From Hypoxylon rubiginosum (lineage: Eukaryota > Ascomycota > Sordariomycetes > Xylariales > Hypoxylaceae), in contig CADCXA010000055.1 of the NCBI GenBank assembly GCA_902806565.1, forward strand, positions 930,001-994,000: 64,000 bases of DNA, given 5' to 3'. The stretch's first letter is position 1. Every line of letters starts with the position of its first letter. Below the pieces are notes generated by a model, which was not told the origin of the DNA, ran no database searches, and worked only from the letters and a program-made list of their open reading frames with translations. Shown in pieces: positions 1 to 64,000 of the stretch. The translations under genes were made by a program, and so were the position numbers.

Positions 1-19
1 TTGAAACGTCCCGAGATCT

Positions 20-77
20 GTAGCGTAGCTATACCGGGTGAGGCTGTAGCGTAGCTATACCGGGTGAGGCTATAGCG
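20..77. repeat. 26-bp tandem repeat, two full copies plus a stub
   Basis: A 26-bp unit starting GTAGCGTAGCTATACC occurs at 20-45 and again, identical, at 46-71, followed by the first bases of a third copy. It lies downstream of the stop codon of the leftmost gene. The window edge hides how far the repeat extends to the left. Function unknown. Confidence 0.85.
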
Positions 78-214
78 AATCGCGAGTTGCGAGGCTTGTC
101 TCTTCTTGTCTAAGTATGTACTTCAAATTGTTGCATTAAATCATTATGGAATTTTATTATTCCTACCCACATATAACTAATTCACAAACCACAGTAATGT
201 ATCGCCGATTAGGT

Positions 215-2846
215 TTATACCAAGTCCGGCGTCTCTTGTGTGAAGAAATCTTGCCAATTATCCAACCCGTAGAACCCGCACCCCCCAGTCGTCGACGTTG
301 CCATTAGACTCGCGGGGGAGCCACCTATGATAGGGACAGGCTGCTCCTCAGCCTGAGTTCCCATGAAGTTCCTCGTCTCGTTGAGAACTCGCGCTGCCCA
401 TTCCAATCCTTCTTGGAGTCGGTTGAGGTAAGTGCCGGGACGGTCGGCGTGTCGTAAACCCTGAAGTAGATGGAGTATGGCGTTGAGTAACTCGATATCG
501 GCCCCGATATCGTCGGATTCCGGATGAGCTAAAGGGCCGGTAGGTGGTAGGCGACCGGACAGAGTTTCGTCAAGGTGGAAAGTAATAAGATCCGTAAACG
601 CGACTATGGGGTATGTGCCCAAAACACGGCTCAGCAAAGCCAGTCGCGTTTTTGCTCTGTGACTCGGCGTTGGCGAAGCACCATCCTTCATGCTACCCAT
701 CTCTACGATCAGTTGTAGGCATGTGCGTGCATGGTGGCGCATCTGCACCTGGGCTCGCTCATCCCTGCTTCGTTCGCACCGGAGAATCAGGACGTGGGTA
801 ACATGGTAGCAGTAACTCATCTCCAGCTGTAAGGACTTTAGGTTATGAACTTCATGGCCGCCTAAGTTATGCTGTATGTTTGCGCCAACATGGTTGTCTC
901 CGAGTGAAGAAGTAGACGTAAGAGTCTCTAGGACCCCAGGATGATGTTCGTGCCATCTGCCTAAAAGCTGCATCAAGCCCGCCACCTGAGTTGACAGATA
1001 GGGGGCTCCTGCTGCCATCGCGCGGGCAGAGTATAGTTTCAAGTATACTTCTTCCCAAATAATCATCATATCGTCAATTGCGGTGATGAATCTTTGACCT
1101 GATGATTCGACATGGTTCGATGTCGTGTTCCGTAGTTCGAGGTCTGAGTCAAAATGATACAGATCGCAAGGGTCACCTGACAGAAAAGCTCGCTGCTTGT
1201 CTAGAACATACAAGACTCGAAATACGTGCTCTCGTTCGCTGGGACCTTCGCCGGAAGTTCCGTTATGGGCCTTTGATAGATGTAGTCCTAGCATACGACC
1301 AACGTGGCAAGCTGTCTGTAATATTCTTTCGAAGAAAGTATTACTATAGAATTCTCGGGCTACGAGGGCCTGATAGAACATAAAAAACATGAAACGATTA
1401 GAAACTTTTGAAACTTTTTCCTAAAGGTTAGTCATCATCCGAACTTACCAAAGTCAGAAGAGATTGGACATGAAGGAGGCTTGGACGTGTATATGGAGTT
1501 AGGTCTGCAATGGCACGGTCGCAGTTGCGGATGAATGAGGAGAAGAGATCTTCTGTCATCGAATAAGTATTAATAGAGGAAGTATCCACGGAATCGTTCT
1601 CCCAACGTGCAACTTGAGCTTCTAGGCCAAGTTCAAGCAGAACAAGGTTGTTGAATATAATGGCCCAAGGACTGCTAGCAGAATTCTCGCTGGCTGGCAG
1701 TGATGGTGGCGGGTTTGAGGCACCTGAGTAATAAATATCAACGGCGTCACGGAGGCGCTTCTCGTCGAAAATCGGGATTCGGGTATTTATGTCTCGCAGA
1801 TATCCATCGATGAAAAGGCGCGTGATTAGCTGCGGTGGTGCAATGATAGGCTGGCGGTCACTAGAGACGACTGGTTGAAGACATTTGCCCTGAAAGGGAA
1901 AGCATTCTAAATGGCGAAGCATCATCGCTCGGCCTGTAGTGGTCGTACGATAGTCTAGCTTGTCCCCGGTGGTGCTAATGCCAGCATGGCAGCTGCTTGT
2001 TAGCCTTTTTGATATTGACTTGAGCAATGCCATCGACGCTGGGTATTTGTACGCGCGCTCTCCATGCTCAAGCTCAACTCTCTCGGTGACAAATTCGTCA
2101 TCGGCCGACGGTCTCAGATCATCAGGCGCCTCAAACCTCGAGTGGCTCGGCTCACACTGTGAACTTGGCAGTAGCGGATTTGGCCAGGAGCTACCAATCC
2201 CGAGGCCGTTAGGCAAAGTATTTGAGGGGATTTGGAGGGAGCCCAGCTGCTCATTGAAGTGTTTGTGAGAAAAGATTGCATCTGAAAATGACAGTGGATG
2301 AGAACGTTCAACAAATTGATTAGTCAGCTTGATCAGCGCCTCATCAATACCATCCAGGCGGTCCAGTACAATCGAGAAGTCATTCCGTCTGGGTTTCTCA
2401 AACATTGTCAGCGAAGTGGTTACTTCAGTTTATAGGTCTTGAGCCATTACTTAGAAGGTAACAAGAAAGAAAGGTTGGGAGAAATAGGGTTGAGTTATGA
2501 GTTAGTGTGTGGGTGACAGATCGGACAAGATAAGATGATTGGACAAGACTCAGACTTGCAGTTCTTTTGCGTGGTTCTCCCGTTTGAAATCGCTGGTCCT
2601 GTTGCACGCGATACCAGCTTTGAGGCAGTTGGAACAGCCGGGCAGTTGACGGTCGCAACGGACTTTGCGGACCCTACATTGATCGCAGGCAGCTGAGGAC
2701 AAGTTGGATGATGAACTCGGCGTCGAGGGCATGGCCTGCATATCACCCTGGCCTAGCCTTGGGCGTTTGCGAGACTCGCTATCAGTAGCTTGGGTGCTGT
2801 TCCTATAAAAATTCCTGGTGGGAGAGCTGCGCCGATATTTTGGCAT
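215..2846 (-). CDS. Zn(II)2Cys6 transcription factor with fungal-specific regulatory domain
   Basis: Likely a nuclear sequence-specific regulator. Exon 1 (2846-2556) encodes a Zn2Cys6 binuclear cluster with cysteines at residues 54, 57, 64, 71, 74 and 81 (spacing C-X2-C-X6-C-X6-C-X2-C-X6-C). Basic and serine-rich stretches precede it. Exons 2 (about 2396-1449) and 3 (1369-215) form the long alpha-helical middle-homology region typical of fungal regulators, ending in an acidic/aromatic tail (WQDFFTQE). The second intron (1448-1370, 79 nt) is clear: GTAAGT donor, CAG acceptor, frame kept. The first intron is less sure: the donor would be GTCTGA after 2556 and the in-frame acceptor a GAG at 2397, while a better-looking CAG acceptor at 2389 does not keep frame. 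The model gives about 797 residues. Target genes are unknown; the transporter/oxidoreductase pair at 6.5-10.2 kb is a possible target by proximity only. Confidence 0.85.
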
Positions 2847-3093
2847 TTTCTCTGCGATCTGGAGAATGCCTCCTGAATAGATTAGGACTTGGTGATGGAT
2901 GGGGAGACGTCAAAGTGGATGATGACTAATTGTAGGTTATCAGGGGGCGAGGTGCGCTAGCCCAAGTCTGGAATAGCACGAGACCGGAAGATTACCTAAT
3001 CTGCTAACGTCACGGAAGTAGAAGAGAAGAGGACAGGGGGAATCAAAAGGCGATATATTGAGGTAGAAAACGTTTGCGTGCCGACCCGGCCTG

Positions 3094-4526
3094 TTACCTC
3101 CGTTGATGATTGATAGCAACCCAACGACTTCCTGTTATTACACTTGGCACCTCTTCACGAGGTGTGGTGACGGTCACGTTGCCACTGTCAAGTTTCCCAT
3201 CACTTGTCTCTCTTCCAGGTACGTCCACGGCCTCGGTGTCGGTCTCATTACAAGTACCAGTGCCCTTACTCGCTTTCCTTTTCCTAGTAGATGATCTCCT
3301 GGTAGATGTGCCATCTTTGACCCTTTTTGTAGGTGGCTCGTCGGCGATGGTATCATCACCACCCTCTTGATCGCTGATATTGCGCTTTCGTTTGCCGGTG
3401 CCACGCGAGTTATTTCCCTTGTCTTGAGGTGGTTGAGGTAAAGTTGGCCATCTAATCGGATCTATCCTTGTCTCAATCTTGATTTCGGCCTAATTCACGT
3501 TTGTTAGTTAGTTTGTTCTTTACTTAGGATGTTGCTATAACGCACCTCTACTGTAGACGAATACCTCTCGTTATGTGGGGCTGTAAGACGTTCGAGCATC
3601 CTACGCATGTCCTTCCTGCGCCAAATCATGATATCGGTAAATGGTCTGCCACTATAAATCGGACAAATCTTCACCGGCTCTCTTGCCCGCGAAAACGTCA
3701 GCAACGGCAATAGCCCTTCCTCGCTTCCAAGACTACCCAGAGGCACCGGGATAGCATATGTTGCTCCAAAATTAGCCAAAGTATCAGCGCGCTCATTTCC
3801 CTCTACGGAAACATGACCCGGCACCCAGCGGACTTCGACGTGACTGCCTAACCCTATGAGCTTATGGATAGGAGTCAGCAATTCGCGAGGCGTCTCTCTA
3901 ATCGTTGGTCGGGCGTGGTAAACATTATAAAAGAGGGATATTGCCATAGAAGAATCGGAAAAGACGACAACTCTGGGGAGTTTACGAGTTTCACTCTGAG
4001 GGCATTGTCCGATATAATGCATTGTTTCGTAATAGGCCACCCACAAAGCCCTATTCAATGCTATGATCTCCGCTGGGTCATTGCCACGGACGCCGTAGAG
4101 GCCGTAGGATATGTCAATCCAGTTGATGTTGGCACCGTAGGTGCGCTTGTAGGTGATCCCGATGCCACTACATTGCTGAAGGGATCTCCAAGATCCATCG
4201 CAGAAAAGCACTAGTGCAGGGACATTTGAAGCCCTAAGGGCTTCCGTCACATGAATGGCGTATCGTATGGCGTCTTCGTTGGCATCAGAAATGAATGCTG
4301 TTGGTTCGTCGCTCTCGTTTACGAAATCTTCGGTTCTGGGTGGTTCGGTTTCAATAGCTCTCGCGAGTTCCCTTTGCTCGGGCTTTGTTAATGTATTGGT
4401 GAAGCCATCCTCGCCGATACGTAATGGTCCTGGGGGAGGCGTTGACTGTGACTGAGGTCGTAGTATCAATTCTCTCCCGGTATTTGTCCATATGGTGGAC
4501 ATTTCAGGGGTATTTTCCACCTTCAT
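3094..4526 (-). CDS. RNase H-fold protein with basic, NLS-like C-terminal tail
   Basis: Type 1 RNase H fold: the four acidic catalytic positions are visible at D110 (FCDGS), E153 (AEIIALNRA), D191 (FSDSS) and D248 (GNERADTLA), with the VPGH histidine at 238, so hydrolysis of RNA in RNA-DNA hybrids is plausible. The first in-frame ATG is at 4526. Exon 1 is 4526-3546. A 56-nt intron (3545-3490; GTGCGT donor, ACTAAC branch, TTAG acceptor) joins it in frame to exon 2 (3489-3094). Exon 2 adds about 130 hydrophilic residues with basic clusters GKRKR, PPTKRVK and RKRKA that look like nuclear localisation signals. Total about 458 residues. The fold matches the RNase H domain of LINE elements, but no reverse transcriptase lies beside it, so this may be a stand-alone or domesticated copy. 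The domain call is firm; the role is open. Confidence 0.8.
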
Positions 4527-4590
4527 TTTGTAGCAAGGTTTTATGAAGATCAAGTTTGCAACGCTATCGGCTGGTGAAATATGGGGGTGT

Positions 4591-4652
4591 GAAGTGAGGA
4601 TGTGAAGTGAGGGTGCGGTAAAGGAATGAAGTGAAGATGCGAAGTGAAAGTG
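4591..4652. repeat. Degenerate GAAGTGA repeats upstream of the RNase H-like gene
   Basis: GAAGTGA-like heptamers recur about five times. Read on the coding strand of the neighbouring gene they form a CT-rich tract (CTTCAC/CTCACTTC) just before its start, as is common in fungal promoters and 5' leaders. Confidence 0.6.
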
Positions 4653-6555
4653 CTTGAAGAGGATTTGTTTGATGATTTTTCAGAATTCAGAATCGCTCCT
4701 TCAAAACGAGGCAGGTACGCACCCATAGTTGTTTTCGTTACTGCAGTTACTGAGTATTATCCTAAGGTACATAGGCTAAGTAGATACCTACCTAAGATAC
4801 TAATGAATGAAAAGGAAGAATCGCGACCTATAAATTTCTTTTTACAAATAGCAACTTGCACATAAATTTGGCAAATGTAGCTTAACCAACGGTATATATT
4901 AATGGCGTGCGTAATCCTCAGGCTTAAAATTTAACGCCTGCTCGGCTATTGCATTTACGATTGCATCATTTATCCTTCGTAGAAAACCTTCAACTTATAG
5001 TCATCCGTTAATCTCGAGTAAAATTCTCTAGACATGGTATTATTAGGTACCTTTGGTAGATGTCCAGGTAATACAATTTGTTTCATATATATTGCATTTT
5101 TCTGGTATATTTATATGCATGAAGCTTATGACGATGGTGTTAATTTACAGCATAGCGTTTAAGGGTGTAACGGTAACTCCTTAAACTATAACAAAAATAT
5201 AGTTTAAAGGTTGTGAGTAATAATATACTTGTTCCTTTTGCCTGGTTTTATATTAACGACTGTTTTCCGCTTGAACCTTTCAACGAGAGGAAACTGGAAT
5301 CTTCTTAGCATTGCGTTGAGTTTGCGAAAGACCAGATTGGCTAGCTACATGCCTCCTTACTTACCTAGGTAGATATCTTGGTCAAGGACCCAGTGGGGGC
5401 TCAGGATCACGCTCCATTTAGGTCCGTGATATCTTTGCCTATTATATTCGTTTTTGTGTTTAGCATTAAATTTGGGATTTCAGTCGGCCGAAATGGATCA
5501 ACCCGGAGGCTGTGTGCTGACGGGGTATTGCTTGCTCTTTAGAAAACCGAAATACCTCATTGGGCATCTAGAATGTTAGTGGTATTAATTTAACATCACC
5601 TTATGTTAGACACCATCACAAGGAGGACTTTTATACTGGCACACCTTAACTATAATTAAGTCCCTACATACTTTCCGTTACTTTTACAATACACTTATGA
5701 CTATTCCAAAGATGCCTTCTTTAAAAAAATACCATGGTAAGTGAATAAGACTTGTGGAGTTTAAAAGCATCAAACCTGCCTTCTAGACATGATATCAAGT
5801 AATGCTTGAGTAGGCACTTATTTAGTATCCGTGCTTGGTTGGCGCTTAATGGATAAATGAATGCAGTAATCAAAAGCCAAGTGTAGAATTAAATAGAGCT
5901 TGCTAGGATACATACCTAGTTACGAAGTATGGGTTGGTTTGAGTTTATATGGCTAGGGACCTGGGAGGTAGGTAAATTGTTGGATGAATTTGATATAAAC
6001 AAGGTGTTCAAAAAGGTTCACCAGAAGAATCGAACCATTGGCAAAAAAGCGAGTCGGGCAGCAGCTTTGTCAATGGGACATTACGTCTAGGTGCCTCCGC
6101 TCTCGAAACCCCCTTTGTGTCAAGGATTTTCTCTAACCCTTAGTCATCCAGCCCGCACATACTATTGCACCAAGTAGGCAAGTTGGCAAGTTAGGAGGGG
6201 AAGAGGGCTGATGACTGGTTTGTTTTAAAACCATATGCTATACAGAGGGTAGGGGGTAACCAGGAAGGTAGGTACCTAAGGTAGAAGCCACGTTCCCTAA
6301 GAAACAGAGAGCTATCAGTATCAGTATCACATGGAGGATTAAGGCCTAAATACGTTCGATGGTTGCTATCCCAGCATGCCTCTTCAGAAGAACATCTGTT
6401 AGCACTATGTTGGGCCTGTCACGAAGCCAACCATGCGATAAGGAAAAAACTATGTTATTGCACGAAGAGCTATGAACCTAGGTGGCGACCGAGTCCTATG
6501 TATATACATGAGGCCAGGATAAAGGGACCTATAAGCCAAGAGGTCTAGCTGGTGT
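4653..6555. other. Gene-free intergenic stretch
   Basis: About 1.9 kb, moderately AT-rich, with no reading frame I trust. It holds an imperfect hairpin at 5179-5210 (arms CCTTAAACTATA and TATAGTTTAAAGG) and a TACCTAGGTA palindrome at 5362-5371, with a related GGTAGGTACCTAAGG near 6268. It may contain decayed mobile DNA, but I recognise none. Confidence 0.6.
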
Positions 6556-8592
6556 TTAGCCCGCGGGCGGATCAGACACCTCGGGAGCCTCCTCGTCGTG
6601 GCGGCTCTCCGCGCCCCCTTTCAGAGCAATATTCTTAACACTCTTCCATTCCATTCCCGCGGCGCCGAGAAACGTCAAGCACGACATGACCAGCCCGGCG
6701 ATGAAGACCGTCCTCAGCGCATTGTTGTAGGCCGCGACCACGAACCCCTTAGCCGGCTCGGATATCGCAGTAATGGACGTCGCCCCCTGCTGGAGGATCG
6801 TGCCGGCGTCGACGCCAGGCACGCCGGCCAGGTCCCGAACGAAGTTGTTGTCGAAGAGATTCTGCCCGACGCTGACGAAGATGGAACCACCCAGCAGCTG
6901 CGAGAAGAACATGAGCGATGTGCCGATGGGGACGTCCTGGAGGGGCAGGACGGTCTGCGCGGCGAGTAGCGGGGCCTGCAAGGTCGTTCCCAGTCCGACG
7001 CCGTAGGGTATCTGATAACCAATCCATTTCCCTTCCGAGGTGTCGGCCTGAAGGGTCGTGAGGAGACCGGTTCCGACGCACATCAGGGCGACGCTGACTA
7101 GCATGAACGGCGTGTAGTACCCGACCTTCTGGATCCCGACGCCTCCCGCGAGAGACCCCACGGCTTGGCCGATCACCGTCGGGAGGAGCCGAATGCCGGA
7201 TTCGACGGCGCTGACACCCTGGACTCCCTGGAACCAGATGGGGAGGTAGTAGAAAGTGGTCATCATGGCCGCGCCGGCGGCGAACATGGCGAAGGAGGCC
7301 GTCATGATGCTACGCTGGACGAATATACGGGGCGGAACAGTAGCGGTCTTCGGCCAGGCGATTTGCACAGCGACGAAGCATATCAGGAGGACGATGGCAA
7401 TCACCAGGAGTGCAATGACCCGACCGTTACTCCAGGCGTATGTCGTGCCTCCCCACTGGAGGGCAAGCAGGAGACAGATGATACCTCCGAGGAGCGTTAC
7501 GAGACCCAGGCCATCGAGCTGGGCCAGCTTCTGCTTGGTGGGGAGATGGGTCGTTTCTCGGTCGGGGATGTGCAGGAGGAAAGAAATGAAAACGAAGGCG
7601 AAGGCTCCGATGGGTAAGTTGATGTAAACTAATATAACAGTTAGTTTTCTCCGCCCTAGGTAGTTCAAGGGCGGACAGATGACAAGGCAGACTTACAGCA
7701 CCATCTCCAAGTCGCGGCGCTATCGGTAAACGCGCCGCCTAACAGAGGAGAAATCACGTTTGCGAGCCCGAACACAGCACCGAAGAGACCCTGGTAGAAA
7801 GGGCGCCTGTGCAAAGGAACAGAGTACACCGTGACTGTGATCGACCCGGAGAAAATGCCAGCGCTGCCGATCCCAGCGATGGCACGTCCGACGATCAAGG
7901 CGATCGAGCTAGGCGCAGCACCGCAGATGGCGGAGCCTGCCTCGAACGTCAGGATGCTAGCGAGGAAGATGGCTTTGATGCTGTATACTACATACAGTTT
8001 CCCAAAGAAAAGCTGGAAGGCACAGTTGGTGAGGAGGTAGGCCGAGCCGTACCAGCCGATGTCCTTCACCGAATGGAACTCGTCGGTGATCTTGGGGATG
8101 GCGGTCGTAACGATGAGCCGATCCTATATTTCCAATTTCAATTTTTCAGTCTCTCAGTGACAGTATGCGAAATATCTGGCCCTCTAGAAGAGCCACTATC
8201 TTCATGCAGAGGTAGGACCGTAAAAGGGGGTGTCATATTGTATTAGCGGTAGGGGTTTGAGATCAGCTTCGCTGTATACCTCGTAATATGCCGAAAAGAA
8301 GAAAGAGGCCGTAGATATCACACTGAAGGCTCGAATTGAAGTAGGTTGGGTTGTGCCCGTTAGGAGATAATGAAATGGAAGATCTTACAAGAGCAACCAA
8401 AAACATGGTCATGTATGAAGAACCCATTATCAGAGCAAGCTTGATGCCGTGCGGGTAGACAATTCCATATTCCTTTCCAGTGCGTATGTTATCTATTGTG
8501 TCGGTTTCGGTCTTAGCAGGCACTGGTGCTTTCGTATTGGGGTCTGAATGGGGAGCGGAGGCGACGGGCTTGTCAATAGGGGTAAGGTCCAT
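6556..8592 (-). CDS. MFS transporter, DHA2 family (14-helix drug:H+ antiporter type)
   Basis: Predicted plasma-membrane efflux pump. Three exons: 8592-8389, 8123-7697 and 7628-6556. Joins are in frame: the first restores [15 protein letters not shown], the second restores WRWC(F)YINLPIGA, both hallmark DHA2 motifs. The protein is about 567 residues, normal for a 14-TM DHA2 member. The N-terminal tail of about 45 residues is hydrophilic; the C-terminus is a charged cytoplasmic tail ([14 protein letters not shown]). Intron 1 is 265 nt, long for this organism; intron 2 is 68 nt (GTAAGT, TTAG). The third exon is visibly GC-richer than surrounding DNA. It is transcribed divergently from the oxidoreductase at 9161, which suggests shared control. 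The substrate (toxin, fungicide, own metabolite) cannot be told from sequence. Confidence 0.92.
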
Positions 8593-9160
8593 GATAGGCA
8601 GATTGAATTCGAAACTTTGTTGTCCTTTTTCTTCCCATTTGAGTACCCTGCCTTTGGTGTTTTTATATGGTGCTATGCTCGCACCGGTTAGTCATGTCAA
8701 TAGTTGCTATTTTCTTACTCGCCAGATTCCGGCATGGTAGGGCTCGGGCTCGGCAGCCGAGCCCCGAATATATATCGTCACGGAGAGTACAAATCGGCCA
8801 ACGGGGTAAGATTTTCTACATACATTACCAATCAAGTATTTATTTCACTTTACTCTTTTATCCATGGTCCAACATTCGTCCGTTGTAGGGGTCGGCTTCA
8901 TTCTAGCAGATTAGCGCACCCGCGAATATACATTCCGGAGGAATATTTGAACCGTGCATCAGAGGTACATATTGGGCGCTCTTAGCAACCACTCCTGCTC
9001 TAATCAAACACACTCTCATATATCTAGTAAATTGATTACATGCGATTTACGTCTTACTAAAGCTCAACGACCCTCAGACACTTTCGCTTCAGACCAACGG
9101 ATCCAACGCCGAGCATACCCCTCACTTTACCAATTCCATTGCCTATATCCCACCGTCGGT
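8593..9160. promoter_or_regulatory. Shared divergent promoter of the MFS pump and the oxidoreductase
   Basis: 568 bp between two start codons facing away from each other. It contains a strong GC-rich inverted repeat (8746-8764) in an otherwise AT-leaning region, and a smaller palindrome ATTCCGGAGGAAT near 8932. The divergent layout suggests co-regulation. Confidence 0.6.
8746..8764. promoter_or_regulatory. Inverted repeat with CGG-N3-CCG core
   Basis: GGGCTCGGC-A-GCCGAGCCC: 9-bp perfect arms around a single base. The centre reads CGG CAG CCG, that is inverted CGG triplets, the half-site type bound by Zn2Cys6 dimers. Binding is an inference. Confidence 0.5.
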
Positions 9161-10174
9161 ATGAGTCAAGAGATGAAGGCTTGGACATTCACCCATGGGG
9201 GTTACCCAAAAGCGCTGCAGCAATCAGGGCTCCCACCTGATACAGCGCCACTCAAGCCCTCAGAAATCCGAGTCCGAACCAAGGCTGCATCCATTAATCC
9301 CGTCGACGTTCAGCTAATGTCATATCCCCTGTTGTCGCATCTTCCAGATTCTGTTGTTCCGTCTCACAAGGGCGTTGGCGAGGACTTCTCTGGCGTGGTG
9401 GAAGAAGCAGGGGCAAATTCCGGATTCGAGCCCGGCGACGAAGTCTTTGGTATCATCCCCTTTATCCCCGGAGGCACTCTTCAGGAGATAATCAGGGCCG
9501 ACACTAAAGTATCTGTCGTGGTTCGGAAACCGGCTGATTGGTCTTGGGAGCAGGCGGCCGCCGTACCGCTCGTCTGGCTCACGGCCCGGACGACCATCGC
9601 CCAGGTCGAGTCCCACGTCAAGAATGGGAAAGTCGCCATCCTGGGCGGTAGCTCGAGCTGCGGCATGTACGCTGTGTATCTTTCAAAGCAACGCGGCTGG
9701 AACGTGATCGCTTCGTGTTCCGGCCGCAACGCTGATTTCGTCCGCAGCATGGGCGCTACCGACATCATCGACTACACAACCTCCAGCGTCCCCGAACGAG
9801 TCAGGAAATTTGCTCCCGACGCCATAATTGATTTTGTTGGCGGCACATCTTGTATTGGAATTGCCAAAAGATACGTGACTGTCGTCGGTGACAAGACAGA
9901 CAGATTGTCACCAGGCGGCAGGTATATCTATTTCTGGAACCCTCAGATGCTCCTGCGCGCTCTTGCCGGGAGGCTAGGTCTTGGCCGTTCGTACACTTGC
10001 ATCAACCTCGAGTTCAACCATTCCTTTTTAGAGGAGGTCCTACGTCTGCCTCAAGACAAGATCGCTATTGATAGTATGTTTGAGTTGGATAAAGTCAGGG
10101 AAGCGTTTGACAGGCTTAATACAGGGCGCACAAGGGGTAAGATAGTGATTAAGGTTGATGCAGAATGTAAATAA
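9161..10174 (+). CDS. MDR-superfamily NAD(P)H-dependent oxidoreductase (quinone reductase-like)
   Basis: 337 residues from the ATG at 9161 (MSQEMKAWTF), a start that gives the normal N-terminus of the family. Residues about 5-125 are the GroES-like domain; a Rossmann fold follows with the nucleotide loop GGSSSCGMYAV and the usual GATDIIDY strand after it. A C-terminal GKIVIKV strand closes the domain. The cysteine and histidine ligands of zinc alcohol dehydrogenases are not apparent, so a zinc-free quinone oxidoreductase/enoyl-reductase-like enzyme is more likely than an alcohol dehydrogenase. No intron is needed. The gene is divergent from the DHA2 pump, which fits a role in detoxification or in tailoring a small molecule; substrate unknown. 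Confidence 0.88.
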   Translation: MSQEMKAWTFTHGGYPKALQQSGLPPDTAPLKPSEIRVRTKAASINPVDVQLMSYPLLSHLPDSVVPSHKGVGEDFSGVVEEAGANSGFEPGDEVFGIIPFIPGGTLQEIIRADTKVSVVVRKPADWSWEQAAAVPLVWLTARTTIAQVESHVKNGKVAILGGSSSCGMYAVYLSKQRGWNVIASCSGRNADFVRSMGATDIIDYTTSSVPERVRKFAPDAIIDFVGGTSCIGIAKRYVTVVGDKTDRLSPGGRYIYFWNPQMLLRALAGRLGLGRSYTCINLEFNHSFLEEVLRLPQDKIAIDSMFELDKVREAFDRLNTGRTRGKIVIKVDAECK

Positions 10175-10309
10175 TTTGAGACAGATACGCTCTTTTCTTT
10201 GGAGTGTTTAACTAATAATCAACTTGTTAATGAGTGACAAGATGAATACTGCTCGGCAAAATACCCTCATGTAAAGACTGTACGCGAACCCCTAACTATA
10301 AACCATGCC

Positions 10310-10319
10310 TACCTAGGTA
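10310..10319. repeat. TACCTAGGTA palindrome
   Basis: One of at least eight exact copies of this 10-bp palindrome outside the AT-rich block (also at 5362, 43397, 45910, 47997, 50839 and 52095, with near copies elsewhere). All lie in non-coding DNA. Confidence 0.7.
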
Positions 10320-10440
10320 GCCGTTTCTCTTCACTGTATATAAAGAATATCCAGAACTATATCTAAGAATATGTATTAGCCACAGTTTGGACCTCAATAG
10401 GGAACTCTCTGTTGAACTTACTGACCTACGGCCGTCAGCT

Positions 10441-10817
10441 TCAGAGGAGGTAGCATGCCATCGAAAGGAAGCCACGGCCGAAGTTCGAGGCACAATTGCC
10501 GCCGTTATACTCAACGGCCTGCGCGGCACCGTTGCAGTTGACCTCCGTAAAGAACGTGCATCCGCAGTTGGATCCATCGCAGTTGGCGATGTTGGCACTG
10601 TTGTCTCCATTGTAGGACTAGTCGTAGCAGCTACCATCGGTACTGAAACGAGATAGGAGGCACAGCCGCCATCCGTGTAGTAGTTGATCTGGAATCCACT
10701 ATCACGGGAAGCCAGCTCTTCCCGGGTAACATCACGGCCCGCGAGGTGCTCGGGCTCTGCGATTGCTGCTACGAAAGCACAAGCAACGAAGGGAAGGGTT
10801 GAAGCGAAGAAGCGTAT
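10441..10817 (-). pseudogene. Broken gene for a small secreted cysteine-rich protein
   Basis: Read on the minus strand, the sequence begins with a signal-peptide-like stretch (RFFASTLPFVACAFVAAIA) followed by about 30 residues up to DGGCASY. After a one-base frame change it continues DGSCYD, stop, SYNGDNS, then a cysteine-rich part (NCDGSNCGCTF, VNCNG, GGNCAS, MACYLL) ending at TGA (10443-10441). Three lesions are seen: the expected ATG is ATA (10817-10815); there is a frameshift between about 10,665 and 10,621; and a TAG at 10620-10618 stands where TGG is likely. ATG to ATA and TGG to TAG are both G-to-A changes. The intact form would be about 125 residues with at least seven cysteines, a size typical of fungal secreted effector-like or antimicrobial proteins. 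No family is recognised. Confidence 0.65.
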
Positions 10818-11804
10818 GTTGAGAAGTGCTGAGAAGTAAAAAATATGGTAATAGCTAAAAGGGATGGTTTTGGTGTTCTAGGGATCTTGTTATCTACTTG
10901 AATACTGATCTGCCTTGTTAGAAAACTCGAAGAAATGCCAGCTTTTTATGCTCCGGTTTCAAGACCTATAGCCTATTCGCTCCAGCTTGTACTACCCATC
11001 TTGCCTTCAACCACCCCAAATATTGAGCGCCTCAGCGACACATTGCATCCCTTACTATGAGTTAAATACCCAATCGCGAATGCTGATTCTAGCTTGGTAT
11101 TGTAGATTGTTGCATTCAGCCGCCCTCGGGCACACCCTACCATTGTGGGATTCCGATCTCCCCTTTCCCGTGGTGCCTCTGAGCTGCAGTCAACGTACGT
11201 TGAATAGAATTTGCCTCTCATGTCAGACCGGTCCCCACTACTATCAAGACGACGATACACAAGAATAAGAAGAGAGGAAAGAGTGCAATGGTATATATTA
11301 AGTTTTGAACCTCATTGGACTGTCTATGATGAAAACATTTGAGGATTGATGAGGGCGTAAAAGTCGATCAACATTAGGCATTCAAAGCAGCCCCTAAAGT
11401 AACCTGGCATGGCAAGTCCAAGGTAACATGAAGCTTTAGTAATATCCATCTCAGCTCTCTATCGAGCTAATTGATCTTTGGAGTTATTGATATTGGAAGG
11501 TCTTCATGCACGCTTCCTTCAACGAGTCCCCACCTCCTTTATCGATGTGCCTTGATATCGAATGTGACATTCGTATTCGTCGTATCTGTCAAAAAATTCA
11601 CTTGATAATTGTCACACGTAAAGTAAATGCAAATTCGAAGCAGGTGGTGTGAAGTAAGTGACAATTAACGCATTCCCTTTCGACCTCGAAGGTACCGCTT
11701 CGCAGCACCATATGTAGGTCACCAGGAGTAAACTATCCCTAATCCAGCTCTAATCCCTTTCGTCCTCTGACACTTGGCAACTGGCAATCTTGGTGTTGTC
11801 AATG
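10818..11804. other. Gene-free intergenic stretch
   Basis: About 1 kb. Short open frames occur on both strands near 10.97-11.27 kb, but they overlap each other, lack domain features and have no splice context, so I see no gene here. Confidence 0.6.
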
Positions 11805-12572
11805 TTAGATAGCCAGATTAGCCATTGCTGCTCCTGCCCTCCGTTTTTTTGGGACGGGAACAGTCATGTACGCATTGTAGGTGCTGTACATCTTCAAAGC
11901 CGTCAAAAGGGCGACTGGTTGAAATTCCCCGCCCATCTCGTCCGTCGCGCCGCTGCCGCAGAGCTGAAAGTTGAAGGGCGGCTTTTTCTTGCCCAATCTG
12001 GTCACGGTAGCCCACACGGCCACGATCTCTTTGCCGTCGCTTGCCTCCCCGTGCTGACGCTCAGCACGCCCCCCGCCGACACCGCCTCCCGGGCCACAAC
12101 GTCGCATCCGCACCAGCTTGTACCCGTCGGCCTGCGGGTGGGGCTGAATGGAGTGGACTTCGCTGCCCTTGCTGTGGCGCCACTCAAAGGTCTCGATCCC
12201 GTATCCGATATGCATCTTGAATCTGAAAAAGGTGAGGGCGAGGCAGGTGTGTCTGGTCATGATGACGGTTGTCATCCGCTGTGTTATGAGATTCCGAACA
12301 GCGATCCAAATTTCCTCGTAACGTTCGGTCATCTCGATCGGCTTGCGAATCTCGCCCAGTAGGCGACCTTGTACAGACCCGCCGTCGTAGAGTGACAGAA
12401 GCGACGCTCGCTTCGGGAACTGGCTGTTGTTTTCCACCGTAAAGACATAGTTGTCGATGTCATTGCCCAAGTGGAAATTCAAAGAGTCCAAGTCTCGGTC
12501 TATTCCCGGGGGGAAGAATGCCTTCATGTCGAGAGTGTTACCGGTGGCCATCGTGGTGTTACCGTCAGCCAT
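11805..12572 (-). CDS. Hypothetical protein, 255 residues
   Basis: Single-exon frame with an ATG start at 12572. There is no signal peptide and no obvious membrane segment. The middle holds alternating strand-like segments (ETFEWRHSKGSEV, YKLVRM, KEIVAVWATVTR) and a C-terminal helix (QPVALLTALKMYSTYNAY) before a basic end (PKKRRAG). A glycine-rich linker lies near residue 160. I have a weak impression of the tubby C-terminal-like (LOR/LURP) beta-barrel type found in many lineage-specific fungal proteins, but no diagnostic motif supports it. The upstream DNA carries short GTGAG-type repeats, like those before the RNase H-like gene. It is a real gene judging by length and codon character; function unknown. 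Confidence 0.65.
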   Translation of the reverse strand: MADGNTTMATGNTLDMKAFFPPGIDRDLDSLNFHLGNDIDNYVFTVENNSQFPKRASLLSLYDGGSVQGRLLGEIRKPIEMTERYEEIWIAVRNLITQRMTTVIMTRHTCLALTFFRFKMHIGYGIETFEWRHSKGSEVHSIQPHPQADGYKLVRMRRCGPGGGVGGGRAERQHGEASDGKEIVAVWATVTRLGKKKPPFNFQLCGSGATDEMGGEFQPVALLTALKMYSTYNAYMTVPVPKKRRAGAAMANLAI

Positions 12573-12610
12573 CTTGGTGTTGCAACTAGTTGATCAAGTT
12601 GTTTGACTTC

Positions 12611-12644
12611 AGGTGGACAGCGACGTGAGGTGGACAGCGACGTG
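12611..12644. repeat. 17-bp perfect tandem duplication
   Basis: AGGTGGACAGCGACGTG occurs twice back to back, 40 bp upstream of the hypothetical gene on the minus strand, followed by looser GTGAGTCGAGGT repeats to about 12,690. Confidence 0.85.
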
Positions 12645-13045
12645 AGGGAGAGGGTGAGTCGAGGTGAATGGTGAGTCGAGGTAGATGATGAGTTGAAGGG
12701 GATGAAGTGAGTTCAGAAAGCGTAGATGTCCGTCGAGAGAATCAGTCGATTTGATCTACTGGAGGAGGTGTGAGGGGAAAAAAAGATTATGCTGGTTAAC
12801 ATGGCAGATATATATAGGTTTTCGGATTCCCGTTAGTGAAGAATATCGACCCATTGTTTCTATGCGAACACATTGTCTCCGCGAGGCAACAATGGAGAAT
12901 GGGATCTGTGCTCAAATTATATACCTTAGGAGAATAGGGAATGGTAATAAGATGGTGTCTACCTAAGATTATAGCAAACAGGTTTGCGATTTTCTTATAG
13001 TGGTTTACCTTGGGTATTTATATAGTGCGCTAAAAGTAAGACAAA
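12645..13045. other. Transition into AT-rich block
   Basis: No gene. Base composition falls from ordinary to almost pure A+T between about 12,960 and 13,046. No inverted repeat, tRNA or other clear boundary element was seen. Confidence 0.6.
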
Positions 13046-16000
13046 CAAATAAATAACAAACTATTATAAAACTAATTAATTAATAAAAGTTAAATTAATA
13101 TATTTAATTAAAATAATAATATATATTTAAAATATATTATTAAATTTTATTTATTAATAATATATATAATATTTATTTAAATATAAATAATAAATAATTT
13201 ATATAATATTTTATTATTTAATATTAACGAAATATTAAATTAAAATATAATTATATATTTTATTTATAATATATATTAATAAAAGTTAAATAATAAAATA
13301 TAAAATTAATATTATATATTTTATTAAATTAAATATAAATAAAAAATAATTAATATAATATTTTATTATTTAATATTAATAAAATTTAAAATTAAATTAA
13401 AATTATATATTTTATTTAAAATATATATTAATAAAAGTTAAATAATAAAATATAAAATTAATATTATATATTATATAAAATTAAATATAAATAATAAATA
13501 TTTTAATTAATATTTAATTATTTAATTTTAACGAATTTTAAAATTATATTAAAATTATATTTTTTTTTATAATATCTATTAATATAATAATAATAATAAA
13601 ATAGAAAAATAATATATTTAATAAATAAATAAAATTTATTATATAATAAAATTAATTAAAAATAAATAAATAATTTTATAATTAATATTAAATTATTTAA
13701 TATTAACTAAATTTAAAAAAATATTAAATTTAAATATTTTATATATAATATATATAAATATTATAATTATAATAAAATATAAATTTAATAATACTTATTA
13801 TATTAAATTAAATATAAATAATTAATATATAAAATAATATTTAATTATTTAATATTAATAATTTTTAAAAGTATAATAAATTAATAAATTTTATTTATAA
13901 TATATATAAATATAATAATAATAATAAAATATAAACTTAATAATATATAATAAGTTAAATTAAATATAAATAATAAATATATATATTAATATTTAATTAT
14001 TTAATATTAACGAAATTTTAAAATATATTATTTTATTTTATTTTATTTATAATATATATAAATATAATAATAATAATAAAATATAAAATTAATAAAAAAT
14101 AATATATTTAATTATATATAATTAATAAATATATAAATTAATATTTAATTATTTAATATTAATAAAACTTAAATTTTAATTAACGTTTTATATTTTTTTT
14201 ATAATATAAATTAATTAAATTTAAATAATAAAATATAAAATTAATAATATATATTATATTTAATTATATATAAATAATAAATATTTTATTAAATATTTTA
14301 TTATTTAATATTAATAAAATAAAACATTAAATTAAAATTTTATATTTTATTTATAATTTATTTTTATTAAATTCTAATAATAAAATATAAAATTAATAAT
14401 ATATATTATATTAAGTTAAATATAAATAATTAATATATAAAGTAAAATTTAATTATTTAATATTAATAATTTTTAAAAGTATTTTAAATTTATATATTTT
14501 ATATATATTATATATAAATATAATAATTATAATAAAATATAAAATTAATAATATAAAATAAATTAAATTATATATAAATAATAGATATATATATAAATAT
14601 AATAATAATAAAATATATTAAATTTAATTAAATATAAATAATAAATATAAATAAAATAATAATAATAAAATATAAAATTAATAAAATATAATAAATTAAA
14701 TGAAATATAAATAATAAATATATAAATTAATATTTAATTATTTAATACTAATAAAACTCTAATTTTATTTAATATTTTTATTTTTATTTATATTATATAT
14801 TTATAAAATTTAAATAATAAAATATAAAATTAATAATATATATTATATTTAATTAAATATCAATAATATTTTTTTATTTAATATTAAAGAAATTTAAAGT
14901 TAAATTAAAATTATATATTATATTTATAATTTATTTTTATTAAAATTTAATAATACAAATTTTAATAAATATTTAATTATTTAATATTAACTAAATTTTA
15001 AATTATATTATAATTAAATATTTTATTTATAGTATTTATAAATATTATTAATATATATTATATTAAATTAAATAGAAATAATAAATATATAAAATATTAT
15101 TATATTATTTAATACTAATAAAATTTAAATTTATATTTAAGTAATATATTTTATTTAAAATATATATTAATAATATTATAATAATAAAATAAAAGTTTAA
15201 TAATATATATTATATAAAACTAAATATAAATAATATATATTTTATTTATATTTTAATTATTTAATATTAACGGAATTTAAATTAATATTTAAAAAATATA
15301 TTTTATATAAAATATATATTAATAATATTATAAAAATAAACTATAAATTAAAAATATATATTATATAAAATTAAATATAAATAATAAATATATTATTTAT
15401 TATTTAATTATTTAATATTAATAAATTTTTAAATTATATTAATAATATATATAAAAAGAAACTAAATATAAATAATAAATTATTTAATTAATATTTAATT
15501 ATTTAATATTAATAATATTAAAAATTATATTAATTTTATTTTTTTATTTATAATATATATAAATATAATAATAATAATAAATTATAGAAATAATAATATA
15601 TATTAAATAAAATTAAATATAAATAATAAATATATAAAGTTATATTTAATTATTTAATATTAAAAAATATTAAATTTTTATTAAATTTATAGATTTTATT
15701 ATAATATATATAAATATTATAATAATAAAAGAATTAAAAAATTAATAATATAATATAAATTAAATAAAATATAAATAATAAATAATTAAATTAAAATTAT
15801 AAATTTTATTTATATTATATATTAATAAATGTTTAATAATAAAATATAAAATTAAATATAAATAACATATATTATAATTAAATTATAAATATTTAATATT
15901 AAAAAAAATAAAATTTTAAATTTTATTTATAATATATATAAATAAATATATAATAATATAATATAAATATAATAAGAAATTAGAAAATAAATTAAATATA

Positions 16001-19000
16001 AATAATAAATATTATAATTAATATTTAATTATTTAATATTAATAAAATTTAAAGAAAATATTAAATTTATATATTTTATATATAATATATATATATAATA
16101 TAATTATAATAAAATATAAAATTAGTAATATTTATTATTTTAAATTAAATATAAATAATTAATATTTAAAATAATATTTTAATTATTTAATATTAACGAA
16201 ATATAAAATTATATTAAAATTATATATTTTATTTATAATATATATTAATAATATTATAATAATAAAATATAAAATTAATAATATATAATATATAAAACTA
16301 AATATAAATAATAAATATTTTATTTATTATTTAATTATTTAATATTAAAAGAGTTTAAAGTTATATTTAAATAAAATATTTTATTTATAATATATATTAA
16401 TAATATAATAATAATAAACTATAAAATTAATAATATATATTATATAAAATTAAATATAAATAATAAATATATTATTTATTATTTAATTATTTAATATAAA
16501 CGAAACTTTAAATTATATTAATATTATATATATTATTAAAAACATATATTAATAATATTATAATAAATAAATATAATAATAAAAATAAAATATAAAATTA
16601 ACTTATTTAATTAAAAAAATTAAAAAATAAAAGAAATATAAAATAAATTTAAATTTAAGTTTTATATTTTTTAATTATAATAATTATTTATAAAACTAAT
16701 TATATCTATTAATTAAATTTAATATAAATAAATAATATATAAATAAAAATTTAATTATTTAATATTAATAAAACTTTAAAATATATTATTATTTTATATT
16801 TTATTTATAATATATTTTTATTATATTTTAATATTTAAATATAAAATTAATATTATAAATAAGTTAAATTTAAATATAAATAATAAATAATTTAGATAAT
16901 ATTTTATTATTTAATATTAATAATATATAAAATAAAATTAAAGTTATATATTTTATTTAAAATATATATAAATAAAGTTTTAATAATAAATTATAAAATT
17001 AATATTATATATTATATTAAATTAAATATAAATAATAAATAATATAATTATTAATTAATTATTTTATATTAAATAAATTAATAATTAAATTTAACTTATT
17101 TATTATTTTTTTAATATATATTAAAAATATTATAATAATAAAATATAACATTAATAAAATATAAATAGTAAATATTTAAAATAATATTTAATTAATTATT
17201 ATTAATATAATTAAAAAATAAATTAATAATTTATATTTTATTTATTATTTATTATTTAATAATTATAATAATAAATTATAAAATAAATAATATATATAAA
17301 ATTAAGTTAAATATAAATAATAAATATTTTTATTAAACTTTAATTATTTAATATTAATATAATATATTTCTAATATAATATATATATTAATAAGAAAAAG
17401 AATTAAATATAAAATTAATAATAAATATTTTAATTAATTTTTAATTATTTATTATTAATAATACTTTATATTATATTAATATTATATATTTTATTTATAA
17501 TATATATAAATATAATAATAATAATAATTTATTAAATTAATAATATATAATAAGGTTAATTAAAAAAAAATTATAAATATATATATTAATATTTAATTAT
17601 TTAATATTAATGAAATTTAAAACTATATTAAAATAAAATATTTTATTTATAATATATATAAATATAATAATAATTATAAATTATAAAAATAATAATATAT
17701 ATTAAATAAAGTTAAATATAAATAATAAATATAGAAATTAATATTTAATTATATAATATTAATAAAACTTAAAATTAAATTAATATTTTATATTTAATTT
17801 ATAATATATTTTAGTAAATATTTAATAATAAAATATAAAAATAATAATTTATATTAAATTAAATTAAGTATAAATATAAAATATATAAATTAATATATAA
17901 TTATTTAATATTACCGAAACTTAAAGTTATATTAATATTATATATATTTATTATAATATATATATTTATAATAATAATAATAAAATATAATATTAATAAT
18001 ATAAAAAAGTTTAATAAAATATAAATAAATATATTAATATTTAATATTTAATATTTTAATAATAAAATATATAAATATAATAATAATAATAAAATATAAT
18101 ATTAATAATATATAATATATTAATTTAAATATAAAATATAAAAAAGAAATTTAAATTTTTAATTATTTAATATTAATAGAATTTAAAAATATATTAAATT
18201 TAAACATTTTATTTTTAATATATATAAATATAATATTATAAATAAAAAAGTAAAAATAAATATATATAATAAATTAATAAAATATAAATAATAATTATTA
18301 AAATTAATATTTAATTATTTAATATTAAAATAATTAAAATTAAAATTAAAATTTAATATTTTATTTATAATATATCTTTATTAAATTTTAATAATAAAAT
18401 ATAAAATTATTAATATATATTATATTTCTTTAAATATAAATAATAAATAATTTATATAATAATTTATTATTTAATATTAATAAAGTTTTATATTAAATTA
18501 AAATTATATATTTTATTTATAATATATAATAATAAAAATTTAAAAATAAAATATAAAATTAATATTATATAATTTATTAAATTAAATATAAATAAAAATT
18601 AATTAATAATATATATTATATAATATTAAATATAAATAATAAATCGTATAATTAAACTTTTATTATTTAATATTGAATAAAATTAATTTTAAATTATAAT
18701 TTTATATTTTATTTATAATATACTTAAATATATATTTTATAATAAAATATAATATTAATTATATTTATTATATTAATTAAATATAAATAATAAATATATA
18801 TAAAAAATATTTAATTATATTATATTAATAAATATTATAATAATAAAGAAATATAAATTAAATAAATAATAAATATTTTAATTAATATTTATTTATTTAA
18901 TATTAATAAAATTTAATAAATATAATAAATATATAAATTTAAAAATAATATTAAATTAAATAAATTATAAATAATAAATTAAAAAATTAATATTTAATTA

Positions 19001-19437
19001 TTTATTATTAATAAAATATAAAGTTAAATTAACCCTTTATATTTCTATTTTTTTATAGTTTTATTAGATTTTTATATTTAAATATAAAATTAATAATATA
19101 TAATATATTTAATTATTTAATATTAATAAAATATAAAGTTATATTAAATTTAAATATTTTATTTATAATATATATAAAACGTATTTAATAATAAAACTTA
19201 AAATTAAATTAAAATTATATATTTAACTTAAATATAAATAATAAATAATTTTATAAAAATTTAATTATTTAAAAGTTAATTTAATTTAAATAAAGATTTA
19301 AGTTTAATATTTTATTTATAATATACTTTTATTATATGTTAATAATAAAACATAAAATTAATAATATATATTATATTTATTTAAATATAAATAATAAATA
19401 ATTTATATAATATTTTATTATTTAATATTAACGAAGT

Positions 19438-19770
19438 TTTAAATTAATTAATAATTATATATTTTATTTATAATATATATTAATAATAGTTCAATAATAA
19501 AATATAAAATTAATAATTATTATTATATTAAATTAAATATAAATAATAATAAATATATATAATATTTTATTATTTAATATTAATAAAATCTTAATTTAAA
19601 ATATAAGTATATATTTTATTTATAATATATATTAATAATAGTTTAATAATAAAATATAAAATTAATAATTATTATTATATTAAATTAAATATAAATAATA
19701 ATAAATATATATAATATTTTATTATTTAATATTAATAAAATCTTAATTTAAAATATAAGTATATATTTTA
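19438..19770. repeat. Two nearly identical adjacent satellite A monomers
   Basis: The segment around 19,585-19,736 repeats almost base for base 152 bp further on (19,737 onward), including the uncommon string AAAATCTTAATTTAAAATAT. Other neighbours in the array differ at many sites, so this pair looks recently duplicated or homogenised. Confidence 0.75.
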
Positions 19771-19875
19771 TTTATAATATATATTAATAAAGGTTTAATA
19801 ATAAAATATAAAATTAATATTATATATTTAATTAAATTAAAAATAAATAAAATAATATTAATATAATATTTTATT

Positions 19876-21040
19876 ATTAAAGTTAAGTTTTTAAAGTTTT
19901 AACTATAACTTTAATTATAAGGTTTATAATATATATAATAAATTTTACGTTTTATATTAATTTAAATCTTTATTTTATTTTGATATTATATATTTAAGTA
20001 TTTATTTTTAAACTTACTTTAAATTATAATATTTAATATTTACTTTTTAAATTTAAATTTATTATTTTTTATACCTTAAAATTAATTTAATTTTATTTTT
20101 AATAAAAAGGAGTTTAATTAATAAATTAGTTAAAATATTTTTATTATAAGATATATAATTTTTTTATATTTTAAAATAATAAGTATTTTAATATATTTTT
20201 TATATATATTAATATTAAAACTTAAAATTAACAATATATTAATATAAATATTATAATTATTATATTAATAAAATTAACTTATTTTTTTATTAATAAGTTA
20301 TTAATATTATTATATTTTTTAACTTATTAATATATAAATCCTATAAAAATCCTTATATAAATTTTTATAAAAATTTTTATAAGATTTTATATTAATATAT
20401 TTATAAAGTAAGTTTATTAATAAATATTTTAATAATTTATTAATATTAACAACTAATTTTTTTATTAAACTTATTATTATATTTAAAAAGTTTTAATTTA
20501 TAGATTTATATATATAAATTTAAAATATAAATCTATAAAAATATTTATATAGTTTTTTAGCTTTTTAACTTTTTTTATTTTTATTTTAATTGTTAATATA
20601 ATATGAACTTATTAAATAATTAAAATATATATATATATAAAATATTAAAAGAAAATTTAAAACTTAATTATAAAATAATAATAAAAGTTATTTATTTATA
20701 TATTTAAAGCTTATATAATTATTTATATAATCGTGGTTATTTTATATAATATTATATATTAATTTTTTTATATAAAAATTATTATAATTAAACTTTTCTT
20801 ATAAAATAATAAAAATAATTATTTTTATAATACTTTTAAATACCACCTTTTTTATTAAAATTCAAAATTAAAAAAAAAATATTAAAGTTAAGTTTTTAAA
20901 GTTTTAATTATAACTTTAATTATAAAATTTATAATATATATAATAAAATTTATATTTTATATTAATTTAAATCTTTATTTTATTTTTATTATATCACTTA
21001 AAACTTTTATTTTTAAACTTATTTTAAATTATAATATTTA
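19876..21040. mobile_element. Decayed LTR-like element inserted in satellite A
   Basis: A 160-bp direct repeat (19,876-20,035 and 20,881-21,040, constant offset of 1,005 bp, no gaps) brackets about 845 bp of non-satellite AT-rich DNA. The satellite pattern stops at the left edge and resumes at the right edge. A possible 5-bp target duplication TTATT lies at 19,871-19,875 and 21,041-21,045, though such a string is weak evidence in this composition. No reading frame survives. Size and structure suit a small non-autonomous LTR element or a heavily mutated deletion derivative. Confidence 0.6.
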
Positions 21041-24000
21041 TTATTTAATATTAATAAAATATATTATTAAAAAAAAATTATATATTTTATTTAAAATATA
21101 TATTAATAAAAGTTTAATAATAAAATACAAAATTAATAAAACTTATTATATTAAATTAAATATAAATAATTAATATATAAAATAATTTTTAATTATTTAA
21201 TATTAAAGATTTTTAAAAGTATAATAAATTAATAGATTTTATTTATAATATATATAAATAAAATAATAATAATAAAATATAAATTTAATAATATATAATA
21301 AATTAAATTAAATATAAATAATAAATATATATATTAATATTTAATTATTTAATATTAACGAAATTTTAAATTATATTAATTTTCTTTATTTTATTTATAA
21401 TATATATAAATATAATAATAATAATAAAATATAAAATTAAAAAAAAATAATATATTTAATTAAATATAAATAATAAATATATAAATTAATATTCAGTAAT
21501 TTAATATTAATAAAACTTAAAATTTAATTAACATTTTATATTTTTTTTATAATATAAATTAATTAAATTTAAATAATAAAATATAAAATTAATAATATAT
21601 ATTATATTTAATTATATATAAATAATAAATATTTTATTAAATATTTCTTTATTTAATATTAATAAAAGAAATTTAAAATAAAAGTTTATATTTTATTTAA
21701 ATTTATTTTTATTAAAGTTTAATAATAAAATATAAAATTAATAATATATATTATATTTAATTAAATATAAATAATATATATTTAATTAAAATATTAATTA
21801 TTAATAAAAGAAAATTAAAATTAAAATTAAAGTTTTATATTTTATTTATAATATATATAAATATTATAATTATAATAAAATATAAAATTAATAATATATA
21901 TTATATTAAATTAAATATAAATAATTAATATATAAAATAAAATTTAATTATTTAATATTAATAATCTTTTAAAGTATTTTAAATTTATAGATTTTATATA
22001 TATTAAATATAAATATAATAATTATTATAAAATATAAAATTAATAATATATAATAAATTAAATTAAATTAAATATAAATAATTAATATTTAATATATTAT
22101 TTAATTGTTTAATATTAACGATTTTTAAAAAGTTATTAAATTTATAAATTTTATATATAATATATATAAATATAATAATAATAATAAATTATAAAAATAA
22201 TAATATATATTAAATAAAATTAAATATAAATAGTAAATATATAAATTAATATTTAATTATATAATAAAACATATAAATAAATTAAAGTAAATATAAATAA
22301 TAAATTTATAAATTAATATATAATTATTTAATATTAACGAATTTTAAAATTATATTAAATTAATAAATTTTATTTATAATAAATATAAATATAATAATAA
22401 TAATAAAATATAATATTAATAATATATAATAAATTAATTTAAATATAAATTATAAAAAAGATTTATATTTTTAATTATTTAATATTTATAGAATTTAAAG
22501 ATATATTAAATTTAAATATTTTATTTTTAATATATATAAATATAATATTATAAATATAAAATAAAAATATGTAATATATAATAAATTAATATAATATAAA
22601 TAATAAATATTTAAATTAATATTATATTAATATTATATATTGTATTTATTATATATAAAAATAATATTATAATAATAAACTTTTAAATTAAATTAAAACT
22701 ATATATTTAAGTTAAATATAAATAATAAATATTTTTATAAAAGTTTAATTATTTAATATTAAAATAATTAAAATTAAAATTTAAATTTAATATTTTATTT
22801 ATAATATATTGTTATTAAATTTCAATAATAAAATATAAAATTAATAATATAAATAATATTTATTTAATTATAAATAATAAATATTTATATAATATTTTAT
22901 TATTTAATATTAACGAAACTTTAAATTAAAATATAATTATATATTTTATTTATAATATATATTATTATAAGTTTAATAATAAAATATAAAATTAAATATA
23001 AATAATAAATATTTTAACTAATATTTAATTATTTAATTTTAATAAAGTTTAAAATTTTATTAAAATTATATTTTCTTTTATAATATATATTAATATAATA
23101 AAAATAATAAAATAAAAAAATAATTTAATTAATAAAATAAAAAGGTTTATATTATATAATAAAATATAATAAAAATAAATAAATAATTTTATAATTAATC
23201 TTTAATTATTTAATATTAATAAGGTTTAAAAAAATATTAAGTTTATATATTTTATTATTTAATATTAACGATTTTTAAAAGTATAATAAATTAATAGATT
23301 TTATTTATAATATATATAAATATAATAATAATAATAAAATATAAACTTAGTAATATAAAATAGATTAAATTAAAAATAAATAATAAATATATAAATTAAT
23401 ATTTAATTATTTAATATTAATGAAATATAAATTTAAATTAAATCTTTTTATTTTATTTATAGTATATATAAATTTAATAATAATAATAAAATATAAAATT
23501 AATAAAAGATAATGAATTTAACTAAATATAAAAAATAAATATATATATTAATATTTAATTATTGAATATTAATAAACTTAAATTTTAATTAACGTTTTAT
23601 ATTTTCTTAATAATATAAATTAATTAAACTTAAATAATAAAATACAAAATTAATAATATATATTTTAATTAAAATATATATTATTAATATAAAATAAATT
23701 AAAATTAAAATTAAAGTTTTATATTTTATATAAAATATATATAAATAAAATAATAATAATATAATATAAAAAAAAAAATTCTAAATTAAATTAAATTAAA
23801 TTAAATATAAATAATTAATATTATAAATAAATTTATAAATTTTATATATAATATATATAAATATTATAATTATAAATAATATAAACTTAATAATATTAAT
23901 TATATTTTATTATTTAATATTAACGATTTTAAAAATATATTAAGTTTATAAATTTTATTTATAATATATATATATATAATAATATTAATAAAATATAAAT

Positions 24001-27000
24001 TAAAAGATATTTATTATAATAAATTAAATATAAATATATAAATATATAAAATAATATTTAATTATTATATATTAAAGGATTTTAAATTTTTATTAAATTT
24101 ATAGATTTTATTATAATATATATAAATATTATAATAATAAAAAAATTAAAATAATAATAATATAATATAAATTAAATAAAATATAAATAATAATTAATTA
24201 AATTAATTTTATATTATTTAATATTAATAAGATTTAAATTAAATTAAAAATATATATTTTATTTATTATATATAGTACTAAAACTTTAATAATAAAATAT
24301 AAAATTAAATACAGATAATAAATATTATAATTAAACTAAAAATATTTAATATTAAAAAAAATAAAGTTTTAAATTTTATTTATAATATATATAAATAAAT
24401 ATTTAATAATATAATATAAATATAATAAAAAATAAAAAAATAAATTAAATATAAATGTTAAATATTATAATTAATTATTAATTATTTAATATTAACGAAA
24501 TTTAAAAAAATATTAAATTTATAAATTTTATATGTAATATATATAAGTAATATAATTATAATAAAATATAAAATTAATAATATTTATTATATTAAATTAA
24601 ATATAAATAATTAATATTTAAAATAATATTTCATTATTTAATATTAACGAAATATAAAATTATATTAAAATTATATATTTTATTTATAATATATATAAAT
24701 ATAATAGTAATAATAAAATATAAAATAAATACAATATAATAAATTAAATTAAATATAAATAATAAATATATATATTAATATTTAATTATTTAATATTAAC
24801 GAAATTTAATATTATATTTAATTTTTTTATTTTATTTATAATATATAATAATATAATAATAATAAATAAATATAAAATTAATAATAAATATAACAATAAA
24901 TATTTAATTATATAATATTAACGAAATTTAAAAGACAATTAAATTTATATATTTTATATATAATATATATAAATATAATAATAATAATATAATATAAAAG
25001 AAATTAAAAGAAATTAAATTAAATTAAATATAAATATTTAATATATAAAATAATATTTAATTATTTAATATTAATAAAACTTTAAGTTATATTAATATAT
25101 TATTTTTTATTTATAATATTTTTTTATTAAACTTTAATATTTAAATATAAAATTAATAATAAATATTTATTTAATTTAAATATAAATAAGAAATAATTTT
25201 ATTATTATTTTATTATTTAAATATTAATAATATTTAAAATTAAATTAAAGTTATATATTTTATTTAAAATATATATAAATAAAATTTAAATAATAAAATA
25301 GAAAATTAATATTATATATTATATTAAATTAAAATTTATAAATAAATATTTTAATAAACGTTTAATTATTTAATATTAATAGAATTTTAAATTATATTAA
25401 TATTATATATTTTATTTATATTATATATTAATAATATTATAATAATAAAATATAATATTATTAAATTAATAATAATAATAATAAAAATAATAATTATATT
25501 TAATTATAAATTAATTATAATTAACTTTTAAAATATAAAATATAATTTATAAATATAACTTAAAATAAATTTAATTTTTTATAAATATTAATTAAAAATA
25601 TTATATTTAATTTAATATAAATATTAAATATTTAAAATAATATTTAATTATTTATTATATTTATTTATTTATTATTAATATAACTAAAAAATAAATTAAT
25701 AATTTATATTTTTTTATAAAACTTTATTTGTTTATTATAATAATATATTATAAAAATAATAATATATATTAAATTAAATTAAATATAAATAATAAAAGTT
25801 TTTATTAAGCTTTATTTATTTAATATTAATAATTTAAATAATATTATTAATATTATATAATTTATTTATAATATATATATTTATAATAAATAATATAAAA
25901 TATAAAACTAATAATATATATTATATTTAATTAAATATAAATAATAAATATTTTAATGAATATTTAATAATTTATTATTAATAAAATTTAATATTATATT
26001 AATATTAAATATTTTATATATATTATATATAAATATAATAATAATAATAATTTATTAAAATAATAATATATAAAAAGCTTAATTAAATAAAAATAATAAA
26101 TATTTTACTTAATTTTTAATTATTTATTATTAATAAGATTTAATGTTATATTAATATTAAATATTTTATTTATAATATATATAAATATAATAATAATAAT
26201 AAATTATAAAACTAATAATATATATTAAATAAAATTAAATATAAATACTAAATATTTAAATTAATATTTAATTATATAATAATATTAAAATATAAAATTA
26301 AATTAAGGTTTTATATTTAATTTATAATATATGTTTATAAATATTTAAAAGAAAAATATAAAATTAATAATTTATATTAAATTAAACTAAATATAAATAG
26401 TAAATATATATATTAAAATTTAATATTTTAATATTAATAAAATTTAAAACGATATTAAATTTATATATTTTATTTATAATATATATAAATATAATAATAA
26501 CAATAAAATATATAATATTAATAATATATAATAAATTAATAAAATATAAATAATAAATATTTTTTTAAAACTTTATTTATTAAATATTAAAATTATTTAA
26601 ATTAACGTTTAAATTTAATATTTTATTTATAATATATTTTTATTAATTTTTAATAATAAAATATAAAGTTAATAATATATATAATATTTATTTAATTATA
26701 AAAAGTAAATATTTTATATAATATTTTATTATTTAATATCAACGAAACTTTTATTTAAATTATAATTATATATTTTATTTATAATATATATTAATAAAAG
26801 TTTAATATTAAACTATAAAATTAAGATTATATATTTCATTAAATTAAATATAAATAATAAATAATTTATAAAATATTTTATTATTTAATATTAACGAAAT
26901 TTTAACTTAAAATATAATTATATAATATATTTATAATATATATTAATAAAAGTCTAATAGTAAAATATAAAATTAATATTATATATTATATTATATTAAA

Positions 27001-30000
27001 TATAAATAATAAATATTTTAATTAATATTTAATTATTTAATTTTAAGGAAGTTTAAAATTATATTAAAATTATATATTTTATTTATAATATATATAAATA
27101 TAATAATATTAATAAAATATAAAATTAATAATATATAATAAATTAAATTAAATATAAATAATAAATATATATATTAATATTTAATTATTTAATACTAATA
27201 ATATATAAAATTATATTAAATTTATATATTATATTTATAATACATATAATTATAATAAAAATAATAAAATATAAAATTAATAAAATATATTAAATTTAAT
27301 TAAATATAAATAATTAATATATAAATTAATATTTAATTATTTAATATTAATAAAACTTAAACTTTATTTAACGGTTTAAATTTTATTTATAATATATATT
27401 TAATAAACTTAAATAATAAAAAATAATATATATTATAATTAATTAAATATAAATAATAAATATTTCAATAAATATTCTATTATTTATTATTAACGAAATT
27501 CAAAATTAAATTAAAAATAAATATTTTATTTATAATATATATAAATAATATTATAATATTAAAATATAAAATAATATTAATATTATATATTTTATTTAAA
27601 TATAAATAATAAATATATATATTAATATTTAATTATTTAATAATAATATAACTTAAATTTTAATTAAGGTTTTATAGTTTTTATATAATATAAATTAATT
27701 AAACTTAAATAATAAAATATAAAATTAATAATATATATTATATATAATTATATATTAATAATAATTATTTTATTAAATATTTTATTATTTAATATTAATA
27801 AAATAAAAAATTAAATTAAAATTATATATTTTATATATAATTTATTTTTAATAAATTTTAATAATAAAATATAAAATTAATAATATAAATTATATTTAAT
27901 TAAATATATATAATATATATTTTTAATAAAATATAAATTTTTAATATAAAAAGAATTACAATTAAAATTAAAGATTAAAGTTTTATTAAAAATATATATA
28001 AATATAATAATAATAATATAATATAAATTTAATAATATATAATAAATTAAAATAAATATAAATAATTAATATATATTATAATATATAATTATTTAATATT
28101 AACGAAATATAAACGTATATTAAATTTATATATTTTGTTTATAATATATATAAATATAATAATAATAATAAAATATAAAATTAATATATTATATTAAATT
28201 TAATTAAATATAAATAATAAATATATAAATTAATATCTAATTATTTAATATTAACGAACTTGAAAATTATTTTAAATTCTTTTATTTTATTTATAATATA
28301 TATAAATATAATAATAATAATAAAATATAAAATTAATAATATATAATAAAATAAAATAAATATAAATAATAAATATATATATTAATATTTAATTATTTAA
28401 TGTTAATAAAATATAAAATAATATTAAATTTATATATTTTATTTATAATATATATAACTATAATAATAATAATAAAATATAAAATAAATAAAATATATTA
28501 TATTTAATTAAATATAAATAATAAATATATAAATTAATATTTAATTATTTAATACTAATAAAACTTAAACTTTAATTAATATTCTATATTTTATTTAAAA
28601 TATATATTTATTAAACTTAAATAATAAAATATAAAATTAATAATATATATTTAATTTAATTAAATATAAATAATAAATATTTCAATTAATATTTTATTAT
28701 TTATTATTAATAAAGTTTAAAATTAAATTAAAGTTATATATTTTATTTATAATTTATTTTTATTAAACTTTAATAATAAATTATAAAATTAATAAAATAT
28801 ATATTATTTAATTAAATATAAATAATAAATATTATAATTAATATTTAATTATTTAATATTAATAGAATTTAAAAGAATTTTAAAGTTATATATTTTATAT
28901 ATAATATATATAAATATTATAATTATAATAAAAACAAAATTAATTATATTAATTATATTAAGTTAAATATAAATAATAAATAAACTAAATAATATTTAAT
29001 TAATAAATTTTATTTATAATATATTTAAATATAATATTAATAAAAAAATATAAAATTAATAATATATAATAAATAAAATTAAATATAAATAATAAATATA
29101 TATATTAATATTTAATTATTTAATATTAACAATATTTAAAATTAAATTAAAGCTATATATTTTATTTAAAATATATATAAATAAAATTTTAATAGTAAAA
29201 TATAAAATTAATATTATATATTATATAAAATTAAATTTTAATAATAAATATTTTTATAAAAGTTTAATTATTTAATATTAATAAAATTTTAAATTATATT
29301 AATATTATAATAATAAAATATAATATTAATTAAATATATTATAATTAATTAAATATAAATAATTAATATTTAAGATAAAATTTAATTATTTATTATTAAT
29401 ATAATAAAAAAATAAATTTATAATTTATATTTTATTTATAAAATATTATTTTTTAATTATAATAATAAATTATAAAAATAATAATATATATTAAACTAAA
29501 TTAAATATAAATAATAAATATTTTTTTAAAAATTTAATTATTAAATATTAAAATTATTTAAATTAAAGTTTCAGTTTAATATTTTATTTATAATATATTT
29601 ATATTAACATTTAATAATAAAATAAAATTAAAAATATATATAATATTTATTTTATTATAAAATATAAATATTTTATATAATATTTTATTATTTAATATTA
29701 ATAAAACTTTAAATTAAATTATAATTATATATTTTATTTATAATATATATAAATAAAAGTTTAATAATAAAATATAAAGTTAATATTATATATTATATTA
29801 AATTAAATATAAATAATAAATATATCATTTAAAAATTAATTATTTAAAATTAATAAAAGTTTAAGTTAAATTAATATTTAATTAATTAAACGTTATATAT
29901 TTTATTTAAAATTAAATATTAAAATATAAAATTTAATATTAATAATATATATTTTTATTAAATTTTAATTATTTACTTTTAACGAAATTTAAATTTAAAT

Positions 30001-30230
30001 TAATATTATATATTTTATTTATAATATATATAACTATAATAATAATAAAAAGATTTAAAATTAATAATAAATATTTTATTTAATATTAATACAATTTTAT
30101 TTAATTTAAAATATATATAATATATTAATTTAAATTTAAATAATATATAATTTATTTATTATTTAATTACTTAATATTAATATTATTTAATATTAAAATT
30201 AAATATTTTATTAATATTTAATAAAAATAA

Positions 30231-33200
30231 ATATTTTAAGTTTATTATAATTGTTATCTTTTATTTTTATAATTTTTATAACGTTATATAATATTATTTT
30301 AAATTTTATATTTTATTAAAGTAATTTTAAATAACGTTATATAGATTATAAAAATAAAATAAAATTTTATTTATAAACTTTAAACTTTAAGGTTTATTAA
30401 AATAAAAATTATTTATTTTTATTATTTTTATAACGTTATATAAAATTACTTTAATATAATATAAATATTAAAGTAATGTTAAATAACGTTATATAAATTA
30501 TAAAAATAAAATACGATTTTATTTATAAATTTTAGTTTTTAAAATTTATTAAACTAAAAGCTGTTTATTTTTATAATTTTTATAATATTATATAAAATTA
30601 TTTTATTATTTATATTTTATTAAAGTAATTTTAAATAACGTTATATAAATTATAAAAATAATATATAATTTTATTTATATATTTTAACTTTTAAAGTTTA
30701 TTAAAATATTAATCGTTTATTTTTACGACTTTTATAACGTTATATAAAATTACTTTGATATTTATATTTAATTAAAATAATTTTAAATAATATTATATAA
30801 ATTAAAAAAGTAAAACATAATTTTATTTATAAAGTTTAGTTTTTAAAGTTTATTAAAATAATTACTCTTTATTTTTACGATATTTATAACGTTATATAAA
30901 AGTTCTTTAATATTTATATTTTATTAAAATAATTTTAAATAACGTTATATAAATTTTAAAAATATAATACGATTTTATTTATAAATTTTAAATTTTAAAG
31001 TTTATTAAAATAAAAACCGTTTATTAATAAAATCTTTATAATTTTATATAAAATTACTTTAAAATTTATATATTATTAAAGTAATTTTAAATAAAATTAT
31101 ATAAATTATAAAATAAAAAAATTTTATTTATAATATTTTATTTTTAAATTTTATTATAATTATTATTATTTATTTCTTTTAATTTATATAATATTATTTA
31201 AAGTTTTTTTAAAATTTTTATTATATTAAAATAATTTTAAATAACTTTATATAAAGTAAAAAAATAATATATTAAGTTATTTATATATTTTAATTATTAA
31301 AGCTTTTTATAATTATTTTTATTTAGTTTTATAATTTTTATAACGTTATTTAAAAGAATTTTAATATTTATATTATATAAAAATATTTTTAAATAGCATT
31401 ATATAAGCTATAAAATTATAATATTAATTTAATATAAAATCTAATTTTTTAAATTTATTATAATTATTATTATTAATTTTTACTATTTTTATAATATTAT
31501 ATAAAATTATTTTAATATTTATATTTTATTAAAGTAATTTTAAATATCTTTATATAAATTCTAAAAATAAAATATAATATAACTTTTTAATTTTAAACAT
31601 TAAAATTTATTAAAATAATAATTGTTTATTTTTATAATTTTTATAACGTTATTTAAAATTACTTTAATATTTATATTTAATTGAAGTAATTTTAAATAAC
31701 GTTATATAAATAATAAAAATAAAATATTTATTTATTAATGAAGTTTAACTTTTTAAATTTATTATAATTATTAATTTTTATTTTTACGATTTTTATAACG
31801 TTATATAATATTACTTTTAAATTTTTATTTTATTAAAATAATATTAAATAACGCTATATAAATTATAAAAATAAAATACGATTTCATTTATAAACTTTAA
31901 CTTTTAAAGTTTATTAAAATAATAACCGTTTATTTTTATAATTTTTATAACGTTATTTAAAATTACTTTAATATTTATATTTTATTAAAGTAATTTTAAA
32001 TAACGTTATATAAATAATATCAATAAAATATTAATTTATTTATAAAGTTTAACCTTTAAAATTTATTATAATTATAATATTTTATTTTTACGATTTATAT
32101 AACGTTATATAAAATTACTTTAAAATTTATATTTTATTATAATAATTTTAAATACCGCTATATAAATTATAAAAATAAAATACGATTTTATTTATAAACT
32201 TTAATTTTTAAAGTTTATTAAAATAATAACCGTTTATTTTTATAATTTTTATAACGTTATATAAAATTACTTTAAAATTTATATTTATTAAAGTAATTTT
32301 AATTAACGTTATATAAATTATAAAAATAACATATAATTTTATTTATAAACTTTAAATTTTAATGTTTATTAAAATAATACTTAATTATTTTTATAATTTT
32401 TATAACGTTATATAAAATTATTTTAATATAATATAAATATTAAAATAATTTTAAATAACGTTATATAAATTATAAAAGTAAAATACGATTTTATTTATAA
32501 ATTTTAGTTTTCAAAATTAATTAAAATAATAATTATTTAATTTTATAATTTTTATAACATTATATAAATTTATTTTAATATTAATATTTTCTTAAAGTAA
32601 TTTTATATAATAATATATAAATTAAAAAAATAAAATATTAATTTATTTATAGAAATATATTTTTAATATTTAATAAAATATTAACTGTTTATTTTTAGGA
32701 TTTATATTACGTTATATAAAATTATTTTAATATTTATATTATAATTAAGTAATTTTAAATAACGTTATTTAAATTATAAAAATAAAATACGATTTTATTT
32801 TTAAATCTTAATTTTTAACGTTTATAAAAATAATATTTCTTTATTTCTTTAATTTTTATAACGTTATAAAAAAATATTTTAATTTTTATATTATATTAAA
32901 GTAATTTTAAATAACGTTATATAAATTGTAAATATAAAATACGATTTTATTTATAAACTTTAAGTTTTAAAGTTTATTAAAATAATAACAGTTTATTTTA
33001 TAACTTTTTATAACGTTATATAAAAGAATTTTTATATTTTTAGTTTATTAAAATAATTATAAATAACGTTATATAAATTATAAATAAAAAATATAATTTT
33101 TTTTATAAAATATAATTTTTACAGTTTATTAAAATAATAATTGTTTATTTTTATAAATTTTATAACGTTATATAAAGTTACTTTAATATTTATATTTTAT

Positions 33201-34736
33201 TAAAATAATTTTAAATTACGTTATATAAACTATAAAAATAAAATATTAATTTATTTATAAAACGTAATATTTTAAGTTTATTATAATTATTAATTTTTAT
33301 TTTTACGACTTTTATAACGTTATATAAAATCACTTTAATATTTATATTTTATTAAAATAATTTTAAATAACGTTATATAAATAATAAAAATAAGATATTA
33401 ATTTATTTATAAAGTTAAAAGTTTTAAGTTTATTATAATTATTATTTTTTATTTTTACGATTTTTATAATATTATATAAAATTATTTTATAACTTATATT
33501 TTATTAAAGTAATTTTAAATAACGTTATATAAATACTAAAAATAAAATATTAATTTATTTATAAAGTTTATTTTTTTAAGTTTATTATAATTATTACTTT
33601 TTATTTTTACGATTTTTATAATATTATATAAAATTACTTTAAAATTTATATTTTATTAATATAATTTAAATAACGTTATATAGATTATTAACATAAAATA
33701 TAATTTTATTTATAAACTTTAATTTTTAAAGTTTATTAAAATAATAACCGTTTATTTTTACGAAATTTATAATTTTATATAGAATTATTTTAATATTTAT
33801 ATTTTATAAAAGTAATTTTAAATAGCTTTATAAAAATTATAAAAATAAAAAAAAATTTTATTTATTAACCTTAGATTTAAAAGTTTATTAAAATAATAAC
33901 CGTTTATTTTTATAACTTTTATAACGTTATATAAAATTACTTTAATATTTAAATCTTATTAAAATAATTTTAAATACTTTTATATAAATTATAAAAATAA
34001 AATATAATATATTTTATTAACTTTAAATTAAAAAGTTTATTAAAATAATAACCGTTTATTTTTATAACTTTTATAACGTTATATAAAATTACTTTAATAT
34101 TTATATTATATTAAAGTAATTTTAAATAATATTATATAAATAATAAAAATAAAATATTAATTTATTTAAAAAGTTTAAACTCTTAAGTTTATTATAAATA
34201 TCATATTTTATTTTTACGATTTTTATAATATTATATAAAATTACTTTAATATTTATATTATATTAAAATAATTTTAAATAACGTTATATAAATAATAAAA
34301 ATAAAATATTAATTTATTTATAAAGTTTAATTTTTTAAATTTATTATAATTCTCACGTTTTATTTTTACGATTTTTATAACGTTATATAAAATTACTTTA
34401 AAATTTATATTTTATTAAAGTAATTTTAAATAACGCTATATAAATTATAAAAATAAAATACGATTTTATTTATAAATTTTAGTTTTTAAAATTTATTAAA
34501 ATAATAGTTATTTATTTTATAATTTTTATAATATTATATAAAATTATTTTATTATTTATTATTTATTAAAGTAATTTTAAATAACGTTATATAAATTATA
34601 AAAGTAAAATATAATTTTATTAATAAGTTTTAAGTTTTAAAATTAATTAAAATAATAACCGTTTAATTTTACGATTTATATAACGTTATATAAAATTACT
34701 TTAATATTAATATTTTATTAAAATAATTTTATATAA
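30231..34736. repeat. Satellite B, left segment: 152-bp tandem array
   Basis: The landmark TAACGTTATATAAAATTACT recurs with a 152-bp step: 30279, 30431, and later 31948, 32100, 32252, 32403, 32555, 32707, 32859, 33011 and 33163. Each unit holds two AACGTT boxes about 53 bp apart at the ends of a large imperfect dyad, a second perfect dyad AAACTTTAA-TTT-TTAAAGTTT, two TACGATTTT boxes and one ACCGTTTA box. About 29 copies lie in this segment. The sequence does not align by eye with satellite A. Confidence 0.93.
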
Positions 34737-36193
34737 TATAATAAAGTATAGTTTTAATATTTTGTAATTAATAAAACATTGTAAATAATATTAAATATAA
34801 AAAATATATTAAAAATATATTAATTAGTATGAATATTTAATTAATATTAAAATATTTTATATATAATAAAAATGGTATTTAAAAAAAGGTTATTTTAATG
34901 TAATATTTAAGTAAGTTATATAGTAAACTTAAGTTATATATAGTTTAAAATATTATATAATATTTTAATATTTTAATATTTTAATTTTATTATAGCTTTT
35001 TTTTATAGCGACGATAAGTTTTTATTAAATTGAAGCTATATAAAATAAATAAACAAATAAATAAATAAATAAGTAACTAAATATATAATTACTAAGTTTA
35101 AGTAAGCCTTGAAAAAAAAAATTTTCAGGATATATATACTGGTAGTTTTTTTGTAACTTTTTTTTTTATATTTAATATTTTGTAGTTTTTCTTTTTATAT
35201 TTAATATTTATATTTTTTTATATATAATTAGTGTTTTAATTAATTTAATATTATTTTAAATCTTTTTTTTGAAATTTTGAAATTTTAATACCTAGGATTT
35301 AGATTTAAATTAAAACTTAAATTTAAACTTAAATTTAAATTTGGATTTAAATTTATAGATTTAAACTTATAGATTTAAATTTAAAAAAGTAATTATATAA
35401 AACTTTTTAAGCTTTAAAACTATTTTCTTATACTTAATTTTTATTTAATATTTTAAGTATTTAATATTTTTATAGTTAATATTTTAATAATTAAAGTTTT
35501 ATAAGTTTTAATTAATTAATATTTTATAATTAGTATTTTACTTGGTATTTTACTTAGTATTTTACTTAGTATTTTATTAATTAAAATTTTATATAATTAA
35601 AACTAAGATTTTATAGGTTTTAATTAATTGGTATTTTATAATTAATAAATATTATATATAATTAATAATAATATATATAAATTAATTAATATTATATTAG
35701 TTTAATTGGTAAATATTATAAATAATTTTATTTATAAATACCTAAGAATTTTTTAATATATAAATTTTAATATAATAAAAAAGAAAAATAATAAAAAGGA
35801 ATAAAAAACTTTAAAATTTCCATATTTAAAAGCTTATAATATTTATTTTAATTGATATTATATTAATTAAAATAAATAAAAATAATCTTTTTAAAACTAT
35901 AATTATATAGATTTAAATTTAAATTAAACGTTAATTATAATAAAATATAATTTTAATATCTTATAATTAATAAAATATTATAAATAATATTAAATATAAA
36001 AGATATATTAAAAATATATTAATTAGTATAAATATTTAATTAATATTAAAATATTTTATATATAATAAAAATAATATTTAAAAAAAAACTATTTTAATAT
36101 AATATTTAAATAAGTTATATAGTAAGTTTAAACTATATATAACCTAAGATATTATATAATATTTTAACACCCTGATATTTTAATTTTATTATA
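34737..36193. mobile_element. Decayed LTR-like element inserted in satellite B
   Basis: Terminal direct repeats of about 258 bp (34,737-34,994 and 35,936-36,193) align without gaps at a constant offset of 1,199 bp. They differ at roughly 30 positions, and every difference I could find is a transition (C/T or G/A). The inner 940 bp is not satellite; it contains the string TATAGCGACGATAAG, homopolymer runs and a short TATTTTACTTAG tandem repeat near 35,540. No open frame survives. If the outer edges are taken as 34,737 and 36,189, a possible TATAA target duplication appears. The likely origin is an LTR retrotransposon or TRIM-like element altered by RIP or cytosine deamination. Confidence 0.7.
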
Positions 36194-39100
36194 ATAATAA
36201 TATATATATTATAAAAATAAAATATTAATTTATTTTTATATCTTTATTTTTTATATTAATTAAAATAATAACCTTTTATTTTTTCGATTTATATACTGTT
36301 ATATAAAATTATAAAATTATATGGTTATTATTTTAATTAATTTTAAAAATTAAAACTTATTAATAAAATTATATTTTATTTTTATAATTTATATAACGTT
36401 ATTTAAAATTATTTTAATATTAATATATTATTAATATAATTTTATATAATAATATATAAATTATAAAAATAAAATATTATTTTATTTATAAACTTTAATT
36501 TTTAAAATTAATTAAAATAATAACCATTTATTTTTATAATTTTATAACGTTATATAAAATTATTTTAATATTTATATTTTATTTATATAATTTTATATAT
36601 CGTTATAAAAATTATAAAAATAAAATATAATTTTATTTATAAATTTTAATTTATAAAGTTTATTAAAATATTAATTATTTATTTTTATAAGTTTTAAAAC
36701 GTTATATAAAATTACTTTAATATTAATATTTTATTAAAATAAATTTATATAATAATATATAAACTTTAAAAATAATATATTTTTTTATTTATAATATTTA
36801 ACTTTTAATATTTATTATTAATATTATTATTTATATTAATAATTTATATAATATTATATAAAATTATTTTTATAATTATATTATATTAAAATAACTTTAT
36901 ATAACGCTATATAAATTATAAAAATATTATATAAATTTATTTATTATATTTAATATTTAATGTTTATTAAAATAATAATTATTTATATTTATAACTTTTA
37001 TAACATTATATATATTTAAAATATAAACTTTAATTTATTTATATGTTTTAATATTTAAAAATATATAAAATTAATAGTTGTTTATTTTTACAATTTCTTT
37101 AATTTTATATAAAATTATTTTAATATTTATATTATAATAAAGTAATTTTAAATAACGTTATTTAAATTATAAAAATAAAACACGATTTTATTTTTAACCT
37201 TTTATTTTAATGCTTATTAAAATAATACGTATTTTTTTTTACGATTTTTATAACGTTATATAAAATTACTTTAATATTTATATTTAATTAAAATAATTTT
37301 AAATAATATTATATAAATTAGAAAAATAAAATATAATTTTATTTATAAAGTTTAGTTTTTAAAATTTATTCAAATAATTACTTTTTATTTTTACGATATT
37401 TATAACATTATATATAATTACTTTAATATTTATATTTTATTAAAATAATTTTAAATAATGTTATATAAATTTTAAAAATATAGTACGATTTTATTTATAA
37501 ATTTTAAATTTTAAAGTTTATTAAAATAATAACCGTTTATTTTTATAACTTTTATAACGTTATTTAAAATTACTTTAATATTTATATTTTATTAAAGTAA
37601 ATTTAAATTAAATAACGTTATATATATAATAAAAATATAATATTAGTTTATTTATAAACTTTAATTTTTAGATTTTATTATAATTATTACGCTTTATTTT
37701 TACGATTTTTATAACGTTATATAAAATTACATTAAAATTTATATTTATTAAAGTAATTTTAAATAACGTTATATAAATTATAAAAATACAATACGATTTT
37801 ATTTATAAATTTTAATTTTTAAAGTTTATTAAAATAATAACCGTTTATTTTTATAATTTTTATAATATTATATAAAATCACTTAAATATTTATATTTTAT
37901 TAAAATAATTTTAAATAACATTATATATATTATAAAAATAAAATATAATTTTATTTATAAATTTTACTTGTTTAAATTTATTAAAATAATAATTATTTAT
38001 TTCTATAAGTTTTATAACGTTATATAAAATTACTTTAATATATATTTTTTAATAAAATGATTTTAAATAATGTTATATAAATTATAAATATAAAATATAA
38101 AATTATTTATAAAAGGTAATTATTTAAATTTATTTTAATTATCATTATTTATTTTTATAATTTTTATAACGTTATTTAAAATTACTTTAATATTTTTATT
38201 ATATTAAAATAATTTTAAAGAATATTATATATATTTTAAAAATTAATTTTACTTTTATTTATATATTTCTATATTTATAAATTATTAATATAATCACCGT
38301 TTATTTTTACGATTTTTATAACTTTATATAAAATGATTTTAATATTTATATTATAATAAAATAATTTTAAATAACGTTATTTAAATTATAAAAATAAAAT
38401 ACGATTTTATTTTTAGACTTTAATTTTTAACGTTTATTAAAATAATATTTTTTTATTTTTTTATTTTTTATAACGTTATATAAAATTACTTTAATATTTA
38501 TATTATATTAAAATAATTTTAAATGATATTATATTAACTATAAAAATAAAATATTAATTTATTTATAAAATTTAAGTTTTTAAATTTATTATAATAATTA
38601 TTTTTTATTTTTATAATTTTTATAACGTTATATAAAATTACTTTAATATTTATATTTTATTAAAGTAATTTTAAATAACGTTATATAAATAATAAAAGTT
38701 AAAATATAAGTTTATTTATTAATATTAATTTTTAAAGTTTATTAAAATAATAACCGTTTATTTTTACGATTTTTGTAATATTATATAAAATTATTTTAAT
38801 ATTTATATTTTATTAAAATAATTTTAAATAATATTATATAAGTTTTAAAAATAAAATACGATTTTATTTATAAGTTTAAATTTTTAAAGTTTATTAAAAT
38901 TATAACTGTTTATTTTTACGATTTATATAATATTATATAAAATTATTTTAATATTTATATTATATTAAAATAATTTTAAATAACGTTATATAAACTTTAA
39001 AAATAAAATATAATTTTATTTATAAAAGTTTATTTTTATTATTTATTAAAATATTAACCGTTTATTTTTATAATTTTTATAACGTTATATAAAATTACTT

Positions 39101-39290
39101 TAATATTTATATTTTATTAAAATAATTTTAAAAAACTTTATATAAACTATAAAAATAAAATTTTATTTTATTTATACATTTTAATTTTTAAAGTTTATTA
39201 AAATTATAACCTTTTATTTTTATAATTTTTATAACGTTATATAAAATTAATTTAATATTTATATAATTAATATTAAAAACTTAAAATAAA
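36194..39290. repeat. Satellite B, right segment
   Basis: The same 152-bp unit continues in the same orientation and phase after the inserted element, with landmark starts at 38471, 38623, 38776, 38928, 39080 and 39232. About 20 copies. AACGTT boxes alternate with AATATT at the same position from copy to copy. The last recognisable copy fades out near 39,270. Confidence 0.92.
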
Positions 39291-39394
39291 TAAATTAGAA
39301 TTTAAAATATTTTAAAAAGCTTTTTATATAAAACTTTATTATTTATTTAATTTATATAAGTTTTTATTAAATATTTTATTATTTCGCCAGTGTT

Positions 39395-40094
39395 TTAACA
39401 GTGATTAAGCGTTGTATAAAACCTATTAAATGGTTTTAAATTCGTTCGGTAAAACTGGATTTCTTTATGGCTAGAAACCTTCCTAAGACCCTCTTCGCTA
39501 ATATACTCATTGCCAAGTCTACTGATGTCTAAGAGTCTCGTTGGCCACCACTCGCAGGGACGTGGGCACTTCTCGTGCATCCCGACGCAGGCTTCTATCC
39601 ATTCGCGACATAATCTCCCCGCTTCAGGACTATCCGTCGAGTCAGGGGGCGTATACACCAGAACGTGATCATTCTCTGTTTTCGGATCAACCCCTATCAA
39701 GACAGCAAGACAGATCACGTATTAGTAGCGCCGTTCATAACATATCTTAATCGATTTACTTTTACTCACATTTGCCTCTGATATCCGCGAGTTCTTCCGC
39801 GCCAGCATAAAAAATGATGATTAGTGGAGATCTCTCCGCGCAGTAATTTCTCTTCACGAATCTTGGATGAGGAAGATTGTTAAAGTGTTTTTGCTTTACT
39901 TGTCGTAGCACCTTAATGCAAAGTTGGTAACCGGATCGAGCTGCGTTACGCAGACTATGTTGACTTGGATGGTAGCGTGATGATAGGTATTTTTTACTTC
40001 CGTTGTCGTTGTTCACGGTAATGAAGAATTCATCGCAATAGTTGCAAAGTCTCAGCCCGAACGCACGTACGAAGACGTTTGCTTCCTGATCCAT
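39395..40094 (-). pseudogene. HET-domain gene, 5' part only
   Basis: Fungal HET (heterokaryon incompatibility) proteins begin with a cysteine/histidine-containing lead, then W-(I/V)-x-x-C-x-x-x-H-x-x-C and PTRLLDI, then the HET domain opening with a TLSHCWG-like motif. Here exon 1 (40094-39770) joins exon 2 (39694-39395) over a 75-nt intron (GTGAGT, TACTAAT branch, ATAG acceptor) in frame, giving EWIEACVGMHEKCP, WWPTRLLDISRLG and finally FYTTLNHC followed by TAA. The stop falls exactly where the tryptophan of HCWG should be (TGG to TAA needs two G-to-A changes). About 12 bases later the sequence becomes pure AT. The catalytic or signalling part of the domain is missing, so this is a remnant. 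Confidence 0.8.
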
Positions 40095-40729
40095 TAGCGG
40101 TATGATTACATTTTGGATCTAGGTACACTCTAGAATGTGAATGAAATCAGGGGTTTAAGAAGGAACAGCAGGAGTCATGAGGGAATGATGATGAGAGACC
40201 TATATTGTTGATGGATCCGGATTTAACCTAAGAGAGGACAGGTGAAGAGGAAAAGGGAAAAGAAGACGGGGGGAAGGGGGGGGGGAAAGGGCAGTGTACC
40301 GGGAGTAGGTAATAATGCAGATTTGATGATAGTCAGGCAACTTATTGGATTATGCTGTGTATCCCACTGCGCCATGCTACACTACAATGACGTGGCAGTT
40401 AGCTGTAGGAAAGAATCTTAATTAAATACCTGGTATTTATCGTGTGAGTATGATTGGCGGTTGGAAAGTCGAGAACTCCAAAGGCGTATTCGCGTGATAT
40501 ATAATAGGCAGAATGATACCCTGGCAGTAAGATAACAGCTCGTTAATATCGGAGTAGGCGGTAATTCTTTGTTCTATTTTCTCGAGTAACGTACCTATTG
40601 ACATGTACCTAAGAAGTGTAGTTTGGTGGCGGTTCGTGAGTTGTTCGCTTCGGATGAAGTGTTATCAACGCTCATTGGCACTGGTTGACTTCTTTCTCGG
40701 AGTCGTTGGCGCATATTGATAAATGTTAT
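40095..40729. other. Gene-free stretch with a G-run
   Basis: Upstream side of the HET relic. It holds a purine-rich tract with G6, G10 and G3 runs at 40,268-40,291 on the plus strand. No gene seen. Confidence 0.6.
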
Positions 40730-42300
40730 GAAACTTTATATACTGTGTAGTTATTGATTTCCTGAGGCCCTCTGGCCTTACCTACTGCCTTCGCAATGTA
40801 GTCTAATCCATCAAGCAACTTAGAATGGATCTTGGCCGAAATTTGGAACCTGTCCAATTGAGACCCTCGCCCGATCGCACCTCCTTTTCGGCGGTCTCGA
40901 ACATCTGCCATACCTCGACAAACTTCTTTTCAAAGGTTGAAATAATCAAAAATGCTTTTCTCATTATACTAGAGTCGTTCTTGACCTTGATGTAAGCACT
41001 CGTAACCTCTTGGCCCAGCACGTCCTCTTGGCCCAGCACGTCCTCTTCGTCCTCACAGTAGCAACTGAGTAGCTAGAGGATATACAGAATGAGGCCGGCT
41101 AGTCTAGATGCGAATGCCGTGACGAGCGATGAGCCTCTAGTACTCCGGTCGTTGATTCGCTAGCCTGCCGCGTTGTCGGTTACATCATTGTCTTGCTCCT
41201 TTTCTATTACGCGGCCGGGGAAGAGAAAGTCAACATCACCGAGAGACACAGCGGTATTGTATTCCAGTCGATGTGGCGGCGCCAACCCTGAACAGCGTTT
41301 CTTGTTCTGTCGACCAAAGGCTGGGGAAGCTTGTCTCAGTCGTCTTTCCTCGGTTGCTGAACGAGCAGAACATGAGAACTTTGCTCGGCCGGGCCATATC
41401 GACAGCTTTCTCTATATGATTTACCGAAATCCTGTTAGCATTCGTCAGCTCGATGCTCCAGCTCTTGTTGATCATGCCAGCGCTCTACTGACAAGCATAT
41501 CGCACGGTGTCGGCACACTCTGCACGATAAATTGTGAGCTGCTGTCGCTTTGCGTGTATTCTCTTAGCTTGAGAGGGATAATTTGAGCTTGTGGACAACC
41601 GGAGCTACCTGATGGGCTATTGTCGTGTGCCCGCCAGCCGAGATGCAGAAGCATTGTCCGCCAATGAAATGGCCGTGTAGCCTCCGCTCTCCGTGCACTT
41701 GAGCCACCAGTGGTTATTTACGCCGATCAGCGTAATCTTGATATGCTTTCGTCGGCGTGTAAGCTGTTCCTTGAGCTGTTCCTTGAAGCTATTAAAGTTA
41801 TTCTCGTTTCGGGTCGTATCTTCGACGCCCTATATTAATTTGTCAGTGGCTTGCCTCACCAACTAGCTATCTCGTTACACTATCATCCGTCACCATCTCG
41901 TAACCCGACTTGGTTTTCAGGTCGTCCACTAATCTGGTGATTCTCTGAGCAGCGATTGGCAGTTGCCACTGCTGCTCCTGAGATGGAGTAGGGTTGATAT
42001 CTTACCTGCCTCTGGCCTCTCTACGCATTGTAGACTGCCTGCCGTGGAGCTTCCAAGTGTCCGATCATCATCAGCTGCTGTCCGTACATTTCTCGCCCTT
42101 GACGACTATGTGAAAGGGGTGAGACTATGCTAGTTTGACATGGTGAGTGTGCCGATGCTCGTGTCATCGATGAGCCTTTAGATGGCCTCTAGTTAGCTGT
42201 CCTGCGTTTTCGGAATGGGTGTCATAAACCTCATGGCAAAGTGGAGATAATTGTTACCATTCTGGGCGATGTTAAGGATGTTATCTAAGCGATGCGAACC
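40730..42300 (-). pseudogene. Decayed ankyrin/subtilisin-like (S8) protease gene
   Basis: Reading the minus strand through stops and frame changes gives, in order: an ankyrin-like piece (NGNNYLHFAMRF, RLIDDTSIGTLTMSN), a linker (QRITRLVDDLKTK), then S8 peptidase blocks. RRRKHIKITLIGVNN stands at the catalytic-Asp strand, where LIDDG is expected. A GHTT lies at the His motif, where GHGT is expected. Then CPQAQIIPLKLREY, INKSWSIE, FCSFSNRGKTT, FRVGAATSTG, VDFLFPGRVIE and finally GSSLVTAFASRLAGLIL at the catalytic Ser (41,134-41,111). In-frame stops include TAG at 41,162-41,160 and 41,075-41,073 and several in the ankyrin piece; frames shift at the His block and near 40,880. Loss of the Asp and the stops mean no active enzyme. 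Such S8 domains with ankyrin or STAND partners are common among fungal recognition-type genes. An 18-bp tandem duplication (41,006-41,041) adds a repeat of DVLGQE. Confidence 0.7.
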
Positions 42301-43147
42301 ATGCTGTGGGGGTGTACTATATGTGCAGTAACTAGTAAATGCATATTATTTTCCCCATACTAGCTGACTAGCAGCCTTATAATAAGATCCCCATATAAAT
42401 TTGTTAGTGGGCCTAACCTTATTTTCAACTGTCCAAGTCGTGGTTAGGGTCCCCCTATTGAGAGTGCTGGCTTCAGGGGTATCACGTGATACCCTTCGCG
42501 ATCGCCTCCCCCTTTCGGGACCAGAATACCAACCGAAATTTTCAAATAACTTTACAACCAATGCATTAACCAGCTCGCCACCAGGATCACAGGATCATTA
42601 GAAAGCCATCAGTTGAGCAAAACTTTTCATGCTCGATGCATATTTGAATCGATATAACTATTGGTATGGGTTAAATAGGACGGCTGGAGCCCTGGGATGG
42701 TAATTTTCGTAAATTGGACGTACCAGAGCCTGATCCTAGGATCGCCGCACTCTAGGATGATGAACGGTCTACTGTAGGCGGTCTAAGGTAGGCTGTTAGC
42801 GCCGGGGAAAATGTGGACTTACCAGTAACCGCACGAATAACGCCTGTTATTCTAGGAATTAGTCTGAGCTCACTGAGATAAGCACGGGACACTCCGACTG
42901 ACCCGTTATCTCAGTCCACTTCCGATCCATGTTCTTCTACTTTTGATAACAACGAATAAGATATTGCATATGACAGACTAGCTTATTAATCTTAGACGGG
43001 GCAGTCGTTATATCTCAGGCACAGGCTTCAAAGTTCTCGTGTATTTCCCATAGTTGGAGCATTCGAGGTAATATCAAGATTAATAACATTAAACAACTCT
43101 TGAAGAGATACAGCACTATACCTTCACAATTGTTATAGCTCCATACG
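42301..43147. other. Gene-free stretch with an 18-bp perfect palindrome
   Basis: Upstream region of the regulator that starts at 43148. The notable feature is the palindrome at 42,477-42,494. No gene seen. Confidence 0.6.
42477..42494. promoter_or_regulatory. Perfect palindrome with E-box core
   Basis: GGGTATCACGTGATACCC is identical to its reverse complement. The centre CACGTG is the site read by bHLH regulators; the long flanking symmetry suggests a dimeric site. Role inferred only; it lies 654 bp upstream of the regulator start. Confidence 0.5.
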
Positions 43148-45256
43148 ATGAAGTCACCTTCAAAACAATCAAGTACCAGACAGAGAGTCACTTTAGCATG
43201 TAACTTCTGTCGCAGTAAACGCATAAAGGTAGCAGCTCGCCTTGTCGCAGTATTATTCCCCCGCTTAACTTACCACATTCAAACAGTGTGACGGCGATCA
43301 ACCACGATGCACAGCTTGCAAAAGCCGAGCCCAGCAATGCGAGTATGATTATAGTGCGAACAGACGGAAGTAAGCACTCCACGGACCTTCTAAGTGTACC
43401 TAGGTAGTCATGCTTACCCAATGTAGGCCACCAAGCAATCAGTATATTCAAGCTTTGCTGGGACGGATAGACAGCCTCGAAAAAACTCTATCCTCCTTGA
43501 GTTCCTCGACCCATCAAGAAATACCAGATATTGGGTCGACCAAGCACGCATCAGATGGCGGCCCATCTTCAGAGGGAGATTCACAAGTTGGAACTACCCT
43601 TGGCCCAAGTCCGGGGAGATTCTACAGGGGTGAGATGGGTCAGCTGAGGTACTTCTATTCTCGCAACCATCTAATCCTTCCTTCCGAAACCGGTATCTCG
43701 ACTCGAGACGCACGATTTAGAGGGTATAGCGCAGCGCGGCAACTAGAAGGCATTGCAGTAGTCTCGGACGACCTGAGAGACCACTTACTTGGTTTGTTCT
43801 GGTGCTGGCAGAATTCATGGCACTACCTGGTTTCAGAGCAGGCTTTTCTCCGTGACCTACATGCGGGTACCTCCGGCCAGTTCTGCTCCCCTCTTCTACT
43901 TTTAGCCATCTTTGCGGTGGCGTCTAGGTACTCGGATCGACCTGAAGTTAGGCTGGACATCGACGATCCTGACACGGCCGGGAAGTCGTTTGCCGCACAA
44001 GCTAAAGTCATGCTGAATTACGAGTTGGAATCTCCGACCACGATGACGGTCCAAGCAGCTGCGCTGCTGTCGATTCATGAAATGGCGTTAGACAAGGAAT
44101 CAAGCGGTTGGATATACTGTGGCCTTGCAACAAGAATGGCCCTCAACCTGGGATTACATTTGGACCGCTTAAGCGCCGTCGACAATGGGGTTATCATTGG
44201 CGACGACGAAGCAGAAGTGCGTTCCATAGCGTGGTGGGGCTGCTATATGCTAGAACAGTATGTTTCTCCTGAAGAAAGGCGATGGCCTGGGTCTAATTGT
44301 CTTTACAGGATGTTTAGTGTAGGCTGGGGAAGGCCAGCGACTATTCCCTATCATAGAATTACAGCTCAGAAGCCCTCAATACTTGACGAATTAGAACATC
44401 GACCATGGAGATCAACGTCACAAGAGATGTCCGGTCTGGGGACATCCAGATCATATTGCGTAAGCAATTCGGAATACATTTGCGAATTATTCAGAATCAC
44501 GTCCGAGATTCTCGACCAGGGGTTCGTTAAGCTCTTTGAAAGCAAGGTTGACTCTCGCTGATGTTACGCAGCCATGTCTCACAGCCAGATTTGATGAAGC
44601 AAGATATATACGTGCACGTCACGCAATCTCACCTCCGACTGGTCTCGTTCTACCGCAACCTTCCGCCATTTCTCAAAATCTCGCCTTCATGTTCACAACC
44701 GTCTGTACCACATATTTACTTGCTCCAGTAAGCCCTCCATCCTATTGATGCCAACTCGACGTGTAACTAAGAAGAAGTAGTCTACAGTATCATACTGCAA
44801 TGATCCTACTACATCGCCCCTTTTTTCAGATGATCCGCCAAGGCGTGTCTGATACAGATGGGAAAGCAGGAACAGAAGCAATGCATGTTGAGGCATGCCG
44901 GTCATCGGCAGAGTGGGTTTCTAACATTCTTAGAATATACAAAGCCACATATACTATGGTAAGTACTTTACCCGAGGTGCCAGAAGCTGAATTAACCGTC
45001 TCAAATTTCGTAGCGCCACATCCCGATTATTGCTGTGCATTGTGCAACCACAGCAGCTACAATACATTTGGCTGATACAACATCATCGGACGCCGAGGTG
45101 CAAAAGAAGGCAATACAGCGACTTCAAACCTGCGTTTTAAGCCTCCGCGAAATGCGAACAGCTTGGGCTTCAAGCACCCGATGTATTCTATCCATCCAAC
45201 GACTTGCTAGTGAATGGAACGCAAGTGTGGAAGGGTCGAGGAGTATTGCAGAATGA
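43148..45256 (+). CDS. Zn(II)2Cys6 transcription factor, seven exons
   Basis: Exons: 43148-43228, 43287-43369, 43427-44257, 44309-44521, 44572-44727, 44781-44958 and 45014-45256; 594 residues. All joins keep frame. Intron 1 splits the binuclear cluster: cysteines 18 and 21 lie before it and 28, 35, 38 and 45 after it (C-X2-C-X6-C-X6-C-X2-C-X6-C). A basic linker and a heptad-like dimerisation helix follow (YIQALLGRIDSLEKTLSSL). The rest is the fungal middle-homology domain: YCGLATRMALNLGLH, the WWGCYMLEQ|MFSVGWGRPATIP block restored by removing a 51-nt intron, and YLLHLQYHTAMILLHRPF restored by another. Intron 4 (44522-44571) is the least certain join. The overall shape resembles nitrate/carbon-type regulators (NIT-4-like architecture), but the pathway is unknown; the nitrilase next door is a candidate target by position. 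Confidence 0.87.
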
Positions 45257-46380
45257 ACATCTTTGATCTCGCGTTCTTTCGGGGTTCGCCTATATGATCG
45301 ATGATACCTGGCGCCAAGAGTGATCGTATCGTCGAGTGGAGCTACGATGCTGTCAATTCGACGATCGATACTCATTCTGTCAAATATCGCGGCGATAGGT
45401 CTTGAGGCCGTGTTTCGTCAATAGCAGGGCTGCAGGGAAAAGCCCTGTTGGTCGGGACAGTTGGGGAATGGCTTGGATATATAAGTCTAGCGCAAGAAAT
45501 AAGAGATCCACAAGGATCACCTCTATTTTAGCTCAACAGGATGCAGCCACGGGAAATGGAGCTCAAGTGATATCGAGGCCTTGTTTTGGACTCCTGAGCA
45601 AGTTTGTTAATTCCCATATGAGTTAGTTGTTGTGAACAGCAATATTATAATATGCTGCCATCTAGTCAGGCTAACGAGAGGCTTGAGTGCTTCGTCGATA
45701 GACCCACCTGGCGATACGTTTATCAACTCATCCTTTCCAACGCCATCTCGGCGACATATGGCGACATAGGTTAATCCGAAGTGTACAAATACATCGCCGG
45801 CCACTTAGTTACCGACATGGACCCGATATATATGTCAACGAAAGGGCGTTTGGAAGGATAGCCTATCGATCGATGGCTAACCCTGATTCTTTTAGTTCGC
45901 ATAAATACCTACCTAGGTACAGAACAAAAGGTCCACGCAGTCTGACTCCACAGTCCTGAAGACGGCCTAATATGACCTTCCCGGGATGAGAGATCTCTTC
46001 TCTTGGAGGCATGACAGATAGATACATAAGCTTCGGTGTAAGTCTGCATAACCTCAACTTCTAAGATTACTACAAGAGCTATTCTTACACTTCTTAGAAT
46101 CGGTAGTAAGCTTTGACATTTACGGCTAAATACTATGTGGCTATAATCTAATAGATCTAGAGTAGGTAAGCTAGAGTTATATGGGATCATTTCTCGTCAC
46201 AATGAACGGGTTGTAGAGTCACATGCACAATCTAAGAAGCGCTGAACGTCAACTTGTTGTCTGTACCAAGGTAGCCATCAAAGTATTCGAGTTTATAAAA
46301 CGAGAGTCTAAAGATGAATAAATCTGCCCCAAATTCCCCTCATATTGAACTTCTAAAACTACAAATAATGTCAGAATCCA
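45257..46380. other. Convergent intergenic region
   Basis: Between the stop codons of the plus-strand regulator and the minus-strand nitrilase. It contains a TACCTAGGTA palindrome at 45,910-45,919. No gene recognised. Confidence 0.6.
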
Positions 46381-47448
46381 TCATTCCACAATCGACAATC
46401 CCGCGATTTCGTCAGCAAGTGAACCGTGAGTCGATGTGAGAGTCGGGCTCGTAACGTATGCTGAGCTTGTTCCCGACACGGCAGAGTCGACCTTTGCCAC
46501 CACAGTTTTTGGCTGGTCGTCAATCAGAAGTCGCATAAGATCAGGGCGCGAATAGTGCCCGACAGGATCGGCCACGGTCTTTGCTTCGTCGATTTTGTCC
46601 AGGTCAATGTCGCAATAAATCAGACCGTCGAAGTTGGGGTCGGTTATGGGAGTCAGTGTGCGTGCGTCGGGACCGTATACACGAGCCACTCCTCCGCCCA
46701 TGTCCGTCGTAGCATCACCTTTGCTGGCAGCCTGGCCCTCGGTATTGAGAATCTGGCCGGCCTTTGTCACAGGTTGGTTCGCCAAAAGTACGTATGCCTG
46801 GCCTTCGATTGCGTACATCTCTGTCGCTGTTAAGGTTGCCGCAACCGACAAGGAATATGGCCCGGTGTCGCCGTGCGCAAAGGAGGGCCACGAAGCAACG
46901 TGAATCTGTTCTCCCTGAGCGTACGTGTGGAATTTCAGAAGAGGTTGCAAATGCTCCCAGCAATTGAGCATGCCGATTTTGCCGAGAGGTGTGTCTACCA
47001 CGTTGTTGAGCGAGTCGCCTGTCGAATCACCAAAGATGGTCCGTTCCATATGCGTGGGCTTAAGCTTTCTTCGATGGAGGAGGATATTGCCGTCGGGTCC
47101 AATCAATACCTGAGCCAGGTAGAGGCTCCCACCAGCACGCTCGCTGAATCCCAAAACAGCGTACATCTTGTTCTCAGCTACGGCCTGACGAATTTGAAGC
47201 ATTTCTGGGCCGTATGCTGTCATGCTGTTTCTCATATATTTCAAGACTAGGGGGCCATTCTCGGCGTAAGTTCCCGACCAGAGAAAGGTCGGGTACCCAG
47301 GTAGCCATACTTCGGAAAAAGCAATAAGAGAAGCGCCGTTGCTTGCAGCTTCGGCGATGAGAGCCTTTGTCCTTTCTACACCAGCTTCTAGATTAAACCA
47401 GCATGGTTCGGCCTGAGAAACGGCAGCTTTCCATTGCCTGATAGACAT
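46381..47448 (-). CDS. Nitrilase-superfamily enzyme (nitrilase or cyanide hydratase)
   Basis: 355 residues in one exon, ATG at 47448. The Glu-Lys-Cys catalytic triad of branch 1 nitrilases is complete: E46 in FSEVWLPGYP, K130 in RRKLKPTHMER and C163 in LNCWEHLQPLL. The C-terminal block DPVGHYSRPDLMRLLID is typical of fungal nitrilases. These enzymes hydrolyse R-CN to an acid plus ammonia (nitrilase) or HCN to formamide (cyanide hydratase), usually as large cytosolic homo-oligomers or spirals. The HLQPLL form after the catalytic Cys and the GHYSRPD tail make me favour an aliphatic or aryl nitrilase over cyanide hydratase, at modest confidence. The tail after residue 320 is Ser/Thr-rich and unconserved. 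Likely role: use of nitriles as nitrogen source or plant-cyanogen detoxification. Confidence 0.93.
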   Translation of the reverse strand: MSIRQWKAAVSQAEPCWFNLEAGVERTKALIAEAASNGASLIAFSEVWLPGYPTFLWSGTYAENGPLVLKYMRNSMTAYGPEMLQIRQAVAENKMYAVLGFSERAGGSLYLAQVLIGPDGNILLHRRKLKPTHMERTIFGDSTGDSLNNVVDTPLGKIGMLNCWEHLQPLLKFHTYAQGEQIHVASWPSFAHGDTGPYSLSVAATLTATEMYAIEGQAYVLLANQPVTKAGQILNTEGQAASKGDATTDMGGGVARVYGPDARTLTPITDPNFDGLIYCDIDLDKIDEAKTVADPVGHYSRPDLMRLLIDDQPKTVVAKVDSAVSGTSSAYVTSPTLTSTHGSLADEIAGLSIVE

Positions 47449-48825
47449 GATAAAATGTGAAGTAAGAGTTATTTAGTTCGAATGGAGTCGATTGGGTATG
47501 TGCTATGTGACGGAAAGGACGGGAAGAGGTTGTCTTGTATTTAAAGATTGCAGAAAGGTCAGCTCGTAACATCAGAAAATCGTCTTGAGCCTTACGACTG
47601 GACCCGGAATGACATTACCCGCAGATGATAGGCGAGCCCATAATACGCCTGCGTAGCAAAAGAAAGGGGGTCATCTTTATCGAACCACGCTACATAACAT
47701 TTCCCCGCAGTCGATTATAGTGAAAATATGCCCGTTAGATCTTCCACAAGACGTTTTCACACTCGGCAGAACATTATCCAGAATATTTGGACGATGAGTG
47801 GATGGAGATAAGTTAAGGTTCGCCAGGGGTGACCACGGGTAACTATCAATACCCACGCGTCGAAGTGCATTAGTGCGTAGCCGCCAAGGGACGTAAATTA
47901 GACCGACCTTAGCAGCGGTGCAGCTGGTGCCAGCTGGTTCTGACTTCATGCAAACCTTCCGCAGCTGGCTCAAGCTGCCAGCAGCTAACACCTACCTACC
48001 TAGGTACTTAGCATATCACTCACCACTACTGCCACCACCATTACACCCGGCCGTAATTAATATTATAAAATATACAACGATATTATTTATTCATTTAAGT
48101 AATTTTCAAACAGAAAATGAGTATCAAAAAAATTATTTATAAATAACCCTAGGATTGTGGGTGATAAGAGGTAAGTGGTTGGGGGTTTTTTTAACGAAGC
48201 CCGAGATAAGTATCAGACCACCAAACCATTATAAGCTTGTTTCCTTACGGCGCTATTTATATTTTCAAATCCCGACAACCCTTGACCCTTTCGATAAGGG
48301 GTTTGGATTGCAGATCCAGGCTTAGGTTCGTTTCTTATCAGCGCTACCTAGCGTCGTTGCGCCGCCTTGCTTAGCCTCGAGCGCCATGTGTTCGATCCCC
48401 ACCTGTGTTGTGAGACCCAGATCGGAAACACATACGGCAGCTTAGGTTCGATTCCTGTCTCCGGGAGAGGATTATCCGTCGGTGTGGAGACTAGAACTCT
48501 TTAGATGACTACCTGAGTTCCCACGTCAATGGTAATCAGAGATCGTCTTCTAATCGCGGCCTGGAGGCTTGGTGCATACCCATTTGGTTAGACTCGATGT
48601 TTCCATGTGTATAGGAATTGGAACACTCCATATCAGGTAAGAATGATTCAACAAACAATTATATGGAAAGTTGACATGTGCTATACCGTTGATTGGGAGT
48701 ATATAACCCTTCCATATCTCCCCTCTAGCTAGAACTATGACTTGGGACGCAAGACGTACATCGCTACAGAAGCTGTACAGCACCGTCGAAGCCTTTTACG
48801 CATACGCATAGTATCACCGAACATC
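47449..48825. other. Divergent intergenic region, nitrilase to sugar transporter
   Basis: No protein gene seen. It contains a TACCTAGGTA palindrome at 47,997-48,006 and, at 48,320-48,465, three short stretches resembling the tRNA T-arm/B-box (GGTTCGTTTC, GTTCGATCCCC, GGTTCGATTCC). None folds into a convincing tRNA. Confidence 0.55.
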
Positions 48826-50772
48826 ATGGGGAGATTTAACGTCTTGGTAAGTCGGCCTAGTCCTTTCTCTATCTTGTGTTTTTTTTGGTTGACGAGTCGA
48901 GGGGTTAATGTCATCCAGGTCATTTTATTCGCAACTCTGGGGAGTGTTACTGTCGGGTATTGTAACGGTATCATCGGCACAACACTAGGAGAGTCGGGAT
49001 TCGTTACATACTTCAACCTCGATGATTCAGACTCGACAGGCCTCATTGGAGCAATCAATGGATTATATCAGACGGGTGGGCTCTTTGGTTGTCTTTCAGC
49101 TGGCTGGACGGCGGACCAATTTGGACGTCGGAAAGCTCTTTTTATCGCCAGCTGTTTTGCCATTCTTGGTAGCGCATTGCAAGCAGGGTCTGTTCACGTT
49201 GCTATGTTCATTCTTGCACGATTCATTACGGCATTGGGCTCTGGTAAGAATTCCGCTGTCCCTCGGATATATACCTAATATTCCCCACTGACGAGATGTA
49301 GGGGCCATTGTAACCATTGTCCCGATGTGGCAGAGTGAAGTCGCTCCGCCAAAGACGCGCGGGTTCTTGGTTGGAATGCACGGTAAAGATCTAAAGTGTC
49401 CAGTATAAGTACATCCAGTCTAACAATGTTGTAGGGGTATTTATCCTTTCCGGATACACCATCGCAGCTTGGATCGGTGTCGGATTCTCATATGTCCAAG
49501 GAGTAGGGGTGCAGTGGCGCGTCCCCCTTGCGATACAAGCCATTCCACCTTTGCTACTTGCCTGCGGAGTGCTTTTCCTTCCAGAGTCCCCAAGATGGCG
49601 TAAGACCTGACATCATGACGCAGCAGTAAGGGATTGAGTACTAATTTATCCTATAGTTGTGGAAAACAATGAAGGCGATAGGGCACTAGCAATCTTGAAA
49701 AAGATTCACCACGACCCCAATAACGCCAATGAGGCTTTCGCAACAGCCGAATTCACGCAGATTAAGACACAGCTAGCTCTTGAAAAGACGCTGCCCTCGT
49801 CGTGGTGGTCGATCTTCACAGTTCCATCCTACCGCAAGCGTGCTATTATCGGCTTTTCTACCATGTTTTGCTGTCAAGCAACTGGTACTCTGGTTATTGC
49901 TAGTATGTATCACTCCTACGCAAACTTCTCCTTGGCTAATCATTTCTCAACTCCAGATTATGGAAGCATCCTTTACACAAGCCTTGGATTTGGAGGAAAA
50001 GATCAGCTCCTTCTTACGGCTGGGTGGATCTCATTTGGACCCCCTCTCAATTTCATCAACGCCTTACTCATGGACCGAGTAGGCCGGAAGAATCTCATGG
50101 GTTAGTCAGACGATACCCAAAAACGTGGCCAAAAACGTGGCCAAAAACTAACAAGTACCAGTCTTTGGCCTCACAGGTGTCGCAGTCTCGTTGCTGCTTG
50201 AATGCATTACCAATGGATTGTATGGCATAGGCGACAATCACGCAGGCCAGAAGGCAGCTATATTTTTCATCTTTCTACATATTGGCTTGTAAGGCTACAT
50301 CCTGTTCCACTGATAAAATCTCGTACTGATTCATTTCTTAGCTACGCACCTTGTCTTGATGCTACTACTTACGTCTATGCCTCCGAAATTTGGCCCACAC
50401 ATCTGCGTGCCAAGGGCTGCGCTATCTCGACAGCCGGGCTCTACCTCGGTTCCTTAATAGTCCTCACTGCAGCCCCAACGGCGTTCGCAGTTATCGGGTG
50501 GAAATACTATGTCTGTTTTCTATGTGCGACAATCTACTCTATATTCCTCTTTCAGTTCTACTTCGTCGAGGTTAGTTCAGATCCCCCCTCCCTCTCCATT
50601 ATGTAATTCCTGACGTGACGGTGTGTAGACAAAGGGATTGTCGCTGGAGGAGGTGGCACAGAGATTTGGCGACCAAGTTGTGTGTCTCCTAGACGGCATC
50701 ACTTTAGAAGAGCAGCACATATTTGCTGACAAAGGTAAGTCGGAGAGTGGAGACACAAAGTTAGCGGTGTAA
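48826..50772 (+). CDS. MFS sugar transporter (hexose/lactose permease type)
   Basis: Eight exons: 48826-48846, 48919-49243, 49302-49382, 49435-49599, 49657-50100, 50162-50288, 50342-50570 and 50629-50772; 511 residues, 12 expected helices. Every intron has GT..AG ends, is 51-72 nt long and keeps phase. Sugar-porter signatures are present: DQFGRRK after helix 2, PESPRWL before the central loop, DRVGRKN after helix 8, EIWPTHLRAKG and ETKGLSLEE at the end of helix 12 (the usual Pro before ETKG is Val here). The ATG at 48826 gives the usual short N-terminus MGRFNVLVILFATLG; an upstream in-frame TTG is not a credible start. The intron at 50,101-50,161 carries a short AAAAACGTGGCC tandem repeat. 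It precedes a secreted alpha-galactosidase on the same strand, so galactose or a galactoside is a plausible cargo. Confidence 0.92.
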
Positions 50773-52424
50773 AGAAATTCATCAGTAGCTTGTAGCTCTA
50801 TAGTATGATAGAGTAGCTGAGGACACTCGGCTACTATCTACCTAGGTACGCAACAGGAAGACATTATAGGCAGGAGGGAACTGCCAATCTACCTCCTCTA
50901 TATTTTTACATTCGGGTTGGGGTCACTTCGTACTACTATGCGGCGACGCGAAGGGGAAGAGGGCTTAAGATGCGGACTCAGCGGGAGCTGCCAGATAGTA
51001 AACTTGGCTAGTCCATCTAATCGTACGTAGGGTGAAGGGTCGCATTAGCTGTCTTCAGTGTCCTGAGTGGCGATCTTCTAGCAGCGGTCCAGGATTTGGA
51101 GCACCCCCAGAAAAACCCGCCCGGACGTCTTTGGTGAAGCAAGGTACAAGTCTTCTCGTGGTGAGGGTTGGGGGTCTGGGAGGGGTGAGATGAAGGGAGC
51201 ATTTTAGGTAGCAGTATGAATATATATGAAAACCTGTGTAAATACATTGTATCATGCCCCTTATCATAAGGCCTCCTAATTAAGATTAGCCGATTACAAT
51301 TCTTCGATTTTGGCAGTTCTGTATTCTCCGGTCTGTCCGGTCTACCTTAGTGGGTATCACTCGGAACTCGGTCGGTCTAAAATGGAGCAACAGGCGGGCG
51401 TCTGACCGCCAAGACCGGTCGATGGAGCGCATAAGAACCGGGCTTTAGTCAGCAGAGACTCCCGAGCCACGGTTGGCCGTTTTGCGTTGAAATAATATTT
51501 CCCGAGCTTGCTTGGAGCAAGAACTTACATGATATGGGCCACCGAGTTGATATTGATCAATAGTTCATTATTATATTGCCTCACAACATCTTAACTTTGA
51601 TTGCCTCGTGTTACACAATCCTACCTACCCCTTTAGATTGCTTATGTCGTGTAACTTATTGCGTATACTCTACCCGCCTCCTTATACCTTCCAGCTGGCT
51701 CATCGGACGCCTTAAAGTTCACTTTTATCTCCGTGTAACTCACCTCCCAACTCGATGTTACTTATAAAAACTTATGGACTGATTTCATTTACTACCTCCC
51801 TTTTAGACCAACAGCGTGAATGGCGGCTGACAGTAACCTTAAGTTCTATCGCGTCTCCAATCATAGTAACCAATCGGATTGCTCGTTTATGTATCAAGGT
51901 AGTATCAGCCCTACCTCCCTGCCTCCCCAAGTAGGTACATAAGAGGGCGGGGAAGCATAAGCAGCCAATGGCTTTAACCAAATTTGACTTAATATATCAC
52001 AACATATATCACAACATATCTAGCAAAGTCAGCTGGCGCCATAGGAGTCCATCTCATAGAGATATAAGCCAATTGGTGTTGATCTACGCTTACCTACCTA
52101 GGTACATAAGGTACTCACAGTGGCTGAGCTTGGAAAAGAGATCATGTCAGAGGCTGACGCCACCACGTTAAATGGTCCATTCTAAGTAGGCAGTTGTCAG
52201 CTGAGAATACCCACCGACGGGGAGCCTAGAAGATCCATGCACTGGAACGTGTACCCGGCAGGCTACCTAATCACTAGTTCCTGAAAGCTATTTTGGTTGC
52301 GGACATGAGCCTCCCTAACATGAGCACATAGCTACCTAGTATTTAATGACATATTCTGCTCCTACGATTTACTTCATATCATTATATTCGCAATATACCT
52401 ACGTACTTCTCTCTTTAACTCGTC
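50773..52424. other. Intergenic region upstream of the alpha-galactosidase
   Basis: About 1.65 kb. No gene recognised. It contains TACCTAGGTA palindromes at 50,839-50,848 and 52,095-52,104, and a CGG-TCTGT-CCG inverted triplet near 51,331 (of the type bound by Zn2Cys6 dimers). Confidence 0.6.
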
Positions 52425-53921
52425 ATGGCCCGGTCTCTACAGTGCCGTTTAATAATTGCTGCTGTGGCGTTAACGGCGATTGCTCCAGTTACTTCCGAGC
52501 CGGCCCTGCAGGTTGTCCAGATTAGCACAACCCCTAATGCCTTCACAGCTCCACCTAGGGGCTGGAACTCTTTTGGTATACAAGCCGATCCCGAAACGAC
52601 TCCCAACTTCTCATTCAACCAAACCGGCGTGACTAGCCAATGCGACGTGCTTGCTGATACTACCGCGCTCAAGGATGCCGGTTATGTATACTGCAGTCTC
52701 GACTCTGGCTGGTCTGTAGGGGGTAATGGGGACGAGTACGGGCGAATTATCTACGACTCGTCGATATTCGACATTCCAAGTTTAGCAGAGCATTTGCATG
52801 GCGAAGGCTTGCTTCTGGGAATCTACGTAGTGCCAGGAGCATTCATCGCGGACGAGGAGAAAACAATCCTTAGAACAGACGTTACTATTGGTTCAGTATG
52901 TTCCGGCGACAACGGCCTAGCTCGCTGCAATTTTGATTATTCTCAGTCTGCCGTGCAGCAGTGGCATAACTCGGTAGTCAATCAGTTTGCCTCTTGGTAA
53001 GTCTCCAGAGAAAAAGGAAGATGGTCTAAAACTCTACCGTTTGGAACTAAGACCTTGATGAATTATAGGGGCGTCGACCTCATCAAGTTAGACTATGTAA
53101 CGCCTGGGTCCCCGTCAAACGGCGCAAACCTACCTCCGGACTCAAATGGTGAAGTGATCGCTTACCACCGAGCTATTGCGCAGTCAGGGCGGGAGATGCG
53201 ACTGGACATTTCGTGGAAGCTAGACCGCTCGCAGGAGTACTTCGATATCTGGGAGTCGAACGCCGACTCGATGAGAACGGACCAGGACATTAACAACGGG
53301 GGCCAGCCAACCTTTGTGTCCTGGGAGACTGTCCAGCGAGCCATCGACAATTACCGCCAGTACATCACCACCGTCATGCAGTACAATAAAGATCTAACCA
53401 TATACCCCGACATGGATAATCTCTTCGTAGGCAACCCTGCTTCCATATCAGGCGTGACGGACGATGAGCGGCAGACGATCATGACACATTGGATCGGCGC
53501 GGGTGCCAATCTTATCATTGGCTCCGATCTTACGAATCTAGACGACTTTGGGCTGAACCTGTTAACGAATGCCAATGCGATGGCGGCTGCTGACTTCACT
53601 GCCCAGCATCCAATGCAGCCCCGTAATCCAGGAACGGGTAACAACAGCTCGGAGCAGCTTCAGGCATGGATAGCCGGACCAGATACGTCAGGGACAGCGA
53701 TAGTAGTGATCGTCAACTACGGCCCGGACCAGGGCCAGGGCGGTTTCGGGACCTCGCTCTCGGGAACGCAGACCGTGAATGTGTCTTGGGACGACCTCGG
53801 CATCAGTGGGACATTTAATGTTCGTGATATATGGGCTGATGAGGATCTGGGAACTGAGAGTTCGGGTTTTAGCGTGCGGCTTGATGAAGGACAGAGTGTT
53901 CTGTATGAGCTCGCCCCTTAA
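52425..53921 (+). CDS. Secreted alpha-galactosidase, GH27 type
   Basis: Two exons (52425-52996, 53069-53921; 72-nt intron, TG|G join) give 474 residues. An N-terminal signal peptide of about 24 residues (RLIIAAVALTAIAPVTS) points to secretion. The catalytic barrel starts at PPRGWNSFG (PPMGWNSW in most relatives), followed by the DSGW strand. The predicted nucleophile is D199 in LIKLDYV and the acid/base is probably D264 in RTDQDIN. The C-terminal beta domain covers about residues 395-474. GH27 enzymes remove terminal alpha-galactose from galacto-oligosaccharides, galactomannan or glycoconjugates. Several N-glycosylation sequons (NFS, NQT, NSS) fit an extracellular enzyme. The Met-to-Arg and Trp-to-Phe changes in the opening motif may mark a divergent substrate subgroup. 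Confidence 0.9.
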
Positions 53922-54320
53922 CAGCACAAAGATAGACCCAAGATAGACCATACTAGGGTGGGATATGGCCATCTAGATACATATAAGAATACACGCGATC
54001 AGACCTCAATTGAATCTAGCTACTATAGCGCGACAGCCCCCATAGAAAAAGAACACGACGCAATAAGCACGAAATTCATCCGGCCATAGTTCCTTGCTTT
54101 AAACCCGATGCAGGGCCGCCTATAAATTGTTTCGGAGTTTCGTATATTTCTGCTATGGTTCTGTTGGTCCAAAGGGCTCTAGGCCCTCCAGCACCTTCTC
54201 AGCCGTCGCTGTGTTAACTTCTAACAGCTTACTCAGGCGATCTCTCTGCAAAAGCTCACCAAGCTTCTCTTTGTCTATTCTCTTTCTGAGTTCTTTTCCT
54301 TGCCACTCAGACACCAAATC
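53922..54320. other. Intergenic region
   Basis: Between the alpha-galactosidase stop and the NOD-like receptor remnant. From about 54,170 the plus strand encodes Ser/Pro-rich low-complexity pieces that may be the decayed start of the receptor. Otherwise nothing seen. Confidence 0.5.
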
Positions 54321-55506
54321 TGTCTTGCAACCAAAATAAAACTTCTCATCCTTCTGTTTGCCCAGCCGGATTGTCAGATTTGCTTTGGGATGAGGCTTAC
54401 GACGAGGTCAAACAAGAGCATTCTGGCATGGCAGCGTGGTATGAACAGACTCTGTCAACCAAATTGGAGCCGACAGGGGAGGAAGAGACAACGCCGCCAA
54501 CCCCAACGTCATCGTTTAACTCCCCTGAATGCCGTAACAGCCAGACAGATCGTGGAACTAGAAGAACTCAGATGAAGGAACTATTAGAGAGCTGGCTAAG
54601 TGAGGTCGATGACGAACGCGAAGACGACGATAAAAACTACAATGACACGGAAGAAAAAGCCGATATTATCACATCCCGGAAGATAATCCTCAAGGTAGAA
54701 TCAACCAGGCCAAACGTATTACTTGCTTAGGCTAGGGTTTGTTTTGGTTCTAGAGTATGAATCAACATGACTCGTTATTAAGTATAAGACTAAGATTTCG
54801 GTAGATTCATCTGAATTTCAAAGCCTCAAACAAAGATGATTGACTGCCTGGATCTCCTTTATATCATTTCTCACATGGACTGGTACGGACCCCTACCAAA
54901 ACTCCTATTACAGGAGAAAAATGCCGACGGCGCACAATGTCACACGGACCTTTCCTACTGGACCACCTGAATAAGTAATCCCATAGTCAGAAACCTTGAC
55001 AGAGCCTAAATATAAAGAATAGGTGCGTTGGTAATAGATGATTGGCGGGAGATATATCAGATTAAAACCCTCATACCAACACCACGTAAGAAGGCGCTTA
55101 GAGCGGTGGTTAAGTGGCAATTAGGTATTAACCTTCTAGCATACCTAAATATGGATGTTGATTCCTCTTCAAAGAAGGAGGGAACCGAGGACCTTAAGAC
55201 CTATAAAGACTAATACTGAAATTAAACTATTCCAAGCCTCTTATTCCAGATCCTTGTCACACCCAATATCAGCTCAAGGGACGGATCATCAATCTTTTCA
55301 AGGCTATCCTCTCATACGAAAGGAATGTTTTGTGTTCTCATGTCGGAACTCTTGCCTCTCATTTCCCCAGCAATATATATAAACCTCGCGAGCCAAAGAG
55401 CACATTCCTGAGTGCAATCATTGCTTGTGAGACAGCGCTGCCACTGTTCAACGAGGAGTCGGTACACCTTCCTTTACAGAAGCGAATATTATTTGCCGAG
55501 AAGGCA
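54321..55506 (+). pseudogene. Degraded N-terminal region of a NACHT receptor
   Basis: Fragments match the N-terminal domain common in fungal NWD-type NACHT proteins: LLWDEAYDEVKQEHSGM, then RRTQMKELLESWLSEV, then IISHMDWYGPLPKLLLQEKN (near 54,875), IDDWREIYQIKT (near 55,035) and GRIINLFKAILSYERNVLC (near 55,285). They sit in different frames. A TAG at 54,728-54,730 falls where an LAW tryptophan is usual. The order of the last two blocks is the reverse of what I expect for the family, so a rearrangement or insertion is possible. I could not join the pieces with credible introns. If the receptor is expressed, it probably starts after this region. Confidence 0.6.
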
Positions 55507-58500
55507 ATGGCGAGTGATACCACCGCAGATGATTCTGCATCCCAATCAGAGTCAGAGACAACCTACGGCGAGATGCTGAGCGATCTACATGTGGATGACC
55601 CGAGGCTAGCCATTCCCGATACCAAAGATAACCAGGAAATACGAGACTTGAGCGATGTACTTCGCAATAGAGACGAGTATACGGACTTTTGCAACTGGGA
55701 GAATAAAGACGGCCAGCTACTTTGGATCAGGGGGGGCGCTGGACAGGGCAAGACCATGCTAATGAAATCAGTCGTCCAGAAGATATCGACGTCACGTAGC
55801 GGCCCGCTGCCACAGTGCCATTCATTCTTCTTCGACTACCGCAGTTCCAAAACAAATAATGCTGCTGCTGCCCTCAGGTCTTTGATATGGAGCATTCTTA
55901 TCTGCCAACGAGGCCTTGCCACGCATCTAGCAGACAAGCGTGACACGACAGACAGGACAACCTTCGACGACCCAAACGACTTCCTTGCGCTGTCTGGAAT
56001 CTTATATAGCATGATTCAAGAAGACGAATTCTTGGAAACATACTTCATCCTTGACGCTCTCGAGGAGTGCTCTGAGGAGGTAGGATGGCCAGGCCTCACC
56101 GACCTCGTGAAGTTTATCCAAGGTTCAATTCAACTATCAAAGAAGATCCGGTGGCTTGTATCCAGCGATTATTCCGATACCATCCAATCTGCATTTGACA
56201 AAAATAGCAAGTTCCATGCTGCCATCGACCTGAGCTCGTTAACCTGCCCTAAAGCCGTCAACAGTTTTATAAACAAGAGGGTAGGAGTTGTAGCTGAAGC
56301 CAAAAGCTATGATGATGATCTCAAAAACATTATCGTGGCAAGTCTCTGCGAGCGGTCGCCCAGCAATTACCTTCAGGTGATTCTCATTTGCGAGGCTCTG
56401 AAGGCGGAGGAAAAGTGGTACGCCGAAAGGGTCCTGGATGAAGTCAAAACTTTGAATGACTTGGTTTCCCTCTACGACTACTTGAAAAGCAAACTGACAC
56501 ACCTTCCGCGAGATAATGGAAAATTCTGTTTCGAAGTCCTTCGCATATTGGCTGTTGTCAATCAATCACTGCATCTATCCGAACTGAAGGGACTCGTACG
56601 TCTAGAGCCTAGGGTAGACCTACACAGTATTGTCAAAATCTGCAATTGTTTTCTCAATATTGCAGACGACGGAACTGTCTCATTTCACCACCAGTCGGTC
56701 AGAAACTACATAATGAGGGAGGTTAAAGCAGACTCCCAGACTTATGCAGACCTTACCCAACGGAGTATCGACTCGTTGGTCGAGGCCTTGACCGGGGGTA
56801 CTCTCGACAACGAATCGTCAGCAATTGGTAGCTTTTTCTCCCTGCGCTGGATAGAGTACTTGTACGAGATGATCAAAATCATGGCAAATGAAAAACTCGA
56901 TAACAAACTCAAGTTGGATCCACATACGAGTGAAAAGGTTCTCTTATTTCTAAGGGAGCATTTAGTGGCCTGGCTCGACGCTCTCAGCTCGAGAGACCAG
57001 ATGGCAAGAGCCTCCATCTTGGTCCACAAAGTTAATTTTCTCCTCAACGTAAGTCTTGTTCGCTCTGATGGAATGGGAAATGCCTTTGATAAAGACAAGA
57101 CGACTAACTAATTCCCTAGGAAAAGATTGACGAGACAGAGGAGCTCAGTGCAGTAATACAAGATGCTCATCTCATAATGCTTCTTCATATATCAACGAAA
57201 ACCCCGAGGCATGTTTCAGTCAGCAATACTATGCTATTCTGTCCAGCAGAGAGTACCTTGAAGACAAAATACCTTCGTGACGCGTTTCCTCAGATTGAAG
57301 TCCTCCCACTTAGGAATAAAGCACGGCGTCGTGGTTTTAGTCGATTGGAAGGCCGTATGTGTCCAACACCAGTCCCATAACCTTTCACAAGTTGTATTTC
57401 CAGCTAGCTTGCGTTATCCCTTACTAGTCCATACCTAAATACAAAGACACTAACTTATTATCTGTAGACACCGACTGGGTCCGTTCCATAGCCTTCTCTA
57501 CTGATGGTCGACTAATCGCATCGGGATCCGACGACGGTAGTGTGCGCATCTGGGATGCCGTAATGGGTAGCACCCAGCACACATTCGCGATTGAACAGGG
57601 TTGGATTTATTGCGTGGCATTTTCCTCTAAAGGCTTTATTGCAGCAGGCGCCGACGACAACAGTATCACTCTCTGGGATTCATCTATGAGTTGCCAGATC
57701 TGTAGACTAGAGGGCCACCCAGGAAAGCTACGTGCGCTCGCCTTCTCACCAAACGGCAAATATCTGGCTGTAGCAAGTGCCCGAACTCTACGAATTTGGG
57801 ACGTTGATACGCAACCTGAGAAGTCACACGACATCGAACATGACAACTCATATATCAGGTCCGTTTCCTTTTCATGGAATGGAGAATTACTCGCAACGGG
57901 AGCAGATGACATGAGAATACGCATTTGGGACTCATGGCAGGAGGCAAAGTCTGACAACTGTCCACTGATAATACTGGAGGGTCACACCGACGAAGTCAAC
58001 TCCGTGGTCTTCTCGCCGGAAGCGAGAGCTGGGTATTTGGCGTCGGGCTCAGATGACAAGACCAGCAAAATATGGGCTCTTCAGGGCAAAGAGAAGCCTC
58101 AGTGCATCCTAACACTCACGTCTCATAACCCAGTTAAGTCTGTATCTTTTACTCCCAATGGACTGTGGCTTGCCTCTGGCAGAGACGACGGCGTAATCGA
58201 CATTTGGGACACTGTTAAAGGCGATAAGCTGGAAACGATGAGTACCAATACATCCAGCATCCGGTCTATTGCCTTCTCTCCAACCGGTGCCTACCTAGCT
58301 TCTGCATCGTCCGACCACGGCGTGTACCTATGGGACGTAGTAAACAAAAATGCCACTAAAGACACGTACATCGAGTCCACGGGCGTCAACGAACCCGTTA
58401 GCGAGCTAGTCATCGCTCCCGACGGAAAAACAATTGCAACAGGCCACATGGATGGCAGAATCGCATTATGGAAGATAGATGGCAAAGACGTTCTCCCGAC

Positions 58501-59362
58501 TATGTTACCGTTTGGGCATAGACGTCAGATCTACTGCCTCGCATTTTCGCCCGATGGATCAAGCATAGCTTCTGGATCCTCTGATAGCACCGCACGTATT
58601 TGCAAGGTGGCCGCGGATGAAGAACCAGCGGTTTTTAACGGCCATTCCGGCTGGGTCCGCAGTGTCGCATGGTCACCAGGTGGTAAATACGTAGCGTCTG
58701 GTTCAGATGATCGGTCGGTACATATATACAAGGCGAACGACCGCACTGGAATCTGGGAAGAGGACCAGGTCGTGAACCATAGCGACGTGGCCAGTAACTG
58801 GGTCAGAGCAGTGGCGTTCTCTCCTAGTGAAGAAAAGCTCTACCTCGCCGCCGGAAGCGATAACGGGGGAGTAGTCATATGGAAAAAGGCAGAGGGGAGT
58901 TGGGAGTCGCAATACACAATAAATGCTCACTCAGACTATGTCAGAAGCATTGTCTTCACCCCGGACGGAAGACGCATTGTATCAGCGGCAGATAATCAGA
59001 CGCTACGGATCTGGGACCTTGAGGCGAAGAGCTTTGTGGGTGAGACTATTAATACTCCGACCGTTCACACTCGGATGAGATTCGAAAAGGGCCGGGAAAA
59101 ATGGGGGTATGTTGTGACACCTCATGGCGCTCAGTCGTTAGACCCTTCTACGAAACCTGTTCCAGATTGGTGTCCGTATGGCGAACGTATGGACGACGGA
59201 GGACACTGGATCACTTGGAACAACAAGAAAGTAGTCTTTCTCCCCGAGGAATTCTCCCCGGGTGTGATGTGCTTCATAGGCTATAAGCTTATCATTGGTA
59301 CGACTTCGGGATTTGTATTCGGGTTCCAATTTCCAGAAACAGGGTTCTCTCATTTTTATTAA
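55507..59362 (+). CDS. NACHT-WD40 NOD-like receptor (STAND NTPase)
   Basis: Exons 55507-57048, 57120-57354 and 57468-59362; 1,223 residues from the first in-frame ATG (MASDTTADDS). The frame is open further upstream, so more N-terminus is possible. The NACHT NTPase shows a P-loop GGAGQGKTM at about residue 76 and a Walker B YFILDALEEC near 180, and ends in a FHHQSVRNYI helical block. The third exon is a WD40 array of about 12-13 repeats, seen as VRIWD, ITLWD, LRIWD, IRIWD, IDIWD, VYLWD, IALWK, VVIWK and LRIWD closings with DDGS/DDNS turns. Repeats are diverged, not the near-identical kind found in fast-evolving HNWD genes. Both introns restore expected motifs (RLEGH|TDWVRSIAFS). Such proteins sense ligands by their repeats and trigger a death or defence effector. 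The effector end here appears lost or degraded. Confidence 0.85.
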
Positions 59363-60002
59363 GTATTTAGGTAGTGTTCATTTCTTAGGCCGGATGAATT
59401 TCGTGATGAATAAACTTGTTTATGAATGAATAAAATGCCCGAGGTTTAGGAGGGGTTTTGTGACGGAGCTCGAACGCCTGGGCTGAAGGCCCTGTAATTA
59501 TGCTGATTGGCCACCTAAGGCATGGACCGCTACTCCCTTTATAATCTAGTGTATAGTTAATATAGTGGAGACATTGACCCTGAACACTGTGTATTATACT
59601 AATAGAGTACTGTATCATTTTTGTCCCTATAAAAAAGGAAATGGTGATCCTTCCCTTGAAACCTAGGTACCTACATACCTGTTAATCAGTATAGTTATAG
59701 GGCCTTAAGCCCGGTCGCGACTGTGCGAATTAAATCTTTGGCACATGGTAGGCTTCTGGGTTAAATGTGCAGAACTTTTGGCGGCGAGGATGCCTATCTT
59801 ACTTTTTTGCCTTCTGAATATGACAAATTTCAACCCGAATTTGCGGCACATAGACGATCTAGCGATATGAAAAGCGACCGACGCCGTGAACCATCGCTTG
59901 TTTCTATTGATTGAAACTTGCGCTCTTGTCTATTAACAACCTTAATAGCGTCGCCTAATCCCATCGAACACCATCCGACACCTGCCTAGCGATACCGAAA
60001 TC
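59363..60002. promoter_or_regulatory. Intergenic region, receptor 3' end and helicase promoter
   Basis: 640 bp with no gene. The 3' half, before the ATG at 60003, is pyrimidine-rich in places and presumably holds the constitutive promoter of the helicase. It has a CCTAGGTACC-containing palindrome near 59,662. Confidence 0.5.
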
Positions 60003-63000
60003 ATGGACGACTTTGCGGAGCTTGAGCTCCTCTCGCTTGTGTCCAAGGTCACATCCGAGCTTCAAAATCACTTGGGCATATCCGAAAAGACACTGGCCGA
60101 GTTCATCATTGCTAAACGACTAGAATGCAAGAATTTCTCCGATTTCAAGAGCAGGTTGGCCGAGTTGGGCGGCGCAAGTTGGCCCGAGAGTTTATTCGAC
60201 AGTATCGACCGTCTGGTTCGGACCATGCACCCGAATTTCAAGGCCGAGAAAGAATCCGAAAGCGAAGAACCAGTACGAACCTTCGAAGAGAAAGAGACGC
60301 TCTTCAAAGGTCTGAGTATCCCAGACAAGGAGGCCGGTGGTGCAAAGGGAGATGATATAGATGACACTCTAGCACTATTAGAAGGCTTAGAGGGCAAGGC
60401 TCGGGGTGCGCGCCCGGAAAGATCATCGAGAAAACGGTCTCGTAGTCCCGAGAGAGAAGATGGAATAGACCCGCGACGTAGGAGAAAAGAGAGATATCGA
60501 TCCCGAGACCGTAAGGAGCAGGACTTTGACGAGGAATATAGCTACCGTAATGGTCGCAAGGAACAAAAGAGTCGGCGGGGCGAGCGCGACGGGCGCAAAG
60601 AGAGAGGGCGGAGGTATGATGACGAAGATGGCGAGGACGATGGCCGTATGTTACGACAGGCGCCTGAGCCTGAAGTTGATGATTCCCCGGTACTGTACAA
60701 GGTATACGATGGCCATGTCACTGGTATCAAGGACTTTGGGGCGTTCGTCAATTTGCATGGTGTCAAGGGCAAAGTAGATGGAATGGTGCACATCTCGAAT
60801 CTAGTCCAAGGCCAGAGGGTCAATCATCCCTCGGATCTTTTGTCAACGGGACAGGAAGTCAAGGTCAAAGTCGTCAAGATCGAAGCAAATCGAATAGGAT
60901 TATCTATGAAGGACGCCGATCAGGAAACCGGCATGGACCTCGCACCGCAAGCTCGAATACAATCGGGTGCTAACATGGAAAGTCTTGGGAGTCGAAATGC
61001 AGTAGCACCAAGGAATAGCGACAATTTGGCCGCCCTTTCCAATTACACAGGACCACCACGGCAGCATAAGAAAAGGATGACATCGCCAGAACGGTGGGAG
61101 ATACGACAGCTCATTGCTTCCGGTGTGGCCAAAGCTTCGGATTATCCTGACTTGGAGGAAGATTACAATGCCACCCTACGGGGTGATGGTGAGATGGAAC
61201 TAGAAGAGGAGGTCGATATTGAAGTGAGAGAAGAAGAGCCTCCATTCCTCACAGGCCAAACAAAGCAATCGCTAGAATTATCGCCTATCAGGGTGGTGAA
61301 AGCCCCTGACGGATCACTAAACCGTGCAGCGATGTCAGGCACCGCGTTGGCTAAGGAACGTAAGGAATTACGTCAGCAGGAGGTTGATGCAGGCCAGGAA
61401 CAATCCAAGGTAGACCTTTCCTCGCAATGGCAAGACCCGATGGCAAACCCCGATAGTAGAAAATTCGCTAGCGATTTAAGGGCTGCCAAAGCAACCGGCG
61501 CAAAACCAGACGTCGTACCTGAATGGAAACGCGTCGTAGCACCCAAAGATCAATCATTCGGCAAACGAACAACCATGTCGATCAAACAGCAGAGGGAAAG
61601 CCTTCCCGTCTATGCCTTTAGAGGCCAACTGATCAAGGCAGTTCACGAAAACCAGATCCTAATTGTTGTCGGCGAGACTGGATCTGGCAAGACCACCCAA
61701 CTCACCCAGTACCTCGCCGAAGCTGGCTTTACCAACAATGGCATGATAGGCTGCACACAACCTCGACGAGTAGCAGCCATGTCTGTTGCGAAACGTGTCG
61801 CCGAGGAAGTTGGCTGCCAGCTAGGTCACGAAGTCGGCTACACCATCCGTTTCGAGGACTGCACCAGCCCGGCGACCAAGATCAAGTACATGACGGATGG
61901 TATGTTGGAGCGCGAGATCTTGATGGATCCCGACTTGAAGAGATACTCGGTCATCATGCTGGACGAAGCTCACGAGCGTACCATCGCAACCGACGTCCTC
62001 TTTGCCCTCCTCAAGAAGACCGTAAAGCGACGCTCCGACCTCAAGATAATTGTCACATCGGCTACGCTAGATGCTGACAAGTTTTCGACTTACTTTAATG
62101 AGTGCCCAATCCTCACTATTCCCGGACGCACGTTTCCTGTCGAGATTCTTTACAGCCGAGAACCCGAGTCCGACTACCTCGACGCAGCCCTAGTGACGGT
62201 CATGCAGATCCATCTCACCGAGCCGCCTGGAGACATCCTGGTCTTCCTCACAGGTTCAGAAGAGATCGATACTTCCGCGGAAATTCTATACGAACGAATG
62301 AAGGCTTTGGGCCCGGGCGTTCCCGAGTTGATCATCTTGCCAGTATATTCGGCGCTCCCTAGCGAGATGCAGAGCAGGATTTTCGACCCTGCACCTCCTG
62401 GCAGTAGAAAGGTTGTGATCGCTACCAATATCGCAGAGACCTCCATCACTATCGATCATATCTATTATGTCGTGGACCCTGGCTTCGTCAAGCAAAACGC
62501 CTACGATCCCAAGCTCGGAATGGATTCTTTGGTTGTTACGCCTATCTCGCAGGCCCAGGCCAACCAACGAGCCGGTCGAGCCGGTCGCACTGGTCCCGGT
62601 AAATGTTTCAGACTGTATACCGAAGCCGCCTACCAGTCTGAAATGCTTCCGACAACCATCCCTGAGATTCAGCGTCAGAACTTAGCTAACACTATTCTCA
62701 TGCTAAAGGCCATGGGAATTAACGACCTTCTTCACTTTGATTTCATGGACCCGCCGCCTACGAACACCATGTTGACGGCTTTGGAGGAGCTATATGCGTT
62801 GTCGGCGCTCGACGACGAAGGTCTGCTAACTCGTCTTGGTCGCAAGATGGCTGACTTCCCCATGGAACCCGCACTAGCCAAGGTTCTCATAGGCGCAGTT
62901 GACATAGGATGTTCTGATGAGATGCTCAGCATCGTCGCCATGTTGAATCTTCCCAACATCTTCTACCGACCGAAGGAAAAGCAGACACAGGCGGATCAGA

Positions 63001-63602
63001 AGAAAGCGAAGTTCCACGACCCGCATGGCGATCACCTCACCCTACTCAACGTCTACAACTCCTGGAAGAGCAATGGTTATTCGGCACCGTGGTGCTTTGA
63101 GAATTTCATCCAGGCCCGTTCGATGAAGCGCGCGAAGGACGTTCGCGAGCAGCTGGTGAAAATCATGCAGCGCTATCGTCACCCCATTACTTCCTGCGGC
63201 CGAGACACTCAGAAGGTCAGACAGGCACTGTGCTCGGGCTTCTTCCGCAACTCGGCAAGAAAGGACCCGCAGGAAGGATACAAGACGTTGGTCGAAGGTA
63301 CACCGGTCTACCTGCACCCGAGCTCAGCGCTTTTCGGCAAGCAGGCCGAATGGGTCATCTACCACACGCTCGTGCTCACCACGAAGGAATACATGCACTG
63401 CACGACTAGCATCGAGCCGAAGTGGCTCGTCTCGGCGGCCCCGACCTTCTTCAAGGTCGCGCCGACTGATAAGCTCAGCAAGCGCAAGAAGGCCGAGAGG
63501 ATCCAGCCTCTGTACAACAAGTATGCGGCAGAAGACGACTGGCGACTCAGCGCCCAGCGAAAAGTCGGACGGTCTGGCGGAGGTGGTGGTACTTGGGGAT
63601 AA
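60003..63602 (+). CDS. prp22: Spliceosomal DEAH-box RNA helicase Prp22/DHX8
   Basis: One exon, 1,199 residues. The N-terminal helical region is followed by an Arg/Ser/Asp/Glu-rich segment (about 130-215), then an S1 RNA-binding domain (about 230-302, GIKDFGAFV and DGMVHISNL). The helicase core has [10 protein letters not shown] (557), DEAH (654), SAT (686) and QRAGRAGR (855), then winged-helix, ratchet and OB-fold regions. An S1 domain joined to a DEAH core is specific for Prp22/DHX8. It uses ATP to release mature mRNA from the spliceosome and proofreads exon ligation, in the nucleus. Length agrees with yeast and human homologues (about 1,150-1,220). Lack of introns and higher GC contrast with the accessory genes; this is the most conserved gene in the window. 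It ends in a Gly-rich tail. Confidence 0.97.
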
Positions 63603-64000
63603 AGCTGGGAAGAGTCTTCGCTCATACGTGTTGTTCTTAAAGCAGTTGAACCGACAGACGAGTTTACAGACCGTCCTAGTTGCCTTCCAAATACGCAGCA
63701 TTGCAGGGTTATTATTCTTGAGTCTTGAGGTTCTGGCATTCGTATCAGCCATGCGCAATGCCATTGCAATTCAGATAGGATGATACTCCATAGCTTTTTG
63801 CTAGTGGTTAAAAGTCGCTGTGCTCAAGCCAGTAACCCTACCTAACCCTAGTATTAATAGAATGACATTCAGATACCATCGATTATTTTCGTTGATTTTC
63901 CCACGTCTCTTCACGTATTGGCACAGCAGCTAGGAGATACGGGTCACAAGTGCTCTCCGCAAGATTTTCAATGTGTCACACACGTATTAGAAATGTACCT
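63603..64000. other. 3' flank of prp22
   Basis: No gene recognised up to the window end. Short ACCCTA-like strings at 63,833-63,850 are not a telomere array. Confidence 0.6.

Follow-up and report, generated by a model that had tools for sequence, protein, structure and literature searches.

AT-rich blocks and centromeres of fungi are usually described as the remains of RIP-mutated transposons, and nucleosome-length satellites are the usual centromere substrate in plants and animals. According to the portions of published reports drawn on here, centromeres extend over ~94–174 kb in Verticillium dahliae (PMC7482064) and 162–208 kb in Trichoderma reesei (PMC5496416), the centromeric AT-rich DNA of filamentous fungi covers 30–100 kb (PMC9910759), and the AT-rich blocks of Epichloe have a mean length of 25.7 kb (PMC6218096).

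The AT-rich block described here lies in a window of 64,000 nt, the whole stretch of contig CADCXA010000055.1 (C55) that was analyzed; positions are those of the window unless prefixed by a contig, and the genome surveyed comprised 70 contigs (48.27 Mb). The host is a filamentous ascomycete, and a single gene points to Eutypa lata as its closest named relative. The block resembles the AT-isochores of Pezizomycotina, which the excerpted accounts (PMC5496416, PMC6218096) present as gene-poor, AT-rich, RIP-type DNA, many per genome and up to tens of kb long; however, the blocks of Epichloe festucae are RIP-mutated repeats, largely transposons (PMC6218096), whereas the C55 block is mostly tandem satellite. 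With the regional centromeres of Sordariomycetes (Verticillium, T. reesei, and Neurospora), as far as they are covered in the same kind of excerpt (PMC7482064, PMC5496416), it shares an AT-rich, gene-poor, RIP-type, and repeat-made character, but it measures 26 kb against ~94–208 kb, and its satellites occur on two contigs only (C55 and C6). Its near-nucleosome, AT-rich, tandem units, with dyad symmetry in one family, recall the (peri)centromeric satellites of plants and animals in the text available from PMC8122249; unlike those, it has ~50–100 units per family per block, neighboring units that are barely closer than distant ones, and RIP-type mutation. The Aspergillus flavus subtelomeric elements likewise form AT-rich families, partly RIP-derived and some with constant polarity, yet they are subtelomeric and the word "tandem" is absent from the available text of PMC9910759, whereas F1 and F2, the two families of the present block, form tandem arrays in the interior of both contigs.

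Structure of the AT-rich block

The GC content was 4.2% within 13046–39383, compared with 49% in one flank and 48% in the other, and the same interval held no ORF of at least 50 aa. Rfam and tRNA scans across the window gave no matches. The predicted edges, A+T composition, and lack of genes were therefore borne out, and the block is AT-rich and gene-free, as are the regional centromeres of filamentous ascomycetes. Its parts are listed below; the ends of both inserts were set by eye.

13046..39383, no strand: complete satellite block, AT-rich (4.2% GC) and lacking ORFs of at least 50 aa
13090..19870, plus strand: F1 array, left part (unit profile, GC ~2%, pattern matches)
19876..21040, plus strand: insert 1, LTR-like element of ~1.16 kb
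21045..30220, plus strand: F1 array, right part (unit profile, pattern matches)
30230..34735, plus strand: F2 array, left part (152-bp units, GC ~7%, consensus near-self-complementary)
34736..36193, plus strand: insert 2, LTR-like element of ~1.46 kb
36200..39265, plus strand: F2 array, right part (unit profile, pattern matches)
39266..39383, no strand: AT-rich right border without clear units, stopping abruptly at non-AT-rich DNA

Autocorrelation at a lag of 152 reached 0.642, against a maximum of 0.473 at any lag of 30–699 in 50 dinucleotide-preserving shuffles, and 152 was the top lag (range 60–449) in 47 of 50 sliding windows; two of the three others overlapped insert 2. This agrees with the 152-bp period of the original prediction, and its two families (F1, ~13.09–30.22 kb; F2, ~30.23–39.27 kb) and two insertions (~19.88–21.04 and ~34.74–36.19 kb) were recovered as well, whereas its count of ~155 units became 150 full units by profile alignment (102 F1 and 48 F2, each with at least 120 of the 152 columns filled). 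The modal unit length was 152 in both families: in F1, 47 of the 102 units were exactly 152 bp long, and in F2, 35 of the 48. The locus thus shows the long head-to-tail arrays and the noncoding nature of satellite DNA, 152 not being divisible by 3. Smith-Waterman scores between F1 and F2 on the two strands were 130 and 155, compared with 152 ± 14 for shuffles, so the sequence gives no support to the idea that the families are diverged copies of a single unit. Most unusual about the block are the modal 152-bp period common to the unrelated F1 and F2, in a single bipartite layout, and the recent duplication of some units, apparently when the array had already become nearly C-free.

The F2 unit consensus is approximately its own reverse complement, with symmetry axes that fall on columns 2 and 78 of the unit and a dyad score of 0.80 compared with a shuffle maximum of 0.68, while the F1 dyad was not significant (0.684 versus 0.647 ± 0.023, maximum 0.763). 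Dyad symmetry is known for various satellites in the excerpted text of PMC8122249. Covariation was absent from the dyad-paired F2 columns (z 0.35 on C55 and −0.04 on C6; slid controls −2.67 to 2.85), and the F1 pairing test gave z of 2.37 and −1.88 (slid controls −1.67 to 3.09). The F2 symmetry is therefore not visibly maintained, and a maintained hairpin or cruciform was rejected; in the consensus the dyad is real, yet it looks inherited. At the AACGTT columns of F2, C or G was retained in 62–71% of units. A selected protein-binding box was nevertheless rejected, because ACGT was the commonest leftover CpG context in control RIP-type blocks too (215 ACGT versus 56 ACGA, compared with 117 versus 305 in gene flanks).

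Insert 1 has direct terminal repeats of ~160 bp (about 19876–20033 and 20881–21040) and belongs to a family with at least 25 strong places genome-wide, including the block copy, among the matches listed (down to 363 bits). Two of these places lie inside the C6 F1 array, so that 3 of the 25 listed lie within two F1 arrays. Insert 2, with direct terminal repeats at about 34736–34994 and 35936–36193, is a member of a dispersed family with 42 strong places genome-wide, including the block copy; its terminal repeats were 89% identical, and 29 of 32 substitutions were transitions in an alignment that includes some flank. At a limit of 45 kb from a known contig end, which was picked after the places were seen, 17 of the 25 listed insert 1 places but 10 of the 42 insert 2 places fell within it (Fisher p = 0.0007); the bias had p = 0.09 with contig starts only.

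RIP-type signature and unit turnover

The ratio (CA+TG)/(AC+GT) was 0.15–0.27 in pieces of the block, in comparison with 1.13 and 1.14 in the flanks; it was 0.11–0.22 in F1 and F2 on C55 and C6, and 0.16–0.22 in control windows (162 AT-rich 1-kb windows, grouped by GC). CpA/TpG was thus depleted relative to ApC/GpT, as under RIP, with 0.11–0.27 in the arrays against 1.13–1.14 in the flanks. In the C55 units, C was retained before A in 8 of 96 F2 cells and 2 of 82 F1 cells, before T in 82 of 204 and 21 of 73, and before G in 136 of 142 and 30 of 33, respectively; the CpG and CpA counts are linked, because the neighboring base may have mutated too. Both this C retention and the transitions of insert 2 represent the in-context C-to-T/G-to-A copy differences of RIP, although many unit differences were A/T. 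The sequence context suggests RIP as the agent of the C-to-T change. Consequently, the view of the block as a true satellite unlike RIP-mutated centromeric DNA holds for the satellite but fails in its contrast, since the satellite itself bears RIP-type mutation, as seen from its CpA/TpG depletion and C context. Matches to the DNA-methylase family (PF00145) were found at three genome places (C31:2084718, C12:289045, and C6:543310), assigned at the level of the family and not to RID or DIM-2.

Mean identity between units was 0.76–0.83, and F1 neighbors were barely closer than distant units (0.788 at lag 1 and 0.781 at lag 20). Four F1 unit pairs were 97–100% identical; some units are recent duplicates. 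Among the 12 F1 pairs of at least 95% identity, 37 of 60 differences were A/T and 18 were C/T or G/A. This A/T share indicates that the array also alters by non-RIP routes, while RIP-type change may persist. The recent duplications apparently came after the near-complete C loss of the array.

A second satellite block and other AT-rich DNA

Whole-genome searches allowing up to 2 mismatches gave 54 F1 and 87 F2 pattern matches, all on C6 and C55, and none with reversed-pattern controls. The satellite patterns thus occur on 2 of 70 contigs, these contigs not being whole chromosomes and the search being one that would miss more diverged or unassembled copies; the one block per chromosome expected of a centromeric unit was not what the contigs carried. 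The C6 block is 21.5 kb long (C6:1793–1814k) and, as in C55, carries F1 followed by F2 with the strand unchanged; both blocks are interior on their contigs. It holds 55 F1 and 63 F2 units against 102 and 48 in C55, the C6 F1 count omitting 17 units that span two insert 1 copies and a junction. The C6 F2 array was found by pattern matching and was not among the F2 DNA similarity matches. Other matches of the DNA search (~64–72%) were taken as AT background, because they occurred on both strands and the best F2 one (140 bits) was no better than that to F1 itself (143 bits). No exact (TTAGGG)4 was present on C6 among the matches listed, which were given in contig order and end before C55.

Collinearity of the C55 and C6 blocks was not significant, as 19 of 200 permutations reached the best 4-unit diagonal of F1 (0.883) and 17 of 200 that of F2 (0.880). 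In a comparison that took in 4.9 and 3.6 kb of the flanks on C6, the flanks were unrelated save for one 62-bp match, and the blocks had no obvious common termini. The flanks and the lack of significant collinearity led us to reject a segmental duplication of the whole region.

At least three other AT-rich places exist on C55. One is a two-piece block extending over at least 26 kb (485.2–499.0 kb and ~499.5 kb to beyond 511 kb), interrupted by ~0.5 kb at 42% GC, in which none of 49 windows had 152 as the top lag. Many such blocks per chromosome, the outcome that was to count against a centromere, were therefore found for AT-rich DNA but not for the satellite. A 141-bp period was also observed at C55:508.7–510.7 kb. 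On C11 and C31, a dispersed, RIP-mutated element whose internal repeats are 141 bp long is present in at least two copies, which are 88% collinear over 5.8 kb; because one dispersed element is common to both contigs, their 141-bp blocks were rejected as a second satellite class.

A probable heterochromatin island and competing explanations

The block is probably an old, RIP-saturated satellite pair that forms a constitutive heterochromatin island. F1 and F2 would first have grown as noncoding tandem repeats, from which RIP, or a comparable defence that turns C into T in repeats, would then have removed nearly all C and G. The resulting gene-free AT-rich island would most likely nucleate constitutive heterochromatin (H3K9me3/HP1), by analogy with the RIP-mutated AT-rich DNA of Neurospora. 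With so few C left, new unit copies would give RIP little target, and array parts could have gone on duplicating under this presumably reduced vulnerability. Since the homologous C6 block agrees with that of C55 in strand and in having F1 before F2, copying of the composite from one chromosome to another, or exchange between them, is probable, and later turnover may have wiped out collinearity. With a single sister block, located on a different contig, the C55 block suggests an island of silent chromatin more than a centromere sequence common to the chromosomes. Of the two roles originally proposed, the island has support by analogy, this being RIP-type, AT-rich, gene-free, repeat-made DNA, and the centromere core is disfavored by the 2 of 70 contigs, the other AT-rich blocks, and the small size of 26 kb.

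It is unlikely, though worth weighing, that the C55 and C6 blocks are centromeres (CenH3 core or flank) and that the remaining chromosomes use other AT-rich DNA. A single interior satellite block on each of two contigs would suit such a role, as would the modal unit of 152 that F1 and F2 have in common, close to the length of one nucleosome, and in the excerpted text of PMC6218096 no single repeat family is found at every Epichloe centromere; against it stand the satellite patterns on 2 of 70 contigs only and the further C55 AT-rich block of at least 26 kb from 485 kb, albeit interrupted by ~0.5 kb. The DNA does not form one region per chromosome: by pattern its satellite is present on 2 of 70 contigs, and C55 has at least three further AT-rich places. 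As for size, 26 kb is not far below the 30–100 kb of filamentous fungi (PMC9910759, in part), but 26 and 21.5 kb are well under the ~94–208 kb reported in the excerpts for two other Sordariomycetes. The F2 dyad (0.80 versus a shuffle maximum of 0.68) is a feature of various satellites in the available text of PMC8122249, yet its pairs lack covariation (z 0.35 and −0.04). Similarly, the insert 1 places in the F1 arrays and near contig ends could mark a centromere-like compartment, but the end bias drops to p = 0.09 with contig starts only. Centromere function at the two loci is possible but unsupported.

A bolder proposal, which we hold to be rather improbable, is that a RIP-proficient fungus has kept two unrelated satellites at a 152-bp period, in one order and on two chromosomes, C-poor and so still able to amplify, and that they may constitute a chromosome-specific, RIP-resistant (peri)centromere. 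If true, a filamentous ascomycete would have a satellite centromere that resists RIP.

The substrate of the C55 block is a nucleosome-length satellite, not transposon remains, and with this block one can test directly whether losing its cytosines lets a tandem repeat survive RIP. Because F1 and F2 are unrelated and have one period, it also offers a test of nucleosome spacing setting repeat length independently of sequence.

Slightly more doubtful than the (peri)centromere proposal is the explanation that F1 and F2 are what is left of tandem repeats inside one large element, mobile or duplicated, which occurs twice and was RIP-mutated in place. In each copy F1 precedes F2 with the strand unchanged, the C11/C31 element with its 141-bp internal repeats is a precedent in the same genome, and that period recurs on C55; however, the two blocks are not significantly collinear, differ in unit numbers (102+48 versus 55+63), and have no obvious common termini, their flanks being unrelated apart from the 62-bp match. 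An assembly artefact, namely, collapsed or falsely expanded low-complexity DNA, is very improbable: AT-only arrays are difficult to assemble and some adjacent units are 97–100% identical, but most units are unlike each other (mean identity 0.76–0.83), insertions are present, the flanks are sharp and dissimilar, and a second contig carries a block built in the same way.

Structure of the satellite block

The AT-rich features considered here are listed below.

AT-rich blocks and inserts on contigs C55 (which carries the window) and C6 of the same assembly
Window 13046-39383 (C55): satellite block, F1 array on the left and F2 array on the right
Window 19876-21040: insert 1, LTR-like, in the F1 array
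Window 34736-36193: insert 2, short and LTR-like, in the F2 array
C6, about 1792.9-1814.4 kb: satellite block, order and strand as on C55, 55 F1 and 63 F2 full units
C55, 485201 to beyond 511000 (at least 26 kb): second AT-rich block, two pieces, three ORFs of 54-79 aa

The original prediction of a 26-kb AT-rich, gene-free tandem block was borne out, as the block had a GC content of 4.2%, contained no ORF of at least 50 aa and repeated with a 152-bp period. Autocorrelation at 152 bp was 0.642, compared with a maximum of 0.473 among 50 dinucleotide shuffles, and 47 of 50 windows of the block had 152 itself as their top lag. Profile alignment, counting as full any unit with 120 or more of the 152 columns filled, identified 102 F1 and 48 F2 full units on C55. 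With both contigs combined, this threshold was reached by 174 of 183 pieces in F1 and 111 of 119 in F2; overlap with inserts then led to the exclusion of 17 of the C6 F1 pieces. The modal unit length was 152 in both families (exactly 152 in 76 of 157 F1 and 75 of 111 F2 units, both contigs). No sequence relation between F1 and F2 was found, and RIP (repeat-induced point mutation) alone would not mask one, because C-to-T and G-to-A changes preserve the pyrimidine or purine. F2 was near-identical to its own reverse complement, the match being 80% in the consensus of C55 units (59% on average and 68% at most in shuffles) and 78% in the two-contig consensus.

RIP signature of the satellite

The RIP ratio, (CA+TG)/(AC+GT), was 0.15-0.27 in pieces of the block versus 1.13-1.14 in the flanks. 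Across both families and both contigs it was 0.11-0.22, compared with 0.16-0.22 in 162 AT-rich 1-kb control windows grouped by GC. At sites where some units retain C, C was kept before A in only 8 of 96 cells in F2 and 2 of 82 in F1, before T in 82 of 204 and 21 of 73, and before G in 136 of 142 and 30 of 33, respectively; the G and A next-base classes are linked, since the neighboring base can mutate too. These data indicated that the satellite is itself RIP-mutated, so that a true satellite and RIP-mutated DNA are not the alternatives that they were originally taken to be.

Of the residual C contexts, CpG accounted for 44% in F2 and for 18-20% in F1, versus 7-13% in control windows; the commonest such context was ACGT in F2, as in control blocks, and ACGA in F1. 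We read the high CpG share as the repeated unit's own make-up, while preferential retention could also contribute. Furthermore, the cytosine-methylase family PF00145 matched at three places in the genome, which, judged from domain matches, would fit candidate RID and DIM-2 type genes.

The C6 block and probable array turnover

With up to 2 mismatches, a search blind to more diverged or unassembled copies, the F1 pattern had 54 genome matches, all forward, only on C55 (38) and C6 (16), and the F2 pattern had 87 (76 forward, 11 reverse), only on C6 (46) and C55 (41); the reversed-pattern controls gave none. Six test patterns (up to 3 mismatches) likewise found no match in 20 other stretches of the genome (196,639 bases, AT-rich plus some gene-bearing flank). 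Unit similarity between contigs was close to that within them, with identities of 0.769 versus 0.779 and 0.761 for F1 and of 0.812 versus 0.826 and 0.805 for F2. No clear multi-unit collinearity was found, the best 4-unit diagonals being matched by 19 and 17 of 200 order permutations, and the flanks compared (4.9 and 3.6 kb on C6) were unrelated to those of the window except for one 62-bp match. Given the same order and strand, the similar units, the lack of clear collinearity and the unrelated flanks, we infer that an ancestral composite of F1 and F2 probably came to lie on two chromosomes, with internal turnover afterwards. The 62-bp match lies in both left flanks (window 6419-6480 and C6:1790632-1790691, 82% identity) and is perhaps a small dispersed repeat.

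Unit identity was 0.788 at lag 1 and 0.781 at lag 20 in F1, and 0.817 and 0.808 in F2; adjacent units thus hardly resembled each other more than distant units did, which suggests that amplification took place in an old burst. Duplication went on later, as indicated by four F1 pairs of 97-100% identity, all neighbors or next neighbors, and by four-unit segments about 7 kb apart that were 94% alike. A/T differences accounted for 62-82% of unit differences in F1, by identity bin, and 46-58% in F2, a pattern to be expected if RIP had reduced older transversions to A/T differences. Among the 12 F1 pairs of highest similarity, 18 of 60 differences were C/T or G/A, so RIP-type change may have continued to some extent.

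Each insert carries direct terminal repeats and represents a dispersed family, with at least 25 (insert 1, at least 363 bits, omitting one overlapping self-match) and at least 42 (insert 2, at least 381 bits) strong places including the query. Insert 2 has no ORF of at least 50 aa; two more insert 1 copies lie inside the C6 F1 array. Among the matches listed, 17 of 25 insert 1 places lay 45 kb or less from a known contig end and 3 fell in the two F1 arrays, versus 10 of 42 and 1 of 42 (the query copy) for insert 2, with the limit set after the places were seen and contig ends known for part of the contigs. The bias had p = 0.09 when contig starts were considered alone. These counts give no more than a hint that insert 1 favors a particular heterochromatic compartment, of which it might be a marker.

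Genomic setting and possible function

The assembly comprises 48,274,338 bases in 70 contigs, and the window corresponds to C55:930001-994000. The second AT-rich block on C55, in which a 500-bp window of 42% GC forms a break near 499 kb, had a top lag of 152 in 0 of 49 windows. Each of 20 stretches taken elsewhere in the genome had an AT-rich part (largest piece within the stretch 1.4-10 kb) with 3.6-8.0% GC and a RIP ratio of 0.11-0.38, and in none was 152 among the top lags; drawn from among the matches listed to an AT-rich query, they are uninformative on block frequency. Two reports describe interspersed AT-rich blocks as normal in T. reesei (2328; PMC5496416) and Epichloe (mean 25.7 kb; PMC6218096).

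The likeliest function of the satellite block is passive, that of an AT-rich island that would be packaged as constitutive heterochromatin. A centromere at the C55 and C6 loci is conceivable, but the block size, the restriction of the satellite to two contigs and the other AT-rich block on C55 argue against it. A limited literature search, covering few subscription journals, listed no paper on a RIP-mutated satellite of nucleosome length from a filamentous ascomycete.

A dispersed element with 141-bp internal tandem repeats was seen at C11:172001-177700 and C31:927030-932850 (copies 88% collinear), in AT-rich blocks that continue leftward for 10 kb or more. The second AT-rich block also has a 141-bp period, at C55:508701-510700.

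In the window flanks, 13 of 17 scanned ORFs had a Pfam match (E 0.001), to widespread fungal families: fungal transcription-factor domain, MFS and sugar transporters, zinc-binding dehydrogenase, RNase H, nitrilase (91% identical to one of Eutypa lata), alpha-galactosidase, NACHT, WD40 and DEAH-type helicase. Judged by the nitrilase gene alone, the host probably falls in or close to Diatrypaceae (Xylariales). The NACHT and WD40-repeat ORFs adjoin on the same strand (window 55207-59362, some 16 kb to the right of the satellite block) and may both belong to a single fungal NLR-type gene.
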